Source: a virus. Taken from it: a stretch of 36,467 bases of DNA. The first letter of the stretch is position 1. Each line of letters begins with the position of its first letter. A program made the position numbers and the translations under genes. The stretch lies in the IMG/VR virus record IMGVR_UViG_3300032893_000181, positions 1-36,467 of that record; one strand, written 5' to 3'. The notes under the pieces are model-generated. The model had not been told where the DNA came from and did not search any database. It worked only from the letters and a program-made list of their open reading frames with translations. This document shows, piece by piece, positions 1 to 36,467 of this stretch.

Positions 1-1
1 A

Positions 2-2905
2 GAGGGGCAGATTGGTGCAGTTGGTGATTTCAAAAAATTGCTAGAACAGAAAGGCATTTCAAAAACTGAGGAACCAACCAAACCTGAGGAAGAGATCAAA
101 CCTAAATTTGATGAATCCTATAAAAACGCTATAAGAGAAGTTCTACCTGGTGAAGAGAACAAAGCTAACCGAGCGGCGGCTTACAGGAATGCTGATGTTC
201 GCAACGCTTCTAGTACCGAAGAAGCAGCTTCTATTGCAAAAGGAATGTTTACAGAACAAAAGATAACACTTGGTCATGAAGTTAAAAGTGCTGTTGGAGG
301 TTTTGTAAAGACATTTGTTCGCAGCAAAGAGATGAGACAGGCCAATGACATTCTCGCTGCGGCAAAGTCTAGTGCACATCTCCAACTTGCCCGTGTGACC
401 AATTGTGTAGGAAAAGCTTGTGATATCATCGGTAAGATGGGAACAGAAGATAGAGACAAGATAATAGATTCAATCGAAGATCCTTCCATCAAGTTCTCTG
501 ATAAAAACCTCAATGACTTCACAAATACCATTCGTGAGGTTTATGATGAATGGTGGAAGAAAGTAAGAGATCAAGGTATTGAAGTTAACTATGTCAACAA
601 TTATCTTCCTCACATGTTTGAAAAACCAGAAGAAGCCAGACGGGCTATTGCTCAAGCTAAACTAGAAGGCAATCTTCGTTACATGGAAAACAGAACAGGC
701 CCTCCTACTTATAAGATTGCGAGAGAGTTAGGATTAAAACCTAGAGAAACCAATGCTGCAAAATTAGTAATGTTAGATTTTGCTAATCGAGCAAAGTTTA
801 TGGCCGCTCACAGTGCCTTGAACAAATGCATATCAGAAGGCCTGGTAGTAAAGAAAGAAGGTACTGAAGGAATTCCGCAAGGATGGATTCCTCTAGATAA
901 GTCCATAAACGATTCTTTTGCCAAGACTGGAGCAGGAGGTAAAGGAATCTATTATGCAGAGCCTGATGTTGCAAAGATATTCAAAAGGCATCTCTCCCCT
1001 GGTTTTGAAGGAATGGAATTCAAGCCTGCTCGAAATGCCTTTGAGATTTCTAGGTTTGTCAATAACGGAATGACACAAGCCAAATTGGGTCTATCCTTAC
1101 GGCATGCTGTATTCATCGAACGTGACATTGCTGCAAGTAGCATGGCCAATGCTTTGACAAAGATAGTCAGAGGGCATCCTGTTGAAGGTGCAGGAGAAAT
1201 GATAACCTCTTTCACTCCTGTGGTGAAAGCTGTAAGCACTTATCGAAGAGGTTCTGAATTGCAACAAATGCTAACAGGAAAAGAACCTGAAGATGCTTAT
1301 CATAAAGAATTCAAAAAAGACTTCATTGATGCTGGTGGACGAACCGCCATGGAATCTGAATTCTGGAATCACATGAGTGACAATCTTAGAGACAGTTGGG
1401 AAAAAGCCAAAGACACTTCTCTTGGTCCTGCAACACGAACAGGTTATGGACTAAAGACAATAGGATCAATTCCCTTTACTGTTTTTGAAAAGATTGCTGA
1501 ACCTATTATGGCGAAGATGGTTCCTAACACAAAGATCGCGGTCTTTGAAGCAATACGAAATCTGGAACTAGATAATGCTCCAAAAGATATGACTCCACAA
1601 GAACGTCAACGAATGATGAGACGTATCTGGGATTCAGTCGAAGATCGAATGGGTCAGCTAACCTATGACAATCTAGGTGTGAGTCAGAAGGTAAAGCAAT
1701 CATTACAATTAGGTCTTCTCTCTTTTGGTTGGAACTTGGGGTCACAACGAGCCATTGGTGGTGCTGTGACTGATATGTTGGATCTAGCACAACATTTTGG
1801 GAAGAAAGGATTACGTGCTTCAGGATTGTTAAATACTAATCCAGAAGAACTAGCTACAGAAAAAGAAGCTGAAAGGATGAGAGGGAAGTTCACAGACAAA
1901 GACTTCTTCACAAACAAAATAGCTTATGCAGTGGCTCAGGCTTTACAGGTGACAATCACAAGTTCCATGTTGACCATGGTAGGAGCAGCAGTATACAACA
2001 ATGCTCTCAAGAAAAAGGACGAAAAGCCTGTGAACATGATGCCTGAGGGAATGGATTATCTTTACTTCCGCTTTGGCAAAAAGAATAATCAAGGTGAATA
2101 TTCTCGATATGCAATCCCCTCTTATGCAAAAGAAGCTTTTGAGGATTATCTCTTGACTAAGAAGGCAGTCGAAACAGGTAATCCTGTAAATCCAATGTTA
2201 GATCTGTTTAAAAGCAAATCATCTCTTTTATATAGAACTGTGATAGAACAGGCTTCAGGACAGAACTGGAAAGGAACAGATATAACCGGAGCAGGGGATA
2301 GAACTAAAGACTTGATAGCTAGGTTCAATCCTATTCCTATCGACAAAGGTGATTTTAAATTCAAACATGTTTGGGATTTGACTCAAAAGGGAGAATATTC
2401 GAAAGCCGCAAAGGACTTAGAAGGCTCTCTGGGAAAGACTTTGATAGCTGAAATAGGTATTGAGAAAGCAAAACAATCTCATACGAACAGTGAGGCTTTG
2501 AATACTGCCATCGAAGAATATTCAAAACAACAACCAAGAGTAGTATCAAAACCAAAAGCAGAACATAGTGAGATGATAAGCAGTATAAAGAAAGATTTAT
2601 CTTCAGGATCTAATGAGCTTTACAATGAATATAATAAGACAGGAAGTCTGACAAAACAAGATATCATTGGTTTATCCAAATATCGATATTCCAAACAACC
2701 CAGAATTGTGGGGATTGTATCAGCCCTCAAAGATCATGATGCAGCACTGAAAGTATGGGATCAAGCTTCGTCTGAAGAAAGAAAGCAATTAAAGAATGTG
2801 ATGTATAATCATATGTTGAAGGACATTCAAAACGCAAGTCCTGCAGAACGTCCTGAAGTAAAAGAAAAATGGAAGAAGTGGAAAGATTCTCTCCGTGCAA
2901 AATAA
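2..2905 (+). CDS. Large virion protein, C-terminal part (partial at left edge)
   Basis: The frame is open from the first bases, so the gene starts outside the window; a TTG at 38 is not its true start. The visible part is about 967 residues of mostly helical, charged sequence. Stretches such as 'NNYLPHMFEKPEEARRAI' (about residue 190) and 'EDRMGQLTYDNLG' followed by 'SFGWNLGSQRAIGG' (about 560-590) resemble the C-terminal domains of giant polyvalent or internal virion proteins of phages. A hydrophobic segment near 'TITSSMLTMVGAAVY' could insert into membrane. It lies just before fibre-like genes and, in a permuted map, not far from portal and terminase, which fits a capsid-internal ejection protein. 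The family assignment is from memory of such proteins; the exact role is inferred. Confidence 0.7.
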   Translation, partial: EGQIGAVGDFKKLLEQKGISKTEEPTKPEEEIKPKFDESYKNAIREVLPGEENKANRAAAYRNADVRNASSTEEAASIAKGMFTEQKITLGHEVKSAVGGFVKTFVRSKEMRQANDILAAAKSSAHLQLARVTNCVGKACDIIGKMGTEDRDKIIDSIEDPSIKFSDKNLNDFTNTIREVYDEWWKKVRDQGIEVNYVNNYLPHMFEKPEEARRAIAQAKLEGNLRYMENRTGPPTYKIARELGLKPRETNAAKLVMLDFANRAKFMAAHSALNKCISEGLVVKKEGTEGIPQGWIPLDKSINDSFAKTGAGGKGIYYAEPDVAKIFKRHLSPGFEGMEFKPARNAFEISRFVNNGMTQAKLGLSLRHAVFIERDIAASSMANALTKIVRGHPVEGAGEMITSFTPVVKAVSTYRRGSELQQMLTGKEPEDAYHKEFKKDFIDAGGRTAMESEFWNHMSDNLRDSWEKAKDTSLGPATRTGYGLKTIGSIPFTVFEKIAEPIMAKMVPNTKIAVFEAIRNLELDNAPKDMTPQERQRMMRRIWDSVEDRMGQLTYDNLGVSQKVKQSLQLGLLSFGWNLGSQRAIGGAVTDMLDLAQHFGKKGLRASGLLNTNPEELATEKEAERMRGKFTDKDFFTNKIAYAVAQALQVTITSSMLTMVGAAVYNNALKKKDEKPVNMMPEGMDYLYFRFGKKNNQGEYSRYAIPSYAKEAFEDYLLTKKAVETGNPVNPMLDLFKSKSSLLYRTVIEQASGQNWKGTDITGAGDRTKDLIARFNPIPIDKGDFKFKHVWDLTQKGEYSKAAKDLEGSLGKTLIAEIGIEKAKQSHTNSEALNTAIEEYSKQQPRVVSKPKAEHSEMISSIKKDLSSGSNELYNEYNKTGSLTKQDIIGLSKYRYSKQPRIVGIVSALKDHDAALKVWDQASSEERKQLKNVMYNHMLKDIQNASPAERPEVKEKWKKWKDSLRAK

Positions 2906-4106
2906 CCAACGACACATTCCTACATCTAATGAGGTCTCTGAGTTACGGAGATGCTTGAATCATGTCTGGGATGCTATCAATAACATCAATAATTCCAATG
3001 CCAACAAAACAACAAGTAAAGTAACAGCTGTTGTTAGTGCTGTAGCAGGAAGTAATCCTGTGCTTTCCGGAGGAGGATCGGGTTCAGGAGGGACTGTCAC
3101 TTCTGTCAGTCTGACTATGCCTGCAGACTTTGCTGTAACCGGTTCTCCTGTGATCTCTGCTGGGACTCTGGCTGTAAGTTATTCTAATCAGAACCAAGGA
3201 CTTGCTTTCATGAGTCCTAAGAGTTCGACAGGGGTTCCTACTTTCAGGGCAATCTACTGTCAAGACATAAATGACATCGCTAGTTTGTATTTGGGTATAT
3301 CTGCAACTGCTGCAGACAGTAGTAAGTTGAATGGGCAAGCTCCTAGTTATTATCAGGTTGCGTATGCCTTGTTAACTACGTTAGGTTCTTTGACTAATGC
3401 TGCAGGAGCCTTGTGTAACAGTGGAACAGGAACATTGTCATGGAACAATACCTTTCTCACTACTATAAGTGGTATATCTGCAGGTGGTGATTTAGGATCG
3501 ACATATCCTAACCCAACCGTTTTGAAGCTAAATGGACAAGCCTTACCAGCATTTGGTATAACAGCCGCTAATTTGCGATGGTCTGGAACAGCTTTTCAAA
3601 TGGATACTACAAGTTATCAACCCCTAGCTGCAAGGCTTACTGCTATCGCTAATCTTATTGCTGCGGCAGGTGTTCTTAAGAATGATGGAGCTGATAACTT
3701 CTCTTATGTTGGTTCAGCCTTAGCTGCTCGAACGAGCATAACCCCATATACTACTGGGACTTTAGCCGCAGGAGCTGCTACAAACTTTACCGTCGTAGTA
3801 AAGAAGTCTGCTACATTAGAAGTCGTAGCTACTGATCATCCTGCTTGGATTAGGATTTACGGGACAGCAGCAGCATTGGCTGCGGACGCTAGCCGAAACC
3901 AATCAGTATCTCCTACAGCAGGGACTGGAATTTATTTGGATGCCATAACCACAGCAGGTATCTTGACTATAAACTTGAGCCCTGCTCCTAGTTTTGTTAA
4001 CAATGATACTTCTCCTGCTGATGTGGCGTATGTATCAATAACAAATCTAAGTGGCGCATCCACAACAATAACTTTGAATCTCACCTATCTTCCGGAGGAA
4101 GCATAA
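2895..4106 (+). CDS. Tail fibre-like structural protein
   Basis: 403 residues with a GTG start that overlaps the previous gene by 11 bases. A charged, coiled N-terminus (about 1-40) is followed by a Gly/Ser linker and the motif 'GTVTSVSLTMPADFAV', a segment very common in phage tail fibre and baseplate-attached proteins. The rest is rich in Thr, Ser, Ala and Gly with beta-strand periodicity, including 'KLNGQ' repeated at two sites, typical of fibre shafts. The C-terminal 100 residues look like a beta-sandwich. It likely forms a trimeric fibre or a fibre-attached virion protein; the receptor is unknown. Confidence 0.65.
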   Translation: MQNNQRHIPTSNEVSELRRCLNHVWDAINNINNSNANKTTSKVTAVVSAVAGSNPVLSGGGSGSGGTVTSVSLTMPADFAVTGSPVISAGTLAVSYSNQNQGLAFMSPKSSTGVPTFRAIYCQDINDIASLYLGISATAADSSKLNGQAPSYYQVAYALLTTLGSLTNAAGALCNSGTGTLSWNNTFLTTISGISAGGDLGSTYPNPTVLKLNGQALPAFGITAANLRWSGTAFQMDTTSYQPLAARLTAIANLIAAAGVLKNDGADNFSYVGSALAARTSITPYTTGTLAAGAATNFTVVVKKSATLEVVATDHPAWIRIYGTAAALAADASRNQSVSPTAGTGIYLDAITTAGILTINLSPAPSFVNNDTSPADVAYVSITNLSGASTTITLNLTYLPEEA

Positions 4107-4985
4107 ATGGCAACATGCGGAACCTTTTCTTCAGTGGCTACCAATGCTGGTGGTAACGCAACAAATTTTAATGCTTGGGCTGGTGGGATAAGTACTTTGT
4201 TGAATTCATTAACAAATTGGACTAAACAATCTGATGGCGGGGCTATAAATTTCTCTACTAATACCTCTTATCCTGTCGGAACAAATTCCAAGATAGGGTA
4301 TGACATATGGGCATTGACTGATGGTAATCAAGGTTCTTATCCTATCTTCATGCGATTGGATTATGGGTCAGGAGCTGCAACCAACAATCCTGCAATATGG
4401 GTTACATTAGGCACAGGATGGTCTGCAGGAAGCCCAGGGGTGATATCAGGGACTTTTTTAACAGCCATGCAGTTTACAGTGACTGCTTCAGCATCTTCTT
4501 ATACTTCTTACATTTGCACTAATGCAGGTCTCATGTTTTCTTTGTGGAACTCTTCAGGTCTATCTACCTATAGACTTCTTTTAGTTTTAGAGCGAACTCA
4601 CACAGGAGCAGGTGCTATTAATGGTAATGGAATGCTATTAGCTTCCATTGTAGCTACTGCTTTTCAATTCCAATATTTAAATGTGACAGGAAGTAGTGGG
4701 ACTTTGTATAGTAATATGGGAATAGCAACTCCTCCTGTAGGAAATGGAGTATCTGGTTCTTACACTTATGGTTATTTGGTCCGTGGTTGGAATCCCAATG
4801 AAACCGAACCTCTGTGGAATCTTGTTGGTTATGTTCCAGGAGATTTTGCTAGTGGAACTCCGTCCTCTTACAGCTTGACGTGTTTTGACAATGTGTCTCG
4901 ATCTTATGAAGCAACTGCACAATTGACAAGTATTGCTGTGGGATACGGACAAGCAACCAATAGTCTTTTGTTCTTGTATCAATAG
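4107..4985 (+). CDS. Putative virion structural protein
   Basis: 292 residues. The ATG follows the stop of the fibre-like gene directly, and a strong GGAGGAA site lies inside the end of that gene, so the two are translationally coupled. Composition is Gly/Ser/Thr/Asn-rich with many aromatics and no charged helices, as in beta-rich virion decoration or tail proteins. No family is recognised. Its position between a fibre-like gene and the end of the rightward structural block suggests an adhesin partner or tail component. Confidence 0.6.
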   Translation: MATCGTFSSVATNAGGNATNFNAWAGGISTLLNSLTNWTKQSDGGAINFSTNTSYPVGTNSKIGYDIWALTDGNQGSYPIFMRLDYGSGAATNNPAIWVTLGTGWSAGSPGVISGTFLTAMQFTVTASASSYTSYICTNAGLMFSLWNSSGLSTYRLLLVLERTHTGAGAINGNGMLLASIVATAFQFQYLNVTGSSGTLYSNMGIATPPVGNGVSGSYTYGYLVRGWNPNETEPLWNLVGYVPGDFASGTPSSYSLTCFDNVSRSYEATAQLTSIAVGYGQATNSLLFLYQ

Positions 4986-4994
4986 GATAATGGT

Positions 4995-5135
4995 ATGGCT
5001 CAAACTTATGTAGCAAAACCAGCATTGGCAGTAGGAACTAATAAGAAATTGAACATTCAATCTACCTATCAATACCCTACTGCCTCCACATGGATGCCTT
5101 TAACTGGTCAACGATTTCCTAATGGAAGTCATTAA
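4995..5135 (+). CDS. Small hypothetical protein (46 aa)
   Basis: A short frame begins 10 bases after the preceding stop: MAQTYVAKPALAVG at the N-terminus, ending in NGSH. It shares the small, polar composition of the structural block and is the last + strand gene before the leftward block, overlapping the end of the RecT-like gene on the other strand by 4 bases. The upstream ribosome site (AGGATAATGGT) is modest. It could be a minor virion protein. Support is only the frame, start and position. Confidence 0.4.
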   Translation: MAQTYVAKPALAVGTNKKLNIQSTYQYPTASTWMPLTGQRFPNGSH

Positions 5136-5971
5136 ACCTTTGCAGGATGCTTCTTGCTCCTGTCATCAGCCCATCTGAGCCAGCGGCGTAACCACATGTC
5201 ATATGTGAGATCTTTGCTACCTATTGCCGTCTTAGGATTAGATCCTTTGGTAAAGACCTCTTCTATTTCTTCTTCCGAATAACCTCTCAGACACAACTCA
5301 TCACTAAATGAATCTACATAAGTTTTTGCATTTTCAATATCTTCATCATTCCACTCATTCTCAGGTTTGTTTGGATTGTTTGTTACGAGCTCAGCATTAC
5401 AATCCCCAGGGCGAACAGGTTCAGGAGCGGATTCCTCTAGCACCACTTTTTTGGCATTCGGAATTGTAGCTACTTCTTCCTCATCAAGAAGCCCCAAACC
5501 CACATGAGTGAGGGTGGCTCTCCTCATCGCCTTGGTTCTTGCATGCATCATCGCATTAGCTCTTCTTGTTCCCTGAAGATCTTTTACCTGAGAAGGTCCT
5601 TCATCTCTAGTATAATCTTCTGTAACCAATGATACAGCACCTAATTCTTCTGTGAAACGACCATCAGGACCAGTACAACGATCAATAACAATGTACAATC
5701 CGTCTTCTTTGCGCTCAGATATTATCTGGTGGGATAATTTACGAGACTCATTCAATTGACTAGCACAACCCCTGTCAGCGTACAAACTTTCCACCATACA
5801 TTTCTTTTTTCCATCATAGCTCTGGAAGATTCCTAACGGACGTGTGGCAGGATCTAATCCTAGTTTTTCACACATCGCTATTATATATTCTGCCTTCTGG
5901 GCCTGAGTAAGGCTACTCAGATTACGTCCTGCTAGTATAACCGATTGTAAGGTTTCTTTTGAAAGTTCCAT
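5132..5971 (-). CDS. RecT-type single-strand annealing protein
   Basis: 279 residues. The segment 'LGLDPATRPLGIFQSYDGKK' (about 33-52), a central GxD..AV block and 'RANAMMHARTKAMRRATL' followed by 'GLGLLDEEEVATIP' match the layout of phage RecT/Red-beta-like proteins, which end their core with a TKAKRR..GLG.LDE.E..IP signature. Such proteins anneal complementary single strands during recombination-dependent replication. The C-terminal 90 residues are acidic and probably bind SSB or are disordered. It is the distal gene of the leftward block that also encodes SSB and dUTPase, consistent with DNA metabolism. No paired 5'-3' exonuclease is obvious; the nuclease-like gene at 7203-7559 is the only candidate. 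Confidence 0.65.
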   Translation of the reverse strand: MELSKETLQSVILAGRNLSSLTQAQKAEYIIAMCEKLGLDPATRPLGIFQSYDGKKKCMVESLYADRGCASQLNESRKLSHQIISERKEDGLYIVIDRCTGPDGRFTEELGAVSLVTEDYTRDEGPSQVKDLQGTRRANAMMHARTKAMRRATLTHVGLGLLDEEEVATIPNAKKVVLEESAPEPVRPGDCNAELVTNNPNKPENEWNDEDIENAKTYVDSFSDELCLRGYSEEEIEEVFTKGSNPKTAIGSKDLTYDMWLRRWLRWADDRSKKHPAKV

Positions 5972-5972
5972 G

Positions 5973-6674
5973 TCACGCCTCCCAGCTAAAGTCTTCGGAT
6001 AAACCTTCCCACAAATTAATATTCTGTTGGTTTTGTTTCAGGCTCAGGTTTTCAGGTTCTACAGGTTCATTACAAATTTCAACATTGTTAACATCTTTTA
6101 ATTTCGTGATTTCTTCCAAATGCACTGTGCAATACACAGAAGTTCCAATTGCTTTTGAATCACAATGAATACAGATACCATTTTCTTTTCTTTTTTTATA
6201 ATCCTTCTTTTTTTTATCTCTATGCAGTTTCAAATGATATTCACACATAGTCTTTCCGAATGCGGCTTTTCTTGTGCAACGAACACAGAGACCTGCGTTC
6301 CTTCTTGCTCTCTGTATAGCCTTCTGTCTTTTACAATGGATCTTCAAATGCTTCTCGCAATACCTATGACCTTCTGCAACACCAGCGTTGCACACAAGAC
6401 AGATTCCAGATATCGCTTTAATCTTACGTTGTGATTTTGATCTAATGTTATGTTTTGTTTTATGATCTTTGCATCTAGTAGTGTCATCATATGTGTCTTT
6501 ACCACAATGAATACACAGTCCCCCCAACCTTCTCTTGATGTATCTTTTTTTATTACCCGCTTTCCTTTTTTTCAAATGTTCTTTGCAATAACAACTTCCT
6601 TTGGTGGCAGGCTTGGTACAATCAATACAAATACCTTTTTCTTTTTTACGTTGATAATACGATTGTTTTGACAT
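5973..6674 (-). CDS. Five-module zinc-finger repeat protein
   Basis: 233 residues made of five tandem modules of about 40 residues, each with a G-x-C-x-x-C pair (for example CIDC, CIHC, CLVC, CVRC, CIHC) followed after 7-13 residues by C-x-x-H (CKEH, CKDH, CEKH, CEYH, CTVH). This gives five possible CCCH zinc sites separated by Lys/Arg-rich linkers. The basic linkers favour binding to nucleic acid. The C-terminal 35 residues are acidic. It lies one base before the RecT-like gene and is likely cotranscribed with it. I do not recognise a named family; similar modules occur singly in phage proteins. Zinc binding is inferred from spacing. Confidence 0.6.
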   Translation of the reverse strand: MSKQSYYQRKKEKGICIDCTKPATKGSCYCKEHLKKRKAGNKKRYIKRRLGGLCIHCGKDTYDDTTRCKDHKTKHNIRSKSQRKIKAISGICLVCNAGVAEGHRYCEKHLKIHCKRQKAIQRARRNAGLCVRCTRKAAFGKTMCEYHLKLHRDKKKKDYKKRKENGICIHCDSKAIGTSVYCTVHLEEITKLKDVNNVEICNEPVEPENLSLKQNQQNINLWEGLSEDFSWEA

Positions 6675-6804
6675 TGCTTATCTCAAGAGAGCTTTCTTGA
6701 TAAACAATACAATCAAATACAACACAGCAGAACTTATTATCAATATCATCCACCAAGGAATGCTGTTATCTAATTCTGTTGGTTTTGTTTCAGGCTCAGG
6801 TTTT
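6021..6804. repeat. 32-base direct repeat shared by two genes
   Basis: An identical 32-base sequence lies at 6021-6052 (in the zinc-finger gene) and at 6773-6804 (in the tail-anchored protein gene). The two copies are read in different frames, giving ENLSLKQNQQ in one and LKPEPETKPTE in the other. Confidence 0.85.
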
Positions 6805-6914
6805 AACGCAAATGTCTCATCTTTTTCATAACCCACACAAGCAGCAATGTCCTCAGCAGTTAATGATGAGCAAGATATACACATCTCTTTATATATACAA
6901 GAATCACATCTCAT
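6678..6914 (-). CDS. Small Cys-rich tail-anchored membrane protein
   Basis: 78 residues. The N-terminus has four closely spaced cysteines (CDSC and CISC), a Pro/Glu/Thr linker, then a hydrophobic helix (about 53-71, 'WWMILIISSAVLYLIVLF') and a short basic tail, so it is probably anchored with the N-terminal domain in the cytoplasm. It follows the gene at 6904-7131 with an 11-base overlap. The linker DNA contains a 32-base sequence that is also present in the zinc-finger gene, read there in another frame. Function unknown. Confidence 0.5.
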   Translation of the reverse strand: MRCDSCIYKEMCISCSSLTAEDIAACVGYEKDETFALKPEPETKPTELDNSIPWWMILIISSAVLYLIVLFIKKALLR

Positions 6915-7131
6915 CCTTCATCCTTTCATCACAATTATCACAAACCTTTTTAAAAGTCTTCTGCATATCAACTACATGCCAATCAGGTGAACCCTCATCA
7001 GAACAAAGGCTCAGATTGTCTTCTACACAGAAGGAACACAACTTCCTTCTACTCTCAGTAATATAGGTGTATCCAGGCAGGACACCACAAAATACTTTAG
7101 GAATAACAAATCTTAACTTTTTAGTAGGCAT
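6904..7131 (-). CDS. Small Cys-rich hypothetical protein
   Basis: 75 residues with two Cys pairs (CSFC and CDNC) plus further cysteines at about 15 and 43, so a zinc-ribbon-like fold is possible. Its ATG lies within the stop region of the short frame at 7121-7243 (ATGCCTACTAA), indicating coupled translation. No family recognised. It sits between the lysis-type genes and the recombination genes. Confidence 0.45.
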   Translation of the reverse strand: MPTKKLRFVIPKVFCGVLPGYTYITESRRKLCSFCVEDNLSLCSDEGSPDWHVVDMQKTFKKVCDNCDERMKDEM

Positions 7132-7243
7132 ATCTTTCGCAATCCATTATCTTTTCTATTTGCGAAAGCTCTCGTTTCATCTGTCCTATCCTAGCATTTT
7201 GTCTATGCTGGTCTGCCAGAGCTTCTTCGTTGGTGTTCTCCAT
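7121..7243 (-). CDS. Small coiled-coil-like protein (40 aa)
   Basis: The frame starts at an ATG inside the end of the nuclease-like gene (41-base overlap, other frame) and stops across the start of the next gene. The product (MENTNEEALADQHRQNARIG at its start) is strongly helical with charged heptads. A GTGAGG site lies 5 bases before the ATG. It fills what would otherwise be the only gap in a tightly overlapping operon, which is the main support. Confidence 0.4.
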   Translation of the reverse strand: MENTNEEALADQHRQNARIGQMKRELSQIEKIMDCERYAY

Positions 7244-7559
7244 AATGCCTCACAAATTCCTTTACAATCTCCAAAGCTTCCCCTGATCTAACCATTTCGG
7301 GAATGAAGTTGAATTGATGGAATCCTGCCAGGCATCCTAGATTCAATTTAATACAGTCTCTTTTTATTCCCATGCCTGTAGAATGGCCTCCACCAATCCA
7401 AATCCCTCCATGGATCTCTATCAAAAGGTTACATTCGATGATTGCGAAATCCCAGCTAAATTTCCTATGAGGAAGGGCTTTGAATTCTCTTTTATAATTA
7501 AGACCTGCTTCTTTTAATTGACTCTCGAATAGATTCTCTACAGAAGTATTTCTTTTCAT
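7203..7559 (-). CDS. PD-(D/E)XK-type endonuclease (DUF559/VSR-like)
   Basis: 118 residues. The core 'RKFSWDFAI' followed by 'LLIEIHGG' (about 32-52) has the D-x(10-12)-E-x-H/K layout of the PD-(D/E)XK nuclease fold as found in DUF559 and very-short-patch-repair-like enzymes; a conserved GGH and 'KRDCIKLN' follow at the expected distance. The third catalytic position is His rather than Lys, which occurs in some members. It overlaps the next membrane protein gene by 4 bases (ATGA). It may process recombination or packaging intermediates, or act on competing DNA. Fold assignment is moderately sure; the substrate is unknown. Confidence 0.6.
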   Translation of the reverse strand: MKRNTSVENLFESQLKEAGLNYKREFKALPHRKFSWDFAIIECNLLIEIHGGIWIGGGHSTGMGIKRDCIKLNLGCLAGFHQFNFIPEMVRSGEALEIVKEFVRHYGEHQRRSSGRPA

Positions 7560-7774
7560 TTCATGTTTCTTTCTATATTATTTACTTTTTGTTCTAAATA
7601 AACTATTCGTTCTTTGTCATTCATAAACATCTGCTTTATAGCAGAAACATCCTGACCAATGCCATTCAGATTATTCAATATCCACCAGAATGCTGTTGAT
7701 CCAAATACAAATAAGCCACCCAAAATTATTTCAATCAATCTTGATTGTGACGTTTTGGATGGCTGGTTTGCCAT
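7556..7774 (-). CDS. Small membrane protein with coiled coil, lysis-region
   Basis: 72 residues: a basic N-terminus, one transmembrane helix (about 14-34), then a helical segment with 'DKERIVYLEQKVNNIERN' heptads. This is the layout of inner-membrane spanin subunits or of phage haemolysin-like accessory proteins. It lies directly after the holin candidate, so a role in lysis is plausible. It could instead be a membrane scaffold without any lytic role. Confidence 0.5.
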   Translation of the reverse strand: MANQPSKTSQSRLIEIILGGLFVFGSTAFWWILNNLNGIGQDVSAIKQMFMNDKERIVYLEQKVNNIERNMK

Positions 7775-7803
7775 ATGATTTCCACCTTAGGTGGATTTTA
7801 TCA

Positions 7804-8376
7804 TTATTTGTTTTTGTTATCAATAGGAGTGGAGTTGAAAAGCATTTCGTTTGCTTCCTTCATTCCACCAAAATAGTAAGTATAAACTTTATCAGCTTTT
7901 AGGGATACATAAGTAATCAAAGAAGATACAATTGCAGAACAAGTTGGATCTTTGATAACTGAGGCATGACCTGAAAAGATCAATACAATCACACCCACAA
8001 AAGCAACAACGATTATATATGCTAATACTCCTGGTGTCCATTTATCTTTTGCGTCAACTTCTCGTTTTCTTGCTGAATCGTATGTGCTAGCTTCAGTTAC
8101 TGCCAATGCCTCTTGGTGTTTGAATCCAGCTTCTTCCATCTGCAATTTGAATTGATTCTCAGCATCTTTTAATTTTAAGAGTTGCTCTCCTGTCAGTTGT
8201 CCTGCTGCTATTTGTTCTGCAGCCTTCTGGGCATTCTCAGGGGTAGGCTCCAAACCGAGAGTCTCGCAAAGTACTTTGGTGGCTTCAGAAGCAAGCCCTC
8301 CAAAAGGACCAGTAAGACATCCTGCTAATACTGGTAATGCTTTACCTAATAATGCTTTAAAATCAAAACTCATCAC
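7804..8376 (-). CDS. Holin-like protein (three-helix, GTA-type)
   Basis: 190 residues. Hydrophobic segments lie at about 11-30, 115-135 and 145-160. Between them is a Gln/Glu-rich helix with 'LKDAENQFKLQMEEAG' and a 'RKREVDAKDKWTPGVLAYII' junction. The end 'VYTYYFGGMKEAN' resembles the YYFG signature of the 'holin of 3TMs' family (PF11351), known from gene-transfer agents and phages. Such proteins release the muralytic enzyme or depolarise the inner membrane at lysis. The muralytic enzyme candidate lies two genes upstream in the same transcript. ATGATGAG offers two start codons; the first is used here. Confidence 0.7.
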   Translation of the reverse strand: MMSFDFKALLGKALPVLAGCLTGPFGGLASEATKVLCETLGLEPTPENAQKAAEQIAAGQLTGEQLLKLKDAENQFKLQMEEAGFKHQEALAVTEASTYDSARKREVDAKDKWTPGVLAYIIVVAFVGVIVLIFSGHASVIKDPTCSAIVSSLITYVSLKADKVYTYYFGGMKEANEMLFNSTPIDNKNK

Positions 8377-8582
8377 TTCTCCCTTTCTGGGGTTTTTTGA
8401 AGAAACCCTAACGTTTCACCTTTGGCTTTAAATTCTTCCCACAAACCTGCTGCTTGAATAAGATGTAATGTTTTTGAGACTCCATCATTCAACCCTCTGC
8501 CATAAGCAGTGTGGATAATGGACTGTATTACAAAGTAAATTGCTATTAAAAACAGAGTCAGATACAAATACCCTACCATCAT
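8373..8582 (-). CDS. Small membrane protein of the lysis cassette
   Basis: The frame is open further upstream, but the ATGATGG at 8582, directly preceded by GGAGGA and overlapping the stop of the muralytic gene by 4 bases, is the likely start, giving 69 residues. One transmembrane helix lies near the N-terminus ('YLYLTLFLIAIYFVIQSI') followed by a soluble amphipathic tail. It overlaps the holin gene by 4 bases. Candidate roles are antiholin or inner spanin; neither is demonstrated by motif. Confidence 0.5.
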   Translation of the reverse strand: MMVGYLYLTLFLIAIYFVIQSIIHTAYGRGLNDGVSKTLHLIQAAGLWEEFKAKGETLGFLQKTPEREK

Positions 8583-8989
8583 TCCTCCACTGTCAAAATA
8601 GCAGGAGTTCGTAAACCCACATCGAATTCCCGATAATGTCTCTGCATTATGATACAACCCTCTGATTCATTATGAGCAGGATCGCCTGACCCCCCATGAA
8701 TATAAAAACCATCTCTACCATACATTTCGTTAGAAGGATCAGGAGTTAAGGGCATGGCAAGAACCCCTAGCACAGGATGGTGTATTGGTTTTTCTATAGT
8801 GTAGCTACCTTGAGGAAGAGGGCCTATACAATGAAGATGTTGAGCTTTTGGATTATTCATCCCTTGAATGTGTGTCGGATTGACTCCTGGTCTGCTATTA
8901 TTTCCGGCATAACAAACACATATCAGATTGTCTTCCTCATCAAAAAACTTCCCAGAGGATTGTGAATATTTGAACTTAAAACATTCCAT
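8579..8989 (-). CDS. L,D-transpeptidase-fold muralytic enzyme (DUF2778-like)
   Basis: 136 residues from the ATG at 8989, chosen because AAGGAG lies 5 bases upstream (a GTG at 8992 is in frame). 'CIGPLPQGSYTI' (about 55-66), 'MPLTPDPSNEMYGRDGFYIHGG' region and 'NESEGCIIM' (about 109-117) form the G-P-x-P-x-G-x-Y, GR.GF.IHG and S.GCI pattern of the DUF2778/tlde1 branch of YkuD-like enzymes; His and Cys would be catalytic. These act on the peptide stems of peptidoglycan. With the holin candidate downstream it is the best endolysin candidate here. No signal peptide is seen, so export would need the holin. Confidence 0.65.
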   Translation of the reverse strand: MECFKFKYSQSSGKFFDEEDNLICVCYAGNNSRPGVNPTHIQGMNNPKAQHLHCIGPLPQGSYTIEKPIHHPVLGVLAMPLTPDPSNEMYGRDGFYIHGGSGDPAHNESEGCIIMQRHYREFDVGLRTPAILTVEE

Positions 8990-9263
8990 CACGTCTCCTT
9001 ATGATGATACTTTTTTCTGAATTATATACACCTATATGTTTTGGATGACATTGTAGTTCAAGCATGACCGTCAACAATACCAAAGCTGGTCCACTAGGGG
9101 TCGATTTAGCACTCTCCCATAAAGAAACTGTGGTTTGGTCTACATGAAGTGCCTCAGCCAATTCCTGTTGAGACAACCCTGCATGCTTTCTATAGCTTAT
9201 CAATTTCGAAGCCAAATCAGTATCAATTTTAGATTGACTATCTGCGAACAAAGATACCTCCAT
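8976..9263 (-). CDS. XRE-family helix-turn-helix regulator
   Basis: 95 residues. 'LASKLISYRKHAGLSQQELAEALHVDQTTVSLWE' region (about 18-51) is a typical HTH_3 domain with the recognition helix at VDQTTVSLWES. It overlaps the muralytic gene by 14 bases or less, so it is cotranscribed with the lysis set and may repress it. The ATG at 9263 has little ribosome site, whereas GGAGG inside the first codons sits 5 bases before a TTG (9251), which may be the real start. Palindromic TTCGAA/CGAAATTCG sequence directly upstream could be its own operator. Confidence 0.75.
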   Translation of the reverse strand: MEVSLFADSQSKIDTDLASKLISYRKHAGLSQQELAEALHVDQTTVSLWESAKSTPSGPALVLLTVMLELQCHPKHIGVYNSEKSIIIRRRDGMF

Positions 9264-9265
9264 CT

Positions 9266-9290
9266 CTCGAATTCTTATCGAATTTCGAAG
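9266..9290. promoter_or_regulatory. Candidate operator of the XRE regulator
   Basis: The 25 bases before the XRE start contain overlapping palindromes (GAATTC, CGAAATTCG and TTCGAA). This sits where a repressor would block transcription or translation of the gene at 8976-9263. Site function is inferred from position and symmetry only. Confidence 0.3.
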
Positions 9291-9438
9291 CGGTTTTGTT
9301 GATGACTTGGTGTGCGGACGACGAGTTGTTCCCCATGACCAAAAAGTATTTTACAGCAATCAGCTCCAAAAACAAAGGAAAAGGGACTCCAAGCCAGAGA
9401 TGCTCCTGATGGATACGCTAGAGGTAGCAATGGACAAC
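9291..9438. other. Gap without a convincing gene
   Basis: About 150 bases between the XRE gene and the 58-residue gene. A + strand frame with GTG at 9310 runs to 9459 but has no ribosome site and opposes all neighbours. The stretch more likely holds the promoter of the XRE and lysis genes, though no clear -35/-10 pair stands out. Confidence 0.3.
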
Positions 9439-9615
9439 TCATTTTATAGAGTCATCTAAGAAAAAATCAGGGAGCTGGCACCACCCAGGAATATAACATC
9501 CCCAATCTTTATCTATCTCTTTGTTTTCTTGTAAACATAGCATCTTCCCGTTTGGTTGAACATGACAAGCAGGACAACCTTTACATGTGGTAACGTATAC
9601 TTTATATACCTTCAT
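9439..9615 (-). CDS. Small Cys-rich protein (58 aa)
   Basis: Begins at an ATG that overlaps the stop of the previous small frame (ATGA). The product contains CKGCPACH at residues 11-18, then three more cysteines at about 27, 40 and 46, a pattern suitable for one or two zinc or iron-sulphur sites. AAAGGTAG lies upstream. It continues the coupled series from dUTPase. Function unknown. Confidence 0.45.
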   Translation of the reverse strand: MKVYKVYVTTCKGCPACHVQPNGKMLCLQENKEIDKDWGCYIPGWCQLPDFFLDDSIK

Positions 9616-9740
9616 GTTCTACCTTTCCGATACATATTTATGCACTCTACGTATTTGGAGTAATCAGTCTCCCTCAACAAATCAGGTTGAATATTACTCT
9701 CAGGAGGAAGACCGTGGTCGCACTGCACGGTGACTTTCAA
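9612..9740 (-). CDS. Small protein translationally coupled to dUTPase (42 aa)
   Basis: A TTG start overlaps the dUTPase stop (TTGA) and has ACAGGAAA just upstream; its stop overlaps the next ATG. The product has charged and aromatic residues with two Cys (VQCDHGLPPESN near the start). The call rests on the stop-start overlaps on both sides, since the start is non-canonical and the length is small. Confidence 0.35.
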   Translation of the reverse strand: MKVTVQCDHGLPPESNIQPDLLRETDYSKYVECINMYRKGRT

Positions 9741-10177
9741 TTTCCTGTCGATCCATAACCCCCTACTCGTGTAGTAGCTTCCCATCCTTCAATAGTCCTT
9801 TCGAATTCTACAGCATTAGTTTTCAAAAACATTATTTGAGCTATCCTATCTCCTCTTCGAATCGTCACTGGAACTTGACCGTGATTGATCAAGACCACTC
9901 CCACTTCACCTCTGTAATCAGAATCAACCACACCAGGGGCATTTAGGATTGTAATTCCATGAGTAGCTGCTAAACCACTTCTCGGGCAGACTAATCCGAA
10001 AAATCCAATTGGGATTTGTAATCGTATCCCTGTAGGAAATTTGAAAAAAGCACCTGGTTCTAGTGTTTCATCATCTTCTGCTGCACAAGCAAGATCATAA
10101 GCCCCTGACCCCTCTGTGGCCTTATATAGAGTTCTTAATGATTCTCCATGTTTTAATATGTCATATCTTATAATCAC
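9737..10177 (-). CDS. dut: dUTP diphosphatase
   Basis: 146 residues, the usual length of trimeric dUTPases. Conserved motifs are visible in order: 'AYDLACA' (motif 1), 'PRSGLA' (2), 'GVVDSDYRGEVGV' (3), 'RGDRIAQ' (4) and the C-terminal 'GGYGSTG' (5, the mobile arm that closes over the nucleotide). It hydrolyses dUTP to dUMP and diphosphate, which limits uracil in phage DNA and feeds dTMP synthesis. It lies 9 bases after ssb in a replication operon. All catalytic motifs are intact. Confidence 0.93.
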   Translation of the reverse strand: MIIRYDILKHGESLRTLYKATEGSGAYDLACAAEDDETLEPGAFFKFPTGIRLQIPIGFFGLVCPRSGLAATHGITILNAPGVVDSDYRGEVGVVLINHGQVPVTIRRGDRIAQIMFLKTNAVEFERTIEGWEATTRVGGYGSTGN

Positions 10178-10186
10178 GATACCTCC

Positions 10187-10660
10187 TTACCACGGTACAC
10201 CATCTTCTGTCCAATCATCTTCAACATAAGGCTCTTGCCCTGGTCCTGCATTATTGGAAGATTTTGGAGAAGGGTAGGATTGTAGTTTTTTCAGATTCTT
10301 TGGTTCTGTTGATGTATCTTTTTTTGTTTTAGAACCAAGCCCTCTGACATTTGAAGCGTTTAGTTTGAATGTGTTGACCTTGTTACCTTGTTTGTCTGTA
10401 TATACTTCGCATAAATATTCTCCTTCAACTAACACCAATGATCCTTTTTCAAGGTATTTTTCTACATATTCTGCCTGAGACCCCCATGCTGTGACACTAT
10501 GCCATGTTACTGCTTCTTTTGCTTCTCTGTTCTCTCCCGAGTAAGACCTGGCAGTAGCAACACTAAAGCTGGCATATTTCTTTCCGTTTCTGGTCACTCC
10601 TGTTTTTGGAGGTTTTCCTATGTTTCCCATTATTATTGTTTTACTGTATGATAAAGTCAT
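10187..10660 (-). CDS. ssb: Single-stranded DNA-binding protein
   Basis: 157 residues. The N-terminal OB fold shows 'MGNIGKPPKTGVTRNGKKYASFSVAT', a 'WHSVTAWG' strand and 'YLEKGSLVLVEGEY', as in bacterial SSB (residues 1-110). A polar linker leads to the acidic tip 'DDWTEDGVPW', a variant of the DDDIPF end that binds partner proteins. It protects single strands during replication and recombination and would work with the RecT-like, DnaB-type and PolB proteins of this phage. Its ATG overlaps the stop of the upstream gene by one base. Confidence 0.93.
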   Translation of the reverse strand: MTLSYSKTIIMGNIGKPPKTGVTRNGKKYASFSVATARSYSGENREAKEAVTWHSVTAWGSQAEYVEKYLEKGSLVLVEGEYLCEVYTDKQGNKVNTFKLNASNVRGLGSKTKKDTSTEPKNLKKLQSYPSPKSSNNAGPGQEPYVEDDWTEDGVPW

Positions 10661-10878
10661 TATTGACCTCCATTAAACATTCTTGCGTGATATGCCGCAG
10701 AAAACCATATATCGTGTTGTACGAGTGCGTCCATACTAAGGTTTATACAAACAGCTCTCCGTTCTGATGCCCAATCATCCTTATTTTTCATATTTTTAAC
10801 AATACTTTTGCCTATAAGCAAGGATGCATGCGCAAGCTCTTCGAAAGTTTTTATCGTCTCGGTATTAATCGGAATCAC
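10660..10878 (-). CDS. Small hypothetical protein between helicase and ssb
   Basis: 72 residues, mostly helical, with one long helix 'SLLIGKSIVKNMKNKDDWASE' region and two Cys/His-containing turns. It overlaps ssb by one base and lies downstream of the helicase gene, so it is probably part of the replication operon, for example as a loader or accessory factor. No recognised motif. Confidence 0.45.
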   Translation of the reverse strand: MIPINTETIKTFEELAHASLLIGKSIVKNMKNKDDWASERRAVCINLSMDALVQHDIWFSAAYHARMFNGGQ

Positions 10879-10914
10879 AAATGACCCCCTTTCTTTGTCA
10901 AGAGTGTATACTTT

Positions 10915-12237
10915 TTATACATTACCAAATTCGTCTCCTTCATCTAGTTCTGTGAAGCGCACTAAATTCATGTCAAAATTCAATTTTATCTTCCCAGTAG
11001 GTCCGTTTCGTTGTTTGGCTATTATGAGGTCTCTCAACCCTTCTTCTTCTCGTGTAGGTCGATGAAGGAACATCACCAAGTCTGCATCTTGTTCAATACA
11101 TCCTGAAGATCTCAAATCGGATAACTGAGGAGTTCCATTTTGCCGGTGTTCTATTTCTCTATTCAACTGAGACAATAGAACAACAGGAAGTGCATACTTT
11201 TTAGCCAGTATCTTTAGATCTCTAGTTATCTCACCTATTCGGGTTGCTTCTGAATCTTTAGAATTACTTTTCCCCGAAGAGATCAATTGCAAGTAATCTA
11301 CCACCACCAAATCTAACTTATTATTCGGGGTAGTCAAGTGTTTGTCTAATACGATTTCCATATCCTTCGTAGTCAGATCTGCTTGATCATTCACAAAGAT
11401 TGGAAGTTTTGAGAGATCCGTCTTTTCTTGCAAAATCCGATTTTGGAGTCTAAAGTCAAAATCCCTACTTCCCACTCTTCTGAAATTTATTCTTGACTTT
11501 GTTGACAATAGTCTTTGAAAGATCTCTTCTTTGGACATCTCTAATGAAAACAATGCCCCATGAGATCTATTAGAACTTATTGCCCCGTTTAACAGCATGT
11601 TCAATGCATAAGAAGTTTTACCAACAGCGGGTCTAGCTGCTAGTATCACAAGATTTCCTGCCTGAAAGCCTTGTGTCAAGGTATCTAGCTGAGGGAACCC
11701 TGTTCTTATTCCAAATGATCTCTTCCCTGAAAGCTTGTCAAAAAGTAGTGAGATAGAATTCTCTGCTATATCTCCAATCTGTTCCAAACTTTCTGTTTCT
11801 TTTGTTTGAGCAAGAACAAAAAGTTCTTGAGACAAGCCTTCTAGGATGGTATCAGGTTGAATTTCTTGTGCGGAATCCGTGATCAATTTAGAGCCTATTC
11901 GCATCAGCTCGCGTAGCTTCCTTTTCCTCACCAAGATGTCAACAAGACTGGTGGTGTTTACCACTATTGGCTCTGAAACTATTTTTTGAAATTCCTCATA
12001 CCCTCCTATTTTTGTTAAAGTCCCGTTTCTCTGTAGAGAATCTTTCAAAGTTATGTGATTTATTTCTATCTTTTCTTTTAAAAGTGAGAGTATTCCCCTA
12101 AAGATCAATTTATGGTGAGGGTGACTAAAATCTGTCTCTGTGAGCTTGGTTATCGTCTCAGAACAGTCAGTAGTAGTACAAGCTGTCAACACAGCTCTCT
12201 CAGCTTGGAGATCTTCAGGGAGATTATTCGGAATCAT
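10915..12237 (-). CDS. dnaB: Replicative DNA helicase, DnaB type
   Basis: 440 residues from the ATG at 12237 ('MIPNNLPEDLQAERAVL'), which matches the usual DnaB N-terminus; an in-frame start at 12270 would add 11 residues that belong to the overlapping array gene. The N-terminal domain (about 1-100) is followed by a linker and the RecA-like domain: Walker A 'AARPAVGKTS' (about 200), 'GALFSLEMS', Walker B 'LVVVDYLQL' (about 310), 'LSQLNREIEHR' and arginine finger region 'DLRSSGCIEQDADLV'. It unwinds DNA 5'-3' as a hexamer. The last array gene overlaps its start by 14 bases, so the helicase may depend on translation of the array. Confidence 0.92.
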   Translation of the reverse strand: MIPNNLPEDLQAERAVLTACTTTDCSETITKLTETDFSHPHHKLIFRGILSLLKEKIEINHITLKDSLQRNGTLTKIGGYEEFQKIVSEPIVVNTTSLVDILVRKRKLRELMRIGSKLITDSAQEIQPDTILEGLSQELFVLAQTKETESLEQIGDIAENSISLLFDKLSGKRSFGIRTGFPQLDTLTQGFQAGNLVILAARPAVGKTSYALNMLLNGAISSNRSHGALFSLEMSKEEIFQRLLSTKSRINFRRVGSRDFDFRLQNRILQEKTDLSKLPIFVNDQADLTTKDMEIVLDKHLTTPNNKLDLVVVDYLQLISSGKSNSKDSEATRIGEITRDLKILAKKYALPVVLLSQLNREIEHRQNGTPQLSDLRSSGCIEQDADLVMFLHRPTREEEGLRDLIIAKQRNGPTGKIKLNFDMNLVRFTELDEGDEFGNV

Positions 12238-12448
12238 ATAACTCTTCGTTTGAAACCGAGGTGAAAGCAAAACGAGGATTTAAATACAGATCATTTATCA
12301 AGGAGGTGTGCAAAGAACTAAGCAAGTTGCCTCTTAGTGTAGCGAAAAGATCATTCCGTTTATAATGCAACCAACCTCCTTCTACCTTTATCTCATGAAT
12401 ACCAATGTAAACACATCTAGTTTTAGCTACACTCTCTCCTAATTGCAT
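12224..12448 (-). CDS. MxLG array ORF 29 (last, overlaps dnaB)
   Basis: 74 residues from MQLGESV. The end 'RFAFTSVSNEELYDSE' is nearly the same as the end of the array ORF at 12715-12936, so these two form a subfamily distinct from the common CSxE..EKL ending. Its stop lies inside the dnaB start (14-base overlap). Function unknown; membership rests on the start signature and tandem position. Confidence 0.6.
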   Translation of the reverse strand: MQLGESVAKTRCVYIGIHEIKVEGGWLHYKRNDLFATLRGNLLSSLHTSLINDLYLNPRFAFTSVSNEELYDSE

Positions 12449-12633
12449 AATGGACCCCACATAGAAGGAAAACAAGAAGTCTCAATTTCATTAAAAAGAA
12501 GAAGATCAGGATCACCACTCATCAGAGTAGGGAACCAACGCTGATACATCTCTCTTTGGTGACACAAAAGGTGATGCATTGTTACACAATACATCCCCCC
12601 TGGTGGGTAACCAACATTCTTTCCTAATTTCAT
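12439..12633 (-). CDS. MxLG array ORF 28
   Basis: 64 residues from MKLGKNVGY, rich in Cys, Met and aromatics, ending PLCN; overlaps the next ORF by 10 bases. The frame is open further up to another MKLG start at 12711, giving a 90-residue version through a degraded unit, so two starts compete. Function unknown. Confidence 0.55.
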   Translation of the reverse strand: MKLGKNVGYPPGGMYCVTMHHLLCHQREMYQRWFPTLMSGDPDLLLFNEIETSCFPSMWGPLCN

Positions 12634-12711
12634 AACTTTCCCTTTATCTCTACGGAACATGAAATACACATAACCCTTCATGTTCAGAATAAACAAAAGT
12701 CCTAATTTCAT
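12634..12711 (-). pseudogene. Degraded MxLG array unit
   Basis: Only 78 bases separate this ATG-AAA-TTA-GGA start from the next one, against 130-220 in intact units. The DNA for a normal tail (C-S-V-E-I-K-G-K-L-stop) is still present but in the +1 frame relative to the start, so an internal deletion has removed the middle and shifted the frame. Confidence 0.5.
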
Positions 12712-12714
12712 AAC

Positions 12715-12936
12715 TCACTCCTTATCATACAACTCTTTATTTGAAACTGAAGTAAAAGCAAAATGAGGCTCATGGAAACATAATTCCTCTTTTAATATAA
12801 AATACAATACATCATCCACCTTGGATTTTGTTCCACAGAAAAGATCAATCCCTGTCTTAGTCCAAGGCAGAATAGCAGAAGTTCTTATATAATCCGTCCC
12901 CACTGTCCAATAGCTAACACTCTTTCCTAATTGCAT
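12715..12936 (-). CDS. MxLG array ORF 27
   Basis: 73 residues from MQLGKSVSYW; ends 'HFAFTSVSNKELYDKE', the closest relative of the last array ORF although a different unit lies between them. Ribosome site GAGGAAGAAGTT just before the ATG lies in the tail of the preceding ORF, which it overlaps by 10 bases. Confidence 0.6.
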   Translation of the reverse strand: MQLGKSVSYWTVGTDYIRTSAILPWTKTGIDLFCGTKSKVDDVLYFILKEELCFHEPHFAFTSVSNKELYDKE

Positions 12937-13118
12937 AACTTCTTCCTCATCTCTATGTAACACTCTAGACGTACCTCAAAAAAGTAATCATTAAGCAGCC
13001 TATTGTTATTCCACACAACGTAACGATACCAACTACTCTTAACAATAGAATCCCAAAAATTCTTCTGGTCATATAGACCGATAAATGTACTCTCCTTATA
13101 TTGCGTTCCTAATCTCAT
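12927..13118 (-). CDS. MxLG array ORF 26
   Basis: 63 residues from MRLGTQYKES; contains 'LYDQKNFWDS', 'NDYFFEV' and the tail 'CYIEMRKKLCN'. These are the core marks of the main subfamily: an FW pair in the middle, a YFF-D/E-V strand and a Cys-x-x-E tail. Overlaps its neighbours by 4 and 10 bases. Confidence 0.6.
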   Translation of the reverse strand: MRLGTQYKESTFIGLYDQKNFWDSIVKSSWYRYVVWNNNRLLNDYFFEVRLECYIEMRKKLCN

Positions 13119-13261
13119 AACTCTAGCCTCATCTCTCTAGAACAGTCATGATATACAACATAAAAGTAGCCAACAAACTCACCGCGGCTTACCTCATACC
13201 CATCCCGAGTCTCATTTGGAGAGACAAAAGTAGCCCAACCACGTTGTCGTCCTAATTTCAT
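13115..13261 (-). CDS. MxLG array ORF 25
   Basis: 48 residues from MKLGRQRGW; 'GYFYVVYHDCSREMRLEL' tail of the main subfamily, without the FW core, so a shortened member. Stop and next start overlap as ATGA. Confidence 0.55.
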   Translation of the reverse strand: MKLGRQRGWATFVSPNETRDGYEVSRGEFVGYFYVVYHDCSREMRLEL

Positions 13262-13446
13262 AACCACATCTTCATCTCTCTGTTGCACACCACATGTACA
13301 TCAAAAAAATAGTCAATAGGCCTTGTTACCCGACGCCATACGTCGTAAGCACTACACCTAGAGTTACCATGCGAATTCCAAAATCTATCGTCATACATAG
13401 TAATGGTATCCAATTCCCGTTCTCCGAGTGACTTTCCTAATTTCAT
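13258..13446 (-). CDS. MxLG array ORF 24
   Basis: 62 residues from MKLGKSLGER; has 'MYDDRFWNSHG' core, 'IDYFFDVHVVCNREMKMWL' end. A clear main-subfamily member with ATGA overlap to both neighbours. Confidence 0.6.
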   Translation of the reverse strand: MKLGKSLGERELDTITMYDDRFWNSHGNSRCSAYDVWRRVTRPIDYFFDVHVVCNREMKMWL

Positions 13447-13619
13447 AACCGCTCCTCCATCTCTGCCGTTATCTCTACATCACGCATCCAAGGTTGTCTA
13501 AGAGATCCTCCTATCGTTATGTGGGAAAAATGCCGCCAAGGTTTGTCAAGTAAATCCCAAATGCTTTCACCAGAGGGAGTAATAGGAAGACCTCTTATAT
13601 ATTGCGTTCCTAATCTCAT
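13443..13619 (-). CDS. MxLG array ORF 23
   Basis: 58 residues from MRLGTQYIRG; 'IPI/LPITPSGESIWDL' core resembles the ORFs at 14425 and 17647, but the tail 'VEITAEMEERL' lacks the usual Cys. The start chosen is the MRLG codon; the frame is open for 9 more codons upstream inside the preceding ORF. Confidence 0.58.
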   Translation of the reverse strand: MRLGTQYIRGLPITPSGESIWDLLDKPWRHFSHITIGGSLRQPWMRDVEITAEMEERL

Positions 13620-13762
13620 AACTCTAGCCTTGTCTCTCCGTAACATACGTGATCTATATCAAAAAATCTAATAGGGTTTTTTGACCAACCCAAATCCGGA
13701 TGCTGAACAATCGTATATATACCAACATAAGTAAGACTCAAATATTTCTGTCCTAATTTCAC
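13616..13762 (-). CDS. MxLG array ORF 22 (GTG start)
   Basis: 48 residues, GTG start, VKLGQKYLSLTYVGIYTIV at the N-terminus, close to the ORF at 16781-16936 in the other block; ends 'FFDIDHVCYGETRLEL'. Shows that relatives are scattered over both blocks rather than adjacent. Confidence 0.58.
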   Translation of the reverse strand: MKLGQKYLSLTYVGIYTIVQHPDLGWSKNPIRFFDIDHVCYGETRLEL

Positions 13763-13932
13763 AACTTTCCTCTTATCTCCAAAAGACACGCGTGATCACA
13801 GGTATAAAAATATCTAACACGCCCTACTAGGTCTGTGTAGAAATCCTCCTCTGTGTAGAAATCCTCCCGCCACTCAACTTCACCCCACACATCCCGATCA
13901 TCTCCTGTATCACACAACTGTCCTAATTTCAT
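13759..13932 (-). CDS. MxLG array ORF 21
   Basis: 57 residues from MKLGQLCDTG. Contains a direct internal duplication of 16 bases coding for EDFYTE/EDFYTD, a fresh tandem expansion. Tail 'CLLEIRGKL'. GTGA overlap to the next ORF. Confidence 0.58.
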   Translation of the reverse strand: MKLGQLCDTGDDRDVWGEVEWREDFYTEEDFYTDLVGRVRYFYTCDHACLLEIRGKL

Positions 13933-13933
13933 A

Positions 13934-14086
13934 TCATAGCTCCTTCCATGTCGCTACAGAACACATACGATGTATGCTAAAAAAGTGTCTAATAGGCCTT
14001 GAACGCCTATCGGCCGAACGCCAAGCATGCCAAAAATCATCATCATATAGAAAAACAACAATATCAGGTTGCCGTCCTAACTCCAT
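13934..14086 (-). CDS. MxLG array ORF 20
   Basis: 50 residues from MELGRQPDIVVF; core 'YDDDFWHAW' and tail 'MCSVATWKEL'. Strongly related to the first half of the fused ORF at 16933-17298 ('DDDFWYTW'). The next ORF starts one base after the stop. Confidence 0.58.
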   Translation of the reverse strand: MELGRQPDIVVFLYDDDFWHAWRSADRRSRPIRHFFSIHRMCSVATWKEL

Positions 14087-14247
14087 GATTCCTCCAAGGT
14101 CTCATAAGAAACTTGGTTGTGCGTTATAGAACAGAATTCGAGAGGATGGTAAATCTCATCTTCCGGATTAAACTCCCAGTGGTTTGGCTTACCTCGGAGC
14201 CGTAACTCACACCACAACCTCAAGGTAATATTTATCCCTAATTCCAT
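14077..14247 (-). CDS. MxLG array ORF 19
   Basis: 56 residues from MELGINITLR; 'LWCELRLRGKP' and 'EFCSITHNQVSYETLEE' pair it with the adjacent ORF at 14238, forming a separate FCSITH subfamily. Overlap of 10 bases with the next ORF, whose start codons spell its own last codons. Confidence 0.58.
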   Translation of the reverse strand: MELGINITLRLWCELRLRGKPNHWEFNPEDEIYHPLEFCSITHNQVSYETLEESWS

Positions 14248-14408
14248 AATTCCTCTACAATCTCATCAGAAACTCGAATATGCGTTATAGAACAGAATAC
14301 AAGAAGAGAAAAAGTCTCACCTGGTAGGTCCAAAATCGGAAGGCGTGGCTCAAATCGAAACCCCAACTCATGCCATAACTTCCGACCACAACTTCCCCCT
14401 AATTGCAT
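14238..14408 (-). CDS. MxLG array ORF 18
   Basis: 56 residues from MQLGGSCGRK; 'LWHELGFRFEP' and 'VFCSITHIRVSDEIVEELWN'. A recent duplicate pair with the ORF at 14077. Function unknown. Confidence 0.58.
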   Translation of the reverse strand: MQLGGSCGRKLWHELGFRFEPRLPILDLPGETFSLLVFCSITHIRVSDEIVEELWN

Positions 14409-14424
14409 AATTTACGCCTCATCT

Positions 14425-14592
14425 CTACATGACACACACACAAATTACATCACCAAAGTATCTGATAGACTCCTCTGTCCATTCCCATATGTGGGAAATA
14501 AGTCGCCCATCTTCATCGCGCAAATCCCAAAAACTCTCATCATACCAACAAGTAGCAGGAATACCATTTGTATATTGTTGTCCTAACTTCAT
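14425..14592 (-). CDS. MxLG array ORF 17, frame broken at a GT repeat
   Basis: 55 residues from MKLGQQYTNG; core 'WYDESFWDL'. The frame ends early right after a TGTGTGTGTGT run (14432-14442). Removing one GT unit would restore the expected tail V-C-H-V-E-M-R-R-K-L-C-N and the usual overlap with the next ORF. So it is either phase-variable by slippage, a fresh mutation or a sequencing error. Confidence 0.5.
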   Translation of the reverse strand: MKLGQQYTNGIPATCWYDESFWDLRDEDGRLISHIWEWTEESIRYFGDVICVCVM

Positions 14593-14750
14593 AACTCATC
14601 CTCAATCTCATTAGAAATTTGATCACACATTTCGAATAACTCACTTTCTATTTCAGCTGAGGGCCATATTCCATACAACTTATGCCAAAACCAACTGTTG
14701 TTATCTTCTCCTAAATTCATAACTTCCTCCAACTCTTTTCCTAATTTCAT
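14589..14750 (-). CDS. MxLG array ORF 16 with a fused remnant start
   Basis: 53 residues if begun at MKLGKELEEV (14750), 43 if begun at the second signature MNLGEDNNSW (14720). The first 30 bases are all that is left of another unit. Core 'WFWHKLYGIW' recalls the FCSITH subfamily; the tail is 'SNEIEDEL'. Confidence 0.5.
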   Translation of the reverse strand: MKLGKELEEVMNLGEDNNSWFWHKLYGIWPSAEIESELFEMCDQISNEIEDEL

Positions 14751-14959
14751 AACTTCTCCCTCATCTCATGTTCACAACTTCTGTGTGTTTCTATGAATTG
14801 GTTGAGAGGGTTTCCTATGCGGCCAGCTAATGTACGGAACAAATCCCAAGAGAAATTTCTACGTAAGTAATATAGCTGAGCATGATCTAACATACGACAA
14901 GAAAATTTCAACCACGGAAAATCATAAGGATCATAATCTAGACGCTTTCCCAAACGCAT
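14747..14959 (-). CDS. MxLG array ORF 15 (first of the left block)
   Basis: 70 residues from MRLGKRLDYD, ending 'RSCEHEMREKL' as in the main subfamily. It begins 12-14 bases after the T-tract of an intrinsic terminator, with GAAAGGG as ribosome site. An in-frame start inside the terminator hairpin (15016) is rejected. The left block therefore needs read-through or a promoter overlapping the hairpin. Confidence 0.55.
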   Translation of the reverse strand: MRLGKRLDYDPYDFPWLKFSCRMLDHAQLYYLRRNFSWDLFRTLAGRIGNPLNQFIETHRSCEHEMREKL

Positions 14960-14970
14960 AACAACCCTTT

Positions 14971-15014
14971 CACAAAAAGAAAGGCTGTTAGAAAGTTGGA
15001 TACCTCTAACAGCC
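14971..15014 (-). terminator. Intrinsic terminator before the left array block
   Basis: GGCTGTTAGA (15014-15005 equivalent) pairs perfectly with TCTAACAGCC across a 12-base loop, and the - strand continues TTTCTTTTT. It ends the transcript of the gene at 15041 and stands directly before the first array ORF of the left block. Confidence 0.75.
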
Positions 15015-15040
15015 AAAGATTTAATAGAAAACCCAACGGT

Positions 15041-15259
15041 TTAATAGAACATCAGATTCTCAATCATATTCATCTGTCTTTCCAAAATAGAGATGGGGAG
15101 TGGACCAAGTGCTCCTTGGGAATCCCTACGACTCAGAAGCTCAACGACTTCCTTTCTATACAATCTGAGCGCGACAATCAAGGCAATTATGCCTTTTTCT
15201 CCTTGATTATTTTGAGCTATCTGGATCTCCAAATCACGAAGGGGTGTAGAAGTAAGCAT
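15041..15259 (-). CDS. Small helical protein between array blocks
   Basis: 72 residues from MLTSTPLRDL, chosen because GGAG lies 5 bases upstream; a TTG start at 15346 would give 101 residues. The product is a helical, charged protein ('NNQGEKGIIALIVALRLYRK' in the middle) with no MxLG signature. Its ribosome site is the 3' arm of a long hairpin (15266-15314), so translation may be controlled. A longer frame on the other strand (14996-15382) opposes all neighbours and begins with TTG, so I prefer this one. Confidence 0.45.
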   Translation of the reverse strand: MLTSTPLRDLEIQIAQNNQGEKGIIALIVALRLYRKEVVELLSRRDSQGALGPLPISILERQMNMIENLMFY

Positions 15260-15265
15260 GTAATT

Positions 15266-15314
15266 CTCCGAGAGAAAGGCACAAACATTGTGCAGTTTTT
15301 GGTTACTCTCGGAG
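15266..15314 (-). promoter_or_regulatory. Hairpin that covers a ribosome-binding site
   Basis: CTCCGAGAG and CTCTCGGAG (9 base pairs, perfect) enclose a second perfect stem GCACAA/TTGTGC. On the - strand the last GGAG of the outer stem is the ribosome site for the ATG at 15259. The structure would sequester it. Confidence 0.5.
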
Positions 15315-15378
15315 TTGCTGAGCCCTATGGATCTTTTAAAGGGCAAATCATTAGTCGGGGCTGTCCCGCGATGGAAAT

Positions 15379-15600
15379 CTAATACTCATTTGATGATTTG
15401 TCAATGCTGTTATTTTTTTGTTGAGAGGCTCTTTTCTTTTTGTATGCCTCACGTGAAGCATTGTATTTCTGCGCCCACGCAGCATTGTAAGGTCTGGTGA
15501 AATCCCAAAGTCCTTGGTGCTCAACATACCAAATTGAATTACTGTTGAGAGGTGCCATACTAAAGTCTGTCTTCACAACATAATATGATTTATTGACCAT
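15379..15600 (-). CDS. Small basic-tailed hypothetical protein
   Basis: 73 residues with a clean AGGAGG ribosome site. A tyrosine-rich N-terminus is followed by 'WYVEHQGLWDFTRPYNAAW' and a Lys/Gln/Ser-rich tail. It has no MxLG signature and interrupts the array; it overlaps the last ORF of the right block by 28 bases and is thus cotranscribed with it. Function unknown. Confidence 0.5.
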   Translation of the reverse strand: MVNKSYYVVKTDFSMAPLNSNSIWYVEHQGLWDFTRPYNAAWAQKYNASREAYKKKRASQQKNNSIDKSSNEY

Positions 15601-15761
15601 TGTTCCTCCTGTATGTGTTTGTGATGATCCAAGGATTCGTGACGTATTTCTGCAAAATAAGAAAGATTGGATCTAAGTATGATTTCTATTGCCAAACGGA
15701 GTGTTCCTAAAGCCTGAATGGAGCCAAAACCTTCTACAGCAATATTTTTCCCTAATTTCAT
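15573..15761 (-). CDS. MxLG array ORF 14 (last of the right block)
   Basis: 62 residues from MKLGKNIAVE; 'SYFAEIRHESL' relates it to the ORF at 15946 ('YFAEIYQDCL'). The tail differs from the norm because it continues into the ribosome site of the unrelated gene at 15379-15600. Confidence 0.58.
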   Translation of the reverse strand: MKLGKNIAVEGFGSIQALGTLRLAIEIILRSNLSYFAEIRHESLDHHKHIQEEQWSINHIML

Positions 15762-15955
15762 AAACCACCTATTCGATCATTTATTTTTTTAGTAACTTTC
15801 TCATACAGTCCTTCATACCAATCCAACGGGATGCTTTCTAATCGCCTTTCTAATGAATAATAAAGACCTATAGATAAAGAGGAGGAAGATACACCATCAG
15901 GATCTAAAATATCCAGGTTGTATAATCGTATATCTTGTTCTTTCCCTAATTCCAT
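15758..15955 (-). CDS. MxLG array ORF 13
   Basis: 65 residues from MELGKEQDIR; 'SIGLYYSLERRLESIPLDW' is nearly the same as in the ORF at 16417, so these form a third subfamily with the ending 'NDRIGGL'. The frame is open for 41 codons upstream but only within the neighbouring ORF. Confidence 0.6.
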   Translation of the reverse strand: MELGKEQDIRLYNLDILDPDGVSSSSLSIGLYYSLERRLESIPLDWYEGLYEKVTKKINDRIGGL

Positions 15956-16110
15956 GCCTTCTCCCTCGACTCGTTTAAACAGTCTTGATATATTTCTGCA
16001 AAATAGAAAAACCTGAATGGGATGTCCATTACTGTAGCGAATGCTATTGAAGGAAACCCAAACCCAGGAGGATTGCAAACTCTTTCTGTGATATTTTTCC
16101 CCAAGTTCAT
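15946..16110 (-). CDS. MxLG array ORF 12
   Basis: 54 residues from MNLGKNITER; aromatic-rich middle 'FRFFYFAEIYQDCL'. Related to the ORF at 15573 though a different subfamily lies between. Overlap of 10 bases with the next ORF. Confidence 0.58.
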   Translation of the reverse strand: MNLGKNITERVCNPPGFGFPSIAFATVMDIPFRFFYFAEIYQDCLNESREKAWN

Positions 16111-16277
16111 AAACTGCCTATTCGATTACACATTTCATTATTAACCACTGCGTGCAATTCTTCAGCCCAAGGATTGTTTGCTAAATACCTTTGTAGTTCC
16201 CAGCAAACCTCTGTGTCCATAATGCAGGCAGATGTGACAAGCACCCACGGATAACTAACATCTTCTCCTAATTCCAT
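16107..16277 (-). CDS. MxLG array ORF 11
   Basis: 56 residues from MELGEDVSYP; 'LQRYLANNPWAEELHAVVNN' matches the ORF at 16614 ('LTSNLWAEQLHREVSN'). Tail 'MCNRIGSL', ATGA overlap. Confidence 0.58.
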   Translation of the reverse strand: MELGEDVSYPWVLVTSACIMDTEVCWELQRYLANNPWAEELHAVVNNEMCNRIGSL

Positions 16278-16420
16278 AGAACATCCTCTCGATCATCTGC
16301 TTTATCAGGAATCTCCGCCCGCAACCCTTCGCACAATGAACGGTAAGACCTCCAACAGTAAGCTTCAACCGGGGATATGCCAAACCAAATCCTGCAACTA
16401 ACCTCTCTCCCTAAGTTCAT
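16268..16420 (-). CDS. MxLG array ORF 10
   Basis: 50 residues from MNLGREVSCR, with 'GISPVEAYCWRSYRSLCEGL' in the middle and an acidic C-terminus. No close relative elsewhere in the array apart from the start signature. Confidence 0.55.
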   Translation of the reverse strand: MNLGREVSCRIWFGISPVEAYCWRSYRSLCEGLRAEIPDKADDREDVLWN

Positions 16421-16617
16421 AAACCACCCTCTCGATCATGCATTTCCTCACCAACTTCCTCGTACAGTCTTTCATACCAATCAAACGGGATGCTTTCTAA
16501 TTGCCTTTCTAATGAATAATAAAGACCTATAGACAAAGGGGAGGAAGATATGATATTAACCTCTAAATTATTTAAGATGTTGTGCAACGACATGTCTCGG
16601 TCTTTCCCTAATTTCAT
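16417..16617 (-). CDS. MxLG array ORF 9
   Basis: 66 residues from MKLGKDRDMS; second member of the 'SIGLYYSLERQLESIPFDW' subfamily (see 15758-15955), ending 'HDREGGL'. The two differ mainly in the N-terminal third. Confidence 0.6.
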   Translation of the reverse strand: MKLGKDRDMSLHNILNNLEVNIISSSPLSIGLYYSLERQLESIPFDWYERLYEEVGEEMHDREGGL

Positions 16618-16790
16618 AAACCACCTATTCGACCATCCATTTCATTACTAACCTCTCTGTGTAACTGTTCAGCCCAAAGATTGCTTGTTAAATGCTTTTG
16701 TAGTGCATCGTAGGTACATAAGAACCGATAACCTATTTCACCCCGATACATAGGATTACGATCACTGCTATATTGCCGTCCTAATCGCAC
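16614..16790 (-). CDS. MxLG array ORF 8 (GTG start)
   Basis: 58 residues from V/MRLGRQYSSD; 'WAEQLHREVSNEMDGRIGGL' end. The C-terminal half pairs with the ORF at 16107 while the N-terminus 'RLGRQY' pairs with main-subfamily members, so it looks like a mosaic of two subfamilies. Confidence 0.57.
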   Translation of the reverse strand: MRLGRQYSSDRNPMYRGEIGYRFLCTYDALQKHLTSNLWAEQLHREVSNEMDGRIGGL

Positions 16791-16936
16791 AACCTCTCCT
16801 TTATCTCTGTGGTACATGCATCGTGTACCACAAAAAAATAGCTAAGAGACCTTGTTGACCCACAACAACCCCCAACGATCTCATACAGACCACTATAAAC
16901 AAGACTAAGGTATTTCTGGCCGTATCCTAAGTTCAT
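16781..16936 (-). CDS. MxLG array ORF 7
   Basis: 51 residues from MNLGYGQKYL; 'GQKYLSLVYSGLYEIV' pairs with the ORF at 13616, 3 kb away. Tail 'CTTEIKERLCD', overlap of 10 bases with the next ORF. Confidence 0.58.
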   Translation of the reverse strand: MNLGYGQKYLSLVYSGLYEIVGGCCGSTRSLSYFFVVHDACTTEIKERLCD

Positions 16937-17298
16937 AACTGACTTCCTATCTCTCTATAACACACACGATCTATATCATCAAAGTATTCAGCAAGCCCTT
17001 CTGTCAGGGGGCTAGGTGGAGACCGCCACTCACCCTTGGGATTCCAAAAACCACTACCACACAAATGACCAAGATCAGCACATAGTGAACCTCTTTGTCT
17101 ATTAAGATAGTGTTTTCCTAATTCCATAACCCATAACCTCTCCCCTATCTCTACGGAGCATAAGGTATTTATGTCAAAAAAATATCTAATAGATCTTGCT
17201 GACCACGAACGCCTACCAGGCGAATTCCAAGTATACCAAAAATCATCATCACACTGATGTCCAAAAACAACACTACCTGGTTGTTGTCCTAAGTTCAC
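16933..17298 (-). CDS. MxLG array ORF 6: two units fused in frame
   Basis: 121 residues with GTG start (V/MNLGQQPGSV). The first unit runs to 'CSVEIGERL' and would normally stop as TTATGA. A tandem CATAACC duplication (17125-17138) replaces the stop, and the frame continues W-V into MELGKHYL, the start of a second complete unit (16933-17127, 64 residues). That internal ATG is intact, so both the fusion and the separate second protein may be made. Confidence 0.55.
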   Translation of the reverse strand: MNLGQQPGSVVFGHQCDDDFWYTWNSPGRRSWSARSIRYFFDINTLCSVEIGERLWVMELGKHYLNRQRGSLCADLGHLCGSGFWNPKGEWRSPPSPLTEGLAEYFDDIDRVCYREIGSQL

Positions 17299-17492
17299 AA
17301 CTTCTCCTTTATCTCCACAGAGATCGCTGTGGAGCATACGGTATGTATGTCAAACAAGTAATTAATAAATCTTGTTGATTCTGTGTAGAAAAGACTCCAC
17401 CGTTTCCGTGCTTCATGAGGTGAACCTATAATCTTCTTATCATACAAACTACCAAAAGTAGCACCACACGGGTAATTTCGTCCTAATTGCAT
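17295..17492 (-). CDS. MxLG array ORF 5
   Basis: 65 residues from MQLGRNYPCG; 'LYDKKIIGSP' core, 'INYLFDIHTVCSTAISVEIKEKL' end. The tail holds both CSTA and SVEI, as if two tails had been joined. Confidence 0.6.
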   Translation of the reverse strand: MQLGRNYPCGATFGSLYDKKIIGSPHEARKRWSLFYTESTRFINYLFDIHTVCSTAISVEIKEKL

Positions 17493-17650
17493 GATTCCTC
17501 CAACTTACACACATCATAAGAATCAACAGATACTTCAGCAAGATCAAACACCAAAGAAGCTTCCACCCAAAACTCACATCGAACCCTCACATCATCTATT
17601 GAAGGGTATTGACGAAAAATAAACCATGCCTTATTCCCTCCCAACCTCAC
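17483..17650 (-). CDS. MxLG array ORF 4 (GTG start)
   Basis: 55 residues from V/MRLGGNKAWF; 'RVRCEFWVEASLVFDLAEV' middle, ending 'VCKLEESCN'. A divergent member with overlap of 10 bases to the next ORF. Confidence 0.55.
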   Translation of the reverse strand: MRLGGNKAWFIFRQYPSIDDVRVRCEFWVEASLVFDLAEVSVDSYDVCKLEESCN

Positions 17651-17802
17651 AACTTCTCCCTCATCTCTGCCGAACAGTCGTGATGTACATCACAAAATAT
17701 AGGAGAAACATGCCATCCACGCATGTCACATGAACCCTGAGGGTCCCAAAAATCCCTCAAAGTAACAGGAATGCCTTCTTCATATTGTCTTCCTAATTTC
17801 AT
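17647..17802 (-). CDS. MxLG array ORF 3
   Basis: 51 residues from MKLGRQYEEG; 'GIPVTLRDFWDPQGS' core is close to the ORF at 14425, and the tail 'HHDCSAEMREKL' is the archetype of the main subfamily. The frame is open for 39 codons upstream inside the preceding ORF and that part is not used. Confidence 0.6.
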   Translation of the reverse strand: MKLGRQYEEGIPVTLRDFWDPQGSCDMRGWHVSPIFCDVHHDCSAEMREKL

Positions 17803-17960
17803 AGCGCTTCTCCTGTCTCCATAGAACATGCTCGGTCTATGACAAAAAAGTAGCCACCACATTTTAGTACTTCCTTCCATACGAAGGGAGAGTGTGAAGC
17901 ACAAAAGCTCGGACCACAATTCGGTCCTAATTTCACATCATAACTTCTTCCTAATTCCAT
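17799..17960 (-). CDS. MxLG array ORF 2 with a fused remnant start
   Basis: 53 residues from MELGRSYDV, which is a 24-base remnant of one unit followed in frame by a second signature V-K-L-G (GTG at 17936). 'GGYFFVIDRACSMETGEAL' is the main-subfamily end. Either start may be used. Confidence 0.53.
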   Translation of the reverse strand: MELGRSYDVKLGPNCGPSFCASHSPFVWKEVLKCGGYFFVIDRACSMETGEAL

Positions 17961-18103
17961 CATAACTTCTCCGCTATCTCTGTGGAACATACGCGGTATA
18001 CATCAAAAAGGTATCTGATAGATGTTCCTGACCAATATCGAGCCCAACCCCTCGAACATAGATCACCCCAAGTAAGATTGAGACGCTGCTTTCCTAACCC
18101 CAC
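17960..18103 (-). CDS. MxLG array ORF 1 (first of the array, GTG start)
   Basis: 47 residues from V/MGLGKQRLNL; 'SIRYLFDVYRVCSTEIAEKL' end. Ribosome site GGGGAGGGG. It begins about 22 bases after the T-rich side of a long terminator hairpin, so no room exists for a normal promoter between them. Confidence 0.57.
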   Translation of the reverse strand: MGLGKQRLNLTWGDLCSRGWARYWSGTSIRYLFDVYRVCSTEIAEKL

Positions 18104-18124
18104 AACCCCTCCCCATGAACCCTT

Positions 18125-18185
18125 AATAAAGAAACAGACCTAAGATTTTCAACCCCTATTTTAAGATCGAAAAGTCTTAGGTCTG
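18125..18185 (-). terminator. Intrinsic terminator before the right array block
   Basis: A 16-17 base stem (CAGACCTAAGA..TTTTC against its complement, one bulged base) with an 18-base loop, followed on the - strand by TTTCTTTATT. It ends the transcript of the gene at 18215 and stands directly upstream of the first array ORF. Confidence 0.7.
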
Positions 18186-18214
18186 AAGCAACAATAACTA
18201 ACTAAAAAGATAAA

Positions 18215-18634
18215 TTAATCTCTTACCTTCCGAATTTTCAATGGTGAATAAGTAAGTTGGATGGTCGAAATCGGTGTGCACTCTTCAGTACTCTCTGCCA
18301 CATCAAAGTGGTCATGCTCCTCATGAACCAAAGTGCCGGGTTCATCAAAATGTAGAAAAAGCTGGCCGTTTTTTTCGTAGCATTCCATGCCAGTTTTATC
18401 AGCTACGGATATCGCATGATGGTGACCAGTTACTTCACCTTCTGCCAAGATTATCCGGCCCTCTACAGGTTGCATTTTCCTTGCATCTGCTGGAACCCTA
18501 ACCCGTTGGAACTCAACAAGAACATCTCCTTGCCTGCCTTGTGGATTAACGCCTTTTCTGGGCTGGGTGAATGTGCCTGTCGCCGCATCAAACATCCCGT
18601 CTGCCCGCAATGTTTTTTTAGTGTGTTTTGCCAT
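18215..18634 (-). CDS. Conserved small partner of the DUF6745 protein
   Basis: 139 residues. The core 'GDVLVEFQRVRVPADARK' (about 35-52) and 'IILAEGEVTGHHHAI' (about 62-76), then 'HEEHDHF' (about 103-109), give a small beta-barrel-like protein with a cluster of His/Glu residues that could bind a metal. I recall such GEVTGHxH proteins next to DUF6745 genes, which is also the case here (50 bases apart). Ribosome site AAGGAG is good. The reaction, if any, is unknown. Confidence 0.55.
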   Translation of the reverse strand: MAKHTKKTLRADGMFDAATGTFTQPRKGVNPQGRQGDVLVEFQRVRVPADARKMQPVEGRIILAEGEVTGHHHAISVADKTGMECYEKNGQLFLHFDEPGTLVHEEHDHFDVAESTEECTPISTIQLTYSPLKIRKVRD

Positions 18635-18684
18635 TATTTGTTCTCCTTGAAAACGTGGCTTTTGTGTTTAAGCTATGATGTCTA

Positions 18685-19698
18685 TTAAGTTTCGATCAAA
18701 GGGTAGTACTGTTCCCCCCTCTTATTATAAGTTGAGGCTACCGCATTGTGTGCAGTAAGCTTTTGTGGCTCTCCAAAAGTTACTGTTCCATCAGGATCTA
18801 GTTTCATCGGCCGAAGCTCAGGGTGTACCTGTAGGAAGTATTTCTTAACACGTCCATCATCCTCAACTGTAGAATTGAGAAGTTCAACAAACAACATGTC
18901 CTCTGACTTGCCATTTTTCTTCTGCCAGAGTGAGCCAAATTCATCAGTATGTATCCTGACAGCACCAAATTCTTTACAGAAGCGCTCTCCTCCAAAGATT
19001 TCTATCAATGCGGCTTTTATTTCCTCATTGTTTTCTTTGGCAATGTCATTTGCTGTTATCCGCTCAGGATTTGTGATAACCCAAGAAGGAATCTTAACTC
19101 CATGGTATCGCCACAACTGAAAACCATCACGGAACTGCACAGCGGGACCGTGCTCAGCATGCAACCTTCCTGCAGGATCTAACCGGAGTTCTGAGGGCCG
19201 GTCACAAACAAAGCAGTAGTTTTCAAAAGCATAGACACGCCCACAAGACTGAGTAAGATCATCCCAACAGCTCAAAATTTCAACTTGCTCTTTGTTATAA
19301 TAAGCCTCGACATTATAGTGGACAAAACCCAGGAAACACACTCTCGGAGCATCCCATTGGCCATAAATCCATGTATCGACCAATCTGGATTGTTTGTTCT
19401 TCCGGACATAATCTTCTGGCATTGTAAAACATTCATAAGTATCGGTTTTTATCTTTTTGAAAAAACTTGGGATCTTGTCAAGATGAGATGCTTCGTTTAT
19501 TAGAACTTGTGCAGTGTACGGATTCGTCCTTACCATGATTGGTAATGACAAATTTGATTTTTTGTATAACTGCTTGAGTGCATTTTCTGCTCTATCAAAG
19601 TCAGCGGGGTCAGTGCACATTCCATAACCCCGATATTTCTCAATCCATTTGACTTTTAACTCCTCTTGTTCGGGAGTGAGTTTTGTGATTTCTGCCAT
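18685..19698 (-). CDS. DUF6745-type protein
   Basis: 337 residues. The C-terminal half has the pattern 'ELRLDPAGRLHAEHGPAVQFRDG', 'WRYHGVKIPSWVI', 'PERIT..DIAKENNEEIKAALIEI', 'GGERF', 'FLQVHPE' and 'TFGEPQKL', which I associate with DUF6745. The N-terminal 150 residues are helical with a 'NPYTAQVLINEASHLD' segment. Ribosome site AAAGGAGAG lies 5 bases before the ATG. Its function is not established; with the downstream partner at 18215 it may form a module that phages and bacteria share. Confidence in the family is moderate. Confidence 0.55.
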   Translation of the reverse strand: MAEITKLTPEQEELKVKWIEKYRGYGMCTDPADFDRAENALKQLYKKSNLSLPIMVRTNPYTAQVLINEASHLDKIPSFFKKIKTDTYECFTMPEDYVRKNKQSRLVDTWIYGQWDAPRVCFLGFVHYNVEAYYNKEQVEILSCWDDLTQSCGRVYAFENYCFVCDRPSELRLDPAGRLHAEHGPAVQFRDGFQLWRYHGVKIPSWVITNPERITANDIAKENNEEIKAALIEIFGGERFCKEFGAVRIHTDEFGSLWQKKNGKSEDMLFVELLNSTVEDDGRVKKYFLQVHPELRPMKLDPDGTVTFGEPQKLTAHNAVASTYNKRGEQYYPLIET

Positions 19699-19801
19699 CT
19701 TTCTCTCCTTTTGTGATCCATGGCATTCCAGGTTTCAACACCTATTTTTATTTAAATCAAATTCAAATCTTTAGTTCTGTAGTGTTACAAGTTTTAGTGC
19801 A
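19699..19801. other. Short intergenic stretch with a repeated leader motif
   Basis: Carries GTTGAAACCTGGAA on the - strand (near 19727-19740), which is also found before the pentapeptide gene (near 21320). TTGAAA could be a -35 box, but no good -10 follows in either copy. Confidence 0.3.
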
Positions 19802-20038
19802 TCAAGCCATTACAGCTTTTGCTACTTGTTTCAACATATCAGTTATACCTTTGTCTGTTGGTTCCCATAAATCGCCAACACCTGTATAACTCCTACTCCC
19901 TCGATGTAATGTGACTGAATATTTGTAGAGAAGGACTGTCTTGGAGATATATTCTACATTTTCAACGATGAAAGTCAAACCTTTCACATGAATTGTTTTT
20001 GGAACTTCCAAGCTGTTGTTACCAAAATCTAGTTTCAC
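19802..20038 (-). CDS. Small beta-rich hypothetical protein
   Basis: 78 residues from the GTG at 20038, preferred because GGAGG lies 5 bases before it; the ATG at 20050 contains that ribosome site in its own first codons. Alternating hydrophobic strands ('HVKGLTFIVENVEYISK' region) suggest a small beta sheet. It precedes a 100-base gap with no gene. Unknown function. Confidence 0.45.
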   Translation of the reverse strand: MKLDFGNNSLEVPKTIHVKGLTFIVENVEYISKTVLLYKYSVTLHRGSRSYTGVGDLWEPTDKGITDMLKQVAKAVMA

Positions 20039-20124
20039 AAACACCTCCATTTAAGTATTATTCTTATCAAGAATAACCCCTGGAACTTAAACAATGTTAT
20101 ATGAAAAACTTTCCCACCTTTATA

Positions 20125-20472
20125 TTAGATGAGAGGAGGGGTTGACATCCAGACTATGGCACTGATGATTCCTGCTCCGAAGAACAAAACACAGAGCATC
20201 AGATAATATAACCAAAAATTCTGCTTTGTCCATGCCCATTTCACAACAAAAAAAGCAGCAATCAAAGATACTATCCAAAAACCAACTATCCCAGGCCATT
20301 GAGGTTGTGAATTGTCTGAAACCTCTTGAGTGACCACAACAAAACTTTTTTCACACGGTATCAGAATAGGTGTGTAATATCCTCCACTTTTTTGCATACT
20401 ATCCAACTCATCAGCCAGCACAAGCCTGCCTTGTTGAGTGTTTTTTGCCACAATGGCTTGATAATTAGGCAT
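20125..20472 (-). CDS. Membrane protein with two transmembrane helices
   Basis: 115 residues from MPNYQAIVAK, chosen because GGGAGG lies upstream and the ATG overlaps the end of the previous gene by 8 bases; the frame is open for 44 more codons. The N-terminal 60 residues are soluble, and two helices ('FWIVSLIAAFFVVKWAW' and 'LMLCVLFFGAGIISAIVW' regions) lie near 70-110. Could act at the envelope, for example in exclusion; no motif supports a specific role. Confidence 0.5.
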   Translation of the reverse strand: MPNYQAIVAKNTQQGRLVLADELDSMQKSGGYYTPILIPCEKSFVVVTQEVSDNSQPQWPGIVGFWIVSLIAAFFVVKWAWTKQNFWLYYLMLCVLFFGAGIISAIVWMSTPPLI

Positions 20473-20653
20473 CGAATCTCCCTCCCTTCCCGCACAATCC
20501 TTGGTAAAAGGCACCAAATACGTTTCGTGCTTCCTTTTCGGTCTGCAGTTCGAGTTGTACTCGACCACTGATACACACAGCCCATTTACCAGCTTTGTGG
20601 TCAAAGTATATCCCGTCTCCTTGATGCTTTACAGTTGACTTGTAGCCTGGCAT
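20465..20653 (-). CDS. Small hypothetical protein (62 aa)
   Basis: Start MPGYKSTVKH fixed by AGGAGGACAC directly upstream. 'GIYFDHKAGKWAVCISGRVQ' then 'TEKEARNVFGAF' resembles a short AP2-like or phage integrase-arm-like beta-beta-alpha fold, which would bind DNA; this is a weak resemblance only. Overlaps the genes on both sides. Confidence 0.5.
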   Translation of the reverse strand: MPGYKSTVKHQGDGIYFDHKAGKWAVCISGRVQLELQTEKEARNVFGAFYQGLCGKGGRFDA

Positions 20654-20826
20654 GTGTCCTCCTGGTCGCACTGCAAATACCAACACCTCGGAGAGATCCC
20701 GTTATTCCTGACAAACCTCTTTGTTCTCTCTTCAGCTTCCTTCCAAGATTCTGCTAGAAATTCATAATCATCCCAAGTGAAACTGTGTGTTGATTTGTAT
20801 GTGATGCAAAACATCATACCACACAC
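20629..20826 (-). CDS. Small hypothetical protein (65 aa)
   Basis: MCGMMFCITYKS start; strand-rich N-terminus, a helix 'SWKEAEERTKRFVRNN' and a C-terminal Cys pair. It shares 25 bases with the next gene in another frame and lies 7 bases after the pentapeptide-repeat gene, so it belongs to the same transcript. No family recognised. Confidence 0.45.
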   Translation of the reverse strand: MCGMMFCITYKSTHSFTWDDYEFLAESWKEAEERTKRFVRNNGISPRCWYLQCDQEDTCQATSQL

Positions 20827-20833
20827 TCCTCTG

Positions 20834-21304
20834 TTAAATCAAACTCAAATTCTTCACTCTTGTCAGGTCGACCTCTTTCAAATCGGCACCACTCAAATTG
20901 ACCTCGCTCATATCAGCTCCACTCAAATCGGCCTTACGCAGGTTAGCTCTATATAGGTTAGCGTTACTCAAGTCAGCGTTGCTCAGATTAGCCCCAACTA
21001 GATCAGCCCAATGTAAATCGGCACCACACAAGTCAGCGTTGCTCAGATTAGCCCCAACTAGATCAGCCCAATGTAAATCGGCACCACTCAAATCAGCGTT
21101 GCTCAAATTAGCCTCAACTAGACCAGCCCAGCATAAATCGGCACCACTCAAATCGGCACCACTCAAATCGGCACCACTCAAATCGGCACCACACAAATTA
21201 ACATCATGCAGATCAATCCCTCTCAAACGTGCTCCGCTCAAATTCGGCTGCTCACCTTTCTCACAAGCTGTTTTGACAATTTGTATGATTTCTTGGCGGT
21301 CCAT
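20834..21304 (-). CDS. Pentapeptide-repeat protein
   Basis: 156 residues. After a 20-residue helix, about 25 consecutive pentapeptides of the A(D/N)Lxx type (such as GADLS and NADLS) run to the end, which form a right-handed quadrilateral beta-helix. Known members include gyrase inhibitors that mimic DNA (MfpA/Qnr), but many have no known role. The central part contains two copies of a 60-base unit (four pentapeptides) that are almost the same at DNA level, evidence of recent expansion. Ribosome site AAGGAG is clear. Confidence 0.88.
   Translation of the reverse strand: MDRQEIIQIVKTACEKGEQPNLSGARLRGIDLHDVNLCGADLSGADLSGADLSGADLCWAGLVEANLSNADLSGADLHWADLVGANLSNADLCGADLHWADLVGANLSNADLSNANLYRANLRKADLSGADMSEVNLSGADLKEVDLTRVKNLSLI
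20971..21090. repeat. 60-base tandem repeat in the pentapeptide gene
   Basis: Units at 20971-21030 and 21031-21090 differ at only a few end bases, and a third, more diverged copy follows. Each encodes four pentapeptides, so changes in copy number keep the frame. Confidence 0.8.
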
Positions 21305-21351
21305 AAATTCTCCTTAGTGTTCCAGGTTTCAACCTCTAAGATCACGCTCTC

Positions 21352-21489
21352 TTAAGCAAAAACTTCCCGGCTCAAATTCCTGATGATCAGTTCAGTGTAA
21401 GCCAAATCCTGGTCAAGATTGCTATCACCTTTTTTGCACCTGCTTAACGCCTGTGCTCGGTGCAAGATTGCCCTTAAGGTTTGATTCAT
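21352..21489 (-). CDS. Small hypothetical protein (45 aa)
   Basis: MNQTLRAILHRAQALSRC at the N-terminus, helical throughout. A good AGGAAGGTGAG ribosome site precedes the ATG, which lies 11 bases after the stop of the gene at 21501. No recognised family. Confidence 0.5.
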   Translation of the reverse strand: MNQTLRAILHRAQALSRCKKGDSNLDQDLAYTELIIRNLSREVFA

Positions 21490-21500
21490 AACTCACCTTC

Positions 21501-21737
21501 CTATTTGACCAGTTCGACGGAATACTCAACACCCATCAAGGCACCATCTTCTTTGTCTATGATGTATGTTGTAGTCACCAAGACATCAGCACCATACGCA
21601 GTCTTGCATGCAATGTTTACTGAGTAATTCTCAACACCATCAGGAGGTAACATAACAGCTTGTTCATGCACGATGGTTATCCCTTCATCACCAATGATCT
21701 CCCATAACTCAACAAGATTCAGATGTTCGGTCTTCAT
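21501..21737 (-). CDS. Small beta-rich family member 4
   Basis: 78 residues. Shares with the genes at 22433, 22715 and 23191 an N-terminal helix, a 'VHEQAVMLPPDGVENYSV' type middle, a Cys-x-T followed by 'GADVLVTTTYI' and a 'GVEYSVELV' end. The family is about 80 residues long and looks like one alpha helix plus a four-strand sheet. GGAGG ribosome site. It is the most distant member and lacks the duplicated leader of the others. Unknown function. Confidence 0.6.
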   Translation of the reverse strand: MKTEHLNLVELWEIIGDEGITIVHEQAVMLPPDGVENYSVNIACKTAYGADVLVTTTYIIDKEDGALMGVEYSVELVK

Positions 21738-21764
21738 GACATCCTCCCATTCGGTTAAGGTCCC

Positions 21765-22106
21765 TCACACGCAATCTTCTCTATCAGCTCTTTCGCCATG
21801 CTGATTGTGGATACGTGTGTTGTACCAATTCCCATCACAGTATTGGGCAGGGGCATTACAGTGACAATGCTTGCAATAATGGCCAGCTCTTTTCCCGTGT
21901 TGACAATACCCTTGAGTGAGTTTGTCTTTGCAGGCTTGAGCAGCTTCTTTAGTGCGATGTTTATGACCACAACGTCGCAACTCTTCCCAGCGTTTACCAT
22001 CAGGGCTGAATGAGCCAGACTCTACAACTACCGAATAGGTTTCTTTTTCGTCTCTTTTGACATCTATGAAAGACAATGTATGATATGTTTTGTCGTTGGT
22101 TTGCAT
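21765..22106 (-). CDS. Cys/His-rich putative zinc-binding protein
   Basis: 113 residues. The N-terminal half has a strand-rich fold ('YSVVVESGSFSPDG'), then 'CGHKHRTKEAAQACKDKL', which resembles the short region that follows AP2-type strands, and 'YCQHGKRAGHYCKHCHCN', a Cys/His cluster likely to bind zinc. AGGAGC ribosome site. Its place between the tRNA-side genes and the beta-rich family suggests regulation or nucleic-acid binding, but this is inference. Confidence 0.5.
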   Translation of the reverse strand: MQTNDKTYHTLSFIDVKRDEKETYSVVVESGSFSPDGKRWEELRRCGHKHRTKEAAQACKDKLTQGYCQHGKRAGHYCKHCHCNAPAQYCDGNWYNTRIHNQHGERADREDCV

Positions 22107-22117
22107 AGATGCTCCTG

Positions 22118-22315
22118 TTAGACAACGTGGAAGTGATGATATCTTTCATAAATCACTTTACGATTCTCTATGACCGTAACTAACACCAGGAGTCCTTTGT
22201 TTATACAATTGTTATACAATCTTTTAGCCACTCTGACATAACCTCTCGGTGTGTTAGCTTTTGTAATGCATGACGCTCCATCGGTGCTAGTAGAAATACG
22301 TAAGATTTTAGACAT
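22118..22315 (-). CDS. Small hypothetical protein after the tRNA
   Basis: 65 residues, basic, with 'TPRGYVRVAKRLYNNCINKG' in the middle and a strand 'LLVLVTVIENRKVIYERY'. ACAGGAGA ribosome site lies just past the end of the tRNA. Unknown function. Confidence 0.5.
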   Translation of the reverse strand: MSKILRISTSTDGASCITKANTPRGYVRVAKRLYNNCINKGLLVLVTVIENRKVIYERYHHFHVV

Positions 22316-22331
22316 TCAAATCTCCTGTCGG

Positions 22332-22403
22332 TCGCACGTGCGGCGCTTGAATCCGCTTCCTAGCCTTATGAGAGCCATGTCTTACCGCATAGACGAACGT
22401 GCG
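22332..22403 (-). tRNA. tRNA with CAT anticodon (Met or Ile2)
   Basis: The 72-base cloverleaf has a perfect 7-bp acceptor stem (CGCACGT/ACGTGCG), a 4-bp D stem GTCT/AGAC with loop ATGCGGTA (A14, G18G19 and A21 present), an anticodon stem TGGCT/GGCTA (two wobble pairs) with loop CTCATAA, a 4-base variable region, and a T arm GCGGA-TTCAAGC-GCCGC with one A-G mismatch at the loop-closing pair. Discriminator A is followed by CCG, so CCA must be completed by the host. The loop suits elongator Met or, with lysidine, Ile for AUA codons, which are frequent here. The T-arm mismatch is the only weak point. Confidence 0.8.
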
Positions 22404-22432
22404 ATTAATACACAGTCTGTCAATCTGATATT

Positions 22433-22702
22433 TTAGAGTTCCACTTCAACCAACATCTCAAACATGTATTTGGCAACTGTCATCGCATTATCTTGTGATT
22501 TGTCCTTGATGTAATACATAGTCACGTAAACATCATCACCCTCAATAGTCTTGCACTCAGTGGTTATTGTATAGGTTTTGGTATTACCATCAGCTGTTGC
22601 ATCTGCAGGTATTAGTTCATATGCCTCGTCCATCACTTTCGTGCTGCTTTTCATATCAAGCATAGCTAGTAAGACATACATGTTTGGATACACTATTTTC
22701 AT
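22433..22702 (-). CDS. Small beta-rich family member 3
   Basis: 89 residues. 'VMDEAYELIPADATADG' and 'TECKTIEGDDVYVTMYYI' line up with the same parts of the genes at 22715 and 23191. It starts 12 bases after the gene at 22715 with ribosome site AAGGAGCTGTC, the same leader found before the other two. Unknown function. Confidence 0.6.
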   Translation of the reverse strand: MKIVYPNMYVLLAMLDMKSSTKVMDEAYELIPADATADGNTKTYTITTECKTIEGDDVYVTMYYIKDKSQDNAMTVAKYMFEMLVEVEL

Positions 22703-22714
22703 GACAGCTCCTTT

Positions 22715-22960
22715 TTAGAGGTCCCCAACTACCCATTCAATGGTATATTTAACAGCATCCATGTTACCATCCTCTTTGTTCCTGGCATACTTTACAGTTA
22801 CCAAGACATCCGCACCTTCACGAGTCTCACATTCACTTGTTATTGTGTAGTCGTTAACACCAACAGGGATTAAACGATGCGCATCCTCTTGTATTATGGT
22901 CAAGCTTCTAAGACCAAGCAATCCCTGAAATTCCATAAGTTGTGGGTAAAATACTTTCAT
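22715..22960 (-). CDS. Small beta-rich family member 2
   Basis: 81 residues from MKVFYPQLME, fixed by AAGGAGCTATC; the frame is open for 16 more codons upstream. 'TITSECETREGADVLVTVKY' is nearly identical in pattern to the gene at 23191. The leader of about 230 bases carries two sigma-54-like sites and is related to the leader of the gene at 23191, so gene and control region were duplicated together. Confidence 0.62.
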   Translation of the reverse strand: MKVFYPQLMEFQGLLGLRSLTIIQEDAHRLIPVGVNDYTITSECETREGADVLVTVKYARNKEDGNMDAVKYTIEWVVGDL

Positions 22961-23041
22961 GATAGCTCCTTTTTGGTTGAAGCCTCTGACCTGTTTTGAT
23001 CTACTCACAAGATAATTCTTGGATTACCATGGCGCAAGAGA

Positions 23042-23057
23042 TGCAATTGTCATGCCA
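23042..23057 (-). promoter_or_regulatory. Sigma-54-like -24/-12 site (leader of 22715)
   Basis: TGGCATGACAATTGCA on the - strand: TGGCAYR-N4-TTGCA with correct spacing of GG and GC. Lies about 80 bases before the start at 22960. Confidence 0.55.
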
Positions 23058-23097
23058 TTTATTTTATTTTTTTCTTGGCAGTAGAGATATAGATGGA

Positions 23098-23112
23098 GCA
23101 GGTTTCACCTGC
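23098..23112. promoter_or_regulatory. Inverted repeat upstream of the sigma-54-like site
   Basis: GCAGGT-TTC-ACCTGC, a perfect dyad, with a second ACCTGC-containing inverted copy about 30 bases on. Position 40-70 bases upstream of the -24 box suits an activator site, though a hairpin is also possible. Confidence 0.35.
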
Positions 23113-23162
23113 GACATCCATTTCTACCTTCACCACCTGCGGTGTTTCAGGTCTACAAGACA

Positions 23163-23178
23163 TGCAAATCTAATGCCA
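23163..23178 (-). promoter_or_regulatory. Sigma-54-like -24/-12 site, upstream copy
   Basis: TGGCATTAGATTTGCA on the - strand, just after the stop of the gene at 23191; second site of the leader of 22715. Confidence 0.5.
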
Positions 23179-23190
23179 ATTCTCAGTTGT

Positions 23191-23430
23191 TTAGAGCTCT
23201 TCAGTTACCAATTCGATGTCGTACTCAACAGCCGTCATGACACCGTCTTGCTTGAGATATTTTACGGTTACCAAAGCAGCCTCTCCGTCGACAGTCTCAC
23301 AGTCGCTGGTGATTGTGTAATCCTCAGAGTCGTCAGGGATTAACCGAGTTGCGTCGTCTAGTAGTACAGCTATCCCTTTATCCCCAATCAGTACCTGCAA
23401 CTCCGTAAGGTCTGGATAACTTACTCTCAT
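23191..23430 (-). CDS. Small beta-rich family member 1
   Basis: 79 residues, MRVSYPDLTE start with AAGGAGCTGTC just upstream. 'LLDDATRLIPDDSEDYTI' and 'SDCETVDGEAALVTVKYL' define the family with the genes at 21501, 22433 and 22715. It is the first of the four to be transcribed and follows a leader with at least four sigma-54-like sites. An acidic, compact protein of unknown function. Confidence 0.62.
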   Translation of the reverse strand: MRVSYPDLTELQVLIGDKGIAVLLDDATRLIPDDSEDYTITSDCETVDGEAALVTVKYLKQDGVMTAVEYDIELVTEEL

Positions 23431-23510
23431 GACAGCTCCTTTTTGGCTGACCCGCTGACCCGTTTTGATCTGCCCTCAGCATACGGCCTGGCCTGCCAGT
23501 GCGCAAGGGA

Positions 23511-23526
23511 AGCAAATGTCGTGCCA
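23511..23526 (-). promoter_or_regulatory. Sigma-54-like -24/-12 site (best match)
   Basis: TGGCACGACATTTGCT on the - strand equals the consensus TGGCACG-N4-TTGCW. A transcript would start about 70 bases before the start at 23430. Confidence 0.65.
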
Positions 23527-23567
23527 AAAAAATTTTTTTTTCGCCCTTGACCGGAGAGATATAGGAT

Positions 23568-23583
23568 AGCAAATCCTATGCCA
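23568..23583 (-). promoter_or_regulatory. Sigma-54-like -24/-12 site, second copy
   Basis: TGGCATAGGATTTGCT on the - strand, 57 bases upstream of the best site; also the outer arms of a small dyad (GGATAG/CTATCC nearby). Confidence 0.5.
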
Positions 23584-23594
23584 AGGTGAGAGGA

Positions 23595-23610
23595 TGCAAG
23601 GAGTGTGCCA
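23595..23610 (-). promoter_or_regulatory. Sigma-54-like -24/-12 site, third copy
   Basis: TGGCACACTCCTTGCA on the - strand, 27 bases upstream of the second copy. Confidence 0.5.
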
Positions 23611-23621
23611 GGATGGAGAGA

Positions 23622-23637
23622 TGCAAGTAACGTACCA
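23622..23637 (-). promoter_or_regulatory. Sigma-54-like -24/-12 site, fourth copy
   Basis: TGGTACGTTACTTGCA on the - strand, again 27 bases upstream; with the third copy it forms a 27-base tandem repeat. Confidence 0.45.
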
Positions 23638-23674
23638 TCCCCGCCACCTCCGACCACCTGACCTTCTCCGTCAC

Positions 23675-23704
23675 CAGGCACCTGTTGCCTGCCACCGTCG
23701 ACGG
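23675..23704. promoter_or_regulatory. Paired dyads upstream of the sigma-54-like sites
   Basis: CAGGCA-CCTGT-TGCCTG followed by CCGTCGACGG, both perfect inverted repeats in an otherwise GC-rich tract. Their place about 40 bases upstream of the fourth copy and 150 upstream of the best site fits enhancer-binding activator sites. Confidence 0.35.
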
Positions 23705-23914
23705 GGGCTCTGGGGACCACATCAGGCGAAGGGGAGGAGGGGTGCTGGAACGTTCCCCCCCTTCTCTCTCCACCAACTCCGTACCCCATAGGCTTTTTCT
23801 ACCTACCTTGAACTCCAAGTGAAAGGTTTTTCTTATCATGTAAGAGTTTTAATTTAAAATATTTCTTAAACATGGTTATAAAAAATCTTATATGATATTT
23901 GTTATTTTTTATTT
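23705..23914. other. Intergenic: GC-rich then AT-rich, no gene seen
   Basis: 23705-23800 is GC-rich. Open frames on the - strand cover it, but they lack ribosome sites and run through the promoter-like repeats. 23830-23914 is strongly AT-rich and may hold the promoter of the structured RNA; TATGAT at 23891 is a possible -10 without a clear -35. A copy of the 24-base ACCTTGAAC..AAGTGAAAGGTT hairpin sequence lies at 23805-23828. Confidence 0.4.
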
Positions 23915-23982
23915 GCAGCTTTAGCTGCTGTAGTACACATCAAAGTTGATTATCCAAAACCTTGAACGCTAAGTGAAAGGTT
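23805..23982 (+). repeat. 24-base hairpin-forming direct repeat (two copies)
   Basis: Copies at 23805-23828 and 23959-23982 differ at two bases. In both, ACCTT pairs with AAGGT around GAAC..AAGTG. One copy lies outside and the other near the 5' end of the structured RNA region. Confidence 0.6.
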
Positions 23983-24551
23983 CTAGGAACCACTCAACCC
24001 AACGAAGGAACCGATAGGCTGGTTATCTGGGAAGTAGAGACAGTAACCCCCCTGGAAATGCTACAAAATGTCAATGAAGACATTCTGGAACACATCCAGG
24101 AGGTTACAGGCTTCTGATTGTCTTGTGTTAGAGTAACCTTCAATAAGGAATTGATCTAACGCCCTGTCAGGTTGGGTATACCAGGGACTTAAGACAGTAA
24201 CCCAATTTGCCCTACGGTCTGCAGTTATCCAGGCTGCATCTTTGGTTGTTATTGTCCATCAGAAGCGAACAATAATGCATTGAGTCTGATCTTTTCTAGC
24301 ACAGCCCTTTAAAGCATAGCTTCGCTTTTAAAGAACTTACTACAGTCAAGTATGAGGAGCTAGCTGTAAGTGTCAGGTTATCCCGTTTCCGTGGAGGCTG
24401 ACAGTAGCGAAATAGACTTAGTGGAATGTCATACAGCTTTAGAGTTTTTTTGGTCCATCTTACCTGCTGGTTCTGCATTCAGGCAACTTCTGGGAAGTCC
24501 GGCGGTCAAGCCTTATAGGTTGTTCCGTTTTCTCTCGGCCTATAACTGACC
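23915..24551 (+). ncRNA. Candidate large structured RNA (about 640 nt)
   Basis: No frame here looks coding, yet perfect stems follow each other along the + strand: GCAGC/GCTGC (23915), GTAACC plus CCTGG (24043-24055) against CCAGG plus GGTTAC (24096-24107) capped by AATGTC/GACATT, GTTAGA/TCTAAC enclosing CCTT/AAGG (24127-24160), CCCTG/CAGGG, TGCAG/CTGCA, TTATTGT/ACAATAA (24249-24275), TTTAAAGC/GCTTTTAAA, AGCTGTA/TACAGCT around TGTCAG/CTGACA (24362-24438), ACTTC/GAAGT and GGTCA plus TTATAGG against CCTATAA plus TGACC (24504-24551). Size, lack of coding and phage context recall ornate RNAs such as ROOL or GOLLD, but I cannot confirm a family. The strand is inferred from the neighbouring + strand genes. 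Confidence 0.55.
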
Positions 24552-24722
24552 CTTCCAGTTTAATCCTTTTCTCTAAAAAAGCAAGAGGAGAGTGTCTTGA
24601 AATTAATTAATAAATCAGCCCTTGCGTGTTTATGTTTTTTGAATTATTCTTGTAACAGAAAGGATGTCGTGAAAGATCGAATCCGAAGGACAAGAGAGCT
24701 TTGTGTTGAAGAAGGAGAAGAA

Positions 24723-25076
24723 ATGGGAGAAGTTATAATCGAAGTAAAAAAGTCAAGTAGAGCATCTTTGTTGGGTGTCTATGAACAAGAAGTTGTAAAG
24801 GATTTGATGATAAAGATAAAAGGAGTAATCAAAAGAAAAGGATTTGATTATAGCAAGATAGCTAGATTGAGTGCAGCTCAGAAAGTGAATGTGTCTAGAG
24901 TCAGTGAGGTGTTGAGTGGCAAGAGAAATTTTGATCTCAGAAGTCTAATCAAAATATTAAATGTTTTAGGGTTTAGACTGAGGCTCTCAACTGAGCCATT
25001 ACCATGGATGGACCATAAAAACATTCCTCTCACTCACAAACAAACCTTGCTTGATGGAAGGAGGAATGAACGATGA
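24723..25076 (+). CDS. XRE-like helix-turn-helix protein
   Basis: 117 residues from MGEVIIEVKK, chosen for GAAGGAG just upstream; an in-frame TTG at 24597 would add 42 residues of poor quality. 'YSKIARLSAAQKVNVSRVSEVLSGKRNFDLRSLIKILNVLG' (about 48-88) is an XRE/HigA-type HTH. The N-terminal 'SLLGVYEQEVVKDLMIKI' resembles the helical lead of antitoxin-like regulators. It overlaps the next HTH gene by 4 bases, so two related DNA-binding proteins are made together. No toxin partner is apparent. Confidence 0.65.
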   Translation: MGEVIIEVKKSSRASLLGVYEQEVVKDLMIKIKGVIKRKGFDYSKIARLSAAQKVNVSRVSEVLSGKRNFDLRSLIKILNVLGFRLRLSTEPLPWMDHKNIPLTHKQTLLDGRRNER

Positions 25077-25348
25077 CTAAGAGATCAGAAGAAAGATACG
25101 CATTGCTTGTCGAACACGAAGAAGATGCCCTGAAAGAATTCTCGATTGAGATTCAAAAGATTCTTAACAAAAAGAACATATCTCCGTTAGAACTAGGTGA
25201 TCTCTGTGGAATTAGAAGGAGTAATATCTATCGTCGTATAGGTGGAAAAGAATCAATGTCTATTCGATCCATGATTGGAACAGCAGCAGCTCTTGGTTAT
25301 AAACTGAAGTTTGAATTGGAACCTATCGAGGAGGAAGATAAGAAATGA
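25073..25348 (+). CDS. Second small helix-turn-helix protein
   Basis: 91 residues. 'ISPLELGDLCGIRRSNIYRRIGG' then 'MSIRSMIGTAAALGYKLKFEL' (about 36-82) is the same HTH layout as in the upstream gene (R...L..I...LGF.L...L.P), so the two are probably paralogues. ATGA overlap on both sides. It leads directly into the tiny membrane protein cluster, which it may regulate. Confidence 0.62.
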   Translation: MTKRSEERYALLVEHEEDALKEFSIEIQKILNKKNISPLELGDLCGIRRSNIYRRIGGKESMSIRSMIGTAAALGYKLKFELEPIEEEDKK

Positions 25349-25443
25349 TTAGTTTCATAGTGGGTTTTGCTGTGGGTATAGCTATGGGTATTGTTGTGTG
25401 TGGGGTTGCGGGCCTAGTGATGAAAGATGAGTGGAAAAAATGA
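25345..25443 (+). CDS. Tiny membrane protein 1 (32 aa)
   Basis: MISFIVGFAVGIAMGIVV at the start: a single Gly-rich transmembrane helix with a charged end MKDEWKK. Both ends join neighbours by ATGA overlap, and GAGGAAG lies upstream. Confidence 0.5.
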   Translation: MISFIVGFAVGIAMGIVVCGVAGLVMKDEWKK

Positions 25444-25601
25444 CTCCGATGTTTCATTTTCTATTAGGTCTTTGTTTGTTGTCTATTCTAGGTCTTGATT
25501 TGTGTTTGTATAAGCGTACAATTGTGGGTGCTGCTATATGCGCTATTATAGGTGGTATTGCATCACTAACATTGCTTATTATCTCGGGGAGGTTGAGATG
25601 A
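25440..25601 (+). CDS. Tiny membrane protein 2 (53 aa)
   Basis: MTPMFHFLLGLCLLSILG start; two hydrophobic helices separated by a short loop 'CLYKRT'. ATGA overlaps on both sides support it as a real gene of the cluster. Confidence 0.5.
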   Translation: MTPMFHFLLGLCLLSILGLDLCLYKRTIVGAAICAIIGGIASLTLLIISGRLR

Positions 25602-25717
25602 TTGATTTGTTGGTATGGCTTGCTGCGTGTGTGGTTGGGGTTATTGTTGGAGCTATTGTTCTGGCCATACTTGCATATATAGCTGTTGTGGCTCTGGTGA
25701 TAGCATCGAGAGGATAG
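25598..25717 (+). CDS. Tiny membrane protein 3 (39 aa)
   Basis: MIDLLVWLAACVVGVIVG start; almost entirely hydrophobic, ending in SRG. GGGGAGG lies just upstream of the ATG. Shares the MIDLLV start with the next gene. Confidence 0.5.
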   Translation: MIDLLVWLAACVVGVIVGAIVLAILAYIAVVALVIASRG

Positions 25718-25722
25718 TAGAA

Positions 25723-25830
25723 ATGATCGATTTGTTGGTATGTTTTGTTGTGTGTCTTGCATGCGTGATTGGGTGTGTTGTTGTGGGTGTAGTAGTATCA
25801 ATGAACAAAGGGTGTGGCAGCGATGAGTGA
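25723..25830 (+). CDS. Tiny membrane protein 4 (35 aa)
   Basis: MIDLLVCFVVCLACVIGC start, a paralogue of the preceding gene, with five cysteines and the soluble end NKGCGSDE. AGAGGATAG upstream. Confidence 0.47.
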   Translation: MIDLLVCFVVCLACVIGCVVVGVVVSMNKGCGSDE

Positions 25831-26011
25831 TTTGAAGAAGTATATTGTTGTATGCGCTATTGTATATTTTATTATGTGTATGATATCTCTTGTTGTGTGT
25901 GTAATTATGGGTGTAGCGTTTTCATTGTTGGATATTCTGGGACTAGGTCTTGTTGAGTATACAATATTCTATATGATAATGATTTTAGTGTTTTATGTTC
26001 TTTGGCACTGA
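25823..26011 (+). CDS. Tiny membrane protein 5 (62 aa)
   Basis: MSDLKKYIVVCAIVYFIM start with two transmembrane helices. The ATG at 25823 overlaps the previous gene by 8 bases; a GTG at 25814 is in frame. Last of the membrane peptide series. Confidence 0.5.
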   Translation: MSDLKKYIVVCAIVYFIMCMISLVVCVIMGVAFSLLDILGLGLVEYTIFYMIMILVFYVLWH

Positions 26012-26022
26012 TTGGGATTGAA

Positions 26023-26466
26023 AAAACAAAATCCAACAAGGAGAGGTATGCGTTGTATCATTGCTGGTAGTAGGACTTATAGACATTGTGATATAGATCA
26101 AATCATTAAAGATTCTGGATTTGTAGTCACAGAAGTTGTTTCGGGTCATGCCCAAGGGATTGATAGATTAGGGGAGGCTTGGGCTAGGGTGCATGGTATC
26201 CCTTTGAAGATAATTCCTTATCTCAGTGAGTATGGTCGTGCAGGTGGCCCTATGCGTAATAAACAGATGGCGGAATATGCCGATGTTCTAATTGCAATAT
26301 GGGATGGTAAGTCTAGAGGCACTCAGAACATGATTAGTGAAATGCAAAAGTTAAACAAACCAATATTTCTTCCACAACCAAGCATCTATTATCTAATAGA
26401 GAGAATAAAGTAGTGATCATTGATAGAAAGAAAGAGTCACCAACAAAACAAAATCCAACAAGGAGA
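26023..26466 (+). repeat. 22-base repeated leader before two genes
   Basis: The same 22 bases, ending in AACAAGGAGA, occur at 26023-26044 and 26445-26466, each directly before a start codon (26048 and 26470). A shared translational enhancer or a duplication scar are both possible. Confidence 0.7.
26048..26413 (+). CDS. SLOG-family protein (DUF2493, YspA-like)
   Basis: 121 residues from MRCIIAGSRT, chosen for AAGGAGAGG upstream. 'IIAGSRTY' at the N-terminus, 'VVSGHAQGIDRLGEAWA' and 'GGPMRNKQMAEYADVLIAIWDG' are the glycine-rich strand-turn motifs of the Rossmann-like SLOG superfamily (DUF2493/YspA group), thought to bind nucleotides or nucleotide-derived signals. All key motifs appear intact. 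The role in phages is not established. Its leader shares 22 identical bases with that of the protease gene. Confidence 0.8.
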   Translation: MRCIIAGSRTYRHCDIDQIIKDSGFVVTEVVSGHAQGIDRLGEAWARVHGIPLKIIPYLSEYGRAGGPMRNKQMAEYADVLIAIWDGKSRGTQNMISEMQKLNKPIFLPQPSIYYLIERIK

Positions 26467-26469
26467 AAC

Positions 26470-27135
26470 ATGAGAACTCTTTTACTTTTGTTCATAACTT
26501 TTGTTTTAACACTAAATGGAAACATAGGTGTGTGTGCACCTTCTGCAACAAAGATATACAAGAAAGATGCACCTTCAGTAGTTCAAATAATTACCATAGA
26601 GCAAGATAAATCCATAGGGCAAGGCTCTGGTTTTGCAATCACTCCTCACATCATATGCACTTGCCAGCATGTAGTAAAAGGAGCAATAGTTCTCAGAGTT
26701 TATCAAGACAAACGGTATTGGGAGGTTCCTGTCTCTCATGTTGTCACCCCTGACTCCAAAAAGGATATTTCTTTTATATGGATTCCAGAGATAACTTTTA
26801 ATCCTTTGGAGACCAATGTTGCGATCCCAGAGATAGGAGAGATTTGTTATACATTAGGTTGTCCTATGGGGTACTGGTGTTATTTTTCACAAGGAATGTT
26901 CACTGGTATGAGGCATGCACCTTATGGGTATGGAGATGATCTTTATCTTATGACAACAGCAGTGGCTTGTCCTGGGAGTTCTGGTGGTGCATTTCTTGAT
27001 AAACATGGAAAGTTATTAGGCATGACTGTTTCTCAACTCAGTAATCATGAGGTATTTGCAGGATGTATTCCAAGCTCTGAACTTTTGTCATCGTTAGAAA
27101 AAGCCAAGAAGTACTTTTGTATTTCCACAAAATAG
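26470..27135 (+). CDS. Secreted trypsin-like serine protease (HtrA-type domain)
   Basis: 221 residues from MRTLLLLFIT, with AAGGAG upstream; an ATG at 26413 would bury the signal peptide. A signal peptide (about 1-23, cut near 'GVCA') is followed by a chymotrypsin-fold domain with GSGF, catalytic His67 in 'CTCQHVV', Asp near 99 in 'KKDISFI' and Ser171 in 'PGSSGGAF'. The spacing matches HtrA/DegP proteases, but no PDZ domain follows. Export would put it in the periplasm or outside. Possible roles are degrading envelope proteins at lysis or protecting the infected cell. Proteases of this kind are unusual in phage replication regions. Confidence 0.82.
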   Translation: MRTLLLLFITFVLTLNGNIGVCAPSATKIYKKDAPSVVQIITIEQDKSIGQGSGFAITPHIICTCQHVVKGAIVLRVYQDKRYWEVPVSHVVTPDSKKDISFIWIPEITFNPLETNVAIPEIGEICYTLGCPMGYWCYFSQGMFTGMRHAPYGYGDDLYLMTTAVACPGSSGGAFLDKHGKLLGMTVSQLSNHEVFAGCIPSSELLSSLEKAKKYFCISTK

Positions 27136-27149
27136 TAAAAGGGGTGTTG

Positions 27150-27317
27150 ATGAAGATCCAAGCTTATAAAATTTTGTGCGATGTGGCACGACATGAATTA
27201 GAAAAGGATGTCAATAAACAACTAAAAGAGGGTTGGGTTCTTTTGGGACAACCTTTTTATGTCCAGAATGATAGATGGTATCAATGCATGATCATGACTG
27301 ATGGATCACATGAATAA
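27150..27317 (+). CDS. DUF1737-like small protein
   Basis: 55 residues from MKIQAYKILC with AAAGGGG upstream. 'LEKDVNKQLKEGWVLLGQPFYV' then 'YQCMIM' has the helix-GW-hairpin form of DUF1737 proteins, which are small and of unknown function. It overlaps the DNA polymerase start by 17 bases. Confidence 0.6.
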   Translation: MKIQAYKILCDVARHELEKDVNKQLKEGWVLLGQPFYVQNDRWYQCMIMTDGSHE

Positions 27318-29097
27318 GATATTTTTTGATGTGGAATGTTTTCCAAATTATTTTTTGATTGCATTCAAAGTTTTTGAATCTTCAGAAATTATATATTTTG
27401 AAAAGACTGATTATAACAACATTGATACCACAAAACTCAAAAGATTATTGTATTCCAACTTGATGATTGGTTTTAACTCCATCAATTATGATGTGCCCAT
27501 GATCACTGCTTTGTGTAACAAAGGTTATTCTACTTTGGATTTGAAACACTTCTCAGACAGAATCATTCAAGGGGATGAACGGATCTTTTCTTTGGAAAGA
27601 GAAATAGGTCCAATGTTACAGTTGGATCATATTGATTTGATAAAGATAACTCCTCTAGCTCCTGGGTTAAAAATTTTAGCAGGAAGACTGCATGCTAGAT
27701 GTATGCAGGAATTGCCTTGTGATCCCAACAAAGTTTTGAACAGAAGTGAAATAACCAAAGTAAAAGAGTATTGTATCAATGACTTGGATAACACAGAGCT
27801 AGTGTATAAAAAGTTAACACCTGATATAACTCTTAGGGAAAAAATGTCTGAAGACTATGGTGTTGATTTTCGATCAAAATCTAATCCTCAAATAGCTGAA
27901 GCTGTCTTGGCCATAAACATTTTTGGGACTCACAATACGCTAAGAAAGAAACGAGCAAAGATCAATCATGTGACATACGAACCCCCTTCTTTTGTGAAAT
28001 TTAAATCCAAACCCCTGATAGACTTTTTGGAAAGTGTGAAGGGTAAGGAATTTCAATTAGATGATGATGGACATTTGGTAGCAGATGTGACGTTTAACAG
28101 TCGAGTTAAAATAGGGGCTTCTATTTATCAGACAGGTATGGGAGGCCTTCATTCTGTAGAGAAAAACAGAACACTACGATCTAGTGTTGATCTTATAATT
28201 ACAGATGCTGATGTGACAAGTTATTATCCAAATATCGTTTGTGCATTAGGGTTGTATCCATCTGGTTGTGGGGTTGAATTTACAAATGCTCTCAGGAATG
28301 TGATGCTCACAAGAATCGAGGCTAAGAAGAATAAAGATTCAGTAACTGCTGACTGCTTAAAGATTGTTTGTAACTCAAGTATTGGTAAATGTGGTTCTGA
28401 ACATTCTTTCATGTATGATCCCAGTATGCTTCTCCGAGTGACACTTGGTGGTCAATTGTTCTTGTTGCAATTGATAGAGAGTTTAGAAGCTGAAGGTATA
28501 ACCGTAGTGTCAGCAAACACAGATGGTGTTACTGCTATCTATGACAAATCCAAGGCTTCAGTCTATTCTAGAATAATAAAAGAATGGGAAAGTATGACAG
28601 GTATGAAGATGGAACTTAATGATTACAAGCTATTGTGTTCCAGGGATGTTAGTAATTATATTGCTGTAAAGGAAACTGGTGATGTGAAGTGCAAAGGGAT
28701 TTTTGCAGAGACTACTACTTCCAAGAATCCTTGTAATGAGATCGTAGGTGAAGCTCTCGTGAAGAAAATAACTGAGGGCAAATCCATCAGGGATACAATA
28801 ACAAACTGTCAAGACATTAGAAAGTTCTTGACAGTACAACGTGCAGCCAATGGAGCTTTCTTTGAAGGTAAGAAGTTAGGCAAAGTCATTCGGTGGTATC
28901 ATTCTACTACAAGCAAAACATTCATCTACAACACAAAAGAAAACATGCTCCCTGACTCAAACAATTGTGTCCCTTATATGACCATAACAGATGAGTTTCC
29001 AAAAGATTTGGATCGAGAATGGTATGTTCGTGAAGCTGAAGAGATCCTTTATCAGATGGACTTTGTAAAAAGACCTGGTTATTTGTTTGAGGATTAG
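27301..29097 (+). CDS. DNA polymerase, family B
   Basis: 598 residues. The exonuclease part shows Exo I 'FFDVECF' (about 8), Exo II 'GFNSINYDVP' (57-66) and Exo III 'YCINDLDNT' (157). The polymerase part shows motif A 'DADVTSYYPN' (about 301), motif B 'KIVCNSSIGKCG' (354) and motif C 'ANTDGV' (405), in which the second Asp of the usual DTD is kept. The compact size, without obvious TPR1/TPR2 insertions of the protein-primed type, matches small viral PolB. With prim-pol next to it and DnaB elsewhere, it is the phage replicase. A start at 27310 is equally possible. Confidence 0.82.
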   Translation: MDHMNKIFFDVECFPNYFLIAFKVFESSEIIYFEKTDYNNIDTTKLKRLLYSNLMIGFNSINYDVPMITALCNKGYSTLDLKHFSDRIIQGDERIFSLEREIGPMLQLDHIDLIKITPLAPGLKILAGRLHARCMQELPCDPNKVLNRSEITKVKEYCINDLDNTELVYKKLTPDITLREKMSEDYGVDFRSKSNPQIAEAVLAINIFGTHNTLRKKRAKINHVTYEPPSFVKFKSKPLIDFLESVKGKEFQLDDDGHLVADVTFNSRVKIGASIYQTGMGGLHSVEKNRTLRSSVDLIITDADVTSYYPNIVCALGLYPSGCGVEFTNALRNVMLTRIEAKKNKDSVTADCLKIVCNSSIGKCGSEHSFMYDPSMLLRVTLGGQLFLLQLIESLEAEGITVVSANTDGVTAIYDKSKASVYSRIIKEWESMTGMKMELNDYKLLCSRDVSNYIAVKETGDVKCKGIFAETTTSKNPCNEIVGEALVKKITEGKSIRDTITNCQDIRKFLTVQRAANGAFFEGKKLGKVIRWYHSTTSKTFIYNTKENMLPDSNNCVPYMTITDEFPKDLDREWYVREAEEILYQMDFVKRPGYLFED

Positions 29098-29098
29098 A

Positions 29099-29941
29099 AT
29101 GGCATCCTTGGACATAGCTCTAGAGTTATATGATAAAGGTTATTGCCCTATCCCCGTTCCTTTGGGGAAGAAGCATCCTTTTATAAAATGGAAAGCATTT
29201 CAGACAGAGCAGCCTTCTAGATCTCAGATTGAAGCATGGTTTAAAGAAGAAGCCAATATTGCAGTATTGACTGGTGAGCATAAAGGTATTGTTGTAGTTG
29301 ATGCTGATAGTGCAGAAGCGTGTGATATTGTAGAAGAGATATGTGAACCTGCTGTTTTGAAAGTATCTACTTCTAAAGGCAGACATTATTACTATAAACA
29401 TCCAACTTATAAAGTTCCCAACAAGGTGAAGTTGATGGACACCCCGCCGATAGATATTAGAGGTGAAGGTGGTTTAGTCATCGGTCCTGGATCAATTCAT
29501 CATTCAGGAAAGCCATATAAAGTTCTCTCTAATGAAATTCCACACATCAAAAACCTTTCAGAGTTTAATAAAGAATGGTTCCCGTTATGGGAACGTGAGC
29601 TTGCTATAACTTCTTGTTTGAATAGCACAGTTATAAGTGTGTTGAAGAATCGTTCACAAGTAGATGATAGTAGGTCGTTTGAATTAGCCAAGCAGTATGT
29701 GAACAAAGTCCCTGGTGCTGTTTCAGGATCAGCGGGTAACACCACTACTTACAAACTAGCTTGTAGATTGATACGAGGTTTTAACTTGAGTGACCATGAT
29801 GCTTTATCTTTGTTGTTAGAATGGAACAGTCGATGTCTCCCTCCATGGAGTGATTCAGAGCTAACAGCTTTTGTTAGAAATGCTAGAAGTTATGGTAACG
29901 GAGACTTTGGTGGGATGTTACCCAAGTTGAAAATAAAATAG
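29099..29941 (+). CDS. Bifunctional primase-polymerase (prim-pol) with PriCT domain
   Basis: 280 residues from MASLDIALEL; GAGG lies 8 bases before this ATG, which comes just after the polymerase stop. 'ALELYDKGYCPIPVPLGKKHP' (about 5-25), 'IVVVDADS' (about 64-71), 'STSKGRHYYYK' (about 95) and 'DIRGEGGLVIGPGS' (about 118-131) are the Prim-Pol (PF09250) signature with the Asp pair and His for catalysis. The C-terminal 80 residues ('ACRLIRGFNLSDHDALSLLLEW') fit a PriCT-1 domain. It makes primers for the adjacent PolB. No helicase domain is fused; DnaB is separate. Confidence 0.88.
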   Translation: MASLDIALELYDKGYCPIPVPLGKKHPFIKWKAFQTEQPSRSQIEAWFKEEANIAVLTGEHKGIVVVDADSAEACDIVEEICEPAVLKVSTSKGRHYYYKHPTYKVPNKVKLMDTPPIDIRGEGGLVIGPGSIHHSGKPYKVLSNEIPHIKNLSEFNKEWFPLWERELAITSCLNSTVISVLKNRSQVDDSRSFELAKQYVNKVPGAVSGSAGNTTTYKLACRLIRGFNLSDHDALSLLLEWNSRCLPPWSDSELTAFVRNARSYGNGDFGGMLPKLKIK

Positions 29942-29971
29942 CCTTCAGGTATTCTATACTTGGAGGCATAC

Positions 29972-30919
29972 ATGCTAATACTTTCAAACAGTGGTCAAAG
30001 TCTAGCAATAATCACAGGAAGTGCTGTAGATTCTATAGATGTGACCGTGAGTGGTTTCAATTGCACCTATGCAGGTAAAGTGGGTGTATCTTATAATTAT
30101 AAGATAAAGACAGCCACCACAACCACATTAGTTCAGTATCCAGGAGCAGGATGGTTTGAACTAGAGAGTGTGGCAATAGAAGATTCTCATGCATCTTCAG
30201 GAAGCACTGTTCAGTTAGCCTTGATAGATACTGCTGTTGGAACCGTTCATTGTTCTGCTAGTATTACTTTGACAGCAGGTCAGATCGCTCATCTGGATTC
30301 TAGTTGTGGAATTCTTTCTATAGGTGGTGCTACTTCTTCCTCAACAACTGTCAGAAGTTTTTCTGCAGCTCCCACAGTAAATGCAAATTATGTTGGAGAA
30401 TGTGTTGTAGATACGACTCATGGTGTGACCTATGAAGCTGTAGCCGTAGGAACAGGGGCTTCTGATTGGGTCAGGACTTTGTATCCTGGCACTGGTGTTT
30501 TATTGGCAACAACAGGAGCACCTTCTGCTGGAACAGGAGAGAATGGAAATTATGCTTTTGATTCAACCACAGGTATCCTATATTTGAAATCCACAGGGAC
30601 ATGGTCATCCACAGCTACATTAGCTTTAGGAACTGGAACTTTTGCTCTTACTACAGGAGCCCCTTCTGGATCAACTGGATTAGTTGGAGCATTTGCTTTT
30701 GATACTGCATCTGGAATTTTATATAAGAAAACAGGAGCCAGCACCTGGACAGCCGAAGCTACTCTGGCACTGGCGACTGGAAGATTGTATACAACTACAG
30801 GATGTCCTACTACTGAAGGTACGAATGGGGATTTTGCAGTAGATCCTTCTACAGGAACTTTGTATTATAAAACAGGTGGAGCATGGGGAACTGCTTGCAC
30901 CTTTACACTTGCCACTTAG
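29972..30919 (+). CDS. Virion surface protein with tandem repeats
   Basis: 315 residues from MLILSNSGQS with GGAGG upstream. The N-terminal 110 residues look like a beta-sandwich capsid decoration or head-fibre base ('TITLTAGQIAHLDSS' region). The C-terminal half has three repeats of about 40 residues, each with TTGAPS-like turns, a G..FAFD/YAFD strand and GILY.K.TG. This repeat type is frequent in phage fibres and adhesins. Located between replication and packaging genes, apart from the other structural genes. Confidence 0.6.
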   Translation: MLILSNSGQSLAIITGSAVDSIDVTVSGFNCTYAGKVGVSYNYKIKTATTTTLVQYPGAGWFELESVAIEDSHASSGSTVQLALIDTAVGTVHCSASITLTAGQIAHLDSSCGILSIGGATSSSTTVRSFSAAPTVNANYVGECVVDTTHGVTYEAVAVGTGASDWVRTLYPGTGVLLATTGAPSAGTGENGNYAFDSTTGILYLKSTGTWSSTATLALGTGTFALTTGAPSGSTGLVGAFAFDTASGILYKKTGASTWTAEATLALATGRLYTTTGCPTTEGTNGDFAVDPSTGTLYYKTGGAWGTACTFTLAT

Positions 30920-30920
30920 T

Positions 30921-31202
30921 CTAACCACAATACCTACAGAAGCATCCTTTTTTGGGTTGCTGACAGTCTCGGATGAAAGCTTTGGCAATACTTGAAATGT
31001 TTATACTTGAATCTGGTTCAAGAGCATAAACTATCTCATGTAATTCTCCACTCAACATGATGTAAGTTATGCGGATATTTATGCAATCATCAGTGGGTTC
31101 ACATTCTACACTTACTAGATCTTCATCAAGACTGTAAAACTTAGGTGTATCCATGATTTCTTTTTCTATCAGTTCTTCTGCTTTACGAATGGTCATGACC
31201 AT
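30921..31202 (-). CDS. Small acidic hypothetical protein
   Basis: 93 residues with AGGAGG ribosome site. Helix-rich N-terminus, three strands in the middle ('INIRITYIMLSGELHEIVYA') and the Cys-rich end 'GCFCRYCG', a possible metal site. It converges on the virion gene with a one-base gap. Its middle resembles the beta-rich family at 21501-23430 in size and pattern, but I see no clear homology. Confidence 0.5.
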   Translation of the reverse strand: MVMTIRKAEELIEKEIMDTPKFYSLDEDLVSVECEPTDDCINIRITYIMLSGELHEIVYALEPDSSINISSIAKAFIRDCQQPKKGCFCRYCG

Positions 31203-31263
31203 TAGTTCGCCTCCTGATTAAAAGTATAAGAACTCTTGGAACAAAGTCATGTTAAATTTTATT

Positions 31264-31291
31264 AAAAAAAGGAGGTCTTTTGACCTCCTTT
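31264..31291 (-). terminator. Intrinsic terminator after 31312-31542
   Basis: AAAGGAGGTC and GACCTCCTTT form a perfect 10-bp stem with a 4-base loop, followed by seven T on the - strand. Confidence 0.85.
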
Positions 31292-31311
31292 AGGTTTGTA
31301 TGAATTAAAGT

Positions 31312-31542
31312 TTACTTCTTCTTCTTTTCATACTTCTCATGCACTTTTTTGACTTCCTTCTCATGTTTAGAGTGCATTGTTTTGTGAGCAGACTCATGCT
31401 TAGCATGAACCTCTTTGTGCTCTTTCTCATGTTTGGCATGAACTTTCTTTAGTGTTATATGCTCTGCTTTCTTTGCAGCCATTCCTAGCTCCTTTAATAA
31501 ATCATCAGTGATACAACTGACGAACTGTGTTCTTTCAAACAT
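31312..31542 (-). CDS. His/Lys/Glu 11-residue repeat protein
   Basis: 76 residues. After 32 residues with a short helix, the C-terminal part repeats an 11-residue unit four times (VHAKHEKEHKE, VHAKHESAHKT, MHSKHEKEVKK, VHEKYEKKKK). An 11-residue period gives a long right-handed helix or coiled coil; the regularly placed His could bind metal or sense pH. Highly charged, probably soluble. Overlaps the upstream basic protein gene by one base. Function unknown. Confidence 0.55.
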   Translation of the reverse strand: MFERTQFVSCITDDLLKELGMAAKKAEHITLKKVHAKHEKEHKEVHAKHESAHKTMHSKHEKEVKKVHEKYEKKKK

Positions 31543-31754
31543 TATTTTCCCTTTTTAGAATGATTCCATTTCTTGGCGTTACGAGCAAAATTAGCTTCCT
31601 TCTTTGTAGTTGCGCTTGCTTTACTTCCTTCTTGTAAAACCTCCTTTGCGTATTTAGAAACACTTTCACCATGTTCTTTAGCCTTCTTAGTAAACTTTCC
31701 TTTATTCTCAGGTTTGATCAAAGGTTGTTTCATTGTCTTTTTCTTGGTTGCCAT
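31542..31754 (-). CDS. Small basic phage protein
   Basis: 70 residues, strongly basic. 'GKFTKKAKEHGESVSKYAKEVLQ' and 'KKEANFARNAKKWNH' form a pattern that I know from many small phage and bacterial proteins of unknown function, which usually lie near packaging or structural genes. DNA or RNA binding is likely from charge. First gene of the pair with the 11-residue repeat protein. Confidence 0.6.
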   Translation of the reverse strand: MATKKKTMKQPLIKPENKGKFTKKAKEHGESVSKYAKEVLQEGSKASATTKKEANFARNAKKWNHSKKGK

Positions 31755-31854
31755 TATTTCTTCCCCCGTGCATAATTATAGTATCTGGAGGTTTCTTGTG
31801 CAACATCCGAACCTTAAAGCAAAAAATATTAAGAGTAGAAGTGAAATTGAAACT

Positions 31855-32010
31855 ATGATTTTAAGCTGGAGGATGTGTAAGCATATGTTCTGTGCTTGTG
31901 GAGAGCATGCAGTATTTTTGTCAGAGCGTGAACATGATTATGGTGAATGCCCTTGTTGTGGTTCTATTTCCACTTTGCGATGGATTAAGGATAGTATGGT
32001 ATGGCATTAA
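31855..32010 (+). CDS. Small zinc-ribbon-like protein (51 aa)
   Basis: MILSWRMCKHMFCACGEH at the start, then 'ECPCCGSIS': two Cys pairs about 20 residues apart as in rubredoxin-like zinc ribbons. Stop overlaps the next gene by 10 bases. The frame is open far upstream, but that region belongs to the gene on the other strand. Start uncertain; MCKHMF (31873) is an alternative. Confidence 0.45.
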   Translation: MILSWRMCKHMFCACGEHAVFLSEREHDYGECPCCGSISTLRWIKDSMVWH

Positions 32011-32351
32011 GACCTCAGAAGGATTGGTATTCTATAGATGAAGTAGCAGAACGATTTGGAGTATGTGCTTTAACTATACGCAGAAAGATAAATGAAAAGT
32101 TGATACCTGCTACAATGTTTGGAAACAAACTTCTTATAAGTAAAGAATGGATAGAGTTGTCGGAAAAAACTGGTATAAGTTGTTCTATTGGAGACAAACG
32201 TCATCATGAAAAAGAATCAGGAACTGGAGGACTTGTCGAACCGGTCATTAAAGAATCTGGCCGAATCACCTTTAAAGAAATTTCCCCTAGTGAGGCACAG
32301 GCCCGAGAAGCAAAAAGATCCAAGGCTTTGGAACGACGAGACTTCCTTTAG
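32001..32351 (+). CDS. Excisionase/MerR-like helix-turn-helix protein
   Basis: 116 residues. 'WYSIDEVAERFGVCALTIRRKINEKLIPATMFGNKLLISKEWIE' (about 9-52) is a winged HTH of the HTH_17/excisionase type. The C-terminal half is disordered and its DNA also encodes the start of the terminase small subunit candidate in another frame. Possibly a packaging-site or transcription factor; no integrase is near. Confidence 0.7.
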   Translation: MALRPQKDWYSIDEVAERFGVCALTIRRKINEKLIPATMFGNKLLISKEWIELSEKTGISCSIGDKRHHEKESGTGGLVEPVIKESGRITFKEISPSEAQAREAKRSKALERRDFL

Positions 32352-32931
32352 GGCGGCTCGTGCTCGATTTGATCAAGCTAAGAGAAGAGAAACTTACAAC
32401 GCAAGTGAGAAGATCTTTGTGGTTGATGATGAAAGACTTAATAGATACGAAATGATGGAATTGATTATAACTTTGACCTATGAGGGACTCTCTCTAGTTG
32501 AAATAATAGAAGAGGGTAATGAATATGAAAGTTTTCCTACAGCAATAGAAATATCTAGATGGCAGGATTCTCATCCTGACTTCAAGGCAGAATTAGTGAA
32601 GGCTGAAAAGTTTCGTGCAGAGGCATTAGCTCAAGAGGGATTGGATTATGTCAGAGAAGCTGGCAAAAAAGATCCTGATACCAAACGTTTAGACAAAAAC
32701 AAAATATCCCATGCGAAAATCGCACATGATGCGCTTATCCAACATGCCGGTAATTTAAATGAAAAGTTCCAATCTAAACAGAGAAATATAAATGAAAATG
32801 TATCTGCAAATAATGAGGAAGAAGCTCGTAAGAAACTAATTGAGATTCTGAACACTCATCCTGATATACGGGATCTATTGATGTCTTCTGGAACAATGGA
32901 TAGTCTAGAATACAAAGAAGAGAACGAATAA
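32206..32931 (+). CDS. Terminase small subunit candidate
   Basis: 241 residues from the ATG at 32206 (a TTG at 32188 is also possible). 'MMELIITLTYEGLSLVEIIEEG' and 'EISRWQDSHPDFKAELVKAEKFRAEALAQEGLDYV' (about 85-150) have the HTH plus long-helix layout of phage small terminases, which recognise the packaging site. It lies in the same direction and about 560 bases before the large subunit, with two small - strand genes between. The first 48 codons overlap the HTH gene in another frame, which is unusual; the conserved part lies outside the overlap. Confidence 0.68.
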   Translation: MKKNQELEDLSNRSLKNLAESPLKKFPLVRHRPEKQKDPRLWNDETSFRAARARFDQAKRRETYNASEKIFVVDDERLNRYEMMELIITLTYEGLSLVEIIEEGNEYESFPTAIEISRWQDSHPDFKAELVKAEKFRAEALAQEGLDYVREAGKKDPDTKRLDKNKISHAKIAHDALIQHAGNLNEKFQSKQRNINENVSANNEEEARKKLIEILNTHPDIRDLLMSSGTMDSLEYKEENE

Positions 32932-32969
32932 AAGAAAGAGGGAGAGACTGTCAACACAATCTCTCCCTC
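32930..32969 (-). terminator. Intrinsic terminator after 33005-33232
   Basis: GAGGGAGAGA and TCTCTCCCTC form a perfect 10-bp stem with a 12-base loop; on the - strand TTTCTTTTATT follows. It also lies right after the stop of the + strand gene, so it separates convergent transcripts. Confidence 0.75.
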
Positions 32970-33004
32970 AAGGTACGATATTAATTACCAGAGAATTCTT
33001 ATTT

Positions 33005-33232
33005 TTACTTTTTGCCCTTCTTCTCTTTTGGCCTAGTTGAGACAACCTGTGAGCTTTGGGGTTGTGGTTTTCCAATATTCACTTTTCCCATTTCATGAAT
33101 GGTGATTGTCGGCATATCCTCATCTTGAAAGTCTATAGGTTTAAGGCCAGCGCCCTTTAAGTCTATAGGTTTCTTCTTCTCATAAGGATATCTGAAATCT
33201 TGGTTGAAGCCTGGATTCTTACATTTGGCCAT
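33005..33232 (-). CDS. Small basic protein, paralogue of the next gene
   Basis: 75 residues: MAKCKNPGFNQDFRYPY start, two PID repeats ('KKPIDLKGAGLKPIDFQ') and an end 'IGKPQPQSSQVVSTRPKEKKGKK' that it shares in part with the gene at 33232. Pro/Lys-rich and probably disordered. Located between the terminase subunits on the opposite strand. Function unknown. Confidence 0.5.
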   Translation of the reverse strand: MAKCKNPGFNQDFRYPYEKKKPIDLKGAGLKPIDFQDEDMPTITIHEMGKVNIGKPQPQSSQVVSTRPKEKKGKK

Positions 33233-33411
33233 TACTTGTCATTTCCTTTATTACCATAACCTAAATCTCTAGTGTCACTGACAATACTTGTCTGTGGCTG
33301 AGGTTTACCTGGACCAACGTTACCAATCATACGGCCATCTCCGACATGATCAATGTTGCCTGTCAAAGCTTCCGGTCCGTGCGATTCTGGGTTGTGAACA
33401 TGTTTAGCCAT
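33232..33411 (-). CDS. Small His/Gly-rich protein
   Basis: 59 residues from MAKHVHNPES, fixed by TAGGAG upstream; the frame is open to 33489 but without a site. 'GPGKPQPQTSIVSDTRDLG' mirrors the end of the gene at 33005, so the two share a C-terminal motif. One-base overlap between them. Likely disordered; unknown function. Confidence 0.5.
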   Translation of the reverse strand: MAKHVHNPESHGPEALTGNIDHVGDGRMIGNVGPGKPQPQTSIVSDTRDLGYGNKGNDK

Positions 33412-33495
33412 TTTTGATCTCCTAGTAAGGCGTCGACTTGCCTTGATCCATGATGACATATTGCTGATAAGATAGCAAGCTGATATCATTTAACA

Positions 33496-34896
33496 ATGAG
33501 CGGTAATATTCACGAAGCCCTGAAGTTAGCTGAAAACCTGATAAAACTGAGATCAGAAAACAAACTGACTCACTGGGAACCTTTTGGAAAACAAAAAGCT
33601 TTCCTAGATTGCAGTAGTCATAAGAAAGCCCTTGTGGCAGGAAACCAAACAGGAAAATCTTCTACTTTGATGTATGAGATAGCAACCCAGTTAACAGGAA
33701 GATATCCAAAAGATTGGAATGGTATTAGATACAATCGACCTATAGAAATGTGGGTAGTAGGTGTCAACTCTGAGAAAGTAAGAGATAATCTTCAAAAAGG
33801 ATTGTTAGGGGAGATCGGTCATTTTGGAACAGGGTTTATTCCAAAAGACTGTATGGATTTTGAAAACGGTTTTACAAAAAAACCAGGTATACCGAATGCG
33901 TACCAACAAGTGAGAGTAAAACACACCTCTGGTGGATGGTCAACTTTGGTGTTCTTATCCTATGAGCAAGAACGAGAACACTTCCAAAGCTCAACCATTG
34001 ATATTGTGTGCTTTGACGAAGAACCTCCTGAAGGTATTCATGCAGAATGTAAGATGAGGGTTATGGTCAAGAAGGGGTATTTGTTGTATGCCTTTACTCC
34101 ATTATCTTCAAACCCTGTAGTATGCAGGCAATTGTTGGAAGATGATAAAGCCCAAATCTTTAGCATTTCTATGGATGACGTTCCTTGGTTAGATGAGGAA
34201 ACCATAACTGAAATGCTAAAAGGGTTGGATGAATTACAAGCCAGAGCCCGAAGACATGGTATACCAGCAATAGGAGGGGGTCAGATATTCTCTTTCGAGC
34301 CTTGGGAATACTCATGTGATAGTTTTGAAATACCTTCTTATTGGCCCCGACTGGCAGGGATGGATATTGGATACAACCATCCCACAGGAGCGATCCAATT
34401 AGCTTGGGATCGAGAAACTAACATCATCTATATATATGGTGAGTATTACGCAAAACAAAAGAGTGCTTCGGATGTAGGTAGATTTCTCAGGCACTGGGAT
34501 ATGCCTTTTGCTGCTTCTCATGATGCCTTTAATAATAATTTTCAGAATGGTGATTGTGTAGCCAATGAGTTCAAAAAAGAAGGAATGATTTTGTTCAGTG
34601 CTGGTAGAGAAGTTTGGGCTAGGATAGAAAAAGCAAGATCTCTAATGTCTGAAGGAAGATTGTTCATCTTCAAAGATAAATGTCCTGAATTGATGAGCCA
34701 GATAAGAAACTATCATACTAAGATGAATAAAAACAACAAGGTAGAAATAGATAAAAAAGATGATGACTTGGTTGATGCTTTTACCCATGCTGTTGCGAAT
34801 TATGAAAAAGCTGAGACCCAAGGATTTAGGCGAAACAACAAACGTATCGTTACTGTAAAAGAGTGGAAACCGTTTGATAAAAACATTGGAGTGTAA
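33496..34896 (+). CDS. terL: Terminase large subunit
   Basis: 466 residues. ATPase part: Walker A 'AGNQTGKSS' (48-56), Walker B 'IVCFDEEPP' (170-178) and coupling motif 'AFTPLSSNP' (about 198). Nuclease part: 'GMDIGYNHP' (about 290), 'SHDAFNNN' (about 338) and 'DKKDDDLVDAFTHAV' (about 420-434), the RNase H-like acidic residues. It packages DNA into the prohead and cuts it. The layout fits the T7 gp19-like or Terminase_6 group. The portal gene starts 2 bases after the stop. Confidence 0.92.
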   Translation: MSGNIHEALKLAENLIKLRSENKLTHWEPFGKQKAFLDCSSHKKALVAGNQTGKSSTLMYEIATQLTGRYPKDWNGIRYNRPIEMWVVGVNSEKVRDNLQKGLLGEIGHFGTGFIPKDCMDFENGFTKKPGIPNAYQQVRVKHTSGGWSTLVFLSYEQEREHFQSSTIDIVCFDEEPPEGIHAECKMRVMVKKGYLLYAFTPLSSNPVVCRQLLEDDKAQIFSISMDDVPWLDEETITEMLKGLDELQARARRHGIPAIGGGQIFSFEPWEYSCDSFEIPSYWPRLAGMDIGYNHPTGAIQLAWDRETNIIYIYGEYYAKQKSASDVGRFLRHWDMPFAASHDAFNNNFQNGDCVANEFKKEGMILFSAGREVWARIEKARSLMSEGRLFIFKDKCPELMSQIRNYHTKMNKNNKVEIDKKDDDLVDAFTHAVANYEKAETQGFRRNNKRIVTVKEWKPFDKNIGV

Positions 34897-34898
34897 GA

Positions 34899-36467
34899 AT
34901 GGCCTATGAAGATCCATCTCAAGGACCACAAAAGTTAAACAATCCAACAGATAATTCTTATCAAGATTTGTTTCAGAAGCCAGAATCTTCTGAATCAAAA
35001 GTAGCAAAAATACTACAACGAGCTGATGATGAGGAGATAGACCATCTTGCGGCTAAAGTTGAGGATGAGTTTACTCAATGTCGTTCGGCCAGACTATTCC
35101 AAGAAAACATTTGGATACGATGCCATCAGAATTGTAAAGGTGTGTATTCTCCTGACATAAATTACAACGGTGGTAATTCTAGAGTCTTTGTTCAAGTCAC
35201 TCGTCCTAAAGTATCTAACGCTCATGCTAGGTTGATGGAAGTAGCACTTCCTCCTGGAGAGAATGCCTGGGATGTGTCTTCGACAAGAGATCCTTTTATT
35301 CCAGAACTATTACTACAACTACTTCAAAAAAATCTTCCTCCTGAAGATATAAGAAAAGCAATAAAAGAAGCCGCAGACAAAGCTGCTGAAAATATGACAA
35401 GAAAGATAAGCAGCCAATTGGATGAGACCAATTGGGCTATGGTATTACAACAAACAACTCTACATTTATGTGAATACGGGATTTCTATAGTAGGAGCGCC
35501 TTTCGCTGTTCCTACTTACCAGAGTCCTGAAGCTGCCAAACGAAATGAAGATCCTGAGTTGATGAAACGATGGCAAAAGATTATAAATCTTCCTTCGATG
35601 GAAGCCTCAGGTTATGTGGATGAATATCGTCCACAATTAGAAGCTTATAATCCTTTTGAAGTATATCCTGACCCTGCTGCTCATAAAACTGAAGATTTGA
35701 TGTTTGTTACAATACGAAAAGTATTGAACAGAAGTCAGGTTATGGATTTGACAAAACTCGATGGATTCAAAGCTGACATCATAAAAGAAGTTTTGCAGAA
35801 AACCAAGAATGGTGATTGGACACCTGAACGATGGGAATCAGTCATAAACATAACCAACCAACAGTTTCAGATGAATTGTCCTGCAGATCGTTTCATTGTA
35901 AAAATTCGATGGGGATTCTTGAGCGGGGATGACATTGAAAAAGCTGGTATCAAGATAGAAGAATCACAGCGTTACGAACAAGTGATGTGCCAAGTATGGG
36001 TGTTAGGTGGACGCGTAATTTATCTTCAAGTCTCTGATTTATATAGATGCAAATTACCATTCTACTTCACACCTTACAACATGGTCCCTCATTCCATTTG
36101 GGGTTCAGGCCCTGCTGAGTACATGTGGGATTCTCAAGACATGATCAATGCAGCAGCTCGTTCTGCATGTGATAACATGGCTATGATTGCTGGGCCTATG
36201 ACTGTGGTGCACACTAACAGGCTAGCCCCTGGAGAAGAAGCTATGGAAATAGCTCCTTGGAAAATCTTTAGGGTAGAAGAGTCAGAGCTTCCTGGTGCTA
36301 CTCCAAATCCTATAATCTTTTTTAATCCTCAGTCTCATCTAGATGAATTTTTAAAGTTGATGCAGTTTCATATGAATTTATCTGATGAACAAACATCTCT
36401 ACCTAAAATGTTGCAAGGTGAGAGTGGGGAAGGTGTTCACAATAGAACCTCAAGCGGTGCTCAATTA
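34899..36467 (+). CDS. Portal protein (partial, runs off right edge)
   Basis: 523 residues are visible with no stop. The frame begins MAYEDPSQGPQKLNN just after the large terminase gene. A helical N-terminus, 'RPKVSNAHARLMEVALPPGENAWDV' region (about 108), 'GISIVGAPFAVP', 'NPFEVYPDPAA', 'YNMVPHSIWGSGPAEYMWDSQDMINAAARSACDNMA' region (about 395-430) and 'GEGVHNRTSSGAQL' at the edge match podovirus-type portal proteins, whose dodecamer forms the DNA gate of the capsid. Family identified from these motifs and its place after terL. Confidence 0.82.
   Translation, partial: MAYEDPSQGPQKLNNPTDNSYQDLFQKPESSESKVAKILQRADDEEIDHLAAKVEDEFTQCRSARLFQENIWIRCHQNCKGVYSPDINYNGGNSRVFVQVTRPKVSNAHARLMEVALPPGENAWDVSSTRDPFIPELLLQLLQKNLPPEDIRKAIKEAADKAAENMTRKISSQLDETNWAMVLQQTTLHLCEYGISIVGAPFAVPTYQSPEAAKRNEDPELMKRWQKIINLPSMEASGYVDEYRPQLEAYNPFEVYPDPAAHKTEDLMFVTIRKVLNRSQVMDLTKLDGFKADIIKEVLQKTKNGDWTPERWESVINITNQQFQMNCPADRFIVKIRWGFLSGDDIEKAGIKIEESQRYEQVMCQVWVLGGRVIYLQVSDLYRCKLPFYFTPYNMVPHSIWGSGPAEYMWDSQDMINAAARSACDNMAMIAGPMTVVHTNRLAPGEEAMEIAPWKIFRVEESELPGATPNPIIFFNPQSHLDEFLKLMQFHMNLSDEQTSLPKMLQGESGEGVHNRTSSGAQL

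Follow-up and report, generated by a model that had tools for sequence, protein, structure and literature searches.

Positions 12224-18103 of the window, by which we mean the whole stretch of 36,467 nucleotides in IMG/VR record IMGVR_UViG_3300032893_000181, carry on the minus strand an array of tiny ORFs. We read this array as a putative tandemly expanded, recombining family of tiny phage proteins, arranged in a translationally coupled chain and probably interacting early with the host or its defences, and attach an even chance to this reading as a whole. In the ORF list the array consists of 29 chained small ORFs, or 30 units if a fused ORF of 121 aa (17298-16933), which contains an internal start module at 17127, is split. 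This confirms the tandem run of about 30 tiny ORFs, interrupted once, of the initial annotation; its assignment to a phage is also supported. Unit lengths range from 47 to 74 aa, apart from the one fused pair of 121 aa, with a mean of 61 aa. Neighbouring ORFs overlap by 4 nt (15 cases), 10 nt (eight cases) or 1 nt (one case), bearing out the ATGA and 10-base overlaps described earlier, and the exceptions are gaps of 1, 16, 81 and 613 nt. The largest gap (about 14960-15572) is the previously seen interruption. A hairpin and this interruption divide the array. The features are:

18135..18185 (-): strong hairpin (-27.3 kcal/mol, z -6.7), then a U-rich tail; directly upstream of unit 1
17960..18103 (-): unit 1, 47 aa, GTG start, type A tail
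17799..17960 (-): unit 2, 53 aa, type A; start module repeated in frame at 17936
17647..17802 (-): unit 3, 51 aa, type A; mosaic, N-terminus resembling the 14592 unit and C-terminus 18103/13118
17483..17650 (-): unit 4, 55 aa; start module aside, no detectable relative
17295..17492 (-): unit 5, 65 aa, type A
16933..17298 (-): units 6+7, 121 aa, in-frame fusion; second start module at 17127
16781..16936 (-): unit 8, 51 aa, type A; N-terminus near that of the 13762 unit
16614..16790 (-): unit 9, 58 aa, mosaic of type A start and type B tail (DRIGGL)
16417..16617 (-): unit 10, 66 aa, type B; 84-base near-identical core in common with unit 14
16268..16420 (-): unit 11, 50 aa; middle unrelated to other units
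16107..16277 (-): unit 12, 56 aa, type B tail
15946..16110 (-): unit 13, 54 aa
15758..15955 (-): unit 14, 65 aa, type B; putative recombination or gene-conversion core in common with unit 10
15573..15761 (-): unit 15, 62 aa; end overlaps ORF 15379-15600
15379..15600 (-): unrelated ORF within the interruption, 73 aa; AGGAGG before its ATG, no MxLG start
14983..15014 (-): terminator-like hairpin directly upstream of the second block of the array
14747..14959 (-): unit 16, 70 aa, type A tail
14589..14750 (-): unit 17, 53 aa; start module repeated in frame at 14720 as a remnant of 10 codons
14425..14592 (-): unit 18, 55 aa; tail out of frame, 16-nt gap before the following unit
14238..14408 (-): unit 19, 56 aa, type C tail (FCSITH)
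14077..14247 (-): unit 20, 56 aa, type C tail
13934..14086 (-): unit 21, 50 aa, type A; near unit 6 (17298) in sequence
13759..13932 (-): unit 22, 57 aa, type A
13616..13762 (-): unit 23, 48 aa, GTG start, type A
13443..13619 (-): unit 24, 58 aa
13258..13446 (-): unit 25, 62 aa, type A
13115..13261 (-): unit 26, 48 aa, type A
12927..13118 (-): unit 27, 63 aa, type A
12715..12936 (-): unit 28, 73 aa, type D tail (SVSNxELYD)
12439..12711 (-): unit 29, truncated remnant of 26 codons from 12711, joined in frame to a 64-aa unit starting at 12633
12224..12448 (-): unit 30, 74 aa, type D tail; 17-nt overlap with the dnaB start
10915..12240 (-): DnaB-like replicative helicase; likely ATG at 12240, weak SD of its own

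Coding evidence and selection

Judged from sequence, the array units are genes, because no in-frame stop occurs in about 1,770 array codons (vs 133 and 161 in the other two frames), a Shine-Dalgarno (SD) site precedes nearly every unit start, and base usage is biased by codon position across the units (chi2 = 102, p = 9e-20), all of which upholds the coding status given to the ORFs initially. The pairing energy of the SD averaged -7.2 kcal/mol at unit starts, while other ATG/GTG codons averaged -3.0 kcal/mol (p = 5e-12). Under table 11 the long conserved genes stay open and TGA is used as a stop, which gave no reason to assume an alternative genetic code. The units are enriched in D+E (13.6%, where 6.5% is expected) and W (4.2%, where 2.1% is expected), and the type A tail carries a near-invariant Cys plus aromatic residues. 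An origin of the middles from random sequence is not supported, since the composition departs from the base-composition expectation.

Purifying selection on the units is weak. Estimates of dN/dS were about 0.5-0.7, with a pooled value of 0.69 (95% CI 0.48-1.00) that fell below 1 in 97.5% of bootstraps; these tests on disjoint pairs replaced first-pass codon differences over all HSPs, which were uniform by position. In the conserved tail, codon position 3 is as conserved as positions 1 and 2. A lack of purifying selection had been named as an outcome that would overturn the initial annotation, and the pooled estimate comes near to it without fully reaching it. An interval extending to 1.00, together with fused and truncated remnants and middles that do not align, might point to a neutral or selfish expansion, with a recombination-prone start joint and units that accumulate and drift with little function. 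We consider such an expansion quite improbable: the frame is free of stops despite strong divergence, against 133 and 161 in the other two, the composition is non-random, nearly all bootstraps fall below 1, and the array is a cost to a phage genome of about 53 kb.

The start/stop joint

Every unit opens with ATGnnnTTRGG (with a GTG start in units 1 and 23). The sequence ATG/GTG/TTG-nnn-TTAGG occurs 30 times in the window, always on the minus strand and always within the array; with TTG permitted as the Leu codon, the array holds 33 signatures, whereas 500 dinucleotide-preserving shuffles gave 0.95 on average and never more than 6. The initial annotation had described this opening as a shared M-x-L-G start. 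While the signature is found in every unit, its wording as a protein motif is not supported: because Leu is always TTR and Gly always GGR (30/30 units), it is primarily a nucleic-acid signal. The conserved core of the joint spans -2 to +11 around the start, with the SD upstream. At the joint, the end of the upstream ORF carries the ribosome-binding site of the next ORF, which ATGnnnTTAGG opens, and the TGA and/or TAG of this sequence (both in the +1 frame) ends the previous ORF. The commonest end type, CSxEMREKL, is the in-frame reading of the SD region of the next unit plus TTATGA. The few types of constant ends reported earlier are real, but a large share of this constant C-terminus comes from reading the following gene's ribosome-binding site in frame. 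No conserved RNA fold was detected at the joints (RNAalifold 0 pairs, mean z -0.5) and a search of Rfam families gave no match, which tests in part the possibility, raised at the outset, that the repeats belong to a non-coding RNA or packaging structure.

A comparable signal is known from Cluster K mycobacteriophages, where 11-19 copies of a short repeat (SAS/ESAS), all in one orientation, mark the starts of many non-structural genes (PMC3203893). The SAS consensus, GGGATAGGAGCCC, is 13 bp long, contains the SD core, lies 3-7 bp upstream of start codons and is shared among genes of unrelated families, its function being unproven (PMC3203893). The array repeat is likewise short, in a single orientation and at many gene starts, but it spans the start codon into codon 4, doubles as the upstream stop and precedes paralogous genes within a single array. 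Allowing up to 2 deviations, the SAS consensus has 0 matches in the window. Regulatory sequences that overlap the AUG of many early genes and include GUUAUG are also found in the T4 RegA operators (PMC3014915). The array joint similarly overlaps the start codon and contains GTTATG, part of the T4 RegA SELEX consensus AAAAUUGUUAUGUAA (PMC3014915), and TTRGGR is kept at synonymous positions, as might be expected if the joint were a nucleic-acid operator for a phage or host translation-initiation regulator, with the proteins secondary. Unlike the RegA operators, however, the array sequence runs on into the coding region as TTAGGA, and the joint lacks both the A-rich tract and a conserved fold. 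Neither the window nor the companion contig (an overlapping contig of the same phage) matched the RegA family, in a search whose control also matched nowhere. Overall we regard an operator as very improbable.

The array adjoins dnaB, and a dUTPase is also nearby, with an SSB-like ORF (by eye) between them. The last array unit and the likely start of dnaB (ATG at 12240) share an overlap of 17 nt, the SD of dnaB itself is weak (-2.9 kcal/mol), and dnaB is probably translationally coupled to this unit. Such an overlap, along with strict joints and SD sites alongside weak amino-acid constraint, would also suit a translational relay, in which the short ORFs mainly ferry ribosomes along a leader to dnaB or set its level and peptide identity is minor. 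A leader of about 5.9 kb and 30 units would nevertheless be costly and is split by the hairpin and interruption. The non-random acidic and aromatic composition, the codon-position bias and the Cys and aromatic residues of the type A tail argue further against a relay, to which we assign little probability.

Paralogy, mosaicism and relatives

Leave-one-out profiles recognised 20/30 units, supporting the paralogy of the ORFs, and only 7/30 once the ends were cut off, in agreement with the constant ends and variable middles described at first; the middles can hardly be aligned. Support was also found for close relatives lying kilobases apart and for mosaic ORFs. Units 10 and 14 share a core with 79/84 identical bases, whereas the rest of the pair is at 69% (p = 1.5e-4); unit 9 begins as type A and ends in a type B tail, and the N and C halves of units match different partners. 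In-frame fusions and remnants are present at 17936, 17127, 14720 and 12711, those at 17936, 14720 and 12711 (upstream of 12633) being short remnants of the start signature. Gene birth by duplication and shuffling, as originally suggested, is consistent with the data. The small size, tight packing, site among replication genes and low similarity of the middles could alternatively reflect distinct host-takeover proteins with fixed targets, as in the early modules that large lytic phages carry, paralogy then being no more than a historical trace. The shared tails and intragenic exchange suggest homogenisation and shuffling, not fixed specialised genes, and we think a fixed-target set quite unlikely.

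Phage counter-defence genes are known to amplify in tandem via short homologies (T4 tifA, PMC9391042; SegB-driven, PMC13096335). The array shares with these cases the tandem copies of a small phage gene, but the tifA and SegB amplifications are recent and laboratory-selected, whereas the array copies are strongly diverged and mosaic. Near-identical, recently amplified copies are absent from the array; identity reaches about 80% in the closest full-length pair and is lower in most pairs.

No relative was found in IMG/VR, GTDB genomes, or phage or plasmid collections. Array DNA had no blastn match in phages and plasmids, one array protein had none in GTDB genomes, and DNA-motif and paired-motif scans of IMG/VR and GTDB genomes returned nothing beyond chance hits or short-period tandem repeats that no profile matched. 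The tested units matched no known protein family in Pfam, PHROGs or PADLOC, and a PADLOC scan of type A units found nothing. AlphaFold2 models of types A and B were too poor (mean pLDDT 62-63) to support a fold search. Apart from the companion contig, searches with helicase, polymerase, terminase, portal and capsid reached deep homologues only (about 20-41% identity). Neither integrase families nor RecT were detected in the window record or companion contig. A diversity-generating retroelement was rejected, as neither the window nor the companion contig matched reverse transcriptase (PF00078) while controls were positive.

Possible origin and function of the array

According to the explanation that we favor, the units would be read as one translationally coupled gene chain on the strand carrying the replication genes, with translation presumably coupled between neighbouring units. 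Copies may have been born when the short repeated joints recombined unequally, with segments exchanged later. Because the joint unites stop, SD and start, most in-frame recombinants would be expressed at once, and the fusions and remnants would fit this step. Selection would hold the ORFs open and favor acidic and aromatic composition while constraining single residues weakly, a pattern to be expected of a repertoire whose selection keeps changing. The least certain step is the proposed early action of the proteins as small binders serving host takeover or counter-defence, where every variant would have a different or weak target; we infer this host- or defence-interacting role. Small early genes under one repeated regulatory sequence in archaeal viruses include validated anti-defence genes (PMC11065993). 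Those regulons resemble the array in forming groups of small genes of unknown function with one repeated regulatory sequence and some paralogs (PMC11065993), but their repeat is a promoter before single genes, whereas the array repeat is a translational joint amid overlapping genes.

More tentatively, and in our view unlikely, the joint may be both recombination point and expression signal, making the array a standing diversification device in which middles, whether reshuffled or newly made, would be expressed straight away and exposed to selection. If so, the phage would gain a pool of young small proteins. Bearing on the source of the many small phage genes that lack known relatives, this one genome displays intermediate stages, including close pairs, mosaics, fused or truncated units and units sharing only the start signal. 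If array content turns over among relatives or populations, the array would offer a natural system to measure small-protein birth, as well as a compact set of candidates for host-interacting proteins.

Layout and coding capacity of the array

The array comprises 29 chained ORFs on the minus strand, running from 18103 to 12224 (30 units if a fused 121-aa ORF is split), with a mean length of 61 aa. Consecutive ORFs overlap by 4 nt (15 cases), 10 nt (eight cases) or 1 nt (one case), the exceptions being gaps of 1, 16, 81 and 613 nt, and within the interruption of the array lies an unrelated ORF of 73 aa, whose sequence overlaps unit 15. Every unit opens with ATG or GTG-nnn-TTA/TTG-GG. There are 30 instances of the TTAGG form of this start signature in the window, every one of them inside the array; about one occurrence of the signature is found in shuffled sequence. 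A profile of the type A units (tail YFFDIHxVCS) identified 16 places, all of them array positions, and had no match in the companion contig IMGVR_UViG_3300032897_000035.

Several lines of evidence indicate that the units are genes. We found no in-frame stops in ~1,770 unit codons, compared with 133 and 161 in the other two frames, and predicted Shine-Dalgarno (SD) pairing averages -7.2 kcal/mol at unit starts versus -3.0 at the region's remaining ATG/GTG codons (p=5e-12). Base composition varies by codon position (chi2=102, p=9e-20). In the unit bodies, Asp, Glu, Trp and Tyr are more frequent than the base composition of these bodies would predict. Purifying selection between paralog pairs is weak, with pairwise dN/dS of 0.07 to 1.8 for disjoint pairs in protein-guided alignment (~0.5 when pooled by hand) and 0.69 (95% interval 0.48-1.00) for nine pairs in frame-blind DNA alignment.

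Constant joints and variable middles

Conservation of the start signature acts on the nucleic acid: its Leu is TTR and its Gly GGR in 30 of 30 units, versus 56% and 37% of the respective codon families in unit bodies; this comparison assumes independent units, an assumption weakened by common descent, but the paralogs differ at about one third of synonymous sites outside the signature. The common tail C-S-x-E-M-R-E-K-L is itself the SD region of the next unit, followed by TTATGA, translated in frame. If the following unit has a codon 2 beginning with A, the upstream ORF is stopped by the TGA of ATGA; otherwise it stops two codons later at the TAG of TTAG, giving tails such as ELWN and KLCN. 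Because the tail is the SD region and the stops lie within the start module, a single short joint carries the ribosome-binding site, stop and start. We looked for a conserved RNA fold at the joints and found none. Upstream of the joint, 14 units have the type A tail YFFDIHxVCS in common, and all three of its codon positions are equally conserved; common ancestry or exchange may thus account for this tail just as well as selection on the protein.

Leave-one-out profiles recognised 20 of 30 units after removal of the first five residues, but only 7 of 30 once the last 18 were trimmed as well. Within single units, the two halves can resemble different partners. For example, unit 16790 (units are named by start coordinate) combines a type A start with a type B tail (DRIGGL) shared with 16277, while unit 17802 resembles 14592 in its N-terminal part and 18103 and 13118 at its end. 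The pair 16617/15955 has an 84-base core with 5 differences, versus 36 over the other 118 aligned columns (p=1.5e-4), the footprint of either local exchange or uneven constraint. Fusions or deletions have left extra in-frame start modules at 17936, 17127, 14720 and 12711. The match between units 12936 and 12448 is confined to about the last 45 bases, and the copy in 12448 overlaps the start of dnaB.

Two hairpins precede blocks of the array. The second is terminator-like and lies directly before unit 16; the first is as follows.

18135-18185, minus strand: very stable hairpin with U-rich tail just before unit 1 (-27.3 kcal/mol, z -6.7)

The space between each hairpin and the first start is too small for a standard sigma-70 promoter, and the hairpins may therefore be leader structures or processing sites.

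The phage and its other repeats

The window is a phage record, encoding a terminase large subunit, DNA polymerase (PHROG 1252), primase, DnaB-like helicase, dUTPase and terminase small subunit. Positions 30996-36467 are 100% identical over 5,472 bases to the end of the companion contig, which continues this phage for about 16.5 kb more and carries virion genes, among them one for a portal protein; summing both records, the full genome is probably ~53 kb. The portal shares ~26-29% identity with its counterparts in phages of Roseobacter, Rhizobium, Sinorhizobium and Pelagibacter.

Other features of the window
6021-6052 and 6773-6804: direct repeat of 32 bases without mismatch, lying once within the Cys/Lys-rich ORF 5973-6674 and once just upstream of it
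7203-7559, minus strand: endonuclease-like ORF (PHROG 503), weaker matches being homing endonucleases
7804-8376: ORF near the Tlde1-domain gene, in a PHROG of unknown function; holin-like by eye
8579-8992, minus strand: Tlde1-domain protein (Pfam E=4e-11), possibly with a lysis role
18685-19698, minus strand: DUF6745 protein upstream of the array (Pfam E=1.5e-37), with distant matches in Microcystis phages
20834-21304, minus strand: pentapeptide-repeat protein, 156 aa
22330-22403, minus strand: tRNA-Met (CAT) gene

In T-even phages, homing-type endonucleases are capable of driving segmental amplification.

A second paralogous family consists of four small genes in the same direction (21501-23430, minus strand; ~78-90 aa, 36-53% identical) with dN/dS of 0.22-0.60, one pair of which has a duplicated upstream stretch (22714-23092 / 23190-23564). 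In addition, the identical 21-base sequence AAACAAAATCCAACAAGGAGA at 26024-26044 and 26446-26466 (plus strand) directly precedes two consecutive rightward genes at their starts, and gives this phage a second repeat associated with gene starts.

Proposed origin and relation to known systems

We found no relatives of the array in IMG/VR, GTDB species genomes, phages or plasmids, and the phage core genes have distant homologues only. Without relatives, evolutionary claims on the array are confined to comparison within this genome. The array is most economically read as the result of tandem expansion with divergence and segment exchange: a small gene would have expanded through recombination between repeated joints, the copies would then have diverged and exchanged segments, and the joint would ensure termination, initiation and coupling of each product. 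A diversity-generating retroelement is unsupported, as neither the window nor the companion contig contains a reverse transcriptase.

Tandem amplification of phage counter-defence genes through short homologies is documented (PMC9391042; PMC13096335), and in archaeal viruses defence inhibitors were demonstrated among sets of small early genes that carry a single repeated regulatory sequence (PMC11065993). These systems are analogies to the array and do not imply membership; we infer that the array proteins may have a host- or defence-directed function. In Cluster K mycobacteriophages, the start-associated sequences (PMC3203893) are like the array repeat in position and one-way orientation, but the array repeat differs from them in sequence, extends into the coding region and marks paralogs. 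A limited literature search found no published description of a comparable array. We place the array with gene-family expansion in a phage, which is of a known kind; its standard joint is the unusual feature.
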